DNA of 64,000 nucleotides from Fimbriiglobus ruber (GTDB lineage Bacteria; Planctomycetota; Planctomycetia; Gemmatales; Gemmataceae), in NCBI RefSeq assembly GCF_002197845.1, contig NZ_NIDE01000003.1, positions 62,001 to 126,000 of the forward strand. The letters run 5' to 3'. The position numbers and the translations under genes are program-made. Positions 1 to 64,000 of the stretch are shown here, piece after piece. The notes beneath the pieces are model-generated. The model was not told the origin of the DNA. It searched no databases and was given only the letters and a program-made list of their open reading frames with translations. The first letter of the stretch is position 1. Each line of letters starts with the position of its first letter.

Positions 1-189
1 CCCGCGTTCTCGAACAACGACGCATCAAAAGTCAATAGTGACAGCGGTAGCATTGCGTCTCCACCTTCCTGCATCCCTTCGCTCCCCCGGAATTACCCGG
101 CTCCCACGCTACTATGGATGCTCTGACTCCGGACGAGAACCCGGCCCGACTTCGCGTCGATGACTTTTTTTCTCGCCACTCCGTTTCCG

Positions 190-915
190 TCAGTCGTGGG
201 TATTGGTGAAAATCAACTCGTTGCAAGCTGCCGCGACCGCCGCCACGTGAGACGTGGTCGGTTCCCAGCAGCAAACCGCCCACGCACTCATGGTCTCGGG
301 CGGTCCGACGACGGCCGGCCGGTCTCTGGGGTCGAGATCCACTACCGCCCGATCCAGACCGCGGATCCCGCACCCGAGGCCCTTCAACACGGCTTCCTTG
401 CAAGTCCACCCGCGTAGAAAACCGGCCGGCTGCAACTCCCCGGGAAGGTTTTGATACTGCTTCCGTTCGGCCGGCGCGAAGTACCTCTCGACTAACCCGT
501 CCGCGTTCGCGACAGTCCGTCTAAACTCCACGTCGACGCCGACGCGCACTCCCGCCACGGCAAAAACCGCGACGCCGTCCGTATGGCTGATGTTGAACAG
601 CAACCCCCTGCCCCCTTCGCCCAGCGCGGGCTTCCCGTCCGGTTCGACCGTGATCGGCACGTCGCCCGGCGCCACACCCGTGTAAGCCCCGAGGAGCCCT
701 CTCAGCAACCCGCGACCGCACAGGAATTGATCCCTGGCCCGGGCGTGCGTGTACCGTTCCGCCCGTTTCCGTTCGTCGGCGACTAACACCGTCGCGAATT
801 CGTCCGGGCGCACTTCCAGGGTGTCGAACGGGGCCTGCCACACGTGGACTTCGTTCGCCGGAAGAACCAGCGGCGCGACTGGTAGCTTGGTCAGCGTGCG
901 GACGACGACGTGCAT
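190..915 (-). CDS. 4'-phosphopantetheinyl transferase, Sfp/Gsp type
   Basis: This 241-residue protein should transfer the phosphopantetheine arm of coenzyme A to a serine of acyl, peptidyl or polyketide carrier proteins in the cytoplasm. The family signatures are visible: FNISHTDG at about residues 107-114, the Mg-binding GVDVE at 126-130 (Asp128, Glu130) and WTCKEAVLKGLG at 170-181. Length matches the long Sfp/Gsp class rather than the short AcpS class. I chose the ATG at 915; an in-frame ATG at 975 would overlap the start region of the divergent gene. No carrier protein or synthase lies nearby, so the target is unknown. The 69-bp gap 916-984 must hold the promoters of both divergent genes. 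Confidence 0.88.
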   Translation of the reverse strand: MHVVVRTLTKLPVAPLVLPANEVHVWQAPFDTLEVRPDEFATVLVADERKRAERYTHARARDQFLCGRGLLRGLLGAYTGVAPGDVPITVEPDGKPALGEGGRGLLFNISHTDGVAVFAVAGVRVGVDVEFRRTVANADGLVERYFAPAERKQYQNLPGELQPAGFLRGWTCKEAVLKGLGCGIRGLDRAVVDLDPRDRPAVVGPPETMSAWAVCCWEPTTSHVAAVAAACNELIFTNTHD

Positions 916-984
916 CAGGTAAGACCACAGCCGGAGGCGGGTTGGGGTTGCGACTCCGCGGCGCGAACGGTACACCCTGTCGCC

Positions 985-1989
985 ATGTACCCGATCTTAG
1001 CGGCCCTCCTACTCGGGGCCACACCCGCACCGCCCGAGACCGCCACGCTCGTCGCCGTGGCGGCGACCGTGGACCGCGGCGACGTGCGTACCGGGCCGCC
1101 GCTGACGCACAAGTTTGAACTGGTCCACCGCGGCACGTCCGGCGCGGTCGAGATCACCGGCGTGGAAACCGGATGCGGCTGCCTGAAGTCGACCGTGAGT
1201 CGACCCGTTCTTCGACCCGGAGAGCGGTCGGAAATCACGCTCGCGGTCAGCACCCTGACCCAACCGCCCGGGCCGAACGCGTGGCGGGCCGTCGTCCACT
1301 TCCGCCCGGTCGCGCAATCCGGCCCGCCAGTGGTTTCGCCCGACGAGCAGATCGAGCTAAAGGTGACGGCGACGTTGATTCGCGAGGTCTTCGTGACCCC
1401 GCCGGCGCTGGCTGTGTCGACCGCGGGCGCCGTCACCCGAACAATCACGGTCACAGATCGCCGACCCATACCGCTGACCGTCACATCGGTCTCGACGACG
1501 AGCCCCTTTTTAACGGCCAGCCTCCACTCGCCCGCAACCGACGCCGGTGCGCAAAACCAGGTCGTCGACTTGACCGTGACCGACCGCTTCCCGACCGGCG
1601 AGACTGACGAAACCGTGGTCCTGAACACGACAGACCCCGCCTGTCGGGAGTTGCGTGTCCCGGTCCGCGTAACCAAGCGTCTGGTCGGGGCCGTCGTGGT
1701 CGTGCCCGAGGCTCCGACTGTCCGATTCGTCCGCGGCCAGACCGAAGCCTCGACTTTGGCACACGTTCGCATCCCCGGTGGCGGGTTGGTCCGGGTCGAG
1801 CGGGTCGAATGCGCGAACCCGGCCGTGAGTGCCAGATGGTCTCAGGACGCCGGCCCGGTTGCCACCGTCCGCTTCGTCGTGACCGCGGACAAAGTCGCGC
1901 CGCAAGGTGGCCGGGCGGACGTCCGAATGATTTTGGCGACCCCGCCCGGCGAAGTCGTGACCGTCCCGCTCGTGTGGACAGTGCCATGA
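985..1989 (+). CDS. DUF1573 domain secreted protein
   Basis: A 334-residue protein that begins with a short hydrophobic segment (MYPILAALLLGATPA), read as a signal peptide, so it probably acts outside the cytoplasmic membrane. Residues 23-120 match the DUF1573 pattern, including the diagnostic cysteines in ETGCGCLKS (Cys64 and Cys66). The rest is beta-rich and resembles Ig-like repeats. The family is common in Bacteroidetes and Planctomycetes and has no proven function. The start at 985 was preferred to the upstream in-frame ATG at 910, because 910 would add a non-hydrophobic leader and overlap the divergent transferase gene. Confidence 0.8.
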   Translation: MYPILAALLLGATPAPPETATLVAVAATVDRGDVRTGPPLTHKFELVHRGTSGAVEITGVETGCGCLKSTVSRPVLRPGERSEITLAVSTLTQPPGPNAWRAVVHFRPVAQSGPPVVSPDEQIELKVTATLIREVFVTPPALAVSTAGAVTRTITVTDRRPIPLTVTSVSTTSPFLTASLHSPATDAGAQNQVVDLTVTDRFPTGETDETVVLNTTDPACRELRVPVRVTKRLVGAVVVVPEAPTVRFVRGQTEASTLAHVRIPGGGLVRVERVECANPAVSARWSQDAGPVATVRFVVTADKVAPQGGRADVRMILATPPGEVVTVPLVWTVP

Positions 1990-2084
1990 CGAATGGCAGC
2001 CGCGATTGACCGTGTAAACACGGACCCCTACTTTGATTTTAGGGGAGTGCGGTCCCCGGAACGGGTGACCGGCGGAGCCTAGAA

Positions 2085-2792
2085 GTGAGCGACGAACGAC
2101 AGAGTGATCCCGACTCCCGTCTCTCCCGGGCCACGGCACAACGACTGAGTCAGTACCTCCGCTGCCTGGGTTCGTCGGGAACCCGGGGTAGTGGCCCTAT
2201 TTCCAGTGAGGAACTGGCCCTGGCGGTCGGCGTGAGTGCGGCCCAGGTGCGGCGGGATTTGGCCGCACTGGGGCACCTGGGACAGCGGGGAGTGGGGTAC
2301 GATACTCCCGCGCTGGAAACGGCGATCCGAAAAACGCTCGGCATCGACCGAGAGTGGCGCGCGGTGTTGGTCGGCGTCGGTAATCTCGCCCGCGCGTTGT
2401 TGCGATACCGCGGCTTTCGCGACCAGGGATTTGTCATCGTCGGGCTGTTCGATAGCGACCCGCACAAGGTGGGGCAGCCGGTGGAGGGGTTAACGGTCGA
2501 GCCGGTTTCGGCGATACCGACCCGCGTCTCCACCGCGCGCGTCGAACTGGGCATACTAACCGTGCCGTCCGAACCCGCCCAAAGCGTCGCGGACGCGCTG
2601 GTAGCCGCGGGCGTGAAGGGGTTGTTGAATTTCGCACCGGTTTTATTGCGAACGCCGCCAGCCGTGCGCGTCGTCACCGTCGATTTGGCAATCCAACTCG
2701 AACAGCTCGCGTTCCTCGTGCAACTACGCGACCCGCCGTCTGCTGAAAAACTCGTCCCAGAATGGGTTGAGAAGTCGCCCCCCACTCGCTAG
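2085..2792 (+). CDS. rex: redox-sensing transcriptional repressor Rex
   Basis: A 235-residue homologue of Rex, which binds operators when NADH is low and is released when NADH is high, controlling fermentation and respiration genes. The N-terminal winged helix is clear (about residues 40-72, ending in GQRGVGY as in known Rex proteins). The Rossmann NAD(H) domain shows GVGNLARAL at 97-105 and the acidic FDSDPHKVG at 122-130. Length is slightly over the usual 210 residues because of a 20-residue N-terminal extension. The start is GTG. It is followed by a good hairpin (2877-2911) and appears to be monocistronic. I see no Rex operator with certainty in front of it. Confidence 0.93.
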   Translation: MSDERQSDPDSRLSRATAQRLSQYLRCLGSSGTRGSGPISSEELALAVGVSAAQVRRDLAALGHLGQRGVGYDTPALETAIRKTLGIDREWRAVLVGVGNLARALLRYRGFRDQGFVIVGLFDSDPHKVGQPVEGLTVEPVSAIPTRVSTARVELGILTVPSEPAQSVADALVAAGVKGLLNFAPVLLRTPPAVRVVTVDLAIQLEQLAFLVQLRDPPSAEKLVPEWVEKSPPTR

Positions 2793-2876
2793 AAGGTGCA
2801 TCGCATTACCCGGCAGCGTAACGGTAGCACAAGAGATTTTGGTAATCTAAGGCCACGAAAACCAATCAAATGCTAG

Positions 2877-2911
2877 TGCCGCAAGTCACAGGATTTGCGG
2901 CATTCTTGTTT
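2877..2911 (+). terminator. Rho-independent-like terminator after rex
   Basis: TGCCGCAA (2877-2884) pairs with TTGCGGCA (2895-2902) across a 10-base loop, followed by the T-rich TTCTTGTTTA. It lies 85 bp beyond the rex stop codon. Confidence 0.65.
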
Positions 2912-2949
2912 AGTAAACCTACCGGTTTGCGGCTCTGAGGAAACCTAAG

Positions 2950-3153
2950 TTACGTAGTCCATGCGACCGTTCCGCCGTCTTTCACCTTCGCGAACGGTTT
3001 CTCCCCGATCCGCTTTTCCACGAACCCGCTGAAGTCGCTGCTCGCGTTCGGCCGGAGTTTCCCGAGCTGACTTTCGAGATCCGGATTCCGTCTCCCACCT
3101 CGGACGGCCGTTCTGGTGCCCGGCTCCCTACAATTCACCCCGTGGCCCCGCAA
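2950..3153 (-). pseudogene. possible gene remnant, unknown family
   Basis: An open frame of 67 codons on the minus strand. The last 40 codons (ending ...VKDGGTVAWTT) have strongly GC-biased third positions like the real genes here, which suggests past or present coding. The upstream part is arginine/glycine-rich and looks non-coding. It could be the C-terminal remnant of a larger gene or a small independent gene. I do not recognise a family. Confidence 0.25.
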
Positions 3154-3170
3154 GCACCGAGGTTTTTGAA

Positions 3171-4415
3171 GTGAGTGTCAAGATCCCGATCGTCGGCGTC
3201 GGTCCGGACGGGCTGGCCGGGTTGACCGCCCGCAGCCGCGATCACCTGACGGCGGCGGAAGTCGTGTTCGGGTCCGACGCCGCGTTGCGCCTGCTGCCCG
3301 AATTGACGGCCGAGCGCGTCCGCATCGGGTCCGACCTGCCGGAAGTCGTCGAGAAATTGAAGGCCGGTCTCGGGACCAAGCGGATGGTCGTCGCGGCGAT
3401 CGGTGACCCGCTGTTCTACGGGACGGCCCGGTATCTTTGCGACAAAGTCGGGGTCGACCTGTTCGAGGTGGTTCCGCACGTCAGCAGTATGCAACTCGCG
3501 TTCGCCCGGCTCAAAGAAACGTGGGAAGAGGCGTACCTGACCGACCTCTCGGCGAAGGTACTGACCGACGTGGTGGACAAGATCCGGTCGGCCGAGACGG
3601 TCGGCTTGTTCACGAGCGACGAGTACCCGCCGAACCGCGTCGCCCGCGAACTCCTCGCCCGCGGCATCGACTACTTCAAGGCGTTCGTGTGTGAAAATCT
3701 CGGCGGCAAGGACGAACGGATCACCCAAGGAGAGTTAGCGGAGGTGCAGGATCTGCGGTTCAGCCCGCTGAACGTGATGATCCTCCGCCGTAAGCCGAAT
3801 CGCCCGGACTCTCCCCGTGGCGTGTCGCGCCTCGGGCGCTTCGGAAACCCGGACGAGGTCTTCGCCCAGAGCCGGCCGAAGACCGGGCTCATCACCCAGG
3901 CCGAAGTCCGCGCCGTCGCCCTGGCGCAAATGGACCTGCAACCCGGCGACGTGGCCTGGGACGTTGGGGCGGGGTCTGGGTCGGTCGCGATCGAAATGGC
4001 CCAGCTCGTCACGCCCGGGGTCGCGTATGCCATTGAGCAAGACTCGGCCGACTTTCACCTCATCGTGGCCAACGCCGAGACATTTGGCGTGAAGAACGTC
4101 AAGCCGGTGTTCGGCACCGCCCCGGCCGTGTTCGCCGGCCTTCCGGCCCCGGACGCGGTATTCGTTGGCGGGAACGGGGGTGAGGTCGCCCGTCTGCTCG
4201 AAGCCGCGTTCGCCGCCCTTCGCCCCGGCGGCCGGTTGGTGTCGAACGTCGGCACCCTGGAGATGATCTCGGCCACTTACGCAATCCTGAAACGCCTGAG
4301 CCCGACGGTCGACGTCCTCCTCATGAACCTCGCCCGCGGCGTCGAGCAATTAGAAAGCCTGCGCTTCGAAGCCGTCAACCCGACGGTTCTACTGCGGGTG
4401 CGGAAGCCAGGGTAA
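3171..4415 (+). CDS. cobL: precorrin-6Y C5,15-methyltransferase (CbiE-CbiT fusion)
   Basis: A 414-residue bifunctional enzyme of corrin-ring (vitamin B12) synthesis. It methylates C5 and C15 of precorrin-6Y or the cobalt analogue and removes the acetate carboxyl at C12, using S-adenosylmethionine. The N-terminal CbiE half shows GVGPDG at residues 9-14 and AIGDPLFYG at 76-84. The C-terminal CbiT half starts near 236 and shows the SAM-binding DVGAGSGSVAIE at 264-275. Length fits CobL-type fusions. The start is GTG at 3171. No other cobalamin gene is present in the window, so the pathway must be encoded elsewhere. Confidence 0.92.
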   Translation: MSVKIPIVGVGPDGLAGLTARSRDHLTAAEVVFGSDAALRLLPELTAERVRIGSDLPEVVEKLKAGLGTKRMVVAAIGDPLFYGTARYLCDKVGVDLFEVVPHVSSMQLAFARLKETWEEAYLTDLSAKVLTDVVDKIRSAETVGLFTSDEYPPNRVARELLARGIDYFKAFVCENLGGKDERITQGELAEVQDLRFSPLNVMILRRKPNRPDSPRGVSRLGRFGNPDEVFAQSRPKTGLITQAEVRAVALAQMDLQPGDVAWDVGAGSGSVAIEMAQLVTPGVAYAIEQDSADFHLIVANAETFGVKNVKPVFGTAPAVFAGLPAPDAVFVGGNGGEVARLLEAAFAALRPGGRLVSNVGTLEMISATYAILKRLSPTVDVLLMNLARGVEQLESLRFEAVNPTVLLRVRKPG

Positions 4416-4457
4416 ACGCCCGTAAGCCTCGGAACCGATTGAACCGAATGCCGAGGC

Positions 4458-5483
4458 TTACATTAACTCGCGCAACTCCTCGGCCGCGCGTTCCGGCGGG
4501 ACCGCGTTGATGAACCACCCGCTGCCCCACTCGAAGCCGGCCGCGCGGGCCGTTCGCGGGGCGATTTCGATGTGCCAGTGGTAGTGCGGCAGGGCGGCCG
4601 ACCGAGCCGGTCCGGTGTGCAAATAGTAGTTGTAAGCCGGACTACGAAGTACCCGATCGAGACCGGCCAGCACCCGTCTCATCAACCCGGCCAACTCACC
4701 CGCCCGGATGTCGGTGAGCGTCTCATATCGGCTGTCGTGCTCTTTCGGCAAGACCCAGGTTTCGTAAGCGAATCGCGGGGCGAACGGCGCGAGCGCGATG
4801 AAGTGTGTGGACTCGGCGACCACCCGTCGGCCGTCGGCCAGGTCCCGTGCGATGATGTCGCAGAACACGCAGCGTCCTTCGCGCGTGTAGTAGGCATTCG
4901 CACCGGCCAGTTCGGCGACGACCGCGTCCGGGACCATCGGCGTGGCGACAATTTGCGAGTGCAGGTGGGCGAGCGACGCCCCGGCTTCCGCCCCCACGTT
5001 CTTGAAAACCGTGACGTATTCGCACCGTGGATCGCTCGAAAGAGCCGCGACTCGGTCCCGGTACGCCAGAAGCACGTCGCGGAACTCGTCGTCGGACAAC
5101 GCGACCGGATCTGACACGTGCCGGGCGCACTCGATCACCACTTCGTGGCGGCCGAAGCCCGGGCGGGCTTCAAAAAATGTGTCGCGGCTCTTGGCCACCA
5201 CCTCAGCGATCGGGCGGACCGCCGGGAATTTATTCGGCACGACCCGCAGCCGCCATCCCGGCCCGTCCGGGACCGTGTCCGGGGCGCGTAGGGCGTAGGT
5301 TTCGTGGGGCGTGTCGTGTTCCATGCCCTCGCAAAAAGGGCACTCGGCCCGGCCGTCGGCGTCGCGGTGGTGGGGTTCGGCGTGGGCGAGCGTCATCGGG
5401 CGCGCGGACCGCTCCGGCGCGATAACGACCCACCGACCGGACACGGGGTCGCGGCGGTATTCCGGCAGTGCGGCGTCAGACAT
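4458..5483 (-). CDS. galT: galactose-1-phosphate uridylyltransferase
   Basis: A 341-residue member of the GalT branch of the HIT superfamily, expected to exchange UMP between UDP-glucose and galactose-1-phosphate in the Leloir pathway. Metal-site cysteine pairs are visible at CPFC (48-51) and CVFC (205-208). The active-site segment reads AHLHSQI, with His173 and His175 where classical GalT has His-Pro-His, so the middle proline is leucine. A second histidine cluster, PHYHWHIEI, lies at 299-307. The related ADP-glucose phosphorylases also vary at the middle position, so exact substrate specificity is less certain than the family. It is convergent with cobL (42-bp gap). No other Leloir gene is adjacent. 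Confidence 0.85.
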   Translation of the reverse strand: MSDAALPEYRRDPVSGRWVVIAPERSARPMTLAHAEPHHRDADGRAECPFCEGMEHDTPHETYALRAPDTVPDGPGWRLRVVPNKFPAVRPIAEVVAKSRDTFFEARPGFGRHEVVIECARHVSDPVALSDDEFRDVLLAYRDRVAALSSDPRCEYVTVFKNVGAEAGASLAHLHSQIVATPMVPDAVVAELAGANAYYTREGRCVFCDIIARDLADGRRVVAESTHFIALAPFAPRFAYETWVLPKEHDSRYETLTDIRAGELAGLMRRVLAGLDRVLRSPAYNYYLHTGPARSAALPHYHWHIEIAPRTARAAGFEWGSGWFINAVPPERAAEELRELM

Positions 5484-5709
5484 GCGGTTATTGTGTGCGG
5501 CGAGAGGCGGTTCGTCTCGATACGGGCGATTGACCCGGACACCCGAGCTTTTTCACCCTACTACGACCGGACCAGAGCAAGAGACTTCGTCATCGTCCCC
5601 CGGTTGCGAAGGCGCCGCCGGCTTTCACCGACATCGCCCTCACAACCCCGGGCGCCCAGACACCCGGACGCGCACGATCTCTTCAAGTTGCCCGCGGGTC
5701 GAACGAAGG

Positions 5710-6477
5710 TTAGCCGACGATCCGGTCGTCCGACGGGCGCTTCGGCAACTTCACGATGAACGTCGATCCCTTCCCGACCACACTCTCGACCCGGATGCGG
5801 CCGTGGTGTTGTTCGATGATCTGCCGGCACACGCTCAGGCCCAAACCGGTGCCGCCGTGACCGTACTCGTCCGGGAGTTTGGTGGTGAAAAACGGCTCGA
5901 AAATCTGCCGCAAGTTCTCCGGCGCGATCCCCGAACCGGTGTCGGCCACCTTGATCTCGACCATATCGCCGACCGGGTTATCGCGCACTTCCAGCCTGAG
6001 GCGCCCGCCGTCCGGCATCGCCTGCCGGGCGTTGATGATCAGGTTGACCAGAATCTGCTCGATCTGGCCGGCCACGACCGTCGCCGTCGGGCGGCCGTGA
6101 AACCGCTTCTCGATCTGGATGCGGTGCTTGCTCAGATCCTTTTCCGTCAGGATCAAAACTTCCTCGACCAAATGCACCACGTCCGTCTGCTCGCGGTTGG
6201 ACGTCGTGTTCCGGGCGAACCCCAGCATGCTGTTCACGATCGCCGACGCCCGCTGGCCGCCCCGGAGGATCTTCTCGAACGCCTGCGTTTGCGACGCCGG
6301 CGTCTGGCCCCGCATGCCCATCTTCGCGTAATTGATGATCGTGGTGAGGATGTTGTTGAATTCGTGGGCGACGCTGGAAGCCAATTCGCCGACACTACTG
6401 AGCCGCTGGGCCTGCAACAATTGTTGCCGGAGAGTGTCGGTCTCGCTGGCCGGCGCCAACACCTCTTGCTCGATCAT
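5710..6477 (-). CDS. soluble histidine kinase without sensor domain
   Basis: A 255-residue two-component kinase made of little more than the catalytic core. It has a HisKA dimerisation helix with the phospho-accepting His38 in SSVAHEFNN, then a HATPase_c domain with N-box NLIINARQAM (145-154), G1 box ADTGSGIAP (178-186) and G2 box GGTGLGLS (208-215). There is no transmembrane segment or recognisable sensor, so it probably receives signals through a partner or a short coiled coil at residues 12-30. The frame remains open upstream to 7371, but that part is arginine-rich and antisense to the phosphatase gene. The ATG at 6477 is the credible start. No response regulator is adjacent. Confidence 0.85.
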   Translation of the reverse strand: MIEQEVLAPASETDTLRQQLLQAQRLSSVGELASSVAHEFNNILTTIINYAKMGMRGQTPASQTQAFEKILRGGQRASAIVNSMLGFARNTTSNREQTDVVHLVEEVLILTEKDLSKHRIQIEKRFHGRPTATVVAGQIEQILVNLIINARQAMPDGGRLRLEVRDNPVGDMVEIKVADTGSGIAPENLRQIFEPFFTTKLPDEYGHGGTGLGLSVCRQIIEQHHGRIRVESVVGKGSTFIVKLPKRPSDDRIVG

Positions 6478-6686
6478 CGCCGCCTCCCCTACTGTTTTGT
6501 CCCACCCCGGGTGTCCGCCCCGGCCCCGTTTCCGGGTCCCCCGCCGGGACGGCCACCGTACTTCGAGCCGGGAAGTGACTCCTGTGAAGAGGTATCGGTT
6601 GCTCCGTCCGCGACACTTCATCCGAACCGACCAATGCATTCCACGACGGCGAGAAAATTCGCGCTCAAGTTCCGGCGCGAGACTTC

Positions 6687-7364
6687 TCAAGCCTCGGATT
6701 TGTTCGCCAGGTTGCCTATCCCCGTCGGCAAGCCCGCGGACAGGGCGGCGACCTGTGGCGGCACGGTCAGGAGCCCGTCCGCGTGCCACACCCCGCCGGC
6801 CGGAATGAGATCGGACACCGCCAGGTTTGCGACCTTCCCGAGCTTCCCCCAGCCGGACACGTCCCACCCGTCGAGTACCGACAACAGCAAGGTTTTGCAC
6901 ACAACCCCGTGGGCGACCACGACCACCCGTCCGCCCGGGTAGGCGGTCGTCACCCTCTCCCACGCGGCCAGCAGCCGGACCTTGAGGTCGTCGAACGACT
7001 CGGCCCCCGGCGTGGTGTAGGCCGTGTCTCGGGCCGACCACCGGGTCACGGTCTCGGCCCACGGTCCCGCGTGCGCCGAAAACGATGTCCCGCACATCGC
7101 CCCGACGCGCCGCTCGTGGAGGTCGGGTTCGATGTGGTGCGGCACCCCGCACGCCGCCGCGATGGGGGCGGCCGTGTCGATCGCCCGCCGCATCCCGGAC
7201 GACACGACGACCGTTGGGGCGAGCGGGCGAAACCATTCGGCCCCCGCCGTCGCCTGTTGCCGGCCCAGCTCGCTGAGTCCGACGTCCGACTCGGCGCCGT
7301 GGAACACCGTCGGCGTGGCCGTCTCGGCGTGCCGGAGCAGCCAGACGCGGGAGGGTAACGACAT
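6687..7364 (-). CDS. histidine phosphatase family protein (phosphoglycerate mutase-like)
   Basis: A 225-residue cytoplasmic protein of the histidine phosphatase superfamily. The phospho-accepting motif LRHAET occurs at residues 10-15 (His12), SSGMRRA at 55-61 supplies the second arginine, Glu84 is a candidate acid and VVAHGVVCK at 150-157 supplies the second catalytic histidine (His152). The family covers phosphoglycerate mutases, alpha-ribazole phosphatase (CobC) and others, and sequence alone does not fix the substrate. A role in cobalamin synthesis is possible given cobL 2.3 kb away, but that is only an inference. It is divergent from the S41 gene, with a 141-bp promoter region between them. 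Confidence 0.82.
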   Translation of the reverse strand: MSLPSRVWLLRHAETATPTVFHGAESDVGLSELGRQQATAGAEWFRPLAPTVVVSSGMRRAIDTAAPIAAACGVPHHIEPDLHERRVGAMCGTSFSAHAGPWAETVTRWSARDTAYTTPGAESFDDLKVRLLAAWERVTTAYPGGRVVVVAHGVVCKTLLLSVLDGWDVSGWGKLGKVANLAVSDLIPAGGVWHADGLLTVPPQVAALSAGLPTGIGNLANKSEA

Positions 7365-7505
7365 GGGTCATCCGTTGGGTAAAAGAGATTCCGTCGCGGC
7401 CCGGCCGCCACGGGACATTCCGGGTTTGGCGTGCGGGGTCGGCCCCGTTTACACTTTACACTGGGAGTTGGTAGGTCGAGCTTCAACCCGTTCGAGGGTG
7501 AAACG

Positions 7506-9143
7506 ATGAGTGGACCCGGGCTCGGAGTCTGGATTGCGTTAGCCCTCGCCGCGGGCCCGCAGAACGCGAAACCCGATCAACCCGACGCCTCCGTTGCCCG
7601 GGACGCCGAACTCTTCGCACGAATGATCGTCCCGCTCGCGGAGGACGTGGCCCAGGCTTACTCTCTTCGACCCGTGACGTCTCGGGAGCTGCTCGAAGCC
7701 GGGCTGAAGGAGCTTTACGAATCGGCCGGGCGCAAGCTCCCGCCGGAGTTGACCAAACGGCTCGATGGGGCGACCGACCCGGCCGCCTTTTTAAGCGTCG
7801 TGGTCGACGCGCGGGTGAGCCTGGGCAAAGTGGACGAATTGACGGTGCCGCGGGCCTTTGTGGTGGCCGCGAAAGGGTTTACCCGTGCCACGGACGCCTT
7901 TTGCGGGCTGAGCCTTCGCGGGAACACGTCGCCCATGTCGTCCGACGCCGAATTCGGTCTGGGCTTTGAACTGGACGGCGCGACCGGTGAGGCGTGGCTC
8001 ACTTATGTACTCGGCACCCAGATGGCGAACCAGGCAGTCATTCCCTCACCGGCCTCGTTCCCCTGGCACGTTACGCGGGTCATCCCCGGCAGCCCGGCGT
8101 CCCGAGCGGGCATGCGGGTAGGTGACGTCGTCACGCACGTGGGCGAACAGGTCGTTGACGCCAAGAGTCACAACTCGCTATTTCGCCTTTTGGCCGCACC
8201 GACCGTTTCGCCGATGGCCCAGTTCGGACAGATCGAACGCCCGACGACGGCGACCTCATTCCGCGTGAAGCGCGAGGGCGCGGCGGTTGCTGAATTCAAA
8301 CTGTTGCGAGACGGATACACGCCGGAATCGATTTTCGGAGTCACGCGCAGAGAAAACGGGTTGTGGGACTTCCTGATCGACCGTGAGGCGAAAATCGGCT
8401 ACGTCCGCGTCGGCGTGGTCGAACCACCGGCCGGAGGAGCGTTCGAGGAAGCGGTCACGGGATTGATTCAGGGCGGGGCTGCCGGACTCGTACTCGATCT
8501 CAGGTGGTGCCCCGGCGGGTACATCAACCCGGCCGTTAGCATCACCGACGTACTTCTTCCGCCGGGTAAAGTGATCGTCAACATTCAAACCCGGAAGCCC
8601 GAACAGTTCAGCGGTCAGCCGGTGTACGTTTCCAAGTTCGGCGGTGGAACCGACGTGTTTTACAAGTTACCTCTCGTGGTTCTGGTGAACCACGAGACCA
8701 CGGGCGGCGGGGAAATGATCGCCGCCGCACTCCAGGACCACGGCCGCGGCTTGATCGTCGGGCAACGGACATTCGGCAAGGCGAACGTCATGAATGTGGT
8801 GGCCGTGAGCCTGGCGGACGGTTCCCCGACCGGACTGGGCTTTCGGGTCTCCACCGGGTTTACGCTCAGGCCGAACGGCAAGAACCGACACCGGTTCGCG
8901 GACAGCAAGCCGGGCGACCCGTGGGGGGTCAAACCGAACCGAGGCTTCGAAATGCCGACAACGCCGGACCTCTCCGCTCGCCTGCGAGCGGAAGCCGAAC
9001 AGTTTGCCGCGAGACCGGCAGGCAGCCGGAATGCGGTGCCGTACGACGACCCCCTCGAAGACCCTCAACGGCTCATGGCCGTGCGGTATCTCAAGGAGCT
9101 AATCCGGGCCGCGGATAAGAAATCGTCGGGCGAGAAAAAGTAA
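7506..9143 (+). CDS. S41 (C-terminal processing) peptidase-like protein with PDZ domain, nucleophile missing
   Basis: A 545-residue exported protein: signal-like N-terminus (MSGPGLGVWIALALAAG), helical region to about 180, PDZ domain at about 185-265 (GSPASRAGMRVGDVVTHVG) and an S41 fold from about 295 to 470 (KIGYVRVG, DLRWCPGG). In CtpA-type enzymes the nucleophile sits in a Ser-Ala-Ser-Glu segment. Here the matching stretch is TTGGGEM (398-404), so glycine occupies the serine position, while the general-base lysine (GKANV, Lys425) is kept 25 residues later. It therefore looks like a non-catalytic or altered S41 protein that may still bind C-terminal peptides. The ATG at 7506 follows GAGGG and was chosen because it begins the signal peptide. 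Confidence 0.82.
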   Translation: MSGPGLGVWIALALAAGPQNAKPDQPDASVARDAELFARMIVPLAEDVAQAYSLRPVTSRELLEAGLKELYESAGRKLPPELTKRLDGATDPAAFLSVVVDARVSLGKVDELTVPRAFVVAAKGFTRATDAFCGLSLRGNTSPMSSDAEFGLGFELDGATGEAWLTYVLGTQMANQAVIPSPASFPWHVTRVIPGSPASRAGMRVGDVVTHVGEQVVDAKSHNSLFRLLAAPTVSPMAQFGQIERPTTATSFRVKREGAAVAEFKLLRDGYTPESIFGVTRRENGLWDFLIDREAKIGYVRVGVVEPPAGGAFEEAVTGLIQGGAAGLVLDLRWCPGGYINPAVSITDVLLPPGKVIVNIQTRKPEQFSGQPVYVSKFGGGTDVFYKLPLVVLVNHETTGGGEMIAAALQDHGRGLIVGQRTFGKANVMNVVAVSLADGSPTGLGFRVSTGFTLRPNGKNRHRFADSKPGDPWGVKPNRGFEMPTTPDLSARLRAEAEQFAARPAGSRNAVPYDDPLEDPQRLMAVRYLKELIRAADKKSSGEKK

Positions 9144-9203
9144 GTCGAAGCGAGCAGTCTGAGGCGCCAAACGTCTTCGGCCGCGTGAGCCGATTTCACG
9201 ACT

Positions 9204-9398
9204 CTAGCCGACAGACTCCACCAAGTGGCGGCGCAACGCTTCCACCCGAGCAAGATCGGGATCTTCGACTGCTTCTTCCGCGGGCACTTGGACAGCGGCT
9301 TTGCGAGCTTTCCACTCGGCGTACCAGGAAGTCACAGGCTGTCGGAAAACTGTGGCGGCAGGCGGGGTGGCATCGCTTCGGACAGACGCGCGGGACAT
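9204..9398 (-). CDS. small hypothetical protein
   Basis: An open frame of 64 codons ending in VEALRRHLVESVG. Composition is protein-like (tryptophans, balanced acidic and basic residues, an amphipathic C-terminal helix) and most third positions are G or C. I see no known family. Alternative in-frame ATGs lie at 9413 and 9494; the one at 9398 excludes an arginine/cysteine-rich leader. It is convergent with the S41-like gene (60-bp gap). It could still be a chance frame. Confidence 0.4.
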   Translation of the reverse strand: MSRASVRSDATPPAATVFRQPVTSWYAEWKARKAAVQVPAEEAVEDPDLARVEALRRHLVESVG

Positions 9399-10172
9399 AC
9401 GACGGACGGTCATAGCATTCCTGAAAGGTATCGGGCACCGGCTCGAAAAAAGTCTTGGCCACGCTCGGCAAAGGTGGGAACCGGTCACCCACATAGTAGC
9501 ATGGGACTTGCCAAAACGATAGACCTCTTCAAATTTCGAACAACAAAATTTCGTCGACTAGTGAATTCGGTTCACTCAAACCCCGGCGCGCCGGGAAAAC
9601 ACGCACTGCCGACACGCTCACGCTCCTATCGACGCGAATTCTTGGCGGATCTTCCCACCCAATCAGAATTCCTTATCAACTGGTGCCTCAAAGCCGGGTG
9701 CGTTTACGTTGTAACCCGAACACACGGCACTACTCTTGCTCTAACGAAAAACCGCCTGATCCGTGGCACCAAACTTTAGCCGACGGCAGTAGCTGCTTCC
9801 TTCCAGGGAAGGCATCATTGAGCCGAGTTTCGTCACCGGCCTAGTGTTACATCGCAGCCAAAAGAACGTGAGGTTGTCAGTATGTGGAATATCGACTTTA
9901 CGAACCCTAATTTCGAGGAAAAACAAGATAAATTTGCTTACGATTCGCCGCGTGCTAGCTTTTCACGCCCGGCCAATCGATTCCGCTCGGTGGTTTACGC
10001 CAACAGTATCAGCGGATTCGGCTCAGCAATCAGTTCGCCCCACCGCCCACCCGCTTCCCCATCGCCCGCCAATCGCCCCCCGCTCGCGGCAGCACGCCGC
10101 GAATCCAGCGCCGGTCCCCCTGACGATTTGCCATCCACTGAAACGACGGGTACCCCCCACCCCGAGGACGAT
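9399..10172. other. long intergenic region, somewhat lower GC
   Basis: 774 bp without a gene I can support. The stretch 9500-9760 is poorer in GC than its surroundings and may carry promoters. A small palindrome CCTTCC-AG-GGAAGG lies near 9800. The frame of the downstream receiver protein is open back to 9882, but that part is proline/serine-rich and lacks a ribosome binding site. No tRNA or known riboswitch was recognised. Confidence 0.45.
10164..10168 (+). promoter_or_regulatory. ribosome binding site deciding the receiver-protein start
   Basis: GAGGA sits 4 bases before the ATG at 10173. This supports 10173 over the far upstream ATG at 9882 and over the ATG at 10260. Confidence 0.55.
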
Positions 10173-10646
10173 ATGTTGGATCTCGCACCGTCTTGTGACT
10201 TACTCGAACCGCCGCTCTTTTCCCGCGGCCAAGCATGTACAGCCGAATTCGGGCTGCCGATGGACACCGTGCTGCGGGTTTTGTGCGTCGACGACAACCG
10301 CGACGCGGCCGACTCGCTGTCGGCCCTTCTGACCATCGCCGGCTTTACGGTCCACACTTGTTACAGTGGGCACGCCGCGATCGCCGTACTGGACGAGTTC
10401 TGCCCGGAAGTGTGCATCCTGGATTTGATGATGCCCGGAATGGACGGTCTGGAGTTGAGCCGGCGAATCCGGGCCTGGTCCGCCGGGCGGCACATTCCCC
10501 TCGTCGCGGTGACCGCCCTGAGCGACGAGGCGGCGCGACGGACCACCAGCCAGCACGGGTTTGATCTCCACCTCACCAAGCCGTTCGACCCGGACCAACT
10601 CGCGGCCCTGGTCGTCGATATCGTTATTCTTCGTGGCTGCTCGTGA
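10173..10646 (+). CDS. single-domain response regulator
   Basis: A 157-residue protein with a 30-residue N-terminal tail and one CheY-like receiver. Phosphorylation-site residues are complete: acidic pair Asp40/Asp41 (LCVDDNRD), phospho-acceptor Asp84 (CILDLMMPGMDG), switch threonine Thr114 (VAVTALSD) and Lys136 (LTKPFDP). There is no output domain, so it should act by protein contact or as a phosphorelay intermediate. It lies 536 bp before the histidine kinase/NtrC pair, and the orphan soluble kinase at 5710-6477 is another possible partner. Neither link is proven. Confidence 0.82.
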   Translation: MLDLAPSCDLLEPPLFSRGQACTAEFGLPMDTVLRVLCVDDNRDAADSLSALLTIAGFTVHTCYSGHAAIAVLDEFCPEVCILDLMMPGMDGLELSRRIRAWSAGRHIPLVAVTALSDEAARRTTSQHGFDLHLTKPFDPDQLAALVVDIVILRGCS

Positions 10647-10700
10647 CGGAACGAAATTGAGTTCACACCACGGGACTGTGCCGACAGACGCCCTCAATCC

Positions 10701-10754
10701 GGGGAGCCGGAGAATTTTGTAGTGCGGGCCCGGGGAATATTTTCCGGGCTCCCC
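10701..10754. repeat. nested inverted repeats with competing pairings
   Basis: GGGGAGCC (10701-10708) can pair with GGCTCCCC (10747-10754), while the inner palindrome at 10728-10749 (GCCCGG...CCGGGC) uses some of the same 3' bases. No T-run follows, so it is not a standard terminator. Confidence 0.45.
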
Positions 10755-11169
10755 CCGGCATCTCCAGTACGGCTTCACTTCTTTGAGACCGCACCCGGAC
10801 TCGCGAGGATCTGATCCCAAGCATGTCCGTCATTGCCTGCTGCCATGCTCGTCCTCGTGAATTCCGCGTTACAGAACAGATGCGACGTACCCGCAGCACG
10901 AACTCAGCGACCCACGCAACTCGTCTCCTGACCAATTTTGATGTCTGGCGGCTCCGGAGGGGTGCCCGCTGTTCGGCACCATTCTCCCTGTTTGGCGGGC
11001 AAAAAGGCGATTTGGTAAAAAGCTCCACCCGCGCGTAAAAATTGCCCTCCGCGCGGAAAAAAGGTTCTGGTACAGTCCGCCCGCTTCGCCGGATCGCCGG
11101 CACCCCACGGACGGGGCGCCGGATTCGCAACGAGGTGGCCGGACAGCGGTTGCGCGTCGGCCGAGCGGC

Positions 11170-11177
11170 AAGGAGGT
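11170..11177 (+). promoter_or_regulatory. strong Shine-Dalgarno deciding the kinase start
   Basis: AAGGAGGT lies 4 bases before GTG at 11182. It marks the true start of the kinase gene and shows that translation begins in a frame different from that of most of the kinase, which exposes the frameshift. Confidence 0.8.
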
Positions 11178-11181
11178 CACC

Positions 11182-12788
11182 GTGGCCCGTCCCTGGCGGC
11201 TGCGGAATAAACTGGGTCTCGGGCTCGCCCTCGTGGTCGGAAGCGTCGCGCTTCTGCTCGGGGGGTGTTGTTCGGCCTGTCGTCGTACATGAATACGATG
11301 CGGATCACCGAGCGCAAACTCGACCAGATGTCGGTCGTCATCCAGATTCTCAAACACATTCACCAGATCGAATCGACGAGTGGCAGCCAGCGGGGCGAGA
11401 TCAACCTGGAGAAATCCCGCGTGACCGACGCCGTGGCTCACGCCCGCCGGGCGCTGGCCGACTACCGGGAGCAGGTCAAGAAGGCCGCGGAAACCGGTCT
11501 CGTTTCCGAATACGGGGACGAGGAGACCAAGGTGGCGGAAGATCTGGAGAAGGGCTTCAACCGGTTGGACGACGCGATCCCGGAGGTGACGGTCGGGTTG
11601 CAGGACGGCGAACGACTCGTCGACAACCCGAAAATCCAGGCGGCTTACGTCGACACGAAACGGTGTTCGGACTCGCTCTACCAATACTTGCGTGATGACG
11701 TCCGGCGGTCGTTCGAACGATCCACGGCCAACCACCGGCGGAGTCTGTACATCTCCGGGTCGGGCGCCGCGCTGGCGGTCGTCCTTGTGCTGACCCTCCT
11801 CTACTACTTCCGCGTTTGGGTCTTCTCGCCGATCAAAGCGATTCAGGCGGGCGTGCAGCGCGTCCACACCGGGATTTTCGACCAGCCGATTCGCATCCAC
11901 TCGCAGGACGAATTGGAAGAACTCGCCAACGAATTCAACGCCATGACGGTGCGGCTCCGCGACATCTACGGCGACCTGGCCAACCAGGTCAACGACCGGA
12001 CCCGGCAACTCGTTCGGTCCGAGCGGATGGTCAGCGTCGGGTTCCTGGCGGCCGGGGTCGCCCACGAGATCAACAACCCGCTCGCCTCAATCGCCTTCTG
12101 TGCGGAGGCGCTGGAACGGCGGTTGCATGGGATCATCGACCGAATTCCGGGCGAGGCCGAGGTGATCAACAAGTACCTGAAGATGATGCAGGACGAGGCC
12201 CAGCGGTGTAAACAGATCACCCACAAACTGCTCGACTTCAGCCGCAGCGGCGGCCGCCGCGAACAAACCGACCTGACCCAGCTCGTCCGGGATGTCATCG
12301 AAGTCGCGGGGGTTCTCCCGAACGCCCGGAACAAGAAGATCTCGTTCCACCCGGAGATGGTCGTGGGGGCCGCGGTCAGCCCGCCCGACCTGAAGAGCGT
12401 GGTCCTCAACCTGGTGGTCAACGCCCTGGACAGCATGGACGACGGCGGGACGCTCTCGGTCGCGCTCACCGCCCGCGGGGAGTTCGCCGAGATGACCTTT
12501 ACCGACACGGGATGTGGTATGACGCGGGAAACCCTGGAAAACATCTTCGAGCCATTCTTCACCCGGAACCGGACCGGGAACGGGACCGGACTCGGGCTGT
12601 CGATCAGTCACCAGATCATCGACCAGCACGGCGGGACGATCACGGCCGACAGCGGCGGCCCCGGGCGGGGGAGTACGTTCACCGTCCGCCTCCCGCTGCG
12701 GTCCGCGAGCCCGGCCGGGGACGGCCGGCCCGCGGACCGCGGGGACCGCATCCTGGCCTTCCCCGGTACCCGCACCGCGGCCGCCTGA
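11182..12788 (+). pseudogene. membrane sensor histidine kinase (HAMP-HisKA-HATPase), frameshifted
   Basis: Translation from the GTG at 11182 gives RPWRLRNKLGLGLALVV and the start of a first membrane helix, then hits a stop. At the run of six G at 11260-11265 one extra G would restore the frame and give a 535-residue kinase. In corrected numbering it has TM1 at about 10-30, a helical sensor region, TM2 at about 188-213, HAMP at about 215-265, HisKA with His295 in GVAHEINNPLAS, and a HATPase domain with NLVVNALDSM, DTGCGM and GNGTGLGLS. All kinase motifs are intact, so the break is either recent, a sequencing error or a switch. An internal GTG at 11265 would make a protein lacking TM1. The NtrC-type regulator follows after 77 bp and is its likely partner. 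Confidence 0.82.
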
Positions 12789-12854
12789 CTGCCCGACCGG
12801 CACGGACGCCGGGGACGGGATCGGGTCGGCGCACGAGACACACAGTTCAAGTTC

Positions 12855-12860
12855 GGAGGA
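12855..12860 (+). promoter_or_regulatory. ribosome binding site deciding a TTG start
   Basis: GGAGGA lies 5 bases before TTG at 12866 and places the start just ahead of the receiver domain. The frame stays open back to 12512 inside the kinase gene, but that part is a non-coding shadow. Confidence 0.7.
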
Positions 12861-12865
12861 CGGAT

Positions 12866-14344
12866 TTGGCCACTCAGCCCCACAACCGCCTGCGGGTATT
12901 GTTCGTCGACGACGAGCGGTCGCTCCAGGAGTTCATGCGCACGGAACTGCCGCGGCTCGGGCACGACGTGGTCGTCTGCCCGAACGGGACGACCGCCCTC
13001 CAGGCGATCGCCCAGCAGACGTTCGACGCGGCGATCCTGGACGTCCGCATGCCGGACATCTCCGGCATCGAGGTCCTCCAGCGCCTCAAGCTCGTCAGCC
13101 CGGACACCGAAGCGGTGATGATGACCGGGTACGCGAGCGAGGAAAGCGCGGTCCAGGCCATGCGGCTCGGGGCCTGCGACTACCTCCGCAAGCCGTGCAA
13201 GCTGTCCGAGATCGAGGCCGTCCTGCTCCGGATGCAGGACAAGAAGCGGCTGAAGAACAAGGCAGCGGCCCTCGAAACGCGGGTCCAGGCGGCCGAAGGG
13301 CCGGGCCTCCTGATCGGGTCGAGCGCGGCCATGATGCCGGTCCAGCGCCAGGTCGACCAGTTCGCCCCGACGGACGCCCGGATGCTCATCACCGGGGAGA
13401 CCGGCACCGGGAAGGAGGTGGTCGCCCGGACGCTTTACCTGAAGAGCAAACGGGCGGACATGCCGTTCGTCCCGGTTAACTGCGGGGCATTGTCGTCGAA
13501 TCTGGTCGAGAGCCAACTATTCGGCCACCGTAAGGGGTCGTTCACGGGCGCGGACAAGGACCACAAGGGGTTCTTCGAGGTCGCCAACGGCGGGACGGTG
13601 TTCCTGGACGAACTCGGCGAACTGGACATGAACGTCCAGGTCAAACTCCTCCGGTTCCTGGAGACCGGCGAGATCCAACGGCTCGGGGACAACCAGCCGT
13701 TCATCGTCGACGTCCGCGTGATCTGTGCGACGAACCGCGACCTCCGGCAGATGGTCGGCGAGCGAACGTTCCGGGAAGACCTACTCTTCCGCCTGAACAA
13801 GTTCCCGATCCACATCCCGCCGCTCCGCGAACGGCGGGAAGACATCCCGGAACTCGCGCTGCACCTCCTCGCCCGGTATGCCAAGCGGCCGGCGGAACTG
13901 GTCGTCGACCTGCTGACGACGGAGTCGTTGGAAGTGCTCATGAACTGTTACTGGCAGGGCAACGTCCGCGAACTGGCGAACGCGATGGAGTACGCCTGGA
14001 TCGTCTCGGCCGGCCAACCGATCACGACCCAGCACCTGCCTTACGAGGTTCGCGCCCCGCGGCCGGCGGCCGGGCCCGCGCTGCACCAGCCGTACGCCCC
14101 GCCTCGGGCCACGGAACCGGTCGTCCTCCCGATGTCCGGCCAGGGCGGCGCCGTCGCCTACCCGACGGCCGGGGCCGCCGGGACCAAGACCCTCTCCGAC
14201 GTGGAAATGGATTACATCCTCCAGGTCTACGCGAAGAACAATCAGAACAAGCAGGCGACCTCGGCCGAACTCGGTATCAGCCTGAAAACGCTGTACAACA
14301 AGCTACACAAGTACGAAGAAGAGCGGCAGCACCGGGCGGGGTAA
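12866..14344 (+). CDS. NtrC-family sigma-54-dependent response regulator
   Basis: A 492-residue activator that should open sigma-54 promoters when phosphorylated. The receiver (residues 9-125) has Asp15/Asp16 and acceptor Asp59. The AAA+ domain has Walker A GETGTGKE (177-184), the sigma-54 contact loop as GSFTGA (224-229; the consensus is GAFTGA), Walker B GGTVFLDE (242-249) and the arginine-finger region FREDLLFRLN. A Fis-type helix-turn-helix closes the protein (SAELGISLKTLYNKL). The start is TTG with a GGAGGA site. It is in a two-gene unit with the frameshifted kinase. The alanine-to-serine change in the GAFTGA loop is seen in some natural activators and need not abolish activity. Confidence 0.92.
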   Translation: MATQPHNRLRVLFVDDERSLQEFMRTELPRLGHDVVVCPNGTTALQAIAQQTFDAAILDVRMPDISGIEVLQRLKLVSPDTEAVMMTGYASEESAVQAMRLGACDYLRKPCKLSEIEAVLLRMQDKKRLKNKAAALETRVQAAEGPGLLIGSSAAMMPVQRQVDQFAPTDARMLITGETGTGKEVVARTLYLKSKRADMPFVPVNCGALSSNLVESQLFGHRKGSFTGADKDHKGFFEVANGGTVFLDELGELDMNVQVKLLRFLETGEIQRLGDNQPFIVDVRVICATNRDLRQMVGERTFREDLLFRLNKFPIHIPPLRERREDIPELALHLLARYAKRPAELVVDLLTTESLEVLMNCYWQGNVRELANAMEYAWIVSAGQPITTQHLPYEVRAPRPAAGPALHQPYAPPRATEPVVLPMSGQGGAVAYPTAGAAGTKTLSDVEMDYILQVYAKNNQNKQATSAELGISLKTLYNKLHKYEEERQHRAG

Positions 14345-14351
14345 ATTCTTC

Positions 14352-14626
14352 GGCTCATGAGGCGGCAGAGGTGGAAGGGCATAACCATCCTGTCGCTATC
14401 GCTTCCCCCACCGGCGCTCGGCGCGGGTCTCCGACCCCGCCGCTCTTCGGACCGCAGGTCTCCCGACGCTCACCCCCTCGGACACCGCCGCCTGCGCCAG
14501 GCTGGCGTGGGAGACCTGCGGTCCGAAGAGCGGCGGGGTCGGAGACCCGCGCCGAGCGCCGGTGGGGGAAGCGTCGGGACGGAAGACCTGCGGTCGGGCC
14601 GAAGTACCTCTGCCGCCTCATGAGCC
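14352..14626. repeat. large nested inverted repeat (63-bp perfect inner arms)
   Basis: The segment 14401-14463 is the exact reverse complement of 14510-14572 (63 of 63 bases) with a 46-base spacer. Outside it, 14352-14372 is the exact reverse complement of 14606-14626 (21 of 21). A partial second copy of the inner motif (AGACCTGCGGTC...CCGAAG) occurs at 14584-14604, which suggests duplication of a repeat unit. It has no coding potential and no transposase. Confidence 0.93.
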
Positions 14627-14647
14627 AATTTTTCTGGCCAGCGAATA

Positions 14648-14690
14648 CAAAAAGACCCGCCGGGCGAAGATCGCCCGGCGGGTCTTTTTG
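14648..14690. terminator. bidirectional Rho-independent terminator
   Basis: A perfect 20-bp stem (14648-14667 with 14671-14690) and a 3-base AGA loop, with five A on the left flank and five T on the right. It can stop both the NtrC gene from the left and the long minus-strand cluster from the right. Confidence 0.95.
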
Positions 14691-14706
14691 TTTCTACGCT
14701 ATTTAT

Positions 14707-16908
14707 TTAAATGTGGTCGAGAGTATCCATCCAGATGCGGAGTTCGCTGAACGATTTTTCGTCCAGGTATTCTTTTCCGAACTCGGCGATCTGGCGGTAA
14801 ATCACCGAAAACTTCTTGTCGGTCAACTTGGTTTTGGTTTCGACGATGTCCTTGATTAGCGGATCTTTTTCGCCGCCGATGATGAAAAACGCGAGCGGCT
14901 GGTTCGGGACCGTGTCTTTCGGCGCGGCGCCCAACGCGGCTCCGGACACGGCCACGCCACGGATCAAATCGCGGGCGTTAAAGCCGAGGTAGAACGCCAT
15001 TTGTCCGCCGATACCCATCCCGTGCGCGATCACCCGCGAGCGGTCAACAGTATATTGGCCGACCACCGTTCGCACGTCCTGAATCACCCCTTCGGTCTCA
15101 CTCGCGACCCAGCCCTCGGCGTTCTTCGATTTCGGGCCGATGAGGATGAAGTGGTTGTCCTCGCAGTAGTCGCGCCAGATTTTGACCACGTCCTTGGCGT
15201 CCCGCCCGCCTTTGCCGGCCGAATGCAGCCAGATGATGACGCCGTGCGAAATGTTCTTGTTGTAGGTTTCCGGCACGAACACCCAGTATTCGCGGCCGAG
15301 GACCGGGTCTTTCCGTTCGAGCAAACCGGTCTCGATCTCGTCCTTCTTCTTGTCGTCGTCTTTCTTATCGTCTTCGATCTTCTCTTCTTTTTTCGGCTCA
15401 AGGCCGCCCTTCGGCGCCCCCTTCTCTTGCGCGAGAGCTTTCTCGGCGGATGACGGCAACGGGGCCTGATCGCCCAAGAGGTCGGGCGGGAGGACGCCGA
15501 GTTTCACGGTGAGGGTCTCGGTCTTTCCGCCTTCCTTCCGCTTTATTTCCAGGCGCACGTCGCTGTTCGCCGGCAGGCGGGAGATGTTGCCGGCTAATTG
15601 TGCGCGGCCGACAACGGGTACGAGCGGTTGCTCCCCACCCTTCTTGGGCGCGGGCGGATTCTTGGGTGCGGGCCGGTCCTTCGGGGCCGGCCGATCCTTC
15701 GGGGCGGGGGCGGGCACGACTCCCGCGGTGATGCCGATCTTCATGATGCGGTCGCCCGTTTTCAGGCCGGCCGCCGCGGCGGGGCTGTTGGGATAAACGT
15801 GGCGGACTTCCACGCCCGGCTCGGGATCATCGCGGAGGGGGAGGATGCCGAGGAACGGTTGCGTGGCCGCGGTCACGGCGGCCGTGAGAACGAGGCCCGC
15901 GAACTCCTCGTCTTTCCCGTCCCGTGTCACCTTGACCGTCACCACGTCGCCTTCGTATTTCGGCCCGAGGACGTGCTGCAACTGCGAGAAATTCTCGACC
16001 GGTTTGCCGTCGATGGCCACGATCGTGTCACCGGCCTTGATACCGGCTTTCGCGGCTGCCGAGTCCGGTGCGACCGACCCGATCGTGAGGGCCACATTGT
16101 ATTGCTCGGTCGTCTGCTGCGGGGTAATGCCGAGCATCCCGCGCTTCAGGTCGCGACCGGCTTTGAGTTTGGGCAACACGGCGTAAACGTCTTCGAGCGG
16201 GATGGCGAACCCGATGCCGGAATCGTACCACTCGACCCCGGCGGTATCGGTGTCCCCGCGGGGGGAAGCCGGCACCAGAACTCCCATGACGCGGCCGTCG
16301 ATCGTGACGAGCGGGCCGCCGTAGTTTACTGGCGAGACTTTCGCGTCCGTCTGGAGCGCCTTGCCCCAGATGCGGCCCGTCGCGCTAATGATGCCGAGGC
16401 TGACGGACGGTGCACCGGGGGGGTCCGAGTCGAGGGCGCGGCCGAGGGCGAGGGCCCATTGGCCGACTTGAACATCCTTCTTCGGCACGGCCACGGGGAC
16501 GGGAAGATCTTTCGCGTCCACCTTCAACAGCGTGAGCATCCGCGTCGTATCGTTGGCCACAATCTTGGCGACCACCCGCGGTCGGCCGGGGAGCGTGACG
16601 AAGATGCTGTTCGGCTTGTTCGCGAAGTTGAACGCGCTGGAGATGATGTACCCGTCTTTATCGACGATCAGCCCACTGGTCGGCCCGACGCCCTTGCGGA
16701 TGCCGGCTCCCGGCCCGCCACCGACCGTCTCACTGCCGCCCGACGTCTCGATCTTCACCACGACCGGCGCGACCGCGGCCGCGGCCGCTTTGACCGCCTT
16801 TTCGTTGGCCTCGTAAACGTCTTCCTGCCCGCGGGCGGCCCCGGCCGCCGCGACCGCGACGGCGAGCGCCAAGGACCAACCTGTGATCGTGCGTCGTTGC
16901 GGGTACAT
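14707..16908 (-). CDS. degenerate trypsin-like protease with two PDZ domains fused to an alpha/beta-hydrolase-like domain
   Basis: A 733-residue exported protein (signal peptide 1-27). Residues 35-250 follow the HtrA protease fold, but the triad is gone: the histidine position reads SSAFNFA (Phe93), the aspartate position RMLTLLKV (Met124) and the serine position VNYGGPLV (Tyr196). PDZ1 is at about 255-342 and PDZ2 at about 352-475, the latter interrupted by a repeated Pro-Ala-Pro-Lys linker (398-423). After an acidic/lysine linker (508-526) comes an esterase/PHB-depolymerase-like domain (535-733). Its nucleophile elbow reads HGMGIGG, with Gly633 where Ser is expected. Both enzymatic modules therefore look inactive, so a binding or scaffold role is more likely. 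It is the last gene of the minus-strand cluster. Confidence 0.85.
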   Translation of the reverse strand: MYPQRRTITGWSLALAVAVAAAGAARGQEDVYEANEKAVKAAAAAVAPVVVKIETSGGSETVGGGPGAGIRKGVGPTSGLIVDKDGYIISSAFNFANKPNSIFVTLPGRPRVVAKIVANDTTRMLTLLKVDAKDLPVPVAVPKKDVQVGQWALALGRALDSDPPGAPSVSLGIISATGRIWGKALQTDAKVSPVNYGGPLVTIDGRVMGVLVPASPRGDTDTAGVEWYDSGIGFAIPLEDVYAVLPKLKAGRDLKRGMLGITPQQTTEQYNVALTIGSVAPDSAAAKAGIKAGDTIVAIDGKPVENFSQLQHVLGPKYEGDVVTVKVTRDGKDEEFAGLVLTAAVTAATQPFLGILPLRDDPEPGVEVRHVYPNSPAAAAGLKTGDRIMKIGITAGVVPAPAPKDRPAPKDRPAPKNPPAPKKGGEQPLVPVVGRAQLAGNISRLPANSDVRLEIKRKEGGKTETLTVKLGVLPPDLLGDQAPLPSSAEKALAQEKGAPKGGLEPKKEEKIEDDKKDDDKKKDEIETGLLERKDPVLGREYWVFVPETYNKNISHGVIIWLHSAGKGGRDAKDVVKIWRDYCEDNHFILIGPKSKNAEGWVASETEGVIQDVRTVVGQYTVDRSRVIAHGMGIGGQMAFYLGFNARDLIRGVAVSGAALGAAPKDTVPNQPLAFFIIGGEKDPLIKDIVETKTKLTDKKFSVIYRQIAEFGKEYLDEKSFSELRIWMDTLDHI

Positions 16909-17216
16909 CGCGGATCATTCCTGACGGGTATTGAATATTGCAGGTAATTGAGACGGCGGGTGTCTCCCAGGGTGTTGCCCTGGGCAATTTCCCCAGGGCA
17001 ACACCTGGGCAGTCTCCCCAGGGCGTTGCCCTGGGCTGAGAACTATCAGTCCTTCGGACTGAAAACCGCCAGAGATATTCTTTGCCCGTGGGCCAGGCGT
17101 CTCAACAGCTTCATTCTTCACCCTGAAAGGGTGATAGTTCTCAGCTCAGGGCAACGCCCTGGGACGCCTGATGCCCTGGGACGCCTGACGCCCCGGGGAC
17201 GGCCACTGCTTCGGGC
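16909..17216. repeat. palindrome-rich intergenic repeat
   Basis: 308 bp between two protease-like genes. Left arm 17017-17048 and right arm 17132-17163 are reverse complements at 31 of 32 positions. An additional pair lies at 16966-16984 and 16992-17009, with core CCCAGGG(T)GTTGCCCTGGG. Small hairpins AGTCCTTCGGACT and CACCCTGAAAGGGTG are nested in the 83-base spacer. There is no open frame of note. It appears to be a repetitive extragenic palindromic element; spread elsewhere in the genome cannot be judged from this window. Confidence 0.85.
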
Positions 17217-18350
17217 CTACTGCTTCGGGGCCGGCGGCATGGGCGGCAACGGCACGCCCTTGGGGTATTCTTCGAGCTTGAGTTCGACCGTTTGCAGCCC
17301 CTCGCCCCGGCGCACCTCGAACCGCACGACGGCCCCGGGCCGCGTCCGCCGTAGGAACTCGTGGAACGTCTTGATGCTGTAAACGGGCTCCCCGTCGATG
17401 AAACTCACGAGGTCGTCGGGCTTCAATCCGGCCTTGGCTGCGGGCGAACCGGGGTAAACGCTCTCGACGTAAGGCGGCGTCCGTTCCAGCACGTTCGGGA
17501 CGAAGACGATGCCGTGATACCCGCCCGCCCCGACGACTTCTTTCGCCCGGTTGACGGGCTTGTACTGGCCCTTCATCGCCTTGGCGGTGAACTCGGGGAT
17601 ACTGATCGTCACCGTTTTGTCGCCATCCTTGATGTCCACCTTCGCGCCGATCGGGATGGCGTAGTTCAGCCAAGTTTCGGTCAGCGTGTTCTTGATCTCG
17701 CGGCCGACGAGTCCGAGCAGGCGGCCCTTGCGGTCGGTGAGGGCACCTCCGCCGGCCCCGGGGTTGTTCGTGATCGCGTCGACCACGTAGACATCGCCGT
17801 TGTACGGGAAGTCGAAGATCCCGCGGCGGCCGTGCAGCTTGGCGTAGGCTGCCACAACGCCCCGCTGCACGCTGACCGGCTCGTCGCGCATGGCGATCTC
17901 GAAGATGTTGGCGAACGAGAGAACCCAGTCGCCCGGGACCGCCAGCGGTTGCTTGGCCGCGGCCGCGATGTCGAAGTAGGGCAGGTCCAGGTCCGTCGGC
18001 TCGTCGATCTTCTTCCCCTCGACCTTGATTTTGACGAGCGCCACGTCGAGTTCCGGCTCAGACACGATGAGTACGGCCTTCACCCGGCGGCCGTCGTAGA
18101 GGTGGACGATCAACTCGGACGTGTCGAGCATCTGGGTCGCGGACGTCAGGATGTACCCGTCCGGCGAGACCACGATGCCGGTGCCGTAATTCGCGATCCC
18201 GCGAAACCCGCCGGACCCGAACAGTTTCACGAGCTTCTGGTTGACCTCGTCCGACACCTTGTTGAACGGGTCGGCCGCGGACACGTGACCCGCGGATACC
18301 ATTCCGGCGGCCGCGAGCAGCGTACACAGCAGTATGCGGAAACGGGTCAT
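17217..18350 (-). CDS. degenerate trypsin-like/PDZ protein (HtrA-like pseudoprotease)
   Basis: A 377-residue protein with a signal peptide (1-25), an HtrA-like protease domain (about 45-245) and one PDZ domain (about 280-365, GSPAAKAGLKPDDLVSFIDG). Of the triad only Asp102 (PELDVALVKI) remains. The histidine site reads LTSATQML (Thr72) and the serine site NPGAGGGAL (Gly200 where HtrA has NSGG). It should be unable to cleave peptides but may still bind C-termini through its PDZ domain. It sits 64 bp after the intact protease gene at 18415-20247 and is probably co-transcribed with it, suggesting a regulator or adaptor for that protease. Confidence 0.85.
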   Translation of the reverse strand: MTRFRILLCTLLAAAGMVSAGHVSAADPFNKVSDEVNQKLVKLFGSGGFRGIANYGTGIVVSPDGYILTSATQMLDTSELIVHLYDGRRVKAVLIVSEPELDVALVKIKVEGKKIDEPTDLDLPYFDIAAAAKQPLAVPGDWVLSFANIFEIAMRDEPVSVQRGVVAAYAKLHGRRGIFDFPYNGDVYVVDAITNNPGAGGGALTDRKGRLLGLVGREIKNTLTETWLNYAIPIGAKVDIKDGDKTVTISIPEFTAKAMKGQYKPVNRAKEVVGAGGYHGIVFVPNVLERTPPYVESVYPGSPAAKAGLKPDDLVSFIDGEPVYSIKTFHEFLRRTRPGAVVRFEVRRGEGLQTVELKLEEYPKGVPLPPMPPAPKQ

Positions 18351-18414
18351 TGCGGTGCGTCTTGTTTGGTAGTGGGATCAATTCCACGCGGGCCGACCTG
18401 CGTCGACGCGCCCG

Positions 18415-20247
18415 TCATTTTTTATCCAACTGGTAGGACTTCACGGTCATCACCGCGTATTTCTTGTTCCCGGTGCGCACCTCGATCCGGTGCGGGAGTT
18501 GGCGGCCGTCGACCGGCTTGTAGTCGCCGAAGTAGAGTTCGCACGGGTCGTCTTCTTTGTTGATGACGGCCTCGCACCCGAGCAGGCGGTGGTCGGCCAG
18601 CGAGAAGTACCACTTCGTCTCGAACGAGGCGTGCTTGGTCCGCAGCACCTCACAATCGACGCGGAGATCCTTCAGGCTCTCGGGCTGGGTGCCGTCGGTC
18701 CGGGGCGGGTAAAACGGCTCGTGCCCGCCGTGGTCGAACCCGCCCTCGAAGCCGCCTTTGCCGGCCGTCAGCAAGCGGCGGTATTGGTAGAGCGCGGCGA
18801 GCAACCCGCCGCTGCCCTGGGGTTGCACCAGTTCCCCCAACGGTTGGTCGGCCTTGAGGGGTTTGACCGCGTCGTCGATCCCGTTCCGCGAGATTTTCAC
18901 CTCGGTCATGCCGTCCGAGCCGTCCACGAACGTCAACTGGAATTCGCCCTTCCGGTCGGTCAGTTCGATCGTGCCCGCCGCCTTCCAGTTCCCGGCCAGG
19001 GGTGTGAAATCCCCGGTCTGTTTGAATGCGGCGGTGAGTTTGTCCTGGCACTGCTTGTTGAAGTAGTAATTCGCGAAGCCTTTCTTTTCCTCGAATAGCT
19101 TCTTGGCCGGCGATTTGTCCTGGCCTTCGTGCTGCGGACGCCCGCCACCGGGTGGTCCGGGCGGCATCGGCGGGCCGCCGGCCATCGGTTTCTCGACCAC
19201 CGTGTCGATGTTGCCCATGAGCCGGACGAGGATCTCTTTCTTCTCGGCGTTCGCGTGCCGGTAGGTCAACGGCAGCCGCCACTCCTTGGGGAAGATGCCG
19301 AGGATGTTCTTGTATTGGTTGGTGCTGGACAGCTGGCGGCCGGCGAAGCGGACGACCTCGTCGCCCAGGGCGAGGCCCCGCTTGGCCGCGTCCGAGTCTT
19401 CGAGGATGGACCGGACCACCATTTTGGCCAGTTCGCCGTCTTCGTTCGCCGTTTCGATCGCGGCGCCCAGAGTCGCGTGGTCGGTGTCGATGCCGGCACG
19501 GAGGTGGCCGAGGAAGTTCTTGATCTGGTTGATCGAAATCGCGTACCCGACGCCGGAATTGACCCGGCCCCGCTTCTCGAACGAGCCGCGGCCGTTGATC
19601 CCGATGAGGTCGCCGTTCGCGTCGAACAACGGGCCGCCGGAGTTGCCCGGGTTGATCGAGGTGTCGGTCTGGATGCAGTCGGTGTATTCCAGCGTGCCTT
19701 TCCCCTCGGGCGGCTGATAGCGGTTTACCCCACTTACCAAGCCGTACGTCACCGTGGGGGTGAAATCGAGGCTGAGGCCGAAGGGGTTGCCCATCGCCAT
19801 CGACCAGTCGCCGACTTTCACGCCGTCGCTGTCAGCGAGTTTCGCGAACGCGAACTTGTCGCCCGCTTTCTTGGGCAGCAGTTTGATGAGCGCCACGTCG
19901 CCGACCTTGTCGAGGCCGACGACCACGGCGTCGTAGAGCTTCCCGTCGGCCAACCCGCACTGGAGAACGGGGCCGGTCGGCTGGACGACGTGGAAGTTCG
20001 TCAGCGCGTACCCTTCCTCATCGATGACGACGCCCGAGCCGCACGCCTCGCCGCCGTAAAAGCAAACGGCCGCGACGGTGGGCTTGACCTTGGCGATGAC
20101 GGCTACCCGCTTCGCCTCGGCTTCCAGAACCGCCTTGTCGACTTCCCCCGCGGCACGGTTCGCGCCGGACACCAGGAGCGCGGCTGCACCGAGTGTCAGT
20201 ACGAACGCGGCGAACAGGATTCGCGGGCGGCAGGCAATCGACTTCAT
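18415..20247 (-). CDS. trypsin-like serine protease with PDZ domain (HtrA/DegP type)
   Basis: A 610-residue exported protease. The ATG at 20247 begins a clear signal peptide (residues 8-32); the ATG at 20274 adds only nine residues. The triad is complete: His86 in LTNFHVV, Asp117 in GDVALIKL and Ser203 in NPGNSGGPL. A PDZ domain follows (about 275-350), then a glycine/proline linker (about 352-370) and a 240-residue C-terminal region of unknown type ending QLDKK, which may be a beta-rich, lipocalin-like substrate-handling domain. It probably works in the periplasm on misfolded or regulatory proteins. It precedes two catalytically dead relatives in the same direction. Confidence 0.9.
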   Translation of the reverse strand: MKSIACRPRILFAAFVLTLGAAALLVSGANRAAGEVDKAVLEAEAKRVAVIAKVKPTVAAVCFYGGEACGSGVVIDEEGYALTNFHVVQPTGPVLQCGLADGKLYDAVVVGLDKVGDVALIKLLPKKAGDKFAFAKLADSDGVKVGDWSMAMGNPFGLSLDFTPTVTYGLVSGVNRYQPPEGKGTLEYTDCIQTDTSINPGNSGGPLFDANGDLIGINGRGSFEKRGRVNSGVGYAISINQIKNFLGHLRAGIDTDHATLGAAIETANEDGELAKMVVRSILEDSDAAKRGLALGDEVVRFAGRQLSSTNQYKNILGIFPKEWRLPLTYRHANAEKKEILVRLMGNIDTVVEKPMAGGPPMPPGPPGGGRPQHEGQDKSPAKKLFEEKKGFANYYFNKQCQDKLTAAFKQTGDFTPLAGNWKAAGTIELTDRKGEFQLTFVDGSDGMTEVKISRNGIDDAVKPLKADQPLGELVQPQGSGGLLAALYQYRRLLTAGKGGFEGGFDHGGHEPFYPPRTDGTQPESLKDLRVDCEVLRTKHASFETKWYFSLADHRLLGCEAVINKEDDPCELYFGDYKPVDGRQLPHRIEVRTGNKKYAVMTVKSYQLDKK

Positions 20248-20595
20248 GGCATCAACTTCCCGATTAACGAGCATTGAATCGCCGCAAAGATTAAGAAATT
20301 AGCCACAGAGGTCACCGAGAGGGCCGAGAGGGCCGCGCAAACATTTTTATCCGAGAGACTTTACATCAATTCCCGGCCGTCTGACCGTGGTCAGAGGTTG
20401 GTCGGCCGCAGTCCCGGCACCGGTTTTTACCAAACGAACCCAATTTTCAATCATCTAATCGTGGCCAGATGCTAGTCGGCCGCAGTCACCGGCACCGGTT
20501 TTTACCAAACGAACCCATATACTGCCCTGGCATCGCGAACGATACTGCTCACTCTCTTCTGTTCGTCCTCTGTGCTCTCTGTGACTAAATCAGAT
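20248..20595. other. intergenic region with direct repeats
   Basis: 348 bp between the NPCBM gene and the protease gene, likely holding the protease promoter. It has two imperfect direct copies of a roughly 60-base unit (see 20384-20517). There is no open frame of note. Confidence 0.6.
20384..20517. repeat. tandem direct repeat, about 74-bp period
   Basis: 20401-20442 and 20475-20517 share GTCGGCCGCAGTC and CACCGGTTTTTACCAAACG, differing by one inserted base. Similarity continues weakly upstream (CGTGGTCAGA versus CGTGGCCAGA). The copies lie about 150-270 bp upstream of the protease start. Confidence 0.8.
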
Positions 20596-21840
20596 TTACT
20601 TCTGCAACCGCGCGTCCGCGAGGTTGAGTTGGTTACCGGCGAAGAGCGCTTCGCGTTCGACCGTGAGCTTGAGTTCCTTGGCGTCCTTGACGTTCAGCGT
20701 GACTTCGCGGGGCGCGTCCTTCTTGCCGATCGTTTCCGCGAACACCTCGCGGCCGTCGATCTCGATGCGTAGCTTGAGCGAGCTGTTGTCCGGCTTGACC
20801 CCGTCGAGAATACCGACCGTAGCTTTGAACTCGCGGAACGTCGGGTCGAATTTATACGTGAGCGTGGTATCGGGCGGGACCGAAATCCCCTTCGAGAACT
20901 TCTTCCCCGCCAGCACGATTTCGGTCGCCCCGAGCGCTCGATCGTTTTGGAGCTTGGGGGCGAACGGGTACTGCTCACCCAGCGGACCGTCCTTCTCCGC
21001 GGGCGGGTAGACGGCGACCGCTTCGAGATCCGATAGGTACGAGACGTTCCCCTGGCTGAAGTCAAACTTGGAGACGCCGGCGAGAGCGGTGTAGTCGACC
21101 GTCACGCCGCCGACCGTCTTCACCTTCAGCCGGGTGCCGTCGAGTTCGACCGCTTGGGCGACCAGTGTGTTGCCGAACACGTCAACGACTGAACACAATT
21201 TCGGCGGGATCACGTCCTTGGGCGGCTGGTTGAGGATCAGCCCGCCGGTCGCGCGGGTGAGCCGGAGCGTCACGGACATACCGTCCTCCCGCTCGAACGT
21301 GATCGAGTCCCCGACTTCGTTGCCACTCATCACCGTACCCGCGAGCGGGTTAAGGCCCGCCGCCTGACGAACCACGAACAAATCCCGTTTGCCACGGGCC
21401 GCGAGTAACTTCTTCCAGTCGTCGCGGTTTTTCGGATCGTTCGCCCCGCGCATGAGCCATGAGATTGAACCCAGGGGCAGGTCGAACACCGGGGCCGCGA
21501 TTCCGGCTGCGGGCAGCAGCGTGACCTCGACCATCTTCCCCTTCACCTTCACTTGTGACACGCGGATAACCGAGCCGTCGGTCAGTTCGATCTCGTCGTA
21601 TTTCTCGTCGGGAGCCGGTACGACCACCTTGTTGTGCAAGTCGATCGCGGCGATCGATTGAACGGGGATCTTGACGACAGCGCTGGCCTCGTCGCGAAAC
21701 TCGACGTTCGGCGGAGCAATGCCAACCACCGTCCCGGTGATCGGTTTGCCGCTCAACGGCACGAGATCGGCGGAGTGGGCTACCGTCGGGACGAGCAATC
21801 CGAGGAGGAGAATCGGTGCGAAGCGAAGCGCGGTTGTCAT
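20596..21840 (-). CDS. NPCBM/NEW2-domain secreted protein
   Basis: A 414-residue protein with a signal peptide (MTTALRFAPILLLGLL...). The N-terminal and middle thirds are beta-rich and resemble planctomycete DUF-type carbohydrate-associated modules. Residues from about 270 to 410 match an NPCBM domain, a putative carbohydrate-binding module found at the N-terminus of glycosyl hydrolases (features: SYLSDLEAVAV, LGATEIVLAGKKFSKGI, FREFKATVGILDG, GREVFAETIGKKDAP). No hydrolase domain is present. The start at 21840 was chosen because the upstream in-frame ATG at 21891 adds a non-signal leader. It is likely anchored to polysaccharide at the cell surface. Confidence 0.8.
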   Translation of the reverse strand: MTTALRFAPILLLGLLVPTVAHSADLVPLSGKPITGTVVGIAPPNVEFRDEASAVVKIPVQSIAAIDLHNKVVVPAPDEKYDEIELTDGSVIRVSQVKVKGKMVEVTLLPAAGIAAPVFDLPLGSISWLMRGANDPKNRDDWKKLLAARGKRDLFVVRQAAGLNPLAGTVMSGNEVGDSITFEREDGMSVTLRLTRATGGLILNQPPKDVIPPKLCSVVDVFGNTLVAQAVELDGTRLKVKTVGGVTVDYTALAGVSKFDFSQGNVSYLSDLEAVAVYPPAEKDGPLGEQYPFAPKLQNDRALGATEIVLAGKKFSKGISVPPDTTLTYKFDPTFREFKATVGILDGVKPDNSSLKLRIEIDGREVFAETIGKKDAPREVTLNVKDAKELKLTVEREALFAGNQLNLADARLQK

Positions 21841-21900
21841 GCGAAGATGTCGGCAGCGGTACGGATAGAGAATCAGAGACTTAAAAATCAACTACAACTA

Positions 21901-21993
21901 CTTCGGGCGAGCGGGGACGTGAGTCCCTTGAGGGGCAGGCAGCGGCAGACACCGGCTGCCCCTCAAGGGACTCACGTCCCCGCTCGCCCGAAG
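21901..21993. repeat. perfect 38-bp inverted repeat
   Basis: 21901-21938 is the exact reverse complement of 21956-21993, with a 17-base spacer. Each arm holds a smaller palindrome, GGGACGTGAGTCCC. It lies between two co-oriented genes, 15 bp after the stop at 22009 as transcribed, and could stop or weaken transcription. The core resembles the repeat at 35966-36134. Confidence 0.93.
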
Positions 21994-22008
21994 AAAAACA
22001 CTCTACCA

Positions 22009-23112
22009 CTACGGCTTGAAGCCGTTCATGCGGTTCAGCGACCGGAAGTAGTCTTCGATCATCGGCTTGAACTTGGGCGGGTAGTCCCGGACGATTTCCG
22101 AGATCACTTTCTTCCGTTCGGCTTCGGGCAGCTTGCCCCACACTTCCTGGTAGCTCCGCAACTTCTTCTCGTCGACGGCACCGGGGCCGCCGTTGGTCGC
22201 GATGTTGGCGGTTTCCATCGGGCTACTCGGGTTCGCCCCGCCCGGTCCGGGCTGGCCGCCGTTCGGGCAGGCGCCGCCGTTCGCGCTTTGCCCGCTCTTG
22301 TTCTTGCTCTGGTTCTCCAGTTCCTTGATCTTCTCATCGAGCCGGAAGACGATCTTCTTCTGAATGTCCTGGGTCTTCTGGCCACCACGGGCCAAGTCCA
22401 GCCGGCGGCCGCTGTTGTCCATCAGCTTGGTGATGTTCGACAGGTCTTTGTCGTCCCGCGGCCAGTTTTGGATATCGAGGAACATCAGGGTGGCGACGAC
22501 CCGGTAGCGGTCCGGGAGGTCGCTCACGTCGTCGAGAAGGCGGGCCAGCGACAGGACGGCGGCTTCCCGTTGGATCAGCGCGTGTTCGGCGACCGCCTTG
22601 TAGAAGTAGAAGCCGGCGGGGTCGACCAGTTGTTCGGGCGCCACACCCTTGATCGCTTCGAGTGCCTCTTCGTAAACCCGCCTGCCGGCGAGCGACTTGG
22701 CGTAAACGGCCGCGAGGTTTGCGCGAACGAACGGGTCGAGGGCCGTATCTTTGAGGAGCGCGGGCACTTCGGTCGGAGCCGTGTCTGATTTTCTGGCCAC
22801 GTCGAGCGAACTCGCGGCCGCGGGCAAACCGATCGCGATGCTATCAGCCACCCGGTCGAGGACGGAACGGCCGGCGTCGGACCAGACCGACTCGAATCGG
22901 GCCGCGTCGAACTTGTTAGAAACCTTGAGCCAGGCCTCACTCCGGGCTTTCGCCACTTCGGCCGGCATCGAGGTAAGAACGCCGAACGCGAGTGCCGTCC
23001 TGGGGGCTGCTGCTGCCGGCGGGAGCGGCTCGACCGCCCACGCGGGACCGGCTGCAATGAGGGTGCCGCCGGTCACCGTCACGGCGGTCGCGAACCACTT
23101 GCGAAGGGACAC
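22009..23112 (-). CDS. secreted protein of unknown function
   Basis: A 367-residue protein with a clear signal peptide (MSLRKWFATAVTVTGGTLIAAG, cut near PAWA). The body is mainly helical, with possible TPR-like pairs at about 115-215 (AGRRVYEEALEAIKGV, AVLSLARLLDDVSDLPDRY), a coiled-coil-like lysine stretch at 245-265 and a glycine/proline/asparagine-rich linker at 268-305. The helical tail SYQEVWGKLPEAERKKV resembles the C-termini of other planctomycete envelope proteins. I do not recognise a family. It follows the coiled-coil gene at 23233-25377 in the same direction (120-bp gap) and probably works with it. Confidence 0.75.
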   Translation of the reverse strand: MSLRKWFATAVTVTGGTLIAAGPAWAVEPLPPAAAAPRTALAFGVLTSMPAEVAKARSEAWLKVSNKFDAARFESVWSDAGRSVLDRVADSIAIGLPAAASSLDVARKSDTAPTEVPALLKDTALDPFVRANLAAVYAKSLAGRRVYEEALEAIKGVAPEQLVDPAGFYFYKAVAEHALIQREAAVLSLARLLDDVSDLPDRYRVVATLMFLDIQNWPRDDKDLSNITKLMDNSGRRLDLARGGQKTQDIQKKIVFRLDEKIKELENQSKNKSGQSANGGACPNGGQPGPGGANPSSPMETANIATNGGPGAVDEKKLRSYQEVWGKLPEAERKKVISEIVRDYPPKFKPMIEDYFRSLNRMNGFKP

Positions 23113-23232
23113 GGCTCACCTCATCGAAACGGAAAAGGGTCTGGGTTGGTGGGAGAGGGGGTGCCAAAGCTTAGCACCCGATTTTTTTTCGCCACTACAG
23201 TCTAGACGATCGAGGACGGGCGACACAACACC

Positions 23233-25377
23233 CTACTCGTTGCTCCCCTTGGCAATTTTGTCGAGCATGTCCTGAAGCTTCGCCTGCCGGGCCGAGAGCT
23301 GCTTGAGTTCCGACTGCACGAGCGGGTCCGAAGACTGTTCGCCCTTTTCCTTTCCGCCGTAAGTTTTGGTCCGGTTATTCACTTGCACCTGCATCGACCG
23401 GATCAGTTTGAGTTCGGCGAGCAAATCGATCAGTTTTTGGTTGCCGGGCTTCTGCTGGCCCGGGGGCGGCGGTTGCCCTTGTTGTTGCTTGATTTCTTCC
23501 TGGGCTTTCTTGAGGGCCGCGACCATGTCCTTGAGCATAGCGATGATGTTTTCTTCGATCCCCTGCGTGTCCTTGTCGACGTATGCACCGTCGAGCCGGC
23601 GCTGGACCGAGATCATGTCTTGCTTGACTTCTTCGAGCAACTTGGCGAACGCGACGGCCGACCCTTCGCTCTCAAGAAGCTTTAATGAACGGTCGGCCTC
23701 GGCGATGATCTCGCGTTCCTTCTCACCTTGCTGCTGAGACTTCTGGATTTCCGCCGTGGTCTTCTGGTTGTTGTTCTTGATCACGGTGGCGTCGATGGTC
23801 TTGGTCGCTTCGTAGACCTCGATCTGCATAGCGAGCATGCGGTTGCACCGGGCTTCGAGGTTGGCGAGCCGCTTGAGGGCTTCTTCTTCGCGAAGTTGCT
23901 TGAGCCGCTTTTCCAGCTCTTTAATCACTTCGGTCAGTTTCTCGATCGCCTTGTCTTCTTTCTTGCCGGCGGAATCGCGGTTGTTCTTTTTCAGGTCGTC
24001 CGTGGCCCCCTGTTGGTGGGGGTAAGCTTCCTGAATCTGTTTGCGGCCCGGTGTTTCCGGCCCTTGCGGTTGCTGGGCTTGTTGCCCTTGTTGGCCCTGC
24101 TGGCCTTGCTGTCCCTGTTGGCCTTGCTGACCGCTGCCCTTGGACCCACTGGCTTGCTGACCGTCCTGGGGAGCGCCGGTTCCTTTACCTTCGCCACCCT
24201 TTTGGCCCTTGGAATCCTTGTCTTGCCCCTTGCCTTGTCCTTGCCCCTTGCTGCTTTGTGGCTTGCTCTGCCCGGCTCCTTGTTGCCCTTCTTTGCCGCC
24301 TTGTTGACCTTCTTTGCCGCCTTGTCCTTCCTTTCCGCCCTGCCCTTCCTTGCCACCCTGTTGACCTTCTTTGCCACCCTGTTGACCTTCTTTGCCGCCC
24401 GGCTGGCCTTCTTTGCCGCCTTGTCCTTCCTTACTCGGGTCCATTTCGCCTGAATCACGCGACGCACCGGCCGCTTCGCCCTGTTTGGCGTCCGGTCCGG
24501 CTTTCGAGGAGCCGGAATCCATCGGCGGGCCGTCTTTGCCAGCGCTCTTACTTTCGGCCCCGGACTCACTGCCCGCCTTGGGCTCGCCCGCACCGGGTTG
24601 CCCTTCTTTGGCGTCGGCCTTCGATTCCTGCGTGTCGGCCTTGCCCTCGCCGGCCGACTCGCCGGACTTGGCTTCGCTCTTCGGTTCCGATTTGGCGATC
24701 CCCTTCTCGCCGCCGGCTCCGTCCTTGTCGCCCTGCTTGCCGTCTTTCTTGCCGGCCATCTGATCGCCGAGGGCTTTCGTCCGGTCGGCGACTTGTTCCT
24801 GGTTCTTGGCGATCCGATTTTCGTCGACCTTCTTGTTCTCGTTCAAGCCGCGGATCGTTTCCTGGGCCCGCTTGATCGCCTGTGTTTCTTTCAGGAACCG
24901 TTCCAGGGTCATGATCTCGGCCCGAATCCGCGCGGCTTCGTCGTCCGTCATCAGGATCTGCATGATTTCCTGAAGGACTTTCGTCAGCTGCTTGTCCTGG
25001 CCGGCGATGCTGGTGATGTCCGTGGTCGTGCCGGTCCCTTTCGACATCCCGGCGATCAACTTCTGGAACTGGTTGTCCAGGTTTTCCTTGCGGGCCAGTT
25101 CGAGGGCCGCGTAAACGATCTTGGCCCGTTCCTTGTCTTCGGGCCGGTCGCTCCGTTCGAGCCGCTGAGCCAGCGAAAGCAGTTCCTTCTGGAACTTCCG
25201 GAACAGTTCGGCGTTCTGCTCCTGTTGCGACCGAAGATCACCAACGGACTTGGCTTCGGACGAGCCGGCCGCAGGCGGCTGGGGCTCCTGCGGGCCGGCG
25301 GCCACCGCCGTCAACACGAACAGCCCGGCCGCGATCACTGATCCGGCACGCACTGCCAAGGACAACCGGACTAACAT
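23233..25377 (-). CDS. exported coiled-coil protein with long low-complexity GKEGQ-type repeats
   Basis: A 714-residue protein with a signal peptide (residues 1-27). Long helical, coiled-coil-forming stretches at about 45-205 and 470-710 flank a central low-complexity segment (about 205-465) rich in Gly, Lys, Glu, Gln, Ser and Asp. That segment holds tandem units of the type GGKEGQQ (about 320-370) and a GQQ run (about 425-440). The acidic and basic residues balance, which suggests a flexible, highly hydrated spacer. Similar proteins accompany MoxR/Bat clusters in planctomycetes, but the function is unknown. The repeat block could expand or shrink by slippage. Confidence 0.78.
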   Translation of the reverse strand: MLVRLSLAVRAGSVIAAGLFVLTAVAAGPQEPQPPAAGSSEAKSVGDLRSQQEQNAELFRKFQKELLSLAQRLERSDRPEDKERAKIVYAALELARKENLDNQFQKLIAGMSKGTGTTTDITSIAGQDKQLTKVLQEIMQILMTDDEAARIRAEIMTLERFLKETQAIKRAQETIRGLNENKKVDENRIAKNQEQVADRTKALGDQMAGKKDGKQGDKDGAGGEKGIAKSEPKSEAKSGESAGEGKADTQESKADAKEGQPGAGEPKAGSESGAESKSAGKDGPPMDSGSSKAGPDAKQGEAAGASRDSGEMDPSKEGQGGKEGQPGGKEGQQGGKEGQQGGKEGQGGKEGQGGKEGQQGGKEGQQGAGQSKPQSSKGQGQGKGQDKDSKGQKGGEGKGTGAPQDGQQASGSKGSGQQGQQGQQGQQGQQGQQAQQPQGPETPGRKQIQEAYPHQQGATDDLKKNNRDSAGKKEDKAIEKLTEVIKELEKRLKQLREEEALKRLANLEARCNRMLAMQIEVYEATKTIDATVIKNNNQKTTAEIQKSQQQGEKEREIIAEADRSLKLLESEGSAVAFAKLLEEVKQDMISVQRRLDGAYVDKDTQGIEENIIAMLKDMVAALKKAQEEIKQQQGQPPPPGQQKPGNQKLIDLLAELKLIRSMQVQVNNRTKTYGGKEKGEQSSDPLVQSELKQLSARQAKLQDMLDKIAKGSNE

Positions 25378-25482
25378 CGCTTCCCCTCCGAGCCAACCCG
25401 CGGGAGAAAATCGTTGAGGTTATGACGACCGACAGCCGACTGCCCAACCGTTCCCGGCGAGTTTCTCACTCACCGGCCACGG

Positions 25483-28400
25483 TTACTTGACCACAATCTT
25501 GACGATCACCGGCTCGCCGACCGTGGGGGTCAGTTTCACCGTGAATTCGCCGGCCTTCTTGCCGGCCGTGATCTCGTATTCGAAATCGTTCTTGTCGTCC
25601 TTCACGGTCAATTCACCCGGTCCCTGGATCTCGCTCCCGGCCTGCGGTTCGACCCGGACCTTGATCTCGCCCTTGTCGAAGACGTTCCAGTCGATGACGT
25701 GCTTGACCGTCTTCTTCTCGCCCTGGGCCAGCATGACGGGCGGGACCGGTTTGATCGTCGGGGCGAAAAGCGATATCTGGATGCCGTCGTAGATGCGCTT
25801 CAGGGCCCGGGTCACGAGGGTCTGGTTGTCGATAATTTTTCGCAGCTCGTCGCGAAGTTTACTCTCGCTAAGCGCTTCGCCCAAGCCGGCGCGAATCCGG
25901 GTCAGCTCGGAGATGAGCGCGGTCAGTCGGACGCGGGCGGTCGCAATTGCCGCGTCGTCCGGCCGCCGGTCGTCCCCCAGCGGGTCGCGGAAGCCGGTGA
26001 GTCCGTCCTCGGCCGCCTTGAACTGGTTGGCGAGAACGGCTTCGAGCGGCTTGATGATGGCCGAGTCGTACCGCCGGGGCACCGATTCGTTGCACCGGTT
26101 CACTTCGGTTTCGCGCTTGAGTCGCCCGTATTCCGTCGCGACGACCTGGGTAAACTCCCGGGCCTTGCCCACTTCCATGATAATGGAATCGGCTTTCACT
26201 CGAGCCGACAGCAGTACGTCCGGGGCCACGGTCGACGGGGCGAGCCGCGCGGTCTGGTCGGCCAACATCGCCTCGGCCTCGCGGAGGTTCTTGAGCGCCG
26301 CGTCGAACTTGCCGATGAGGATTTCTTCGTCCTTGGTGATCTCGGCCAGGAGGTCGGCTTCCGAGACCACGAGCAGCCGGATCGGGTCGAGATTACGGGC
26401 TTCCTTCGGGCCGGTCTCGATATTCACGTCGCGGGCGACGACGCTCAACTCGACGCGGAACCGCGGCTGAATCTCGCCCGAGTCCGCGACGAGCATTCGC
26501 TTGCCCTGGGCTTCGAGTAACGCGTCGGCGTCCGCGAGGTCGAACACATCGGCCTCGTTCGTGAACTTAACTTCCTTCACCGTGTCTGTCGCGTCCGGGT
26601 TGGCAGGCGGGCGGCCGAGCTTGTCGCGGAGGACGCTGGGTGTGTCCTTCACGAGGGCGTCGTAGGCCCGCTCGAACGCCGTGACCGGCATCGCGGCGAA
26701 TTGTTTGGCCTCACCTTTACTCAGCTGGGAAGCCAGGCTGACCCCGGTCGGCGGCAGGACCACCGAGCCGATGTTCGGAACCAACGGGGCGGCCGCCCAG
26801 ATGGACGCCAAAGCCTGGAGCTGGAGGCCGACCACCGCCTGCGCCTCGACGCGGGAGACCGTGAACTGGAACTCGACCCGGCTCAGCCCGGTGTCGTCCC
26901 GGATGATGCTTTCCTTCACGAACGGCACCCGTGCCCGCGGGGTGCAGTAATACGAGTTGCCAACTTTGCGGAGGATGTCCACCGCGACCTCGACCTGGGG
27001 CGTCAAGTCTTCGACCGCCTGAATCAAAACGGACCGTGTCGATTTCACGTCGTCGGGGTCGGAAAACTCCAGGTCGAACTCGACCGACTCGGCTACCCGG
27101 TATTCGCCCTCGAAGCGGATCACGATCTGGTCGCCGTCCGGCGCGATCGGAACTGCGGCGGTCGCCCCTTTGGGGCTGCCGGGAATACGACCGGACTTCG
27201 GGATGAGGCGGGCTGCCTTGAGCGGCTTGTCCGCCACCGCGGTCAGGACCAGTTCGGTCCCGGCCGGGACGGTGCAGACCGATTTCTCCCCGGTCAACGA
27301 CAAGTCCTTCTCCGGCATCGCCTGACGCAGCCCTTTCAGGGCAGTCCAACTCGGCGGCGGCCGTTTGCCATCCGGGCCGGGTTTCACGGCCTCTTCCGGT
27401 GCCGGGTGGAAGAGGTATGCGGGTTGGTAATCGAGGTGGCTCAACTTGGTCAGCGCCGGGGCCGGGACGAGGGTGATGTCCTTCGCCGAAGTACGGAAGT
27501 CGGCGGCCCGAACAGTAAAAGACACAGACTCCTTGAGTCCGGTGACTTCGGCCACGTATTCGCCGGTCGGCTCGCGGGTGAGGGGGATGTCGCCCCGCGT
27601 CCGCCCCTGGAAGCGGGCCGCCGGGCCGGTGCCGGAGGCGCGGCCGGTGTAGTAAAGTCGCACCGTGTCCGGCAGATCGAGCTTGCGGAACGTCCGGCTC
27701 ATCGACGGGCGGGCGGCCACTTCGTCGAGCTGGGCGAGGACTTCGGCAATCTCCGGGTGGCTCGGAGCGAATCGCTCGGCCACCTCGTCAACTGCCAGGT
27801 CGTTGAGCGCGACTATCTCCGTGCTGACCGGCTTTTCGGCCGGGAATCCCGGCCCGCCAACAACGGCCGCGCGAGCCACGTCCTTCGCCCGCCAGTCTTC
27901 TTCGTGATTCAGCGTGACCGTGAGCGGGGTCTCTTTCCGGGGGGCGTAAATCTCCGAGTGAGATGCAAGGTCGGACCACAGGAACGGCCGCCACCCGGTC
28001 CGGCGGTCGGCAGTCACCGGCTCGGCGACCACGTACTGGAACGCCCGCGCCCGAATCTTCGGCGGCGGCGCTTCCTTGCCGACGCGCAGGTCGTCGCCCG
28101 GGAAGGCAACCAGTTCGAGGTGTGCCCGCCGGGGCCAGGGGACGTTTTTCAGGAGAAGCGTACGCTCAGTGTAAATCGAAAGCACGTCCCCGAATCGCCA
28201 CGCGAACTCGCCCGGGGCAAATGTGCGGGCGAGTAGGGCGAACAGCAGGTACGACACGATGACTGCCCCGAACACGATCCCGCCGATGAGGATCGCCTTC
28301 GAGCGGAGCCGCCACCAGTTGAAGACGGTGGCGACCGGCACCTGGGCGACCGCTTCGCGGGCCTCGTCGATCGTCAGCCTGATCATTTCGGCCGAATAGC

Positions 28401-28821
28401 CCAGCTTGGCCGCCCGGTTCACGTCCGCCAGTTCGACGGCGGTGATGAGCCGGTCGCCGAGCAGGCGCGGGAACCGCTTTTCCAGGACGAGCGCGAGCGA
28501 CGGGTACGAAAACTCGCGCCGCACACGGGTCAAGACGCGGGTCACGACGACCAGGACGAGGAGGCCGAGCATCACGACGAGGGCGACCGCGCGGAGCGCG
28601 GCCGGGGCGTCCTGAACCCAGTCGAACCCGGTAAGCCTGAATAAGCCGAAGTCGAAAACCAACCCGGCCCAGAACCAAACCACTAACAGCAGACCTGCGG
28701 CGAGCAGCCCGTCGAGCAGTACGAACCGCCGAATCGTGCCCCGCAACTGGTCGAGCGGGTGCAACACGCGCGGGTCGGCGCTCGCCTTGATGCGTTCGTT
28801 GATCGGGGTCTCGACGGCCAT
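25483..28821 (-). CDS. large membrane-anchored protein of the MoxR/Bat cluster, unknown function
   Basis: An 1112-residue protein. Three membrane helices lie near the N-terminus (about 34-56, 76-98 and 176-197), followed by about 900 residues outside the membrane with beta-rich, Ig-like segments and helical stretches around 830-1010. The layout resembles large DUF4175-type proteins encoded beside MoxR/VWA genes, an identification made by context and layout rather than a firm motif. The C-terminal 90 residues form a beta domain (ITAGKKAGEFTVKLTP). It is between the VWA gene and the coiled-coil gene, all on the minus strand, and is probably part of one envelope assembly. Confidence 0.7.
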   Translation of the reverse strand: MAVETPINERIKASADPRVLHPLDQLRGTIRRFVLLDGLLAAGLLLVVWFWAGLVFDFGLFRLTGFDWVQDAPAALRAVALVVMLGLLVLVVVTRVLTRVRREFSYPSLALVLEKRFPRLLGDRLITAVELADVNRAAKLGYSAEMIRLTIDEAREAVAQVPVATVFNWWRLRSKAILIGGIVFGAVIVSYLLFALLARTFAPGEFAWRFGDVLSIYTERTLLLKNVPWPRRAHLELVAFPGDDLRVGKEAPPPKIRARAFQYVVAEPVTADRRTGWRPFLWSDLASHSEIYAPRKETPLTVTLNHEEDWRAKDVARAAVVGGPGFPAEKPVSTEIVALNDLAVDEVAERFAPSHPEIAEVLAQLDEVAARPSMSRTFRKLDLPDTVRLYYTGRASGTGPAARFQGRTRGDIPLTREPTGEYVAEVTGLKESVSFTVRAADFRTSAKDITLVPAPALTKLSHLDYQPAYLFHPAPEEAVKPGPDGKRPPPSWTALKGLRQAMPEKDLSLTGEKSVCTVPAGTELVLTAVADKPLKAARLIPKSGRIPGSPKGATAAVPIAPDGDQIVIRFEGEYRVAESVEFDLEFSDPDDVKSTRSVLIQAVEDLTPQVEVAVDILRKVGNSYYCTPRARVPFVKESIIRDDTGLSRVEFQFTVSRVEAQAVVGLQLQALASIWAAAPLVPNIGSVVLPPTGVSLASQLSKGEAKQFAAMPVTAFERAYDALVKDTPSVLRDKLGRPPANPDATDTVKEVKFTNEADVFDLADADALLEAQGKRMLVADSGEIQPRFRVELSVVARDVNIETGPKEARNLDPIRLLVVSEADLLAEITKDEEILIGKFDAALKNLREAEAMLADQTARLAPSTVAPDVLLSARVKADSIIMEVGKAREFTQVVATEYGRLKRETEVNRCNESVPRRYDSAIIKPLEAVLANQFKAAEDGLTGFRDPLGDDRRPDDAAIATARVRLTALISELTRIRAGLGEALSESKLRDELRKIIDNQTLVTRALKRIYDGIQISLFAPTIKPVPPVMLAQGEKKTVKHVIDWNVFDKGEIKVRVEPQAGSEIQGPGELTVKDDKNDFEYEITAGKKAGEFTVKLTPTVGEPVIVKIVVK

Positions 28822-28935
28822 ATTCTTAAACCAGTGGGTCTAATATTCTCATGGTGCGGCGGGAACAGGACGCGAGCCCCTGAGCCCGATTTTAGCGATT
28901 CCCGGGCTGTTCCCGGCAGTTCCCCGGTCTGTGGC

Positions 28936-28991
28936 GAGATCCGCCCCCGGTGTCCCCGGGCTCCCGCCCGGGGACACCGGGGGCGGATCTC
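28936..28991. repeat. perfect 25-bp inverted repeat
   Basis: 28936-28960 is the exact reverse complement of 28967-28991, with a 6-base loop (CTCCCG). It falls in the 178-bp gap between two co-oriented genes and begins just past the stop of the upstream (VWA) gene. There is no T-run, so it is a stable hairpin rather than a classic terminator. Confidence 0.9.
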
Positions 28992-28999
28992 ACGCATGC

Positions 29000-31900
29000 C
29001 TACGCCAGCCTGAGCAGCTTCCGGCCCAACCATTCGAGCGACAGCACGGCGGCCGCGAGTAACAACATCCAGCCAACCTTCACGTCCTTGCCGAACGCGG
29101 AGAACTCCAGGAGCTTCACGTCCGTCCCGAACAACTGCAGGCGGGCGGGCTTGTCCCAGATGTCGTCGGTGGCGCCGCGGTACCGTTCGGTTTGCGAGAA
29201 GTTGTCGATGCAGGCTGGGATCGCCGCGATCTTCTCGGTCTCGGCCAGGCGGTACGCCAGCTTGACCTTGGCCGGGTCGTGTTCGGTCCCCTTCAGGCGG
29301 TCATAAACGGCCGGGTCTTTGATCCGCCCGCGGACCTCTTCGAGCGTCCCAGCGGCCAGTTCGAGGGCCGCGAAATCGGGGCGGGTGTTGTCGAGTTCGG
29401 GGTCGGATTTCTTGACCGAGAACTCGCCCGTGATCGTGTCGCCCGGGCTGTCCGGCACGTCGATCGTGACGCGGTATTTCGAGTCCCCGGGCGGGAACCG
29501 GGTCGGGTCGGCCGTGACCTGGCCGCCGTAATACCCGTCGAACTCGATCCCGCTCTTCCGGGCCTTCATCTCGAACGGCCCGAACTTCTTGACCTCGGTT
29601 CCGTCGGCCGACAGCTGCGAGACGACGAACTTGGGCGAGACGGCGTTCGTCTCGTAAGGGGCACCGTTCGGGGCGAGCAACCGGGCTTGCACCCGGACCT
29701 GCGCCCCGGACAGGAACTCCTTGTTAATCAGCACGCGGCCGCGGGACGCCTTGACGTCGCGGTTGGCGGCCGCGTACCGGCTCAGCTTGACCCAGAAGCG
29801 GTCGTAGAAATCGAGGTTGAACGCGCGGAGCCGCCAAATCTCGCCGGACCCGAGGAACACGGTCCGCCCGCGGGCCGGTTGTGCCGTGACGAGCCACGGC
29901 TTCGGGTCAGGCTCGCCGGTGTCCTTCACGTCCACCAGTTCCGCGAGTGTACTCGACCCGGGCTTCGTCTGCTTGACCGGGTAGTACGAGTAGATACCAC
30001 GGGTCGGCGTCACGTTCTTTTTCTGGTCCGGGTCGGGGGTGTACTTGTCGTGCCCGGTAAAGAACGACTCCCACCCGGCGACGGGATCGTCCGGCTTGTC
30101 GTCGTCGAGTTTGAGGACGTCGTATTCGGGGTTCGGCTTCAGCGTCAGCCGCCGCGGGGTGCGGGGGATGGGCCGCGTTTTGAGCAGGATGATGTCGTCC
30201 GGCAGGACCGGGATGATGTCCAACAGCGGTTTGAGCCGCCCGGACTCGTCCGCCCGGGCGAGTTGGTAGGTGTTGAGCGGCCCGGCGACGTAAATCAGCC
30301 CGCCGCCCAGATTGTCCACCCAGGTCTGCAGGTTCTTCACCTGGTCGGCCGAAAGCTCGGACCAGTCGGGGTCGAAGCCGATGACGAGGTCGTATTCGTT
30401 CAGGTTGTAATACTTTTCTTCCGGCTTATCCCCGGGCTTGCCGACCGTGTCGAGCCGGGTGGGGAAGCGGGACAGGAGCCGCTCGGGCGGCACGTCCTGT
30501 ACCGCGGAGCCGTCGCGGCCGCCTTCGTTCTGAAGGCAAATGCTCAACTCCGCGCGGTTCTGTTGGACTTCGCGGATCAACAGCGTGCGGATGGTCTGGT
30601 ACTCGCGGGTGGCCGCACTCGCGAAGAGGAGAACCCGCAGCGGCTTGTCGATCACCTGGATGACGCGGGGCGGACTGGCGTGGTCGGGGTCGGGGAAAAC
30701 TTCCCGCTTGTCCCGCGTGATCTTCGCCACGGCGGACCAGGCGCCTTGCTTGAGTTGCCGTTTCTTGCCGATCTTTTTCGAAGGCTCGGTCAGTTCGTCG
30801 GGGAGTTTGTCCGGGTCGATCACGAAATCGACCGTCCCGTGAGGCGGGCTGGTGTCGCCCTGGAACTTGAGCTTCGCGGTCAGTTCGTGGTCGGACTGGT
30901 CCTTCTTGGGGTCGCGTCCGGGCAGGAACAGGTTGAGCCGGACGTCGACCTCCGCGTCGGCGAGACCGTTCCCGTCCGCCTCGACCACGACCTTGAACTG
31001 CTCGTCCGGCGGTGCCCGGTCGGGAGCTTGAACGTCGGTGATGCCGATGCTGACGTTCTCCCGGGCCTCGCCGACGGCCACGGTGAATACCGGGATTTTC
31101 GTCTGCGTCGCCCGCTCGCGGAGCGTGCGGTATGCGGCGTCGGTCCCGAGGTTGCTGCGGCCGTCCGAGAAGACCACGATGCCCTGGACCATATTCGCGG
31201 CCTCGCGGTTGACGGCGGAGGTCAGCGAGTCGGGGACGTTCGTGCCGAGGACGATCGACCGGGCCACGTCCACCCGCTTGTCGAGCTTGGCGCGGTTGTC
31301 CCGGAGGGCGGTTTTGTCGTCCTCACTCAGATCGGCCGGGATCGTCTCGCCTTCGGTCAGTTTGCCCCACGTCACGGCCCAGTCGGGCGTGCCCGGGGCG
31401 TCGCCCTTCCAAGCGGCCGTCTTCTTCACGGCGTCCTGGCCGGCCGGGGAGACGCCGCGGAGTGCCCAGGGCTTGAAGTCGTAATTCACCCACGAATCCC
31501 ACTCGGCCTTCGACCACTCGGCCGCGTCGCGCTCGAACGTCTGCGTCTCGTCGTCCAGGCGCGAGCCGAACCGGTAGACGTAGACCGGGTTCTTCTCCAG
31601 CAACTTCTTCACGAGCCCGACTTGATTGTCGGTCAGGACGTCCAACAGTTTTTGCATCCGCGTTTTCGGCTTGATGCTGGGCACGCTGCTGACTTCGTCG
31701 CTCGTCTGCGTCATACTCGGCGAAACGTCGAGGATCACGAGTACGCGCGACCGTTTTTCGGTCGTCTCCCATTTCTGGAACGCCGGCAACAAAAAGGCGA
31801 AGCCGAGGAGTGCGAAAACGGTGACGCGCAAGAGGGTGAGCGGGATCGCCCAGAGGCCGATCCGCCGGGCGTCGCGGAGGTACAGAAATACGGTGACGAC

Positions 31901-32053
31901 CACGCCGGCGAGGACGGCCAGGGCAGTCGTGCCGATCCACAACGCCGGGCTGTACTCGGCCGGGAAGAGGGGCACCCAGTCGACGAGCGGGTACGGGTCC
32001 GCGAGGCGGCGGAGGACGAATTCGGTTTCGACGGGTTGGCCGGTTTCGTTCAT
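29000..32053 (-). CDS. membrane-anchored VWA-domain protein (Bat-like)
   Basis: A 1017-residue protein. Two membrane helices near residues 38-58 and 68-92 precede a von Willebrand factor A domain starting at VLVILDVSPSM (MIDAS DxSxS complete) and reaching about residue 330. A beta-sandwich region and a glutamine-amidotransferase-like region follow (about 460-640: NEYDLVIGFDPDW, GGGLIYVAGP). A last membrane helix is at the C-terminus (WMLLLAAAVLSLEWLG). This architecture is typical of large VWA proteins in planctomycete MoxR operons. It probably binds metal-dependent protein ligands on the outer face of the cytoplasmic membrane. It overlaps nothing and follows the BatA-type gene by 52 bp. Confidence 0.82.
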   Translation of the reverse strand: MNETGQPVETEFVLRRLADPYPLVDWVPLFPAEYSPALWIGTTALAVLAGVVVTVFLYLRDARRIGLWAIPLTLLRVTVFALLGFAFLLPAFQKWETTEKRSRVLVILDVSPSMTQTSDEVSSVPSIKPKTRMQKLLDVLTDNQVGLVKKLLEKNPVYVYRFGSRLDDETQTFERDAAEWSKAEWDSWVNYDFKPWALRGVSPAGQDAVKKTAAWKGDAPGTPDWAVTWGKLTEGETIPADLSEDDKTALRDNRAKLDKRVDVARSIVLGTNVPDSLTSAVNREAANMVQGIVVFSDGRSNLGTDAAYRTLRERATQTKIPVFTVAVGEARENVSIGITDVQAPDRAPPDEQFKVVVEADGNGLADAEVDVRLNLFLPGRDPKKDQSDHELTAKLKFQGDTSPPHGTVDFVIDPDKLPDELTEPSKKIGKKRQLKQGAWSAVAKITRDKREVFPDPDHASPPRVIQVIDKPLRVLLFASAATREYQTIRTLLIREVQQNRAELSICLQNEGGRDGSAVQDVPPERLLSRFPTRLDTVGKPGDKPEEKYYNLNEYDLVIGFDPDWSELSADQVKNLQTWVDNLGGGLIYVAGPLNTYQLARADESGRLKPLLDIIPVLPDDIILLKTRPIPRTPRRLTLKPNPEYDVLKLDDDKPDDPVAGWESFFTGHDKYTPDPDQKKNVTPTRGIYSYYPVKQTKPGSSTLAELVDVKDTGEPDPKPWLVTAQPARGRTVFLGSGEIWRLRAFNLDFYDRFWVKLSRYAAANRDVKASRGRVLINKEFLSGAQVRVQARLLAPNGAPYETNAVSPKFVVSQLSADGTEVKKFGPFEMKARKSGIEFDGYYGGQVTADPTRFPPGDSKYRVTIDVPDSPGDTITGEFSVKKSDPELDNTRPDFAALELAAGTLEEVRGRIKDPAVYDRLKGTEHDPAKVKLAYRLAETEKIAAIPACIDNFSQTERYRGATDDIWDKPARLQLFGTDVKLLEFSAFGKDVKVGWMLLLAAAVLSLEWLGRKLLRLA

Positions 32054-32105
32054 CTCTGGCTCGTCAAGGCAGCGGTGTTCGGGGCTGGCGGGCGGACGCG
32101 AGGCG

Positions 32106-34943
32106 TCAGCCGGCGATCGTGGGTTCTTCGTGTTCGCCCGCGTGAACGCGCGACGTACTCCGGTGGATCACGGCGGCCGCGGACGGCGCGATCGCGTCGA
32201 CCTCCGTGCCGGTCGAGTGGTGGCTCAGGCGGACGGCCAGCGTTTGCTCGGCGACCAACAAGAGGAACAAAATCAGGAACAGCCAGATCGTTTCCGAAAG
32301 GTCGGACTGCTTGTTGCGGAAGGCCTTGGCCCACTCGGGGTCGTCCGGCGACTGGAGTTCGACCCCGGGGGCGAGGACGCTCACGTCGTCGCGGGAGACC
32401 CGCCGCAGGTCGCCTTCGTGGGCGGCGTCGAGGTTGACCGCGACGCCGCGGTATTCCGGCGCCTCGGGCGCCTCGTTCGCGGTCGCCGTCTGCGGCTTGA
32501 CGTTGGTGAAGGTAAAGAGATACGCGCCCGGGTTCACGGCCTCGGTGAACCCGAGAACCAGCCGGTCCCCTTCCGCCCGGAGCGGTTGCTCCTTGAGGTC
32601 GACGATCGGGGCGGGGTCGGTCGCGTTCCCCCGCGCGGCGGGCTTGAACGGGTCGTGGGTCATGAACGCCCGGCGGACGGACGGCTTGTACCGGGCCGCG
32701 TCCAGCCGAATCTCGACCGGGGCGCCGACCAGGCGGTTTTCGTCAGCCCCGGCACCAGAAAGGTAGTTGGCCATTTCGTTGACGAACGGCCGGTACGATG
32801 CGGCTCCCGGCTTCTCGGTCGGCCAGTCACTCCACGCCTCGCCCGCGGTCGTGGTCACGACCGCGACGCGACCGCGGCCGAACTCCTTGGCGACGTACAG
32901 CGGGTCGCCGTACTTCACTCGGTCTCGGAGGCGGGCGACTTCTGTGCGGAGGTCGGCGTTCTTCGGGTTGGCCCAGAACTCCCGCAACAGCGCCTCGGTC
33001 GGATTCCCTTCGCCCCGTTGGTCGCTGAGCAGGTCGTCCAACAGTCCGGCGAGCCGATAAAGCGGGTCGGACGAAACGACGACCCGCCGGAGGTCGTCCC
33101 TGAGTTTGTCGACCGCTTCCTTGTATTTCGCGAATTCGGCGTCGCCGATCACCCGTTGGATACGGTCGGTGACGGCCCGGACCGGCGCCTCGAAGTCGCT
33201 CATCGGCGATTCGTTCGGCAGGCAGTACAGTTCGGCCACGCTCTTGTCGTCGTGCCACTTCCCGACAGGCACGACCGGCCAATGCCGCTTGATCGAAATG
33301 AACCAGAACGCCCGCTCGAACAGTTCGGCGTCCTTGAGCGGTTCGCCGCGCTCGTCGGTGTAGAGCCCGGCGAGGGCCGGGTGCGTCCGCCGGGCGGGGT
33401 CGCGGAGGAGGATCTTCTTGGAGAGCCGGAACCGCCGGGCCTGGAGTTCTTCTTCGGGTAGTTCCTTGCTCGGCTTGCCTTCCAACGGGACAGGAAACAG
33501 CCCGCCACCGTCGCGGTAGAGCGTCTGGTTGTAGTCGTTCGCGTTCACGTCCGGCCCGAGGAAGAAGCCGACGCCGCCGCCGGTCTTCGTGTACTGCTCG
33601 AGATTTTTGACCGCCGCGTCGGTCAGCGACGGGACGTTTAGGAGCATGACGAAAGCGTACTTGCCGAGGTCGGCTGTTTCCAGATCGCGGGTGGTCTTGT
33701 CCACCCAGGCGTAGCCGCCGAAGGCGCCGTTGAACACCGGCCGCATGTAAACGCCGTCGCCCTCTTTCGTCTCTCGCAGGTTCGGGCGGCCCTCGACGAC
33801 CATGATCGGCAGACGTTCGCGGACTTCCACGACCGCGTGGCGGAGGTTGTCGGCCACGATCCCGCCCGGTTCGCCGCTCTCCAGGCTCACGGTCACGAGG
33901 CTGAACCGGTCGAGCGGCTTCTCCTCGGTCCCGATGCGGTCGAAAGTCAGGTCGAATTTCGCCGTACGGTCCTGGTTGCCCGGGATGGTCGGGATCGAGA
34001 CGGACCGGCCTTTGTTCTCGTCGCCGTTCACCTTGACCGTGAACCGGACGTTCTTCATCTCGCTGTTGCCGAAGTTCTTGACCCGTAGGGTGAACTCGAC
34101 CGGGTCGTACCGGGCCACGACCAGTTTCGCGGGCCGCAGTTCGAGAACGGACAGGTTGTCGTGCGCGAGCGGCGACCGGCGGTCGTCCTTCTTGCGGTAC
34201 GGGTGGGCGACATCCACCATGTTGATCTTCACTTTGGCCGCGGTCAGGTCGGCGATCGCCTGCTTGATGGCGTCACCGTCGTCGGTCCAGTCGGTCGCGC
34301 GGAAGTCGCTCAGCACGTGGACGACCTTGCTCACGTCCGCGCCGCGGCCGGCGAACTCGTCCTTCACCTTCTTGAGCCCTTCGGCCAGACTCACACGGAC
34401 GGAGGACGGGTGGAACTGAGACAGGTGAGACTTGAGGTTGTCCGCGGACTTGTCGGTCAGTCGGCCGACGTCGTGCGGGGTCGTCAGGCTGGAGAGCGAG
34501 TAGACTTCCATCGTCTGCGGCACGGTCGCCTCGGCCGCCGCCTTGACGATCTGGTCGGTGAGAACCCGCTTGGCTTCCTCGAAGGCGTCCGAGGGCGTCC
34601 CGTCTTCGCCGCGCCAGCCGTCGGCCATGCTCGGCGAGTCGTCGAGGACGACGAGGTGAACGGTCGTCCGGCTCTCCTGGCCGGTCAAGTCGAAGCCCGT
34701 GTACCGGCCGACGAGCAGGCCGAGGAACAGGATGATCAGGATACGAAGGAGGAGCAGCAGGAGTTGCTGGAAAATGAGCTTCCGCTTCATCCGCTTTTGG
34801 GCCTTGAGGAGAAACTCCATCGCGGCCCACTGAACCCGCTTGAACCGGATGCGGTTGATCAGGTGGATGATGATCGGCGAACTGACGAGGAGAACCCCGG
34901 CCAACATCGACCACGGATTCAAGAATAGAGACGGGTCGAACAT
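32106..34943 (-). CDS. BatA-domain/VWA membrane protein
   Basis: A 945-residue protein that starts with the BatA N-terminal double-membrane domain (SMLAGVLLVSSPIIIHLINR, then MKRKLIFQQLLLLLLRIL). A VWA domain follows at about residues 95-280, with its MIDAS motif in VVLDDSPSMADGW. After a long region with Ig-like and amidotransferase-like segments (VGFFLGPDVNANDY) a terminal helix anchors it again (WLFLILFLLLVAEQTL). Bat proteins work with MoxR ATPases and were first linked to aerotolerance in Bacteroides; their role here is inferred from that family. It follows the DUF58 gene after 55 bp. Confidence 0.85.
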   Translation of the reverse strand: MFDPSLFLNPWSMLAGVLLVSSPIIIHLINRIRFKRVQWAAMEFLLKAQKRMKRKLIFQQLLLLLLRILIILFLGLLVGRYTGFDLTGQESRTTVHLVVLDDSPSMADGWRGEDGTPSDAFEEAKRVLTDQIVKAAAEATVPQTMEVYSLSSLTTPHDVGRLTDKSADNLKSHLSQFHPSSVRVSLAEGLKKVKDEFAGRGADVSKVVHVLSDFRATDWTDDGDAIKQAIADLTAAKVKINMVDVAHPYRKKDDRRSPLAHDNLSVLELRPAKLVVARYDPVEFTLRVKNFGNSEMKNVRFTVKVNGDENKGRSVSIPTIPGNQDRTAKFDLTFDRIGTEEKPLDRFSLVTVSLESGEPGGIVADNLRHAVVEVRERLPIMVVEGRPNLRETKEGDGVYMRPVFNGAFGGYAWVDKTTRDLETADLGKYAFVMLLNVPSLTDAAVKNLEQYTKTGGGVGFFLGPDVNANDYNQTLYRDGGGLFPVPLEGKPSKELPEEELQARRFRLSKKILLRDPARRTHPALAGLYTDERGEPLKDAELFERAFWFISIKRHWPVVPVGKWHDDKSVAELYCLPNESPMSDFEAPVRAVTDRIQRVIGDAEFAKYKEAVDKLRDDLRRVVVSSDPLYRLAGLLDDLLSDQRGEGNPTEALLREFWANPKNADLRTEVARLRDRVKYGDPLYVAKEFGRGRVAVVTTTAGEAWSDWPTEKPGAASYRPFVNEMANYLSGAGADENRLVGAPVEIRLDAARYKPSVRRAFMTHDPFKPAARGNATDPAPIVDLKEQPLRAEGDRLVLGFTEAVNPGAYLFTFTNVKPQTATANEAPEAPEYRGVAVNLDAAHEGDLRRVSRDDVSVLAPGVELQSPDDPEWAKAFRNKQSDLSETIWLFLILFLLLVAEQTLAVRLSHHSTGTEVDAIAPSAAAVIHRSTSRVHAGEHEEPTIAG

Positions 34944-34998
34944 CGGGGGTCGGTCTCGGGAGGATCTTTTTCGGGGCGGGCGGACGCGACGGCCGGCG

Positions 34999-35931
<933 letters not shown>

Positions 35932-35965
35932 TGTGCCGAGTTCCAATCGTTGATCGATGTCGTCA

Positions 35966-36134
35966 GGCGAGCGGGGGACGTTAGTCCCCTGATTCTGAAA
36001 AACAACCACAGTCCAGAATCAGCCCACTCCCAGAATCCGTCGCTCCGCATCCGAAACTGATTCTCCGCATCCGGGAACAGTCTCCATTCGGAGATTGTCC
36101 CCTAGAAGCAGGGGACTAGCGTCCCCCGCTCGCC
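35966..36134. repeat. 26-bp inverted repeat with 117-base spacer
   Basis: 35966-35991 pairs with 36109-36134 at 25 of 26 positions. Each arm contains GGGGAC...GTCCCC as a palindrome of its own. The core GCGAGCGGGGGACG is almost the same as that of the repeat at 21901-21993. It fills most of the gap between MoxR and DUF58. Confidence 0.9.
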
Positions 36135-36150
36135 AGTCGCAGGAGGATCT

Positions 36151-37215
<1,065 letters not shown>

Positions 37216-37296
37216 TCGTTGCTCGCTCGGTGGGGGTCGGTGTACGTATGCCGTGCGAACCGCCAACCCACTCGGGGTCGCGGTCCGCACCCGGAA

Positions 37297-38415
37297 TTAG
37301 CGGTGGTAAATCGGCAGCGTGGCCTTATCGAGTTGGAGGATGGTCAGGTTAATGCAGGTACCGAACACGGGGCCGACGTACCCGACGCCGTTCCAACTGC
37401 CGTCGGCGTTCTGCGAACTCTGGATGTCGTCGAACGTCGCCTTCTTGTACGCGCTCCAGGTCAGCCAGGAGTCCTTCGCGTCTTTCGGGAAGAGGTCGCC
37501 GTAGCGGTCTTCGCCGAGGACGTAAAGCGCCTGTGACAGGTAGTAGCTCTGGTATTCGTCCTGCCCGCCCCCCCGGCGGAGGGGGATGTTTTCCTTGCAG
37601 TACTTGATCCACTTCTTGGCGTACTCGTCCTTGTACTGGCCCGAGCTGAACGCACAGGCGACGGCCGCCGCGGTCAAGGCCGGTCGCTCCTGGCCGGCCT
37701 GGGCGGCCCCGTGGGCGAGGCTGTAGATGATTCCGCCGCGGGGCGTCGTGCAGTCGTGGAGGTACTTCGTCGCCTTGTCGATGATTTCCTTGGGCACCGG
37801 GATGCCGGCGTTCCGCGCCGCCCGGAGGCCCTGGAGTTGGGTGATGGTCGTGGACCCTTCGTCGAAGTTGCCGCCGTCCTTGGCCGACACGTACCCCCAC
37901 CCGCCCCTGTCCGTCTGGGCCTTGCCGCAGAACTCGACGGCCTTCTTCAGCATGACTTCGAGTTTCTTCCGCCGGTCGCCGTCTTCCTCTTCGCCGTAGA
38001 CGCTGGCGAGGAAGAGCATGCCGAAGCCGTGCCCGTAGGTGTACCGGGACGACTCGGTCGGGTTCGCCGGGTTGCCGAGGAGCCCGGACGCCTGAGACCG
38101 GGCCATGAACCAGTCGACCGCCTTGACGATGTTGTCGCAGTATTTCCCTTCCCGGAGGGTGCTGCCGTGCATGAGCATGCACATGCCGGCCATCGCGGTC
38201 ATCGACGTGGGGTACTGCCCGCCCTGGGCTTCCCAGTGGCCGTCTGGCGCCTGGGTCTTCTTCAACCACTCCAGGCCGCGGTCGACGATCGCGTCGACGT
38301 CCATCTTCTTTTTGCCACCCTCTTGCGCCGTTGCGGGTACCGCAACGGCGGCGAGAGCGGCAAAAGCCAGCGCGAGGCGGGCGACGGGTCGCGTCAGCCG
38401 GTCCGTGATCATCAT
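37297..38415 (-). CDS. squalene-cyclase-like repeat protein, secreted
   Basis: A 372-residue protein with a signal peptide (residues about 8-30, ending near VPATAQ). The mature part carries alpha-helical prenyltransferase/squalene-oxidase repeats with QxxxGxW-like units (LKKTQAPDGHWEAQ, CGKAQTDRGGWGYV, QSSQNADGSWNG). The DxDD catalytic motif of terpene cyclases is not present, so it is most likely a toroidal binding protein rather than a cyclase. Planctomycetes encode many such secreted proteins. The start at 38415 was chosen for its signal peptide; the frame is open to 38586. It lies between the PQQ gene and MoxR. Confidence 0.82.
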   Translation of the reverse strand: MMITDRLTRPVARLALAFAALAAVAVPATAQEGGKKKMDVDAIVDRGLEWLKKTQAPDGHWEAQGGQYPTSMTAMAGMCMLMHGSTLREGKYCDNIVKAVDWFMARSQASGLLGNPANPTESSRYTYGHGFGMLFLASVYGEEEDGDRRKKLEVMLKKAVEFCGKAQTDRGGWGYVSAKDGGNFDEGSTTITQLQGLRAARNAGIPVPKEIIDKATKYLHDCTTPRGGIIYSLAHGAAQAGQERPALTAAAVACAFSSGQYKDEYAKKWIKYCKENIPLRRGGGQDEYQSYYLSQALYVLGEDRYGDLFPKDAKDSWLTWSAYKKATFDDIQSSQNADGSWNGVGYVGPVFGTCINLTILQLDKATLPIYHR

Positions 38416-38551
38416 CGCACCCCGGGTTAGGGTCGGGAACAGGATGCCCTGTCTAGGGGAGAGACGAGACACGGCCGAAATACTGACAGCCTTCATGTGT
38501 GCTTGGGTGTTGTCGCTCCAGGCTCGGCCCACGGAACGACGCCCCTCACTT

Positions 38552-41500
38552 TTACTTGTCCCCTTTGCCGTCCGTCTCGGGAACAATCCGCACGCGGAGG
38601 TCGTACCGCCAGAACTCGACCACTCGCGTCTTCGGCTCGCTGAACGCGGCCACGAAGAAGCCGTTCTGCGGGAACTGGCGGTGCAGTTTTAGCTTGCCCA
38701 ACTGCTTGTCCAAAATCGCGACCTGGTATGAGAAGGTCTTGGTGGTCTCGTCCATAACTTGCCCGGCCGCGACCAGGACGGGAAGGTCGTCGAATCGCTC
38801 CAGGAGCAGTAACTGATTCTCGAACAAGCGGTCGGTGAACCAGAGGCGCTTCCCGGTGGCCCGGTCGAACCCGTAGGCGGCCCCGTTGACCGGCAGGTGG
38901 CGGATCATCGTGCTGTAGTAATTCGCCTGACCGCCCGGCTTGTTCAGGAACAAGTAGACGCGGTCGGCGTCCGCGAGGACGACGGGTTGAGTCGCCGTGA
39001 TGCGGCCGGTCGAATCGACCAGGTGCGGCTCGCGGCGGGCGGGGTCCACCGCCCCGCGGAAGATGATCTTCCCGGTCCGCGCGGCCAACACTTCGAAGTC
39101 GCCCTCGGCGTTCAGGCAGCCGGTCAGTTCCGGGTCGAGCGTCTTGATGAGCAGCGATTTCGGCGGGTACTCCTTGGTCCACACGTCCTGACCATTCAGC
39201 GGGTCGTAGAGGCGGAGGGTGCGGGGTTTGTCCTCGCCGCCGCCCTCGTTCAACAGGATCAGTCGCCCGAACACCCCGACCCGGGAGGTGCCGGTGAAGA
39301 CGCCCGCGAAATCCTTGGCCCCGGCCACGGTCGTCCCGTCCACCGCCCGGATCACGCGGGAGTTCGAGCCCTCGACCAGGAACACGTGCTTGGCGTCGCC
39401 GAAAATCTGGACCTTGGGCGAGACGTTCGAGCGGACCCACAGCTTCTGACCGGTCGCCGGGTCGAGGGCCACGAGACCGTCGCGGGTGACGAGGCAGGTG
39501 TAAGTCGGCTGGAGGACGGCCGAGCGGCCGAGGCGGAGGGTCCAGCCGTCCTCGTAGGAGAACAAGGCGTCCCCGTCGGCCATCTCCATCCGCGGCGGGT
39601 TGTTGTAAGGGGCCGCGCCGGCGCCGATCAAGTTGTACCGCCAGAGCTCGCGCTTCTCGGCGAGGTCGAAGCAGTACGCGAACTGGCCGATGGTGAGCAG
39701 GACGAGGTGGCCGTTGGCCTGCGCGATCCTGTACGTCGGCATGCCCTGGTTGATGCCGTTCAGGGTCATGATCTGGGTGAGCCCGCCGAACTTGCACCGC
39801 TCCTCGCCGGTGTAGCGGTCGATCACCTTGAGCGCCCACGACCCGTCCTGGTTCGGGCTGGATTCCATCGTCAGCGAGAAACGGCGGAAGAACGGGAACA
39901 GGTCGCCTTCGGGGGTCAGGGCGAACGACTGCAGAACGAGCCGGTTCATCGCCCCCTGCCCCTGTTGGACGTCCACCTTGTACCGCGACGACGTCGGGCC
40001 GGGGCTCGGCTCCAGGTAGGGGAGTAGCCGCTTGTCCGTGATGAGGTCGCCGTAAATGTCCGCGCCGGTCTTCCCGTCACGAATCGTCACGTCGGCGTAC
40101 TTCGTGCCCAACTGGGCGTAGAGGCCGACGGCGTCTTCGAGCATACCGCGCCGGGTCATCACCCGGGCCAACGCCTCGACCGCCTTCGCGGCCGTCGGCG
40201 GGTCGTCGGCCGTGGCCCAGAGTTGCATGAGTTGTGTTTGGGCTTCCCGGAGATCCTCGTCGTTGTTGGTCTGGAGCAGCTTTTCGGCGAGAAGGAGTTG
40301 GGCTTCCCGGCCGGCCGGGAAGTACGGGCCGAAGACCTTGACGAACTCGCGGAGCCGGGTGAGATCGTTGGCCGTGCGGACCCCGTCCCAGTCCTTCTGC
40401 ACGCGCTCTTCGAGCGGCTTCCGGACGGCCGGGTCGGTCGCGTGGCGGATCATGCTGTCGATCTTCCCGCGAGCCCAAACGTCCGGGCGGGTCGTCCCAT
40501 TGGGCTCGTCGTAAATCGCCACGAGTTGCTTGTTGTCCCCCAAGGCGGCGAACGCACGGTAATGGTCGAACGCCTCGGCCAGTCGGCCCTGCTTTTCCCG
40601 CCCCTTGGCGACCAGCGCGAGATAAAGCCCCTTGCGCCGGACCTGTTCGTCCATCAACCGCTGTTTTTCGGCTGGGTCGTCGCTTTCGATCGGAACCTCG
40701 CAAAGCGCCTCGTATTCGTTCAGTATGGACTCGCCCGCGGCAAAATCGTCGCGGAGGAGGTCGGTGTAAGCGAGGTAAAGTTTCTGCCGAATCTTTTTAC
40801 GCACCAGCTCGGGTGGGTTGTTTTGGTTGGCGGCCTTGAAGTCCGCGATCGCTTCGCGAATTTTTCCGTCGTCGAGCTGGAGTTCGCCCCGGTCGGCGAG
40901 TCCGACGGGGTCGCGCGGGTTGTTTTTGAGAAGACGGTCCATTTCCCGTTTCTTCAATTCGATCAGTGGGAACGCGGTCACGTCGGTCGCGGACTGGGAG
41001 AAGAGTTGGCCGTCGTGGAATACGAGATTCCCGATCGCGAACCGCGGGTCGGTCGCGCCGTCGCCCTTGCGGCGGATCGTCGTCTTTGACTTCACCCGGC
41101 CGGTGTTCACGTCGATCACCCAGACCTGGGCTTCTTTTGAGGTCTTGTCCGGGGAACCGACGACCGGGACGTAGAAGAGCCCGTCCTTGCCGGCGATCCC
41201 GTGCCCGCAGGGAGTTCCGATGCTGACGCTCTCCCAAACGACCGACGGCTTCCCTTTGCCGTCCCCGCCGAGGGCGTACGCCCGAACGGACTCCTTGCCG
41301 ACGACGAGAACCTTGTCGCCGACGACCCCGCCGACGTACAAGTCGTCCGCCCGGCGGGCGTCGGACCAAACGAGTTCGCCGGTCCGCAGGGCCAGGCACT
41401 GGAGTTGATTCGAGTCGTGGGCGGTGAACACGACTTTCCCGCCCGCGATGATCGGGGCGGAGGCGCGCCAGCGTTCGTGGGGGAGGGTCAGGTTGGCCCC

Positions 41501-43456
41501 CTGGGGGTTCCGCGCGTTGAAGCCGCCCGGGAACTGCCGGATGCCGGGCTGAACGGGCGCCTCTTTCTGGGCCTCGCCGTAATACCGAGCCCAGAGCAGG
41601 CTGCGGGCGTTCACGTCGACCGCGACCACGGCCCCACTGTTGGTCGGGCAGATCATGACGCCGTCGGCGAACGCGAGGTACGCCGGCTGAATGCGGCGCA
41701 GGGAGTCCTGGCTCAGCGGCGTGGTCGGGGATCCGAGATTTTGCGTCCAAACCAGTTCCGGCTTCGACCCCTTCGCCTGAACGTACGGGTTCATGCAGAC
41801 GAGTTTGATCTGGCTGTTCTTCTCGTACACGGAGAAGAGTTTGCCGTTCACGGGGAGCGGCGGCCCGAGGAAGTAGGAGTTTTCGGTGAGTTTCTGGGTG
41901 TTGGTCGTGGACTCCTCATCCTGGTCGGTCGCCTGAACCGCACCGGGCCCGCCGAGTTCCCAGACCATCTTCCCGGTATCGATATTCAGTGCGATCAGCC
42001 GACTGAAGTCCCCGGCGTGAGTGGTAGCGATGCCGTTGGGTTGCGGGAACCCCATCTCCGGGTTGAACATCTGGGGCGGGGTCAGGATCGCCAGGTCGTC
42101 GACGAAGTAAACGAACTTCCCGTCGTGGCAGAGTGAACCGGCCTGCGCGTTCTCGAACAACACGGTCGGCATTCGCGTGGCCCAATACTGCTGCCACCAG
42201 ATCTGGGCGCTCTGCCGGCCGTTCCCGCTCATCACGGACTGCGCGCCGCCCCGGGTCGGGGACATCCACACCAACCCGCCGGCGGGGATATTCCTGTCCT
42301 GGACGGGGAACCGGGTGTCTCGGGTCGAAACGGCGTAAACGCCGTCGTAAGTGCGGTAGATGATGACGTTCGGGGCGGTGACCGGGAAGAAGCCGGGGAT
42401 GGCCACCTGCCCCTTGGCCCGGTCGAGTTGCTTGAGCGATTCTTCCAACTTCTGGCGGACCCACTCGGACCCTTCGCGGGACTGGTCGTCCGTCCGGTAG
42501 AGCATCGGGAAGGCGAACGACGGGTCGAGGAACGGGGTACCGGAGTCGCCGAGGCCGGTGTGCGTCGGGTTGCCGTACCGCATCGACACGAAGCCGTCGC
42601 CGATCTGCCCGAGCAGTTCGGCCGGGTGGTCGAGTTCTTTTTTCAGGTCTTCGAGGGAGTACGTCTTGCGGCCGAACACGACGCCGTCGCGGGGGAACTT
42701 CTTTTCGAGGCGGTCCCAAAGTTTGGCGGCCGTTTCCGCCTGGCGGGCGTCACCCGTCCGGCGGAACGCGACGACGGCCTTGAACAGCGCCCGGGGCGTC
42801 AGCGTGTCGTCACCCTCGGGCCGGGCAAGCAACCGGTGGAAGCCGTAGGCCGCCTCGGTGTAGTTGCCGGTTTCGAGGTCGAGGGTCGCGAGGAGCAAGG
42901 TCGCCTGGGCGCCGGCCCGCGTGTGGAAGTACCGTTGGGAGACGTCCGCGAGGGTGGTTTTGTCGTACCCGTTTTGAACCGCTTCCTTGAGCAACGCGTC
43001 GGCCGGCGGGCCGTAAGTCAGTTCGTAAAACTGGCGGCCTTCTTTGGGGAACTCGCCGATGAGTTCGTTGATTTTGGCCTTCACGCTGACGCGGTTCCCC
43101 GCGTCCTTTCCGCTCTTGGTGTCCGTGCGCACGAAGAAAGAATCGCTTTTATTGTCGAGCAGTTGCTGGGCCGTGCTGGTGACGACGTCCCACGGGACCG
43201 TTTTCTTTTCCATGTACTCGATGACGGCCTTCAGTCGTTCACTGTCGTCGCGGTTCTTGGGGAAAACGAACTGGACGTAGCCGTCGGGCTTTCCGATCGA
43301 CGGGTCTTCGCCATCCTTGCCGACCTGTGCCGCCGGCACGGGAACGGCCTGCACCTTGACCACCTGGGCCGCGACCGGCCGCGGGTTCCCCGCCGCGAGC
43401 GCCAGCGCGGTCGCGAGGATCATGAGAGTCGCGCATCGGCAAAGAGAACGGCGCAT
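38552..43456 (-). CDS. giant PQQ-like beta-propeller/TPR secreted protein
   Basis: A 1634-residue exported protein. The ATG at 43456 starts a signal peptide (MRRSLCRCATLMILATALAL); the frame is open to 43732 but that leader is not protein-like. A helical N-terminal part (about 40-270, TPR-like) precedes PQQ-type beta-propeller repeats (ALNIDTGKMVWELGG, AVDVNARSLLWARYY). A second helical TPR block follows (about 950-1200) and a second set of propeller repeats comes at the C-terminus (ALDPATGQKLWVRSN). This is the same fold family as BamB, but no enzymatic residues for a quinoprotein dehydrogenase are evident, so a scaffold role is likely. It is the first gene of the minus-strand cluster. Confidence 0.85.
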   Translation of the reverse strand: MRRSLCRCATLMILATALALAAGNPRPVAAQVVKVQAVPVPAAQVGKDGEDPSIGKPDGYVQFVFPKNRDDSERLKAVIEYMEKKTVPWDVVTSTAQQLLDNKSDSFFVRTDTKSGKDAGNRVSVKAKINELIGEFPKEGRQFYELTYGPPADALLKEAVQNGYDKTTLADVSQRYFHTRAGAQATLLLATLDLETGNYTEAAYGFHRLLARPEGDDTLTPRALFKAVVAFRRTGDARQAETAAKLWDRLEKKFPRDGVVFGRKTYSLEDLKKELDHPAELLGQIGDGFVSMRYGNPTHTGLGDSGTPFLDPSFAFPMLYRTDDQSREGSEWVRQKLEESLKQLDRAKGQVAIPGFFPVTAPNVIIYRTYDGVYAVSTRDTRFPVQDRNIPAGGLVWMSPTRGGAQSVMSGNGRQSAQIWWQQYWATRMPTVLFENAQAGSLCHDGKFVYFVDDLAILTPPQMFNPEMGFPQPNGIATTHAGDFSRLIALNIDTGKMVWELGGPGAVQATDQDEESTTNTQKLTENSYFLGPPLPVNGKLFSVYEKNSQIKLVCMNPYVQAKGSKPELVWTQNLGSPTTPLSQDSLRRIQPAYLAFADGVMICPTNSGAVVAVDVNARSLLWARYYGEAQKEAPVQPGIRQFPGGFNARNPQGANLTLPHERWRASAPIIAGGKVVFTAHDSNQLQCLALRTGELVWSDARRADDLYVGGVVGDKVLVVGKESVRAYALGGDGKGKPSVVWESVSIGTPCGHGIAGKDGLFYVPVVGSPDKTSKEAQVWVIDVNTGRVKSKTTIRRKGDGATDPRFAIGNLVFHDGQLFSQSATDVTAFPLIELKKREMDRLLKNNPRDPVGLADRGELQLDDGKIREAIADFKAANQNNPPELVRKKIRQKLYLAYTDLLRDDFAAGESILNEYEALCEVPIESDDPAEKQRLMDEQVRRKGLYLALVAKGREKQGRLAEAFDHYRAFAALGDNKQLVAIYDEPNGTTRPDVWARGKIDSMIRHATDPAVRKPLEERVQKDWDGVRTANDLTRLREFVKVFGPYFPAGREAQLLLAEKLLQTNNDEDLREAQTQLMQLWATADDPPTAAKAVEALARVMTRRGMLEDAVGLYAQLGTKYADVTIRDGKTGADIYGDLITDKRLLPYLEPSPGPTSSRYKVDVQQGQGAMNRLVLQSFALTPEGDLFPFFRRFSLTMESSPNQDGSWALKVIDRYTGEERCKFGGLTQIMTLNGINQGMPTYRIAQANGHLVLLTIGQFAYCFDLAEKRELWRYNLIGAGAAPYNNPPRMEMADGDALFSYEDGWTLRLGRSAVLQPTYTCLVTRDGLVALDPATGQKLWVRSNVSPKVQIFGDAKHVFLVEGSNSRVIRAVDGTTVAGAKDFAGVFTGTSRVGVFGRLILLNEGGGEDKPRTLRLYDPLNGQDVWTKEYPPKSLLIKTLDPELTGCLNAEGDFEVLAARTGKIIFRGAVDPARREPHLVDSTGRITATQPVVLADADRVYLFLNKPGGQANYYSTMIRHLPVNGAAYGFDRATGKRLWFTDRLFENQLLLLERFDDLPVLVAAGQVMDETTKTFSYQVAILDKQLGKLKLHRQFPQNGFFVAAFSEPKTRVVEFWRYDLRVRIVPETDGKGDK

Positions 43457-43734
43457 GGGATGTCTTCCGTGTCCGGGCGGGACGCCTGACCAACCGTGCT
43501 GGTCGTTAAAAATTGTGCCGGCTCGACGACTCGCCCACAAGGACAAATTCGCGTGGCTTACCGGAGTACCCCGCACGGCGCCATTATAACCGCTGCCCCC
43601 GTACCGCCGTTTCGAGTGCGCGGGGCCACATGAATTAACGACGACCGACGGCCTCGCGTTTAACCCGTTCGGATCGATTGGTTCGTTTCCGTTACCCCAA
43701 TAAAATACCTTCTCCCAATCAGAGAATCGCACCG

Positions 43735-44841
43735 ATGGCTGGACCGCACACCACCCCGACCCTGACTCGCGGCGAAGCCCGCACCCAGGGGCACGGTCCG
43801 CGCGAGTTCCGGCCCAACTACCTGTCGTTTGCCGGAACGTATCAGTGTAATTTGGCCTGCCCGCACTGCTGCGTCCCCATCGAGTGGACCGACCGGCTCG
43901 ATATTGCAGTCGCGACCCGCTTCCTCGAACAGGCCCATGAAGCGGGCATCGGCATCTTGGGCTTCACGGGCGGTGAGCCGTTTGTTTACCCCGAGTTCGT
44001 GATCGCCCTGACCCGCCGCGCGGCCGAACTCGGATTCCGGTTCGACAAGCTCATGTCGAACGGCGTCTGGTACACCGACGAAGACCAGCTCGCGCACATC
44101 CTCACCGAACTCCGTGACGCCGGCTTCAGCGGCAAACTCGGCCTGAGTGTGGACAAGTTCCACGGCATGGACATCGGGAAGTTGGCGGGGTACTGCCGGG
44201 TCGCACGACGGGTCTTCGACCGGGACAACATCGTCTCGTTGAGTTACGCCAGCCGGGCGCCGGACAAGGGTTTGGAACCCATCGAACGGCTCGCGCGGGA
44301 ACTGGGCGGCGTGATCGCCTGGTCGGACGTGCTGCGAAGGTATCTACTCGTCAGCGATGACTTTACGATGACGATGAACTGGAACCACCTCGCCCCGGTC
44401 GAGCGGGCCGAGAAGCTACCGGGCAACTCGTGGGACGGGACGTGGTTTCAAGAAGATTACTGCGAGGGGCCGGGGCAGGCGCTGATCGTGAACCCGCGCG
44501 GCGAGGTGAAGCCGTGTTGCGGCTTCGCGTCCGACCTGGACCAGCTCACCATCGGCAACATTTATTCGGACTCCGTGGAAGAGGTCGTCCGCCGCGGCCG
44601 GGCGCATCCGGTGGTCGGCAAGATCTTTAGCCAGGGGCTGAGCGCGATCCGCGACGAGATTCTGGCCCGCGACCCGAACGCCTTGCCCGGAGCGACCTCG
44701 AACCACTGTTACTTCTGCTGGTACGTTCTTTCCAAGGGCGTTTTTGATCAGACGCGAGATAATCCCGCGGATCGCGTGGGGAGCGGCGGACAATGGGAGA
44801 AGTTGAAAGCCGATGCGGAAGGTCGAATTAGTTTGATATGA
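43735..44841 (+). CDS. radical SAM protein with extra C-terminal cysteines
   Basis: A 368-residue radical SAM enzyme. The [4Fe-4S] motif is C38-NLA-C42-PH-C45 and the SAM-binding GGEP is at 79-82 (GFTGGEPF). The C-terminal part holds further cysteines (EDYCEG, VKPCCGF, HCYFCWY), like the SPASM/twitch auxiliary cluster of peptide- and protein-modifying enzymes. No small precursor peptide gene is evident next to it. It may modify a protein or a small molecule; the family does not determine which. The ATG at 43735 was chosen over an in-frame ATG at 43678. It is divergent from the PQQ gene, with 278 bp between them. Confidence 0.88.
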   Translation: MAGPHTTPTLTRGEARTQGHGPREFRPNYLSFAGTYQCNLACPHCCVPIEWTDRLDIAVATRFLEQAHEAGIGILGFTGGEPFVYPEFVIALTRRAAELGFRFDKLMSNGVWYTDEDQLAHILTELRDAGFSGKLGLSVDKFHGMDIGKLAGYCRVARRVFDRDNIVSLSYASRAPDKGLEPIERLARELGGVIAWSDVLRRYLLVSDDFTMTMNWNHLAPVERAEKLPGNSWDGTWFQEDYCEGPGQALIVNPRGEVKPCCGFASDLDQLTIGNIYSDSVEEVVRRGRAHPVVGKIFSQGLSAIRDEILARDPNALPGATSNHCYFCWYVLSKGVFDQTRDNPADRVGSGGQWEKLKADAEGRISLI

Positions 44842-45055
44842 CGTATTCCTACCACAGATCGCGTTCATCCCGAATCGAGACGGTGGCCTCGCACGGGCGT
44901 CTCCGTCACTGGCCGCAACGCGATATCCGAACGCGGGTTTCGTCCGTAAAACACTTACTCCAACGGGCGGGCTTCTCGCCCCCTGCAAGTGCATCGTTCC
45001 TCCTGCGCGGGACCGTACTCATGTCGCCGCCCGGCGAGAAGTTTTCGCCCGCCTA

Positions 45056-45190
45056 ATGACCTTGAACCGCGAACGCTATGCCGATGAAGTGAAGGAGGGC
45101 TTGCACGCAAAGAAGAAGCCCACGGCGGCGAAGCGAGGGAACCAGGCGACGACCGAACAGAGCGAGTTGTTTGGAGGACGGGAATCATGA
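45056..45190 (+). CDS. small protein preceding a toxin-antitoxin pair
   Basis: A 44-codon frame (MTLNRERYADEVKEGLHAKK to the stop at 45190), lysine- and glutamate-rich. It overlaps the ATG of the next gene by four bases (ATGA), typical of translational coupling. It may be a real leader or antitoxin-like peptide, or a remnant of a larger gene. Its codons look coding-like. No family is recognised. Confidence 0.45.
   Translation: MTLNRERYADEVKEGLHAKKKPTAAKRGNQATTEQSELFGGRES
45173..45178 (+). promoter_or_regulatory. ribosome binding site of the antitoxin-like gene
   Basis: GGAGGA lies 8 bases before the ATG at 45187, inside the end of the small upstream frame. It supports independent or coupled initiation there. 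Confidence 0.6.
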
Positions 45191-45480
45191 GTCTGACGGA
45201 AACCGTAATCGGCGGGACACTCAACGCCGATGGCACGCTGACACTCGACGACAAACCCAACCTGACGCCGGGCCGAGTTACGGTCGTGTTGCGTTCGGAA
45301 GTGGTGCACCTTCCCGCCGACGATCCATTCTGGCAACGGATGGCGGTGATTCTCGCCATTCCCCGAACGGGCCGCGATGACGGCGGGGCGGCGACGTTGA
45401 CCGAAGTGGAACAGAGCCGGCAGCAGTGGGAAGAACACCAGCGCGAAATCGAACGCCTTCAAGGAGAGGGTGGTTCGTGA
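45187..45480 (+). CDS. probable antitoxin partner of PIN toxin
   Basis: A 97-residue protein with a beta-rich N-terminus (VIGGTLNADGTLTLDDKP, PGRVTVVLRSE) and a helical acidic C-terminal tail (TEVEQSRQQWEEHQREIERL). This layout matches antitoxins that wrap PIN-domain toxins. Its stop overlaps the GTG start of the PIN gene (GTGA at 45477-45480). I do not recognise a DNA-binding motif with certainty, and the role is inferred from position. Confidence 0.65.
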   Translation: MSLTETVIGGTLNADGTLTLDDKPNLTPGRVTVVLRSEVVHLPADDPFWQRMAVILAIPRTGRDDGGAATLTEVEQSRQQWEEHQREIERLQGEGGS

Positions 45481-45881
45481 AGGTGTACTTCGACACCAAT
45501 TGCATTATCTACTTTCTGGAGAACAACCCGACGTGGTTCGCCAGGGTGGTCGCTCGACTTGCCGCGCTTCGCGCCGCGGGCGATGAAATCGCGGCGGGAG
45601 ATCTGGCGCGGGCCGAATGTCTCGTCGCTCCGTTCAAACGCGGCGATGCGGGATTGGAGGCTCGCTATCGAGCGTTTTTCGGCGATCCCGACGTGATCGT
45701 GTTGCCGATGACGGTGGCTGTGTGCGAGCGAGCGGCCCGGATTCGCGCGGTACATTCCACGATCAAGTTGCCCGATGCTCTACACTTGGCCACGGCCATC
45801 GAACACGGTTGCGGAACGTTCGCGACGGCGGATGCGAAGTTGGCCATTTGCCCGGATATTGCCGTGGAGGTGTTGAAATGA
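45477..45881 (+). CDS. PIN-domain ribonuclease toxin (VapC-like)
   Basis: A 134-residue PIN-domain protein. The acidic quartet that binds the metal ions is present: Asp6 (VYFDTNCI), Glu47 (RAECLV), Asp100 (KLPDALHL) and Asp119 (FATADAKL). VapC-type toxins cut tRNA or rRNA when their antitoxin is lost. The start is GTG at 45477, with AAGGAG upstream and a four-base overlap with the antitoxin gene; the frame opens further upstream inside the antitoxin gene, which is a shadow. The PrpD-type gene starts 65 bp downstream. Confidence 0.88.
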   Translation: MKVYFDTNCIIYFLENNPTWFARVVARLAALRAAGDEIAAGDLARAECLVAPFKRGDAGLEARYRAFFGDPDVIVLPMTVAVCERAARIRAVHSTIKLPDALHLATAIEHGCGTFATADAKLAICPDIAVEVLK

Positions 45882-45945
45882 CAGATGCCCACTACCTCCA
45901 CAACCCGCCGACGTATTTTCGTTCCTTCTCCACGGGACAGTACCC

Positions 45946-47316
45946 ATGTCGCAGACACTCGCTGACCGCTTGGCCCACTACGCGGCCGGCCTCACGTTCG
46001 AGCATTTGACCCGGGAGGCCGTCCACGAGACCAAGCGGCGGGTCATCGACTCGTTCGCCACCGCCGTCGGCGCGATGCCGGCGGAAGCATACGCGATCGC
46101 CCGGAAGTGTGCGGCCCGGGTCTCAGGTCACCCCGGTGCCTCGATTCTCGGGGGTGGAACATCGAGCCCGGAGTGGGCGACTTTCGTCAACGGGTTGCTC
46201 ATCCGCTACCTCGACTTCAACGACACCTACCTCGCGAAAGAGCCCGCCCACCCGAGCGACAACCTGGCACCCGTGTTCGCCGTCGGCGAAGCGGTGAATG
46301 CGGGCGGCAAGGATCTCATCACGGGAGCCGTTCTGGCTTACGAGATCCAGTGCCGGTTCTGCGACGCCGCGAGCCTCCGCAAACACGGCGTCGACCACGT
46401 CACTTACGGCGCGATCTCGTCCGCCGCGGCGGCCGCCCGATTGATGCGGCTCTCCCCGACAAAAATCACCCACGCGATCGGGCTAGCGGGCGTCTGCAAC
46501 GTCGCGCTGCGTCAGACGCGGTCGGGCGAGCTGAGCATGTGGAAGGGCTGCGCGTTCGCGAACGCGGCACGCAACGGGGTGTTCGCGGCGACCCTGGCGG
46601 CCGACGGCATGTCCGGCCCGGCCCCGATTTTCGAGGGCGACCTCGGCTTCTTTCAGCTGGTGAGCCGGGAGCCGTTCGTCCCGGCCCCGTTCGGCAGCGA
46701 GTCGGGTAACGCCGACGGGTTCATGATTAACAAGACGTACATCAAATTCTGGCCCGCGGAGTACCACTCGCAGAGCGCGATCGACGCCGCGATCCAGCTA
46801 CGAACTGAATTGGGCGGCGACGTGTCCGGCGTCACCGCGATCGACATTCACACGTTCGAGGCGAGTTACAACATCATCGGGAAGTACAAGGAAGCGTGGG
46901 CACCGAAGACCCGCGAGACGGCCGACCACAGTCTGCCGTACTGCACCGCGGCAGCCCTTTTCGACGGCGACGTGACGCTTGACACGTTCGACGAAAAGCG
47001 ATTCACCGACCCCGCACTGGTCGCGTTCACCGGCAAGGTCAACGTCCACCTCGACGACGCGCTCACGCCGCGATACCCGCGCGGCATCCCGAACCGGATC
47101 ACCGTCACCCTCGCGGACGGGCGGAAGTTGCAGAAAGAGGTCGAGTTCCCGCGCGGGCACGCGGGCAACCCGATGACCGACGCGGAAGTCGAAACCAAGT
47201 TCCGCGGCACGGTGGAACCGCGCTACGGTAAAGCTCGGGCCGACGCCATTCTCGCCCAGTGTTGGGATCTGGAAAACTTGACGAGTGTGACCGAACTGAT
47301 CCGCCTATTCGATTAG
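45946..47316 (+). CDS. MmgE/PrpD family protein
   Basis: A 456-residue protein of the MmgE/PrpD family, which includes 2-methylcitrate dehydratase and related lyases. It starts MSQTLADRLAHYAAGL and carries family landmarks such as RRVIDSFATAVGAMP, RYLDFNDTYL (the PrpD active-site-like Asp-Phe-Asn-Asp segment), EIQCRFCDA and YHSQSAIDAA. Methylcitrate-cycle partners (PrpB, PrpC) are not in the window, so it may be a different lyase of the same fold. No signal peptide. The start at 45946 has no rival. Confidence 0.85.
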   Translation: MSQTLADRLAHYAAGLTFEHLTREAVHETKRRVIDSFATAVGAMPAEAYAIARKCAARVSGHPGASILGGGTSSPEWATFVNGLLIRYLDFNDTYLAKEPAHPSDNLAPVFAVGEAVNAGGKDLITGAVLAYEIQCRFCDAASLRKHGVDHVTYGAISSAAAAARLMRLSPTKITHAIGLAGVCNVALRQTRSGELSMWKGCAFANAARNGVFAATLAADGMSGPAPIFEGDLGFFQLVSREPFVPAPFGSESGNADGFMINKTYIKFWPAEYHSQSAIDAAIQLRTELGGDVSGVTAIDIHTFEASYNIIGKYKEAWAPKTRETADHSLPYCTAAALFDGDVTLDTFDEKRFTDPALVAFTGKVNVHLDDALTPRYPRGIPNRITVTLADGRKLQKEVEFPRGHAGNPMTDAEVETKFRGTVEPRYGKARADAILAQCWDLENLTSVTELIRLFD

Positions 47317-47364
47317 CGAATCATTGTCACGTTGCGGAACGTCGATATCCCGCATCACGACCGC

Positions 47365-49032
47365 TTATTTCTTGTTGCGGTCGAGTTTGAAGACGAGAAC
47401 CCGGGCCTTGTCGCGCGGGGTGTCCTCGGGCCAGAAATAGACGACCTCCGACCGCCCGTCGCTCGCCACGTTGAGCGCGTCCTGGCGCCGCGGCAACTCG
47501 GACTTCGGGGCGTCGTCCGGCTCGGTCTCGACCACCGCGTACACGACGGCCGCGTCGCCCTTGTCCGGCGGCACCGTGTAAACGGAGCGGCCGGCGTAGA
47601 ACTGGGCCCACTCGAACGGGTCGATGAGGGCGTCGTCCGGGGAAATCACGGTGGAGAGGTAGCGGCCCGCTTCGATGTGCCCGTACCGTTTCTTGTGTGG
47701 CGTTTTCAGCAGGGGGAACAAACCCGCCCCGAAACACGCGATCAGAAGAACCGCGCCCGTCGCCGGTTGGCCGATCCGACGCAAGACCCCGACCGCGTCC
47801 GTGAGCCGGCGGGTGAGTTCGCTCGCAGCGAACCCCGCGAAAATACTGCCGACATACACGATCGGGAGCGTGTGGCGTTCCGACAAATAGTGGTTCGTGT
47901 GGACGCCGACTTTTTGCCCGTAATAGGCGAGGGCGGCAAGAATCGGGAGCATGAACGCCATAAAAACGACCGGCACCCAGAGCCACGGTTCGGCCCGGAA
48001 CCGGGTGGCCGCCAACAAGAAGCCGATCGACCCGAGGACGAAGCCGTAATAGTGGGACGTTTTGAGCGTTTCCATCACCAGCGCCTTCCCGACCCACATT
48101 CCCAACGACCCGTCTTTCGTCGAGTCGTACCAGGCGGCGAACAGGGCCGGCGACGTCACGGCAGCCCCCGACCCGGCCGGGCTACCGAACACCCGCTCGA
48201 TGAGCTTCAAGGGCGACTGCAGCAGGTTCTCGGCGGCGGGTTTCTTGCTCACCCCGCCGATCGTGTACATGTACGGCCCCGCGACCAAAGCGCAACCGGC
48301 CGCGAGGGCCGCCAACCGGCCGACCGTCGCTCCGGCCGCCCACCGGCGCACGACCGCGTGGGCGGCGACGACGACGACGACGGCCGCGAACGCAACGGCT
48401 CCCTCCGGCCGAACCAGGTACGCCGCCCCGCAGGCCGCCCCGCACCCCAGAAACCTCACGACGCCGGGGCACTTGACGGCCAATATCCCGAGCAACAGTG
48501 CGGTCGCCAAACAGAGGAGATACAATCCTTCCGTGAGGCCGTCCGAGGTCACGTGGGCGGTCACGGGGAGGACCTGAAACATGAACGCCCCCGCGAAACC
48601 GGCGAACGGACTGAACAAGGTCCGCCCGAGCCAGTACGACGGAAACACCAGTAGGACGGCGGCGACCGCACTGGCGACCCGGGTACTCAGCATGATCTGG
48701 TCTTGAAGTACGTCGCCGGGGCTCAGCGTGTGAACGATCGTGTACGTCGCCAGGACGGCGGCCGGAAAGCCGGGGGGTTGCTTGACGTCCGGGTCCTTTA
48801 ATACCTCCTGGACGGACGACTTGTTCACGACGGACGGATTCTGGAGCCGCAGGGCGATCCGCGCGAACTCGATGCCGTCCCGGGCCGTCACTTGCGTACG
48901 CGCGACGAGCCAGGTGTGAATCGCGACCGCGACGACGACCAGGACGCACAGCCAGACGCGGTCGCCGCCCGCCGTGGTTCGCGGGGCGGCCACGTCGAGG
49001 TGTTCGCTGGTGTGGACTTCGGTCGTCATCAT
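47365..49032 (-). CDS. ArnT/PMT-like membrane glycosyltransferase (GT39 family)
   Basis: A 555-residue integral membrane protein with about ten to twelve helices (first at about 27-44). The first extracytoplasmic loop contains the acidic ARDGIEFARIAL, in line with the loop-1 aspartate of GT-C glycosyltransferases such as ArnT and PMT, which use polyprenyl-phosphate sugar donors. The C-terminal 110 residues form a soluble region (YGHIEAGRYLSTVISPD, RSVYTVPPDKGDAAVV). The acceptor is unknown. It is convergent with the PrpD-type gene and divergent from the ArfB-type gene. Confidence 0.78.
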   Translation of the reverse strand: MMTTEVHTSEHLDVAAPRTTAGGDRVWLCVLVVVAVAIHTWLVARTQVTARDGIEFARIALRLQNPSVVNKSSVQEVLKDPDVKQPPGFPAAVLATYTIVHTLSPGDVLQDQIMLSTRVASAVAAVLLVFPSYWLGRTLFSPFAGFAGAFMFQVLPVTAHVTSDGLTEGLYLLCLATALLLGILAVKCPGVVRFLGCGAACGAAYLVRPEGAVAFAAVVVVVAAHAVVRRWAAGATVGRLAALAAGCALVAGPYMYTIGGVSKKPAAENLLQSPLKLIERVFGSPAGSGAAVTSPALFAAWYDSTKDGSLGMWVGKALVMETLKTSHYYGFVLGSIGFLLAATRFRAEPWLWVPVVFMAFMLPILAALAYYGQKVGVHTNHYLSERHTLPIVYVGSIFAGFAASELTRRLTDAVGVLRRIGQPATGAVLLIACFGAGLFPLLKTPHKKRYGHIEAGRYLSTVISPDDALIDPFEWAQFYAGRSVYTVPPDKGDAAVVYAVVETEPDDAPKSELPRRQDALNVASDGRSEVVYFWPEDTPRDKARVLVFKLDRNKK

Positions 49033-49299
49033 CGTCCGTTGACTCCGTAAACCGCCCGCTCTGCCCGTGGCGCGAGTGGTGGATGGTAGGCGACGCGGCC
49101 AGCGGGCGTCAATACGGGGTCGCTAGCGGACGTGAGCCGCCTTACGACGGGTTGCGAGTTTCGCGCAGTAAACTGCTCGAATCCTTGATTTTCGGAAGTG
49201 GCCAGCTCGATAAGACGTTCGGAAAGTCTGTCGTATTGTCCTCGAAGCCGACCTGCCGCGCCGGCTCCCGTGTTTGAATGACCTGATGAAAGGGCTGTC

Positions 49300-49719
49300 G
49301 TGTTGCCAGTTACCGATACCATCGCGATACCGGACGACGAACTCGACTGGTCCTACGCGCGGTCCAGCGGCCCGGGCGGGCAGAACGTGAACAAGGTCGC
49401 GTCCAAAGCCGTGCTGCGCTGGGCGTATGGCGCCAGCCGCAGCGTTCCCCTGGACGTAAAGATGCGGCTGCGGACCGCACACCCCGCCCGCGTGACTGTG
49501 GACGGAGATTTCCTGGTCGTCTCCCAAAAGTACCGAGACCAGGAACGCAATCGGGCGGACTGTTTGGAAAAATTGGCCGCGATGATCCGCGCGGCGGCAG
49601 TGGCTCCCGTGCCCCGCAAGGTCACAAAACCGACCAAGGGATCGAAACGGCGGCGGGTGGCTGACAAGCGGCACCAGTCCACCCGCAAAGAACAGCGGCG
49701 GAGCCCGCGAGACGAGTAA
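49300..49719 (+). CDS. arfB: peptidyl-tRNA hydrolase ArfB (release factor-like ribosome rescue)
   Basis: A 139-residue release-factor-type hydrolase. The catalytic GGQ motif is in SSGPGGQNVNKVASKA (residues 26-28). A basic C-terminal tail (KGSKRRRVADKRHQSTRK) should insert into the empty mRNA channel of a stalled ribosome. Length and tail match ArfB/YaeJ, which frees peptides from ribosomes that lack a stop codon. The start is GTG at 49300, or the TTG right after it. The promoter should lie in the 267 bp shared with the divergent glycosyltransferase gene. Confidence 0.9.
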   Translation: MLPVTDTIAIPDDELDWSYARSSGPGGQNVNKVASKAVLRWAYGASRSVPLDVKMRLRTAHPARVTVDGDFLVVSQKYRDQERNRADCLEKLAAMIRAAAVAPVPRKVTKPTKGSKRRRVADKRHQSTRKEQRRSPRDE

Positions 49720-49773
49720 CCGCGGAACACCGGCCCGCGAGCCGGTCGCGTTCTCGAACGCCTTTCCGGCGCG

Positions 49774-51525
49774 TCAGTCGTTCACTTTCATGCCAAGGGT
49801 TTCCGCGAACCCGCGCACGATCTGGTTGCCCGGCTTGGTCGGCTGGTGATACCCCCACATCCCCCGGAGCGCTTCAAAGCTCATCAGGGCTCCCAGGAAC
49901 ATCACGATCAGGGTCGGGAAGAGTACGAGCGCCGGCAACGGACCCCACTTGGCGGGCGCGGCGATCACCGTGCGAACGACGGTCTCCGGTTCGACGTCTT
50001 CCCCGCCCCGCACGCCGCGGAGGGCGGAGCTTGCCGACGCCCCGTCTTCCAGCATGACGCCGCCCAAGGCGTCTTCGTCGTGGACGACTGGCGCCTCGTC
50101 GTCCAGAAGCATCACCTGGCTGGCGCTCTCGTCCTCGGCGGGCACGTCGAGGTCGTTCACGTCGACTTCGAACCCGGTGTTCTCCAGGTCCGTGTCGGCC
50201 GAATCGACCGCGACGACTTCCGACCCGGATTCCTCGCCGACGACCGGGAGTTCAAAATCCGTTTCAAAAATGTCGCCCTTGTTGGCTTCGTCGGACGCGG
50301 GGGCCGACTCGGCCAGGACGTCCAGCGACTCCGACGACTCGTCCAGGGACAGTTCAAACTCGGAGTCCGAATCGGAGTCGGACGCGAGCGGATCGGGCCG
50401 CGCCCCGCCGCTCTTCCACTCGCCCTTGCGCGGTGGAGTCGGCTCGTCGAGCGACAACTCGAAATCGATGTCGGAGTCCTTATCGTCCGCCCCCTTGGAA
50501 CCGCCCGACCCGGGACCGGCCAACGCCTTGCCGACGCCGGACTTGCCGCCCTTCTTCGTGTCGGACTTCCCGGCCAGATTCGGCCCCGACTTGCCCGACT
50601 TGATCTTGGACCCGGCGCCCGATTTCGGTTCCCGCTTTTCGAGCGAGACACCGCTGTCGGCCGGCTTGCCGAGGTTGATGCCGCTCTGCCCGCCGGTCCG
50701 GTTGTCCGCCAGACCGAGGCCGCCGAGGTCGACCTCTTCGCTACTGTCGGGATTGAGATTCAATTCAAAGGAATCGCTGTCGGCGTCGAGGCTCAGCTCG
50801 AATTCGCTGCTGCTGTCGGCCGAGTCCTTATCCTGCGGCGGCACGGACTTCGGCCCCGGAATTTTCGCGGACTCCGGCCCGGCCAGTTTCTTGCCCGACT
50901 TCGGGGCGGACAGCTTCATCGAACTGCTGGGCTTGATCACCGCGCTGCCGGGCCCGCTCAGGTCGATCGCCATTTCTTCGGTCTGGAGGGCGGACAACGC
51001 GTCGTCTCCACCCTTGGGCGTAATCTTCGACGGCGGCCCTTTGGGCGCCTCCTCCAGCCGGACGTCGCTGTCCGGCTTTTTGCCGGCCTGGCTTTTGCCC
51101 GATTTGCCGATGCCCGACTTGCCGCTCGGCATCGTGAAGATGTCGTCGTCCTCGGCCGTGATGAGCAGCGGGTCGTCGTCGACCGGCGGCTTCGGAGCTT
51201 TGGCGGCCGGCGCTTTAGCGGCCGGAGTTTTCGGGGGCGGTGGCGCGACGATTTCGGAATCGGGTTCGAGTGAGAACGTAAACTCTTCGGACGAATCCGA
51301 CGAATCGACCGGCGAGGAGCCGACCGGAGCCAACGGCAACCCGGGGTCGCTCGCCGCCCCGAGGCTACGGGCCAGTTCGTCGATGTCCGCGGCGCGGAAC
51401 CGGAGGGTGGCCCCGTCGCGGAACGGCCGGATGGACGTCCATTCGATTTTGAGCCGGCGCTTGAATTCCTCGGGACTGATCCCGAGCCGGCTGGCTGCTT
51501 CGTCGAGGGTGTAAAACTGAGCCAT
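49774..51525 (-). CDS. tail-anchored protein with N-terminal excisionase-type HTH
   Basis: A 583-residue protein with three parts. Residues 1-57 form a MerR/excisionase-like helix-turn-helix (FYTLDEAASRLGISPEEF). Residues 60-500 are low complexity, rich in Ser, Asp, Glu, Pro, Lys and Gly, with repeats such as DSDSEFELSLDESSE. A single hydrophobic segment near the end (ALVLFPTLIVMFLGALMSF) is followed by a 32-residue tail. It looks like a cytosolic domain held at the membrane by its C-terminus. Similar proteins occur widely in planctomycetes. Whether the HTH binds DNA or another protein is unknown. No partner gene is adjacent. Confidence 0.78.
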   Translation of the reverse strand: MAQFYTLDEAASRLGISPEEFKRRLKIEWTSIRPFRDGATLRFRAADIDELARSLGAASDPGLPLAPVGSSPVDSSDSSEEFTFSLEPDSEIVAPPPPKTPAAKAPAAKAPKPPVDDDPLLITAEDDDIFTMPSGKSGIGKSGKSQAGKKPDSDVRLEEAPKGPPSKITPKGGDDALSALQTEEMAIDLSGPGSAVIKPSSSMKLSAPKSGKKLAGPESAKIPGPKSVPPQDKDSADSSSEFELSLDADSDSFELNLNPDSSEEVDLGGLGLADNRTGGQSGINLGKPADSGVSLEKREPKSGAGSKIKSGKSGPNLAGKSDTKKGGKSGVGKALAGPGSGGSKGADDKDSDIDFELSLDEPTPPRKGEWKSGGARPDPLASDSDSDSEFELSLDESSESLDVLAESAPASDEANKGDIFETDFELPVVGEESGSEVVAVDSADTDLENTGFEVDVNDLDVPAEDESASQVMLLDDEAPVVHDEDALGGVMLEDGASASSALRGVRGGEDVEPETVVRTVIAAPAKWGPLPALVLFPTLIVMFLGALMSFEALRGMWGYHQPTKPGNQIVRGFAETLGMKVND

Positions 51526-51780
51526 GGTGGTTTCTCGCGCCGAGCGCCGGGAATTGGCCGCGACGCCGGAGCCGGTCCGCGCCGCCTACTTCTTACCCAC
51601 TTTACCTGATTCTAAATACCCGGCCCGGCGACACAAGAGAATAAGCGACAGGAGGTAACATTCCGCCCGACGCTCTGTAGGGCCGGTGCCGGTCGTAGCG
51701 GTTCGCCCGCGAGGGGAAAAGCCGCCCCGGGCAATTTTACTTCAGACGCGATCACCCAGGTGTCGCCTCGGCACGCCGGG

Positions 51781-53166
51781 TTACGACTTGAGCAGCGTTT
51801 GCATCTCGGTCGTAATGATCTGGTCCACCCCGGGGTCGCAGAACGCGACACTCACTTCGTAACCACCGAACGGATACTCCTCCCGCGTCGGAATGTACCA
51901 CGGGCCGCCGTCGCCGTAACCGGCCGCGGCGACGAACCGCTTCGGGGCCGCCACCTGGGCGCGCAACTGGTATTCGACGAAACATTCCGCGGGCAGGTGC
52001 AGCATCGTGACGTCGTTGACGTGTAGCGCACTCAGCACGATCGGCGGCTTGGCCCTCTCGGTCCGCCGCACCCAGGCGAGTTGGTATGCCGGACGGTTGC
52101 GGCCCACGACCTGATTCTTCTTGTTCCCGACTTGTTCTTCCAGCGCCTCCGCCGTCACCCCGGCCCGCGCGGGCGGCAGGATTTCTCCCGTCCGCCAGAC
52201 GCTTTCGCCGACGGGTTCCGGCTTCAACGTCGCGTCCGCGGCCACAATCGCGTCGTAGATCCGCCGGGTCAAGACGGGGCGATTCTCTTTCGATCCGTCG
52301 TTGTATTTCCCGGCGGTCACGTTGCCGGCGCATCCGGTGAAGTACACGTGCAGACAATTCGGTTCGTCCTTTTGACGTTGTTTGCGGGCCAGGCCGACGA
52401 AATCGCTGCTCACCCGCCCGTCCCCGTAGTAGCTCATCGGGTGCGTGGCGTAGTAGTGACAGGCGGCGAGTTTGACGTCCTTGTCGTAAAACGCGACGGT
52501 TCTGAGCCACGGGTCGATCAGGCCTTCCGGCAGGTCGCGGATTTTCGGGTCTTTGGTCGCGCTGCCGCGCATCGCGAGAACTTTCCCGGCCGCGTCGCGA
52601 TTCACCCGGCGGTTCGAGGCGACCCGATCGACCCGGGCTTTTCCGCCCGCGACGTGTGTCACGCGACGGGCGGTCTTGAGTCCGTCGGCGACCGCCTTCC
52701 GGCCGCGGTCCAGGCATTTGCGGTAGAAGTCCAGGTCGACGATGTGAGGCAGGTCGCCCTGGGCCGCGACCGACCGTTCCGCGTCGAGGCAGGCGAACGG
52801 GGCGTTGTGCTGGTGAACGCACTGGACGGCCACGCGGTCCGGCGTGGTGCCGGCAGCCTCGGCCAGGGCGGTCCGCCAGCTCACGTGGGCCTCGTTCGAC
52901 AGCCCCGTCCAATCCACGGCACAAACGACGACGGGCTTGCCGGAACCGAGTAGCACGAAGCCGATCGCTTCGAGCGGGTCGTCCACGGCTTCGACGGGCT
53001 TGATCCACCCGCCACATAACGAATGCCCGACGGGCGGGGTTACGTCGAACCGGAACGGGGCGATGGCCAAATCGGAGCCGGGGGCCGCGGTTCCCGTCCC
53101 GGCGGTCAACAACGCGGCCCCCGCTCCCGCCTTCAACAGAAACGCGCGACGATCGATCGGCAACAT
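51781..53166 (-). CDS. neutral ceramidase-like secreted protein, Tat signal
   Basis: A 461-residue protein similar to the N-terminal (catalytic) domain of neutral/alkaline ceramidases, which hydrolyse the amide bond of ceramides. The twin-arginine signal is visible (DRRAFLLKAGAGAALL). Candidate zinc-ligand histidines lie in QCVHQHNAPF and HYYATHPMSYYGDG, and the gene continues to a strictly C-terminal ceramidase-type segment. It lacks the separate C-terminal immunoglobulin-like domain of many ceramidases. The substrate is uncertain, as planctomycetes encode several such paralogues. The start at 53166 begins the signal; the frame is open to 53208. Confidence 0.8.
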   Translation of the reverse strand: MLPIDRRAFLLKAGAGAALLTAGTGTAAPGSDLAIAPFRFDVTPPVGHSLCGGWIKPVEAVDDPLEAIGFVLLGSGKPVVVCAVDWTGLSNEAHVSWRTALAEAAGTTPDRVAVQCVHQHNAPFACLDAERSVAAQGDLPHIVDLDFYRKCLDRGRKAVADGLKTARRVTHVAGGKARVDRVASNRRVNRDAAGKVLAMRGSATKDPKIRDLPEGLIDPWLRTVAFYDKDVKLAACHYYATHPMSYYGDGRVSSDFVGLARKQRQKDEPNCLHVYFTGCAGNVTAGKYNDGSKENRPVLTRRIYDAIVAADATLKPEPVGESVWRTGEILPPARAGVTAEALEEQVGNKKNQVVGRNRPAYQLAWVRRTERAKPPIVLSALHVNDVTMLHLPAECFVEYQLRAQVAAPKRFVAAAGYGDGGPWYIPTREEYPFGGYEVSVAFCDPGVDQIITTEMQTLLKS

Positions 53167-53288
53167 GCCGCTTCCTTTGTAACAGCACGAGAGAGGCGGT
53201 CTGTTCACCTCGATCGTACACAGAAATGCGGTCCGTCAGAATCGATTATTCGCCATTCCACGGATTTGCACCGCGGCCCCGGCCCGGA

Positions 53289-54203
53289 CTAGAATTTGAT
53301 CCCGAGCGTTGTGAAAAACGTAAGGTCGTTGCGCTTGGCGTTACCCGGATCGCTGTCGTAGCGGTCCTGGATACCGGTGCGCAACACCGTCCCCGTATCC
53401 GGGTCGATGACGTACTCGTAAGCCGCCCGGGCGCGGAGCCGGAACTGCCCCCAGTCGCCGATCCGCGGGTAGAGGTCGAGAATGGAGATGACCGACATGT
53501 GTGCGTTGATTTTGTACCGAAAATCATACCCGTAAAGCATTTCCGACGTCCACCGGTCCCCGGTCCCATCGACCCCCAATTCGCGCACGGCCCCGGCCCC
53601 GACCCGCGTCCGGAAGGTCGTGGTCTTGTCGTCGTACCAGGTGTAACCGAGCCCCGAGTAGACGCCCACGCGGAAGCGGTACGCGCGCAGTTCGTCGTAT
53701 TCCACCTGGTTCGCGAAGAAAATGGTCCACTTGCTATGCGGAAAGAGGATTTCGTCCCGCGAGTTCAAGAGGGCTTGTTGCGCGTTGGTCGACCCGTTTT
53801 CGTTCTGGTAAACGTAAAGAAAGTCCGACGTCAGGATGTTGTCCTCCGATTTTCGCCGGACGTTCCAGCCGCCCCGGAAGTTGAGTAAGTCCGAGTTGCC
53901 GCTCGCGCCGTTGAGCCCGGCTTCCACGCTCCCGCTCCACAACTTCGGCAGCGGCGCGGGCGTCGGGAAGAGTCCGCCGTCCGGGCCGGCCCCAGGTTCG
54001 TCGGGAAGAACGGGCGGCGGGATCGCCGTGGTGGAGGATTTCGCGTTGTTTGTTGGGAACAGGGTACTCGGTGTAAACGTCTCGCTCAACGGCGTGCCGG
54101 ACGAGGCGTGAAGGGCCACGGGCGGGGGCGACGAAATCTGCCCGACTGCCTGACCCGCCGCGAGGACGACGAAAACCCCGACCACCAGGCCCCGCCAAAC
54201 CAT
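53289..54203 (-). CDS. DUF481 outer-membrane beta-barrel protein
   Basis: A 304-residue protein with a signal peptide (VWRGLVVGVFVVLAAGQ), a proline/serine-rich linker (residues 24-85) and a DUF481-type beta-barrel (WSGSVEAGLNGASGNSDLLN, then alternating strands to the final GIKF with a terminal phenylalanine). DUF481 proteins resemble the Escherichia coli YdiY protein. The terminal phenylalanine is typical of outer-membrane barrels and supports an outer membrane in this organism. The function is unknown. It is separated from the ceramidase-like gene by 122 bp. Confidence 0.82.
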   Translation of the reverse strand: MVWRGLVVGVFVVLAAGQAVGQISSPPPVALHASSGTPLSETFTPSTLFPTNNAKSSTTAIPPPVLPDEPGAGPDGGLFPTPAPLPKLWSGSVEAGLNGASGNSDLLNFRGGWNVRRKSEDNILTSDFLYVYQNENGSTNAQQALLNSRDEILFPHSKWTIFFANQVEYDELRAYRFRVGVYSGLGYTWYDDKTTTFRTRVGAGAVRELGVDGTGDRWTSEMLYGYDFRYKINAHMSVISILDLYPRIGDWGQFRLRARAAYEYVIDPDTGTVLRTGIQDRYDSDPGNAKRNDLTFFTTLGIKF

Positions 54204-54962
54204 CCGCTTTTCCTCCGGTCGCTTTTACCAAGCAGGGCGACAGCGGCCACGAGGCCGCCGGCGCGTTATTCCGGAAATAACATTTAGACTGGAAGAAACA
54301 AGTTCAAGCGGCGGCACCTGCGAATGCCCGCCAGCTGGAAATTAGGAATGGCTCGACGGCGGTAAATCACGGGTTACGGCACCGACGGCTTCGCCGCGAT
54401 TTCTCAAGTGTTTCGGCTATTTTGCGCAGATTTGGCGTGCGGCGCTTGACCGCCACTTTGGTTTTTAAAAGCCAAAGCGGCGGTCAAGCGCCGCACGCCA
54501 AATCTGCGCAAGGCGAATCCCACGATCGCGCAGCCGCGTGCCTCACGGATTCGGTCCGGTGGCATTTTGAGAAGTTGTGCGACTCGGATTCGATTCGCCC
54601 GAGCCCACGTGTTGTGGAAGCGGGGGAAACGATCATACCGGTTGAATTGAATGAGCCCGGCCTTTTGATTGGTATTGAATCGCTTCAGCAAATCGTTACT
54701 TTCCGAAGGCTTCTTGACTGTTTACGACGTGAACGAGCCTCGACCCGCCTCGATTATTGCCCGAGATCCTTCATTCGCTTCCAACACGGCAACTATCTTT
54801 TTTTAGACCGACGCGCCCGGTTGGCGATCGGGCCCGCGATATGCTTAAGTACAGCCACCACCACGGAGTACGATCCTGCGGACCACCTCGGCTGTTTATC
54901 CGGTACGACCAGACTTCTTCCTCCGGCTGCGTCAGGCACGGTCCTGGGCCGGGGCAGCGGCC
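54204..54962. other. long intergenic region with a 40-bp hairpin
   Basis: 759 bp. It holds the long hairpin at 54422-54511. The rest has mixed composition, including a T-rich spot near 54800, and shows no gene that I can support. The last 110 bp (from about 54853) are open in the frame of the next gene and look coding (VYPVRPDFFLRLRQARSW), so the next gene may begin further upstream. Confidence 0.55.
54422..54511. repeat. 40-bp inverted repeat with 10-base loop
   Basis: 54422-54461 pairs with 54472-54511 at 39 of 40 positions (one A/G difference). The spacer is TTTTTAAAAG. The arm reads TTGCGCAGATTTGGCGTGCG in its first 20 bases. It is a very strong hairpin with no T-run after it. Confidence 0.93.
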
Positions 54963-56228
54963 GTGACGTTCTGGTGCGCGCTGGCGTTGATAATTGCTGT
55001 CAAATCCGCGGCGTTCTCGGGGCGACACACCGTATGGCCGATCTTTGAGGAAGCGTCCCGCCATTGGTGGGCCGGCCAGTCACTTTACGTCCAGTACGGG
55101 GACCGGGATCTTTTTCGATACAGTCCGACGTTCGCGATCGCCCTCACGCCGGTGGCCGTTCTGCCCACCTGGCTCGGTGGGTCCGTATGGGGTGCGTTGA
55201 GCGTCTTTCTTTTGTACTCATCCCTCCAAAGTCTTTGGCGGTGGGTCTTACACGACCATTTCCAACCTACCGACCGGCACGTGTTCATGCTGTTGGCCGG
55301 TTTGGGCGCGGCCCCCATGGTGTGGAACCTCCAGTCCAACGCCATCGTGCTGGCGTTGCTGGCGTTCGGCGCCGCGACGGTCGTTCGCCAAAGGTGGTGG
55401 ACGGCGGCGGCGTTATTCACTTTGCCCGTGTTCATCAAACTCTGGCCCGCGGCCATTGCCATGCTCTTTGCCGCGTGCTGGCCGCGTCAATTGATCGGGC
55501 GGCTCGCGGCGATCACCGCGATTTTGCTCGCAGTCCCGTTTTTGACCGCGTCCCCCGAACAGGTCATCGCGACGTACCAGGACTGGGGCCGTTCGTTGGG
55601 CCAAGACCAGGCCGCCAGGCGACCGGCTTACCGGGATGCGTTGACAATCTGGGCCGTAACCGGGCTGCCGGCGGACCCGACCGCGTTCCGCGTCGTCGGG
55701 CTCGGAGCCGCCGCGGGCGCCGCACTGGTGTGCTGGTTCAGCCTGCGCCGGGCGAGCGACCCGCGCCAGGCCGTTCTCGTGGCGCTGGGGCTGGGGGTTT
55801 GTTGGGAACTCCTCTTCGGGCCGGGGAGTGAGCAAAACACGTATGGCGTCGTTTTGCCTCTCGTCGGGTGGGCAGCCTTATTCACGCGTGATCGGAGATA
55901 CGAGAGGTACTGGGTGGCGGCCACGTTCACCGCGATGGCGTTGCTATCCTGCGGGGATGTGGAATCGGGCCTCGGGAAATTGTTCCCCGGAATCCGCGCG
56001 GTTCTTCCCGCAACCGCGGCGTCGTTCGCCGTCTGGCTGACTTGGTTCGGCCTGCGCGGCGAAGCGCTTGCCGCGGTCGGCGGACCGGCCGGCGATTCCC
56101 TCCGATCCGACTCCCCGGAAAATGCGGACGCCGCCGCGAAAATATTGCACTTCCGAATTACCCACCACGACAACCGCTTGTCGGACAACACGCCTTCCCC
56201 GTCGCTCGATCCGGCCGCCCGCGATTAA
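54963..56228 (+). CDS. DUF2029/GT87-like membrane glycosyltransferase
   Basis: A 421-residue protein with about ten membrane helices (first FWCALALIIAVKSAAF). The extracytoplasmic loop after TM1 has HTVWPIFEEASRHWWAGQSL, a region like the first loop of DUF2029 (GT87) mannosyl-type transferases that use polyprenyl-phosphate donors. FRYSPTFAIALTPVAVL and a C-terminal soluble tail follow. The first start I can see is GTG at 54963, but the frame stays open and coding-like for about 110 bases upstream with no usable start codon. The N-terminus is therefore uncertain and a frame break in the upstream part cannot be excluded. Confidence 0.72.
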   Translation: MTFWCALALIIAVKSAAFSGRHTVWPIFEEASRHWWAGQSLYVQYGDRDLFRYSPTFAIALTPVAVLPTWLGGSVWGALSVFLLYSSLQSLWRWVLHDHFQPTDRHVFMLLAGLGAAPMVWNLQSNAIVLALLAFGAATVVRQRWWTAAALFTLPVFIKLWPAAIAMLFAACWPRQLIGRLAAITAILLAVPFLTASPEQVIATYQDWGRSLGQDQAARRPAYRDALTIWAVTGLPADPTAFRVVGLGAAAGAALVCWFSLRRASDPRQAVLVALGLGVCWELLFGPGSEQNTYGVVLPLVGWAALFTRDRRYERYWVAATFTAMALLSCGDVESGLGKLFPGIRAVLPATAASFAVWLTWFGLRGEALAAVGGPAGDSLRSDSPENADAAAKILHFRITHHDNRLSDNTPSPSLDPAARD

Positions 56229-56493
56229 TCCGGTGCGGTCTCGTCGCCGTCGAATCCCGAACGCGCGCGGCGCCGTCCAAGTCAAAACAATAATCAATAT
56301 TTTATTCAATTGCGATGATTGGTTAAATAATTGCCCGTGCGGGTAGCGATTTGCGCGGAACTTTTCCGGGCCCGGACGCAATTACGGCCGCGAGCTTGAA
56401 AAGGCACAACTTGTCGCCCCTTGTCGCCTTTCTATCATGAAGTCGCAATGACCCGTTGAACCCCACCCAAGTAGTTTGGGGGCGGACGGATAT
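56229..56493. promoter_or_regulatory. intergenic region before the ABC cassette
   Basis: 265 bp with an AT-rich patch at about 56285-56335 (CAATAATCAATATTTTATTC), unusual here and a likely promoter zone. I cannot assign exact boxes. Confidence 0.4.
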
Positions 56494-57432
56494 ATGACGC
56501 GACCCGCGATCCAGGTTCGAGACCTGACCAAGCAATACGGCTCGGTCCTGGCCGTCGACCAAATTAGTTTTGAAGTGGCGCCCGGCGAGTTGGTCGGGTT
56601 CCTGGGCCAGAACGGCGCCGGGAAGTCGACCACCATGCGCGTCCTGACCACCTTCATGCCCGCGTCGAGCGGGTACGCCTGGGTGGCCGGGCACGACGTC
56701 ATGTACGAGTCGATGGAGGTCCGCCGCAAGCTCGGGTACCTGCCCGAAAGTGTTCCCATGTACCCCGAGATGCGGGTCGAGGAATACCTCCTGTTTCGCG
56801 CCAAGCTGAAGCAGGTGGACCGCACGGTCCGCACCAAGCGGATCGAGGACTGCCTCCGGCGGTGCCGCATCAGCGAGGTGCGGCGGCGGTTGCTCTCGAC
56901 CCTGTCGAAAGGGTACCGCCAGCGGGTCGGGCTCGCCGACGCCCTGCTGTCGGACCCGCCGGTCCTCATCCTCGACGAACCGCTCACCGGCCTCGACCCG
57001 GTGCAGCAGGAAGAGACGCTCGGCGCCATCCAGGACCTCGGCGGCCAGCACACCGTCCTCTTTTCCAGCCACCACCTGCCGGACGTCGAGAAGATCTGCG
57101 ACCGCGTCATCATCATCGACCGCGGCCACATCCGGTTCGACGACCGCCTGTCGAACGTCCGGGCCCAGGCACCGGTCCTGGTCTTCGACGTCCGCGGGCC
57201 GCAGGACGCGGTCGCCAAGATGCTCAAAGACTACCCCGGCGTGACCGAAGTCCATTCGGTCGCGGGGGACGACGGCGGGCACGGCTTCGAGGTCCACACG
57301 CGCAACGGCCAGGACCTCCGCGAGGCGGTCGCGAAAAAGATCGTCGAGGCCGGGTGGGGCCTGCGGCGGGTCGACCTCCGCCGGCCGAAGCTGTCGGACG
57401 TGTACATGCGGGTTGTGTTCCAGCGCGGGTAG
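56494..57432 (+). CDS. ABC transporter ATP-binding protein (GldA/NosF type)
   Basis: A 312-residue ATPase of the ABC-2 export group. Walker A is GQNGAGKST (38-46), the signature is LSKGYRQR (137-144), Walker B is VLILDEP (157-163) and the switch histidine is in SSHHLPDVEKICDR. A C-terminal 80-residue domain (VLVFDVRGPQDAVAKML) is found in gliding-motility GldA-like ATPases. It should power the permease that follows after 51 bp. The ATG at 56494 was chosen because IQVRDLTKQYG begins the family core soon after; an in-frame ATG lies at 56476. Confidence 0.92.
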   Translation: MTRPAIQVRDLTKQYGSVLAVDQISFEVAPGELVGFLGQNGAGKSTTMRVLTTFMPASSGYAWVAGHDVMYESMEVRRKLGYLPESVPMYPEMRVEEYLLFRAKLKQVDRTVRTKRIEDCLRRCRISEVRRRLLSTLSKGYRQRVGLADALLSDPPVLILDEPLTGLDPVQQEETLGAIQDLGGQHTVLFSSHHLPDVEKICDRVIIIDRGHIRFDDRLSNVRAQAPVLVFDVRGPQDAVAKMLKDYPGVTEVHSVAGDDGGHGFEVHTRNGQDLREAVAKKIVEAGWGLRRVDLRRPKLSDVYMRVVFQRG

Positions 57433-57483
57433 TCGGCCGCGGCCCGAGAACGGGCCGCCCGCCCCGAGGAGCGAGAGGCGACC

Positions 57484-59267
57484 ATGAGTCAGACCCTGAC
57501 GAGCCCCGAACGAGCCCCGTCGGATACCCGGACCGAGCAGCCGACCCTCGCGCGGCTGCTCGGCATGTTCGGGCTGTTCTTCTTCGTATCGGGCGCCGTG
57601 TCCGTCACCGCCGTGGCGTTCGGCTACACCGGCGGCCTGATCAGCCAGGGATTCGGGTACCTCCTGGGCACGGTCGGGCTGTTGTTCCTGTTGATCCACG
57701 CCGCTTGCGACGGCGACATCGAAATCCGCCGCATCTACGGGGTCGGTCTCGCACTGCTGCCGTTGCTCGCGGCGGTCGTGGTCTCCTTCTACCCCGGGAA
57801 ACCGGGCGCGGCGACGGCCCGGGAAATGTGCATCTACTTCCTCCCGTGGGGGTTCAGTATCGGGTTCGTGAGCCTCCTCTTCTTCGTCCCGTTTGCCCGC
57901 CAGGAGACCGAGGAACCGATCCGAACCTGGATTCGGTATCTGATGCTCGCGGTCGGGGCGGCCCTGGCGCTCGCCGCGGTGGGCGTCGGGATCTTCAAGT
58001 CGGAATTGCTGGTCGGCCCGGGACTGGCGATGGCGCTGCTCGGGTTCGGGTTCCTCGCCGCGTACCTCAGTCTGGTCGACACGTCGGCCGGGCCGGGCCG
58101 GACCGCCGCGCTGGGCGTGGGCGTTCTCGGGGCCGTCGCGCTGGCGGTGGCGTTCGGCCGGACCGTCGCCCCGACCGTGCTGTTCGAGGGCCCCGCGGCC
58201 CTCAAGAACACGATGCGGGGGTACGACACGATCGCAGTCCTGGGGCGGGGCGTCGCCGTCCTGTTCTCGCTCGGGTTGGCGGGCCTCGCGCTGGTGCGGA
58301 CGCTCCCGCTCTGGATCCGTTCGGCGGCGGCGGTCGCCGGCGCCGCGGCGGCGGCCCTCTTCGTCGTCGGCAGCTTCACCACCGTCATCCACACGACCCC
58401 GCCCCCGTACCTCGTCCCGTACGGGTTAGCGCTCGCGGCGATCGGGGGGCTCTACCTGACGGTTTCGGTCATCGTCTGTTCGGACTCCCCGCTCGTCGCG
58501 ATCGTGACGCGGGAACTCACGACCTACTTCTATTCCCCGATCGCGTACATCGTCCTGTTCGCCGTGGCCGCCATGTCGTCCGTGGGCTACCTGCTGTTCG
58601 TACTCTCATTGATCGGGGGGGCGGGGTCGACGAATTCGGCGGGGCCGCTTACCCGTCAATTCCCGAACCGATCGTCCAGCGGTACCTCCCGTTGTCCGGC
58701 GTGGCGTTCTTCCAGGTTCTGATCCTGGTCCCGGCGCTCACGATGCGGCTGTTCAGCGAGGAACGGCGGACCGGCACGCTCGAAGTGCTGCTCACCGCCC
58801 CGGTGACCGACTGGACCCTGGTCGCGGGCAAGTTTCTCGCGTGCTGGATCTACTACCTGTTGAACTGGGTGCCCGCGTACTTCTTGCTCGTCGCCTTCCG
58901 CGTGGCCTGCGGCGAATTCTTCGACTACCGCCCGCTCATCAGCTACTCGTTCGCCATCGCGGCGTCCGGGGCGGCGTTCGTCGCGTTCGGGATGTTCTGC
59001 TCGTCCCTGACGCGCAACCAGATCATCGCGGCGGTCATCACGTTCGTCGGCCTGTTCACGATGTGGCTCCTGCACCTGCTGTCCCAGATATTCCCCGCGG
59101 CGTCTTCTGGGATCGCGCCGGCACTCTCGAAATTCGATTTCTTCCAGGTTTGGTCGCTGGCACTGCAAGGCCAATTGACGGTCCCGGCCATCTTCTTCCA
59201 GGCCTCCCTGGCCGGGCTCTGGTTGTTCCTGACGGTCAAAGTGCTCGAAGCCCGGAAGTGGAGTTGA
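57484..59267 (+). pseudogene. ABC-2 type permease (GldF-like), frameshifted
   Basis: From the ATG at 57484 the frame gives about ten membrane helices (GMFGLFFFVSGAVSVTAVAF onward) and the beginning of the ABC-2 permease core (RELTTYFYSPIAYIVLF). At the G run 58615-58621 the frame leaves the family and stops at 58722. The remainder, from GVDEFGGAAYPSIPEPIVQR to VKVLEARKWS at 59267, continues in the neighbouring frame, and one extra G at the run gives a continuous 594-residue permease. It includes the C-terminal helices (LLNWVPAYFLLVAFRVACG, LWLFLTVKVLEARK). Either the sequence is one G short or the gene is switched off. It is part of the ATPase-permease-GldG cassette. Confidence 0.88.
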
Positions 59268-59314
59268 GTACGCGGCGGGCCGGCGACCGACGGACGGGAC
59301 TTGAGGAACCTGAC

Positions 59315-61480
59315 ATGACTACGGGCGGAACGGACACGAGCGGGGCGGGATCGGCGGCGGGCGGCGGCGTGGTCGATTTCGTCGCCGAGAACCGCCCGGT
59401 CGTGGGGTGGATCCTGGCCGCGATCGGGCTCGCGTGTTTCGCGCTGGGCGGGTGGTACTTTTACAAGGGCCTGCTGCCGCCGGCCGCGAAAACACCCAGC
59501 TCCGAAAAGGCCGACGCCAAGGGCGACAAGCCCCTGGACCGGCCGGAGACGGAAAAGGTCGCGGTCGCGAACCAGCTCGAATACGTTTCGGGGGGGATCG
59601 CGGGCGTGACCGGCGCGCTCGTCGGGTTGGGGCTCGGCGTGAGCCTGCTGGCCGGCATCCCGAGCCCGTCGCCCGCCGCCCGGCGGACGGACGCGCGGAT
59701 GACGCTCCTCCTGACCGGCGGGTTGTACGGGGCGGTCTTCATGCTCGCCTCGGCGTGGTTCCTGGTCCTCGAGTTCAACACGCTGGTCAGCACGATCGCC
59801 GCCGGAACGCTCCCCACGTCGAAAGAACTCCTCGGCCCGATCGTCGGGCTCCTGGCCGGCGTGGGCGCGGTCCTCCTCGGCGTCCAACCGGCCCGCGTGG
59901 AGGAGCGCGGCAACGCGCTGATCCGCCGGCTCATTTACGGCGCCAACCTGGGGCTCACGACACTCCTGTTGATCGTCCTTCTGGTTCTCGCGAACGTCTT
60001 CGTGAGCCTGCGGGTGCCCAACAAGCTCGACACCACCGAGTTCGGGCTCCACAGCCTAACGCTGAGCGAGGCGACGAAGGATTACGTCGCCGGGCTGTCC
60101 AAGACCGTTCGGGTCGACGTGATCCTGCGGGACAACAACGACGCGGTGGAGACCGACGTCAGGCGGTTGGTCGGCCTCTGCCAGGAGATTAACCCCGAGC
60201 GGTTCGTCGTCCGCAACCTGTCCGTGGCGCACAACGAAAAAGACATCGACGAGTTGATCAAGAAATACCGCCAGCTCAATATCAACGATTTCGGGTTGCT
60301 GTTCTCTTTGGAAGAAGACGACAAACAGGCCACCTTCGTTTCCCTTCGGGACATGCAGGATTCGACACCCGAACCGGGGAGCCAGGGTCGCGAGCCCAAA
60401 TTGACGTTCAAAGGCGAGGGCGAACTGGTCAAGGCCCTGTTGACGCTCACCGAGACGTCGAGCCGGCCGAAACTCTACTTTACCCAGGGCTCGCGCGAAC
60501 TCGGGATCGACCCGGCGACCGCCGGCGAGGGCCGCGCGGCTAACGAGTTGAAGGCCGCGCTGGAGCGGACCGGCTGTCAGGTCGCCCGCCTGGATTTCGA
60601 GCCCAACGCGACCGCGCCGAAGGTGCCGGACGACGCCGACATCGTGGTCGTGGCGGACCCCCTCGGCCCGCTGCCGGACAAGACGATCGCCGCCGTCCGG
60701 GCCTTCATGACCCAACCCCGCCCGAACGGCAAAAAGGGGAAACTCATCTACCTGTCCGGCGCGCACGCGAACCCGGAGGGTACGGAACTGGTCGCCACCG
60801 GTTTGGAAGGGCTTTTGCAGGAGTTCGGCGTCCAGGTCGGAAACCAGGTCATTTACACGATCCCGAACAGCCAGCGGTCGATCCCCGCGAGTTCGGTGAT
60901 GTGTATTTGCGATCCACAACGGGAACAAGACCGTAACCCGATCGCCCTGGCCCTGAGCGGCCTCGCGATCGGCCTCTCGAACGTCCGCCGGGTCGAGCCG
61001 GCCCAGGCCCACGGGCCGAACGCGACGGCCGACCGCCTGGTCACTACGATTCCGGGGCAGTGGACGTTCCTGGAGACGGCGCTCCTGCCCAACCCCAACC
61101 GGGCGGCCGAGGAACTGAAAGAGAATCAAAACCAGGAATTGTTCAACAAGAAGAACGTGAGCCGCGGGCCGCGCGGCGCGGCGGCCGTCGCGTCCACGGA
61201 GGGCACCCCCCGCGTCGTCGCGTTCGGGTTCGGCGATGTTTTTTCGGACCAAGGCGGGCGCGGGTTTCAAAGCAATCCCGTCCCGACGAACATGTTTACG
61301 GCTTCCGTCAACTGGCTCCGCGAGCGGCCGGCCGTGGCGAACCTGACGAGTAAGACGTACGGGCGGTTCTCGTTGAACCCGGCGGCCGACGACGCCCGCC
61401 TACGCTGGCTGCCGGTCGGCATCCTGTTGGCCAGCATCCCGGCCGTCGGATTCGGGGTGTGGATGTTCCGGCGGAAGTAA
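59315..61480 (+). CDS. GldG-like ABC transporter auxiliary protein
   Basis: A 721-residue protein with GAGGA 7 bases before its ATG. The first 230 residues hold several membrane helices (VVGWILAAIGLACFALGGWY, MTLLLTGGLYGAVFMLASAW, LGLTTLLLIVLLVLANVF). Then comes a GldG/ABC auxiliary domain (from about residue 235, LSEATKDYVAGLSKTVRVDV, LKLTFKGEGELVKALLTL), which resembles the periplasmic sugar-binding-like fold of GldG. A last helix is at the C-terminus (LLASIPAVGFGVWMFRRK). In gliding bacteria GldA, GldF and GldG form one transporter. Gliding is not known from this gene order alone, and the planctomycete function is unresolved. Confidence 0.85.
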   Translation: MTTGGTDTSGAGSAAGGGVVDFVAENRPVVGWILAAIGLACFALGGWYFYKGLLPPAAKTPSSEKADAKGDKPLDRPETEKVAVANQLEYVSGGIAGVTGALVGLGLGVSLLAGIPSPSPAARRTDARMTLLLTGGLYGAVFMLASAWFLVLEFNTLVSTIAAGTLPTSKELLGPIVGLLAGVGAVLLGVQPARVEERGNALIRRLIYGANLGLTTLLLIVLLVLANVFVSLRVPNKLDTTEFGLHSLTLSEATKDYVAGLSKTVRVDVILRDNNDAVETDVRRLVGLCQEINPERFVVRNLSVAHNEKDIDELIKKYRQLNINDFGLLFSLEEDDKQATFVSLRDMQDSTPEPGSQGREPKLTFKGEGELVKALLTLTETSSRPKLYFTQGSRELGIDPATAGEGRAANELKAALERTGCQVARLDFEPNATAPKVPDDADIVVVADPLGPLPDKTIAAVRAFMTQPRPNGKKGKLIYLSGAHANPEGTELVATGLEGLLQEFGVQVGNQVIYTIPNSQRSIPASSVMCICDPQREQDRNPIALALSGLAIGLSNVRRVEPAQAHGPNATADRLVTTIPGQWTFLETALLPNPNRAAEELKENQNQELFNKKNVSRGPRGAAAVASTEGTPRVVAFGFGDVFSDQGGRGFQSNPVPTNMFTASVNWLRERPAVANLTSKTYGRFSLNPAADDARLRWLPVGILLASIPAVGFGVWMFRRK

Positions 61481-61753
61481 CTCGGGTGGCGACGGACCTC
61501 TCTCGCGGCCTGGCGATTCGTTCGGGACGTCACCGCACGCCCGGGCGGGCGACGCGGTTCGTCGTTCCGACATTTGAGCCGCCTCGACCCTTTATCTCCG
61601 TTGATAAGATTGACGGATTCTTGGGTCGGATGAACCGCCCGCGGGCGACCGGGTAGTATCGGCCTTGGTACCGCGCTCGGCCCCGGCCGCCTTGAATTTG
61701 ACGTTGCTTGACACGATATCGCACCGATTTTTGGACCTCCCGCGGGCATCGCC

Positions 61754-64000
61754 ATGAACTTTCGACCGACCGTGATCCTTTTCGTGTTGGCGGCGGCAAT
61801 TGTTCTCGCACTCGTTGTCAGCGCCATTTTCGACGGCGGCAAGGATGTCAAAACCGACGGGTTGGTGGCGCCGCTCACGCACGCGGGCGTGAAGGACACG
61901 GAAATCGACACGGTCGAACTCGTCCGCTCCGAACCGAGCGAGGAGCGCCTGACGTTCGTCAAGGTGGGCAACAAGAAGTGGGAACTCCGCGAGCCCGTTT
62001 CGGCCAAAGTCGATAGTGTCGCCGTCGAGAGAATTATCAGTCAGCTCTATCAAGCCAAGCCGATCAAATACAACGAGTTGAGCGACAACCTCGTCGCCCA
62101 CGGGCTCGACAAACCCACGCTCAAGGTCACGCTCAAGAGCCAAGACAAGTCGGCGACGGTGAATTTCGGGTCGACGACGATCGGCGGGGACCGGGCGGTG
62201 ATGTTCGTGACCACCGGGGTTGCCCCCCGCCGTCCGCTCGCCGTCCGCCGGGCAGACTTCTCCGCCCTGTTCCGCGACGGGTCGAAGTCGGACGGGGCGG
62301 CCTGGGTCACGGCCAAGTGGATCACGGATTACCGTGCCAAGCGGTTGCTCGGGGCGAACGCGATGGACCCGACGTCCGAGGTCGCGGCTCTGAAAATCAC
62401 CACGGGCGGCAAGGAACTCGCGCTGACCAAGTCGCCGAGCGGCACCTGGACGTTCACCGCGCCGCCCGGGTACGGAGAAGCCGACGACGCGGGCAGTTCG
62501 GGACCGACCGCGACGACCGGCGCGTTTACCGGGGTCAACCCGCTCCTGGCCGCGCTGACCGGGCTCCAGGCGATGTCCAACGACGATTTCCTCGAAAATC
62601 AGAAGCCGGAAGACTTCGCGAAATACGGGCTCGTCGCGAACGACCCGAAGGTGATCCGCGTCGAACTCCAACTGAAGGGTGCCCCGGCGCCCGAGGTGCT
62701 GTTCATCGGCAAGCCCGTCGAGGAAAACGGCAAGCCGGTCGTTCCGTCGAAAGTCTACTGTCGGATCGACGGCGATTCGGCCGTGGTGAAGGTGGCGACC
62801 GACCGCGTCGAATCGCTCCGCCAGACCGCGGTCGACCCCAGAGAAATGCGGAACCGCGACGTCTTGCCGCCGTCCAAGCGTGACGAAATCAACGCGATCG
62901 ACCTGACCGTGGGCTCCGCGGTGGTCAAACTCCGGAAGTTTGCGGACCCGGCCCCGGCGGCAACGGGGGCTCCGGGTGCCAGGTGGGTTCTTTTCGGCGG
63001 ACCGGGCGACCCGACGGACGCCAAGCGGAGCGAGGTCGAAGCCCTCCTCACCGTCCTCACCCGCCCGCGGGCCGCGGAAGACGTTTTGACCGCGCCCGAC
63101 AACGCCGCCTTCGCCGCCCCGGAGACGAAGGCGGTCGTGAAGGTCTGGTACGGGCCGGCCGAGCAGCCGGCGAAAGTGGAGCCGGGCAAGCCGCAGCCCG
63201 AGCCGAAAGTCAAAGACCCGGCGACCGAGTTGACCTTCGGTCGGACGGACGCCCTGGCCGTGTTCGTCCGGCGGACCGGCGCCGGCGCGCCGGCCGATCT
63301 CAAGCTGTCGCTGGCGACGCTCGCCCAGGTCCAGAAGTCCCGTCTCGTCTTCCTCGATCCGAAGCTCAAGTCGTTTAACGCGGGCACCGTCGTCCGCCTC
63401 GCGTTCAACCGCGGGGCCGAGCAGTACGACATGACCCGCAACGAGACGACCGGGTTGTGGACGTTCGCCAAGCCGGACGGGCGCAAGGGCAAGACGGCCG
63501 ACAGCGAAAAAGCGACCGTTCTGCTCAGCACGCTGACACTCATGTCTCCGGACCGGTTGGTGGCCGAAAACCCGACCCCGGACGAACTGAAGAAATGGGG
63601 CCTCGACCCGGCCGCCCCGCACACGAAGATCACCGTCGGCTTGAACGACCCGGCGGACAAGGAGCGGGTGTACGAACTGGGGGCCGAAACCGAGGACAAG
63701 AAGTCCGTGTACGCCCGCCAGGACGGCCGGCCGTTCGTGTTCCTGGCGAACACTGCCGCGGCCGAGAAGTTCGCCAAGGAAGACCTGCGCGACATGACCA
63801 TCTTCCGCGTCGACCCCGCCAAAGTGACCAAGATCAAACTGAGGGGGTGGCGGGGCCTACTCGGCGGGCCGAACCCCCACGAATACCAGTTCGAGAAGAA
63901 AGGAACCGCGTGGGCACCGGTCGCCCCGACGCCGGCCGAATTCGCGGTCGACCCGGCCAAACTCGACCAACTCCTGACCGCTCTCAAAACGCCGCGGGCC
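61754..64000 (+). CDS. DUF4340 domain protein, partial at window end
   Basis: A frame of 749 codons that starts with an N-terminal membrane anchor (LFVLAAAIVLALVVSAIF) and continues to the last base of the window with no stop. The rest is a repeated alpha/beta fold that matches DUF4340: segments such as KWELREPVSAKVDS, LSDNLVAHGLDKPTLKVTL and KKWGLDPAAPHTKITVGL. Such proteins follow GldG-type genes in planctomycetes and are thought to be extracytoplasmic partners of the ABC system. The start is the ATG at 61754, 273 bp after the GldG-like gene. The C-terminus lies outside the window. Confidence 0.82.
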   Translation, partial: MNFRPTVILFVLAAAIVLALVVSAIFDGGKDVKTDGLVAPLTHAGVKDTEIDTVELVRSEPSEERLTFVKVGNKKWELREPVSAKVDSVAVERIISQLYQAKPIKYNELSDNLVAHGLDKPTLKVTLKSQDKSATVNFGSTTIGGDRAVMFVTTGVAPRRPLAVRRADFSALFRDGSKSDGAAWVTAKWITDYRAKRLLGANAMDPTSEVAALKITTGGKELALTKSPSGTWTFTAPPGYGEADDAGSSGPTATTGAFTGVNPLLAALTGLQAMSNDDFLENQKPEDFAKYGLVANDPKVIRVELQLKGAPAPEVLFIGKPVEENGKPVVPSKVYCRIDGDSAVVKVATDRVESLRQTAVDPREMRNRDVLPPSKRDEINAIDLTVGSAVVKLRKFADPAPAATGAPGARWVLFGGPGDPTDAKRSEVEALLTVLTRPRAAEDVLTAPDNAAFAAPETKAVVKVWYGPAEQPAKVEPGKPQPEPKVKDPATELTFGRTDALAVFVRRTGAGAPADLKLSLATLAQVQKSRLVFLDPKLKSFNAGTVVRLAFNRGAEQYDMTRNETTGLWTFAKPDGRKGKTADSEKATVLLSTLTLMSPDRLVAENPTPDELKKWGLDPAAPHTKITVGLNDPADKERVYELGAETEDKKSVYARQDGRPFVFLANTAAAEKFAKEDLRDMTIFRVDPAKVTKIKLRGWRGLLGGPNPHEYQFEKKGTAWAPVAPTPAEFAVDPAKLDQLLTALKTPRA

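Follow-up and report, generated by a model that had tools for sequence, protein, structure and literature searches.

One live and two dead HtrA-like proteases at the end of a MoxR-DUF58-BatA gene cluster in Fimbriiglobus ruber

Why a live protease should retain inactive relatives is a question of long standing, and it is raised by the window analyzed here, a 64-kb stretch of Fimbriiglobus ruber DNA in which three HtrA-like genes (P3, P2, and P1) adjoin on the minus strand. A sequence-only reading had described one live and two triad-less HtrA-like proteases in tandem, which is borne out by the open reading frames, by the match of all three to Trypsin_2 (PF13365; E 9e-31 for P3, 1.4e-16 for P2, and 3.2e-18 for P1) and by their triad residues. 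We ask what the dead copies do beside the live one.

Active sites and domains of the three proteins

The features of the trio are as follows:

18415..20274, minus strand: P3, live HtrA protease, trypsin-like, with a weak PDZ and a LolA/RseB-like C-terminal domain (profiles, model, intact triad)
18415..19122, minus strand: C-terminal domain of P3, residues 385-619, predicted LolA/LolB/RseB-like fold (structure model)
17217..18350, minus strand: P2, the first dead HtrA copy, one PDZ (profiles, alignments, model)
14707..16908, minus strand: P1, the second dead HtrA copy, two PDZ and a C-terminal alpha/beta-hydrolase-like domain at about 525-733 (profiles, alignments)

Triad sites were placed via alignments to solved HtrA proteins and via the columns of a family alignment; frame breaks had split P2 at 2 loci and P3 at 3, and these reading frames were left out of its initial version. 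Residue and locus counts take the best piece per locus and leave out reading frames below 130 bits. P3 has the complete triad H95, D126, and S212 (numbering from 20274), and its orthologues keep it in every covered row (His 109/109, Asp 110/110, Ser 110/110). P2 keeps D102 and has T72 or Q73 where the His belongs and G200 where the Ser belongs; none of 125 orthologue rows has a complete triad, and the Ser site is variable (Ala in 97, Gly in 20, five other letters in the remaining 8). P1 carries F93, M124, and Y196 at the His, Asp, and Ser sites, the Tyr being present in all 121 covered orthologues. These alignments agree with the residues named earlier, namely a full triad in P3, the aspartate alone in P2, and Phe, Met, and Tyr in P1. 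The HtrA fold is kept in P1 by profile and in P2 by both profile and structure model (pLDDT 86.9, DegS as best match).

The proposed signal peptides are supported by an N-terminal hydrophobic segment in P1, P2, and P3, with 15-residue hydropathy means of 1.9, 2.24, and 2.49, respectively. The second ATG of P3, at 20247, where the sequence-only reading had placed the end of the trio, opens directly onto a signal-peptide-like segment, and judging from these letters P3 likely starts there rather than at 20274. The statement that all three keep PDZ domains holds for P1, with two stretches above the Pfam cut-off, and for P2, with one; it holds weakly for P3, whose PDZ_2 match is partial at 16.9 bits vs. 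a cut-off of 27. P3 scores 207 bits against TIGR02037 (cut-off 416).

Two C-terminal domains had been missed. By model, the tail of P3 has a LolA/RseB-like fold (pLDDT 95.1; best Foldseek E 1.6e-6, with TM-scores of about 0.5 or less). In profile searches with this tail the Pfam matches were weak: of 35 members, 9 hit DUF4292 (E 1e-4 at best) and 1 hit LolB (E 0.023). Nothing usable was found among PDB sequences, where the best hit (E 0.083) is an unrelated receptor; the assignment is made from the structure search. The hydrolase-like domain of P1 is also dead. It lacks a nucleophile, with G632 in the window protein and Ser in only 1 of 115 covered rows, and against the PHA depolymerase profile it reaches 44.3 bits, below the cut-off of 150, with no Ser at the nucleophile elbow.

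Conservation, selection, and gene order

All three genes are present at 113 of 127 fetched loci, in identical order and strand in all 113, where 20 loci were hand-picked from 40 matches outside the class and are not a random sample. Absence of the trio in relatives, which had been named as grounds for abandoning the idea of a set, thus did not occur, and since the same pattern recurs across the phylum the trio is not due to chance. P1 and P2 matches occur in 36 of the 39 genera of Gemmataceae, and the P2 gene in 340 of 397 genomes of the class. Spacing within the trio is tight (medians of −16 and 0 bases, with estimated starts). In four genomes from two families P3 and P2 share a single open frame, and three of these four fusions have no internal signal-like hydrophobic peak; the shared frames are the best evidence for partnership.

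There are exceptions to this arrangement. The Limnoglobus roseus chromosome (9.38 Mb) has P1 at 8.45 Mb and the P3-P2 pair at 1.11 Mb, and P1 and P2 are also separated in genomes G109 and G111, so adjacency is not obligatory. No P2 match was found in 6 of 95 Gemmataceae genomes (G032, G050, G054, G067, G076, and G083), and in G034 the P2 search gave only a weak PDZ match. Pieces of the trio lie at contig ends in G034 and G054, and G076 and G083 are 56% and 73% complete. In G032, G050, and G067 gene B of the upstream cluster (listed below) is present and none of N, P3, P2, or P1 was recognized downstream on the contig; these may be true losses or rearrangements.

The protease domains of the dead copies are under strong purifying selection, with dN/dS of 0.01-0.26 compared with 0-0.07 for the live one (32 non-independent pairs). 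In the tree P1, P2, and P3 each form one group across the phylum (SH-aLRT 99), and for this reason we regard the triplication as ancient. The tree was built quickly and carries warnings of long branches, which concern divergent rows as well as several other HtrAs of the window genome; with that qualification it rejects recent or repeated tandem duplication. Mirror-tree correlations between the domains are 0.48-0.80; lacking an unrelated control gene, these mirror only the species tree and we draw nothing from them.

The earlier view that the dead copies are functional is in line with their conservation, with the selection on them and with their retention beside the live copy across the phylum. 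Because their active sites are dead and yet strongly preserved next to a live protease, they are probably partners rather than decaying duplicates.

The upstream cluster and the role of the trio

The trio is the end of a MoxR-DUF58-BatA (“aerotolerance”) cluster that the sequence-only reading had missed. P3 had been called the first transcribed gene, which is correct within the trio and does not extend to the locus, where eight further genes precede it on the same strand:

20596..21891, minus strand: N, conserved secreted NPCBM-domain protein, next gene upstream of P3 (PF08305, E 1e-16)
22009..23112, minus strand: B, conserved, no Pfam family, weak N-terminal hydrophobic segment (profiles, gene order)
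23233..25377, minus strand: A, Q/K/G-rich, predicted secreted, conserved (composition, gene order)
25483..28821, minus strand: 1112-aa protein that begins with hydrophobic segments and belongs to no Pfam or NCBIfam family (profiles, gene order)
29000..32053, minus strand: VWA-like protein (PF00092, 17.4 bits, below the cut-off of 23.8)
32106..34943, minus strand: BatA-like protein (PF07584, E 3.9e-12, above cut-off)
34999..36009, minus strand: DUF58 protein (PF01882, E 1.6e-42)
36151..37290, minus strand: MoxR AAA+ ATPase (PF07726, E 6.6e-63)

The MoxR AAA+, DUF58, and BatA genes adjoin, the arrangement by which a MoxR-Bat operon is recognized, and the match of the DUF58 protein to VWA_2 exceeds its cut-off as well. 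A DUF4175-like identity for the 1112-aa protein found no support in Pfam or NCBIfam. All eight genes are present in order in 18 of 20 genomes, hand-chosen among trio carriers with long contigs and so not random. Where P2 is not convincing, in 13 genomes outside Gemmataceae, B is matched with E 1.0e-7 at best and BatA occurs only as a distant relative, which favors the unit reading given below. At locus L188 the trio is present and A, B, and N are absent within the flanks. Scans of 14300-25500 found no excess of promoters (1 vs. 1.2 in shuffles) or terminators (14 vs. 15.2).

Given the observed triad states, conservation, selection, gene order, fusion frames, and cluster context, together with the modeled fold of the P3 tail, we favor, with somewhat better than even confidence, a reading in which the three proteins work as a single unit and serve a planctomycete MoxR-Bat system of the envelope as its protease arm in the periplasm. 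P3 would be the sole protease of the unit, and its LolA/RseB-like domain would probably sense or hold envelope proteins that are lipidated or misfolded. The non-catalytic partners would be P2, and probably P1, derived from ancient duplicates of this fold; with their PDZ domains and remodeled former active sites they would bind either P3 itself or its substrates, and so set the timing or target choice of cleavage. The cytoplasmic motor and the envelope part would come from the upstream genes, those for the MoxR ATPase, the DUF58 protein, BatA, and the VWA-like protein and those for the secreted A, B, and N. Physical contact, regulation of P3, and joint work with MoxR are what we infer here.

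Several observations count against the unit reading, namely the separated P1 genes, the genomes with B alone, locus L188, and the trimer aromatic that P2 mostly lacks outside Gemmataceae. At the position of HtrA2 F256, an aromatic that we take to be a trimer contact, Trp is found in 91 of 121 covered rows for P1 and 94 of 110 for P3, but in only 66 of 125 P2 rows, and in 7 of 37 P2 rows outside Gemmataceae. A mixed trimer of P3 with the dead copies may be plausible, but the many P2 rows without this aromatic count against it. We doubt the stricter form, in which the minimal HtrA trimer has turned into an obligate 1:1:1 heterotrimer of P3, P2, and P1 and acts on the periplasmic side as effector of a trans-envelope MoxR-Bat machine that Planctomycetota have had since early in their history.

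The strongest alternative, which we consider unlikely but worth serious attention, is independent neofunctionalization, with P2 and P1 binding other envelope ligands (peptides, lipids, metals, or cell-wall material), each as a homo-oligomer, and sharing only the cluster with P3. The frequent absence of the trimer aromatic from P2 and the occasional separation of P1 from P2 fit such a history, as does the MamO precedent, in which, by the portion of the source drawn on here, the protease domain binds metal and a physical interaction with MamE was not detected (PMC4794232). The P2-P3 fusions in two families and the fixed order at all 113 loci, however, favor direct partnership, at least for P2.

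It is very improbable that P1 or P2 has turned into a different sort of enzyme, one whose catalytic residue has moved or is newly acquired, such as the fixed Tyr of P1. Motifs Y196-G197-G198, on the former active-site strand, and Y228, D229, and G231 are indeed invariant in P1 across the 30 members of alignment A1, but a binding site would explain this equally well, and we know of no trypsin-fold enzyme that uses a Tyr nucleophile. Membership in a vWA-MoxR conflict (immunity) system is just as hard to credit. Trypsin-like domains are often inactive in such systems, and the window MoxR passes PF20030 (43.3 bits vs. a cut-off of 27); its partners here, however, are DUF58 and BatA, the trio proteins look secreted, and the wide presence of P2 in the class and a near-universal, fixed cluster also speak against it. 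The ternary systems have a third core component of VMAP, iSTAND, or FtsH type (PMC7159879), and none of these was among the Pfam matches of the scanned cluster reading frames. Finally, that P2 and P1 are inactive tandem copies drifting neutrally, as the lost active sites and the variable P2 Ser site might suggest, deserves practically no credence, being ruled out by dN/dS far below 1 and the invariant P1 Tyr and opposed also by the breadth of genera and the three deep groups.

Comparison with known systems

In envelope stress sensing by DegS-RseB and AlgW-MucB, an HtrA protease and an RseB-fold protein act in one pathway. The trio likewise links an HtrA protease with an RseB-like fold, which in the modeled P3 would lie within the live protease itself, whereas in those pathways the two are separate proteins. 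Mixed assemblies of paralogous subunits are also familiar from ClpP-ClpR, in which ClpR is inactive, and from chloroplast Deg5-Deg8; the former differs in having the ClpP fold and the latter in that both subunits are active.

The bacterial HtrA case that we found in print is MamE/MamO of magnetotactic bacteria, which belongs to magnetosome formation. As far as the consulted sections of that work go, an active HtrA and a pseudoprotease share one gene cluster, MamO is needed for MamE proteolysis in AMB-1, and the active-inactive pairing arose on three separate occasions (PMC4794232). The trio similarly pairs a live HtrA with a neighboring HtrA-fold protein of degenerate triad; unlike MamE/MamO, it comprises two dead copies for each live one, and the set persists across the phylum. 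The TauE transporter domain of the MamO type was not found in P1, P2, or P3 with Pfam, and against the MamO profile NF040961 (cut-off 800 bits) P1 reaches 20.9 bits and P2 25.6, so that no match is obtained at family level. Since the pairing described here spans the phylum, is ancient, has mostly stayed in place, and comes with naturally fused genes and two copies that are dead in different ways, comparison of lineages can be used to test partner roles.

MoxR-Bat (Bacteroides aerotolerance) operons are described, in the part of the source used here, from Bacteroides, Borrelia, and Leptospira, with cmd in Rhizobium, and are named with TPR, SH3, and BatD domains (PMC5700661). Like them, as far as that part describes them, the window cluster joins MoxR ATPase, DUF58, and BatA genes, along with a gene for a candidate VWA protein (PMC5700661); unlike them, it continues with A, B, N, and three HtrAs, and our literature search found no paper joining MoxR, HtrA, and DUF58. 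Deletion of bat in Leptospira, according to the consulted portion of the report, left growth, morphology, and oxidative-stress tolerance unchanged (PMC3557215), a null phenotype that counts against reading the trio as a MoxR-Bat arm. From what these two sources say in the parts used, the function of MoxR-Bat systems is unsettled (PMC5700661, PMC3557215), and if the favored reading is true, the trio would supply such a system with something concrete to act through, namely a protease that carries a LolA/RseB-like domain.

Active sites of the trio

The sequence-only reading had described one live and two dead HtrA-like proteases in tandem, possibly forming a mixed oligomer. The observation is confirmed here and the interpretation is partly supported. 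The genome containing the window is 12.36 Mb long, and the three genes, in transcription order, are:

P3: ORF 18415-20274, likely start 20247, minus strand, live HtrA protease, first of the trio
P2: 17217-18350, minus strand, HtrA-like paralogue without the triad, second of the trio
P1: 14707-16908, minus strand, HtrA-like paralogue without the triad, third of the trio

All three match Trypsin_2 (E of 9e-31 for P3, 1.4e-16 for P2 and 3.2e-18 for P1). Pairing of triad positions via alignment to solved HtrAs plus family alignments showed that the active-site letters first read for the three genes were correct: P3 has H95, D126 and S212; P2 retains D102, with G200 at the Ser site and either T72 (pairwise alignment) or Q73 (family alignment) at the His site, neither of which is His; and P1 carries F93, M124 and Y196 at the His, Asp and Ser sites.

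Across orthologues, P3 is invariant at covered sites (116 rows; His 109/109, Asp 110/110, Ser 110/110). P1 has Tyr at the Ser site in all 121 covered of 123 rows, Phe (113), Tyr (8), Leu (1) or Trp (1) at the His site, and Met at the Asp site in 104 rows, with the Phe-Met-Tyr triple in 101. The claim that P2 keeps only the aspartate is right for the window and is refined family-wide, where Ser is nearly always lost (125 rows; Ala 97, Gly 20, His 3, Ser 2, and Asn, Gln and Thr 1 each) and His and Asp linger in 50 and 101 rows. A full triad occurs in 0 of these 125 rows, and both Ser-bearing rows are without His. The dN/dS values of the protease domains, taken from 32 pairs of close relatives that are non-independent and in some cases saturated or with missing regions, are 0.01–0.22 for P1, 0.02–0.26 for P2 and 0–0.07 for P3, in agreement with mean distances of 0.62, 0.70 and 0.40, respectively. 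The dead folds are under constraint, somewhat weaker than that on the live fold.

Elsewhere in the same genome (G000) there is a second live/dead HtrA pair (L145:5666-6781 and 6785-7882; contig C1, ~413 kb), whose dead member, read by eye, has INCGGPL at the Ser site and a PDZ between two protease-domain halves. Two closely alike tandem HtrA-like genes, both with NSGG, lie at L144:4544-6070 and 5889-7877.

Distribution, gene order and age

Within Gemmataceae, P2 is matched at E ≤ 1e-10 in 89 of 95 genomes (in 88 of these at ≤ 1e-70) and P1 at ≤ 1e-40, also in 89 of 95. In the class Planctomycetia, a P2 match at ≤ 1e-15 was found in 340 of 397 genomes, the weakest of which may be paralogues, and 37 further genomes without a match lie beyond those listed. 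In one family of the class (f3), among its 12 genomes listed, the P2 match is absent in 11 and only 9.6e-17 in the other (G100); in 14 genomes of f3 the best P1 match is no stronger than 3e-28, the level of ordinary HtrA paralogues.

Synteny in other planctomycetes, proposed earlier as a check, was assessed in 127 fetched loci (87 Gemmataceae loci plus 40 sought in the remaining class, including L187, itself from Gemmataceae; G051 and G109 were each fetched twice, their genes being apart). The full trio is present in 113 of the 127, on one strand and in the order P3-P2-P1 in 113/113. Most of the 14 others stop at contig edges or have separated genes, as in Limnoglobus roseus (G051), whose 9.38-Mb chromosome carries P1 at 8.45 Mb and P3-P2 at 1.11 Mb, and in G109 and G111, where P1 and P2 are at separate places. 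Two genomes of one genus (L110, L112) have ~5 kb between P3 and P2; spacing elsewhere is tight: with gene starts estimated by alignment, the median P3-P2 distance is −16 bases and the median P2-P1 distance 0.

Against that median of 0 in relatives, the P2-P1 gap in the window measures 308 bases (16909-17216) and contains a large hairpin element with an RNA fold z of −8.19; the core motif of this element has 27 copies in the genome vs. 0 for a reversed control pattern. The gap between P3 and its upstream neighbor N contains an exact 26-base direct repeat (20415-20440 and 20490-20515; 2 matches in the window vs. a shuffle mean of 0.00). Genes for a histidine kinase and a sigma-54-type response regulator (11265-14344, plus strand) converge on the end of the trio.

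Across the phylum, a P1-like match at ≤ 1e-35 occurs in 78 of 392 genomes, 40 of them outside the class. Of these 40 loci we chose and fetched 20, and 16 have N-Y-G-G at the Ser site of the P1-like gene, 15 adjoining a live gene and one (L192) at a contig end. The remaining four loci (L204–L207), from other classes, hold divergent sets whose dead Ser sites carry other letters, one (L206) in the order dead-dead-live. In a quick 111-row tree, which carries long-branch warnings, P1, P2 and P3 form separate groups of 30 rows, each split from the rest of the tree by a branch with SH-aLRT 99, and the divergent loci contribute rows that fall in the matching groups (support 97 for P1, 86 for P2, 97 for P3). 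The triplication is nonetheless clearly older than the sampled lineages. A P1-motif scan of genome contigs returned at least 595 stretches, 565 confirmed among those listed; of 80 kept, all but three bear planctomycete titles, the exceptions being MAGs labeled “Bacteroidales bacterium,” “Bacterium” and “uncultured bacterium.”

The upstream MoxR-Bat cluster

Flank clustering over 124 loci gave conserved same-strand upstream genes in 102, 92 and 81 loci, and a fourth, opposite-strand cluster (88 loci) that is probably an antisense reading of these genes. The upstream genes in the window are:

N: 20596-21891, minus strand, NPCBM domain, clear N-terminal hydrophobic segment (2.27)
B: 22009-23112, minus strand, weaker N-terminal hydrophobic segment (1.54)
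A: 23233-25377, minus strand, clear N-terminal hydrophobic segment (2.33)
1112-aa protein: 25483-28821, minus strand, upstream of A
VWA-like protein: 29000-32053, minus strand
BatA-like protein: 32106-34943, minus strand
DUF58 protein: 34999-36009, minus strand
MoxR ATPase: 36151-37290, minus strand

Directly upstream of MoxR (37297-43732, minus strand) are genes for a squalene-hopene-cyclase-like-domain protein and a 1726-aa PQQ-repeat protein.

Of 87 Gemmataceae loci, 70 have N within the short flanking sequence, 63 have B and 63 have A. The counts for N, B and A are 34, 33 and 33 among the 40 class loci and 10, 10 and 9 among 20 loci from elsewhere. We chose 20 genomes (6 Gemmataceae, 12 from the rest of the class and 2 from other classes); in 18 of them all eight genes lie within 20 kb upstream of P3, in the same order and strand, and the exceptions have only N and B (L293) or only A, B and N (L296). 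One Gemmataceae genome (G032; L308, L309) has two B copies, neither with a recognized N, P3, P2 or P1 beside it.

Thirteen genomes outside Gemmataceae have no convincing P2 (11 of f3, G099 and G103); their top B match is E 1.0e-7 and their best BatA matches reach 58–123 bits vs. 605–1176 at trio loci, the latter being profile scores and not strictly comparable. In four of them the region around BatA contains no trio; three have MoxR-DUF58-BatA and the fourth DUF58-BatA. Since in two f3 loci (L315, L316) a weak B-like ORF (73–74 profile bits) lies ~6.5 kb past BatA, at the limit of the fetched region, this family may possess a remote version of the cluster.

Possible assembly, function and precedents

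P3 and P2 share one open frame in four assembled genomes, three of one family (G630, G611, G727; L202, L314, L313) and one of another (G432; L193). Three of the four fusions have no signal-like hydrophobic peak before P2 (15-residue means 1.32, 1.37, 1.40), as compared to a peak > 1.9 at that place in 98 of 122 separately encoded P2s, and so a true fusion seems likelier than a missed stop codon; the fourth (L314) peaks at 1.94 where the P2 domain begins. Because of these fusions, P2 probably binds P3 directly; P1 may also bind it, less certainly. HtrAs act as trimers, and one live and two dead copies, with P3 as the sole protease, invite the idea of a 1:1:1 heterotrimer. At the column of HtrA2 F256, which we take to be an aromatic trimer contact, Trp occurs in 91 of 121 covered P1 rows, 94 of 110 covered P3 rows and 66 of 125 P2 rows. 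Outside Gemmataceae only 7 of 37 P2 rows have Trp (22 have Arg), which speaks against P2 belonging to a classical trimer everywhere.

The C-terminal third of P1 is similar to PHA-depolymerase alpha/beta-hydrolases: it matches NF050058 with E 1.6e-11, at 44.3 bits against a cut-off of 150, and 17 of 30 members of a P1 alignment match the profile as well. The nucleophile elbow of P1 reads G-M-G-I-G, and since Ser is nearly absent from the nucleophile column (123 rows; Ser 1, Thr 2, gap 8) this domain also looks dead. For the P3 tail (residues 385–619), sequence searches gave no clear family, and its confident model (pLDDT 95.1, pTM 0.91) was grouped by Foldseek with LolA, LolB and RseB (17 matches at E ≤ 0.001), led by P. 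gingivalis LolA3 (E 1.6e-6) with MucB just below, at TM-scores of only ~0.5 or less. This modeled likeness to LolA and RseB suggests a role for P3 in handling lipoproteins or envelope-stress signals.

In the portion of the source available, Bat clusters of other bacteria are connected with aerotolerance for Bacteroides and, for Rhizobium, with cell shape and the envelope (PMC5700661), and a bat deletion in Leptospira is described, in the part of that report at hand, as having no such phenotype (PMC3557215). The titles and abstracts of the open-licence papers found on planctomycete pseudoproteases, HtrA/PDZ and MoxR operons contained no description of this cassette, and no paper there combined MoxR, HtrA and DUF58. 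A PDZ survey finds planctomycetes rich in PDZ proteins, and the accessible part of its text does not contain the word “inactive” (PMC6411480); another lead comes from excerpts on vWA-MoxR conflict systems with inactive trypsins (PMC7159879). The nearest precedent is MamE/MamO: the sections available describe MamO activating MamE non-catalytically in AMB-1, with physical interaction not detected, and three origins of active-inactive HtrA pairs (PMC4794232). The trio in its MoxR-Bat cluster widens this pairing of live and dead HtrAs to a phylum-wide threesome.
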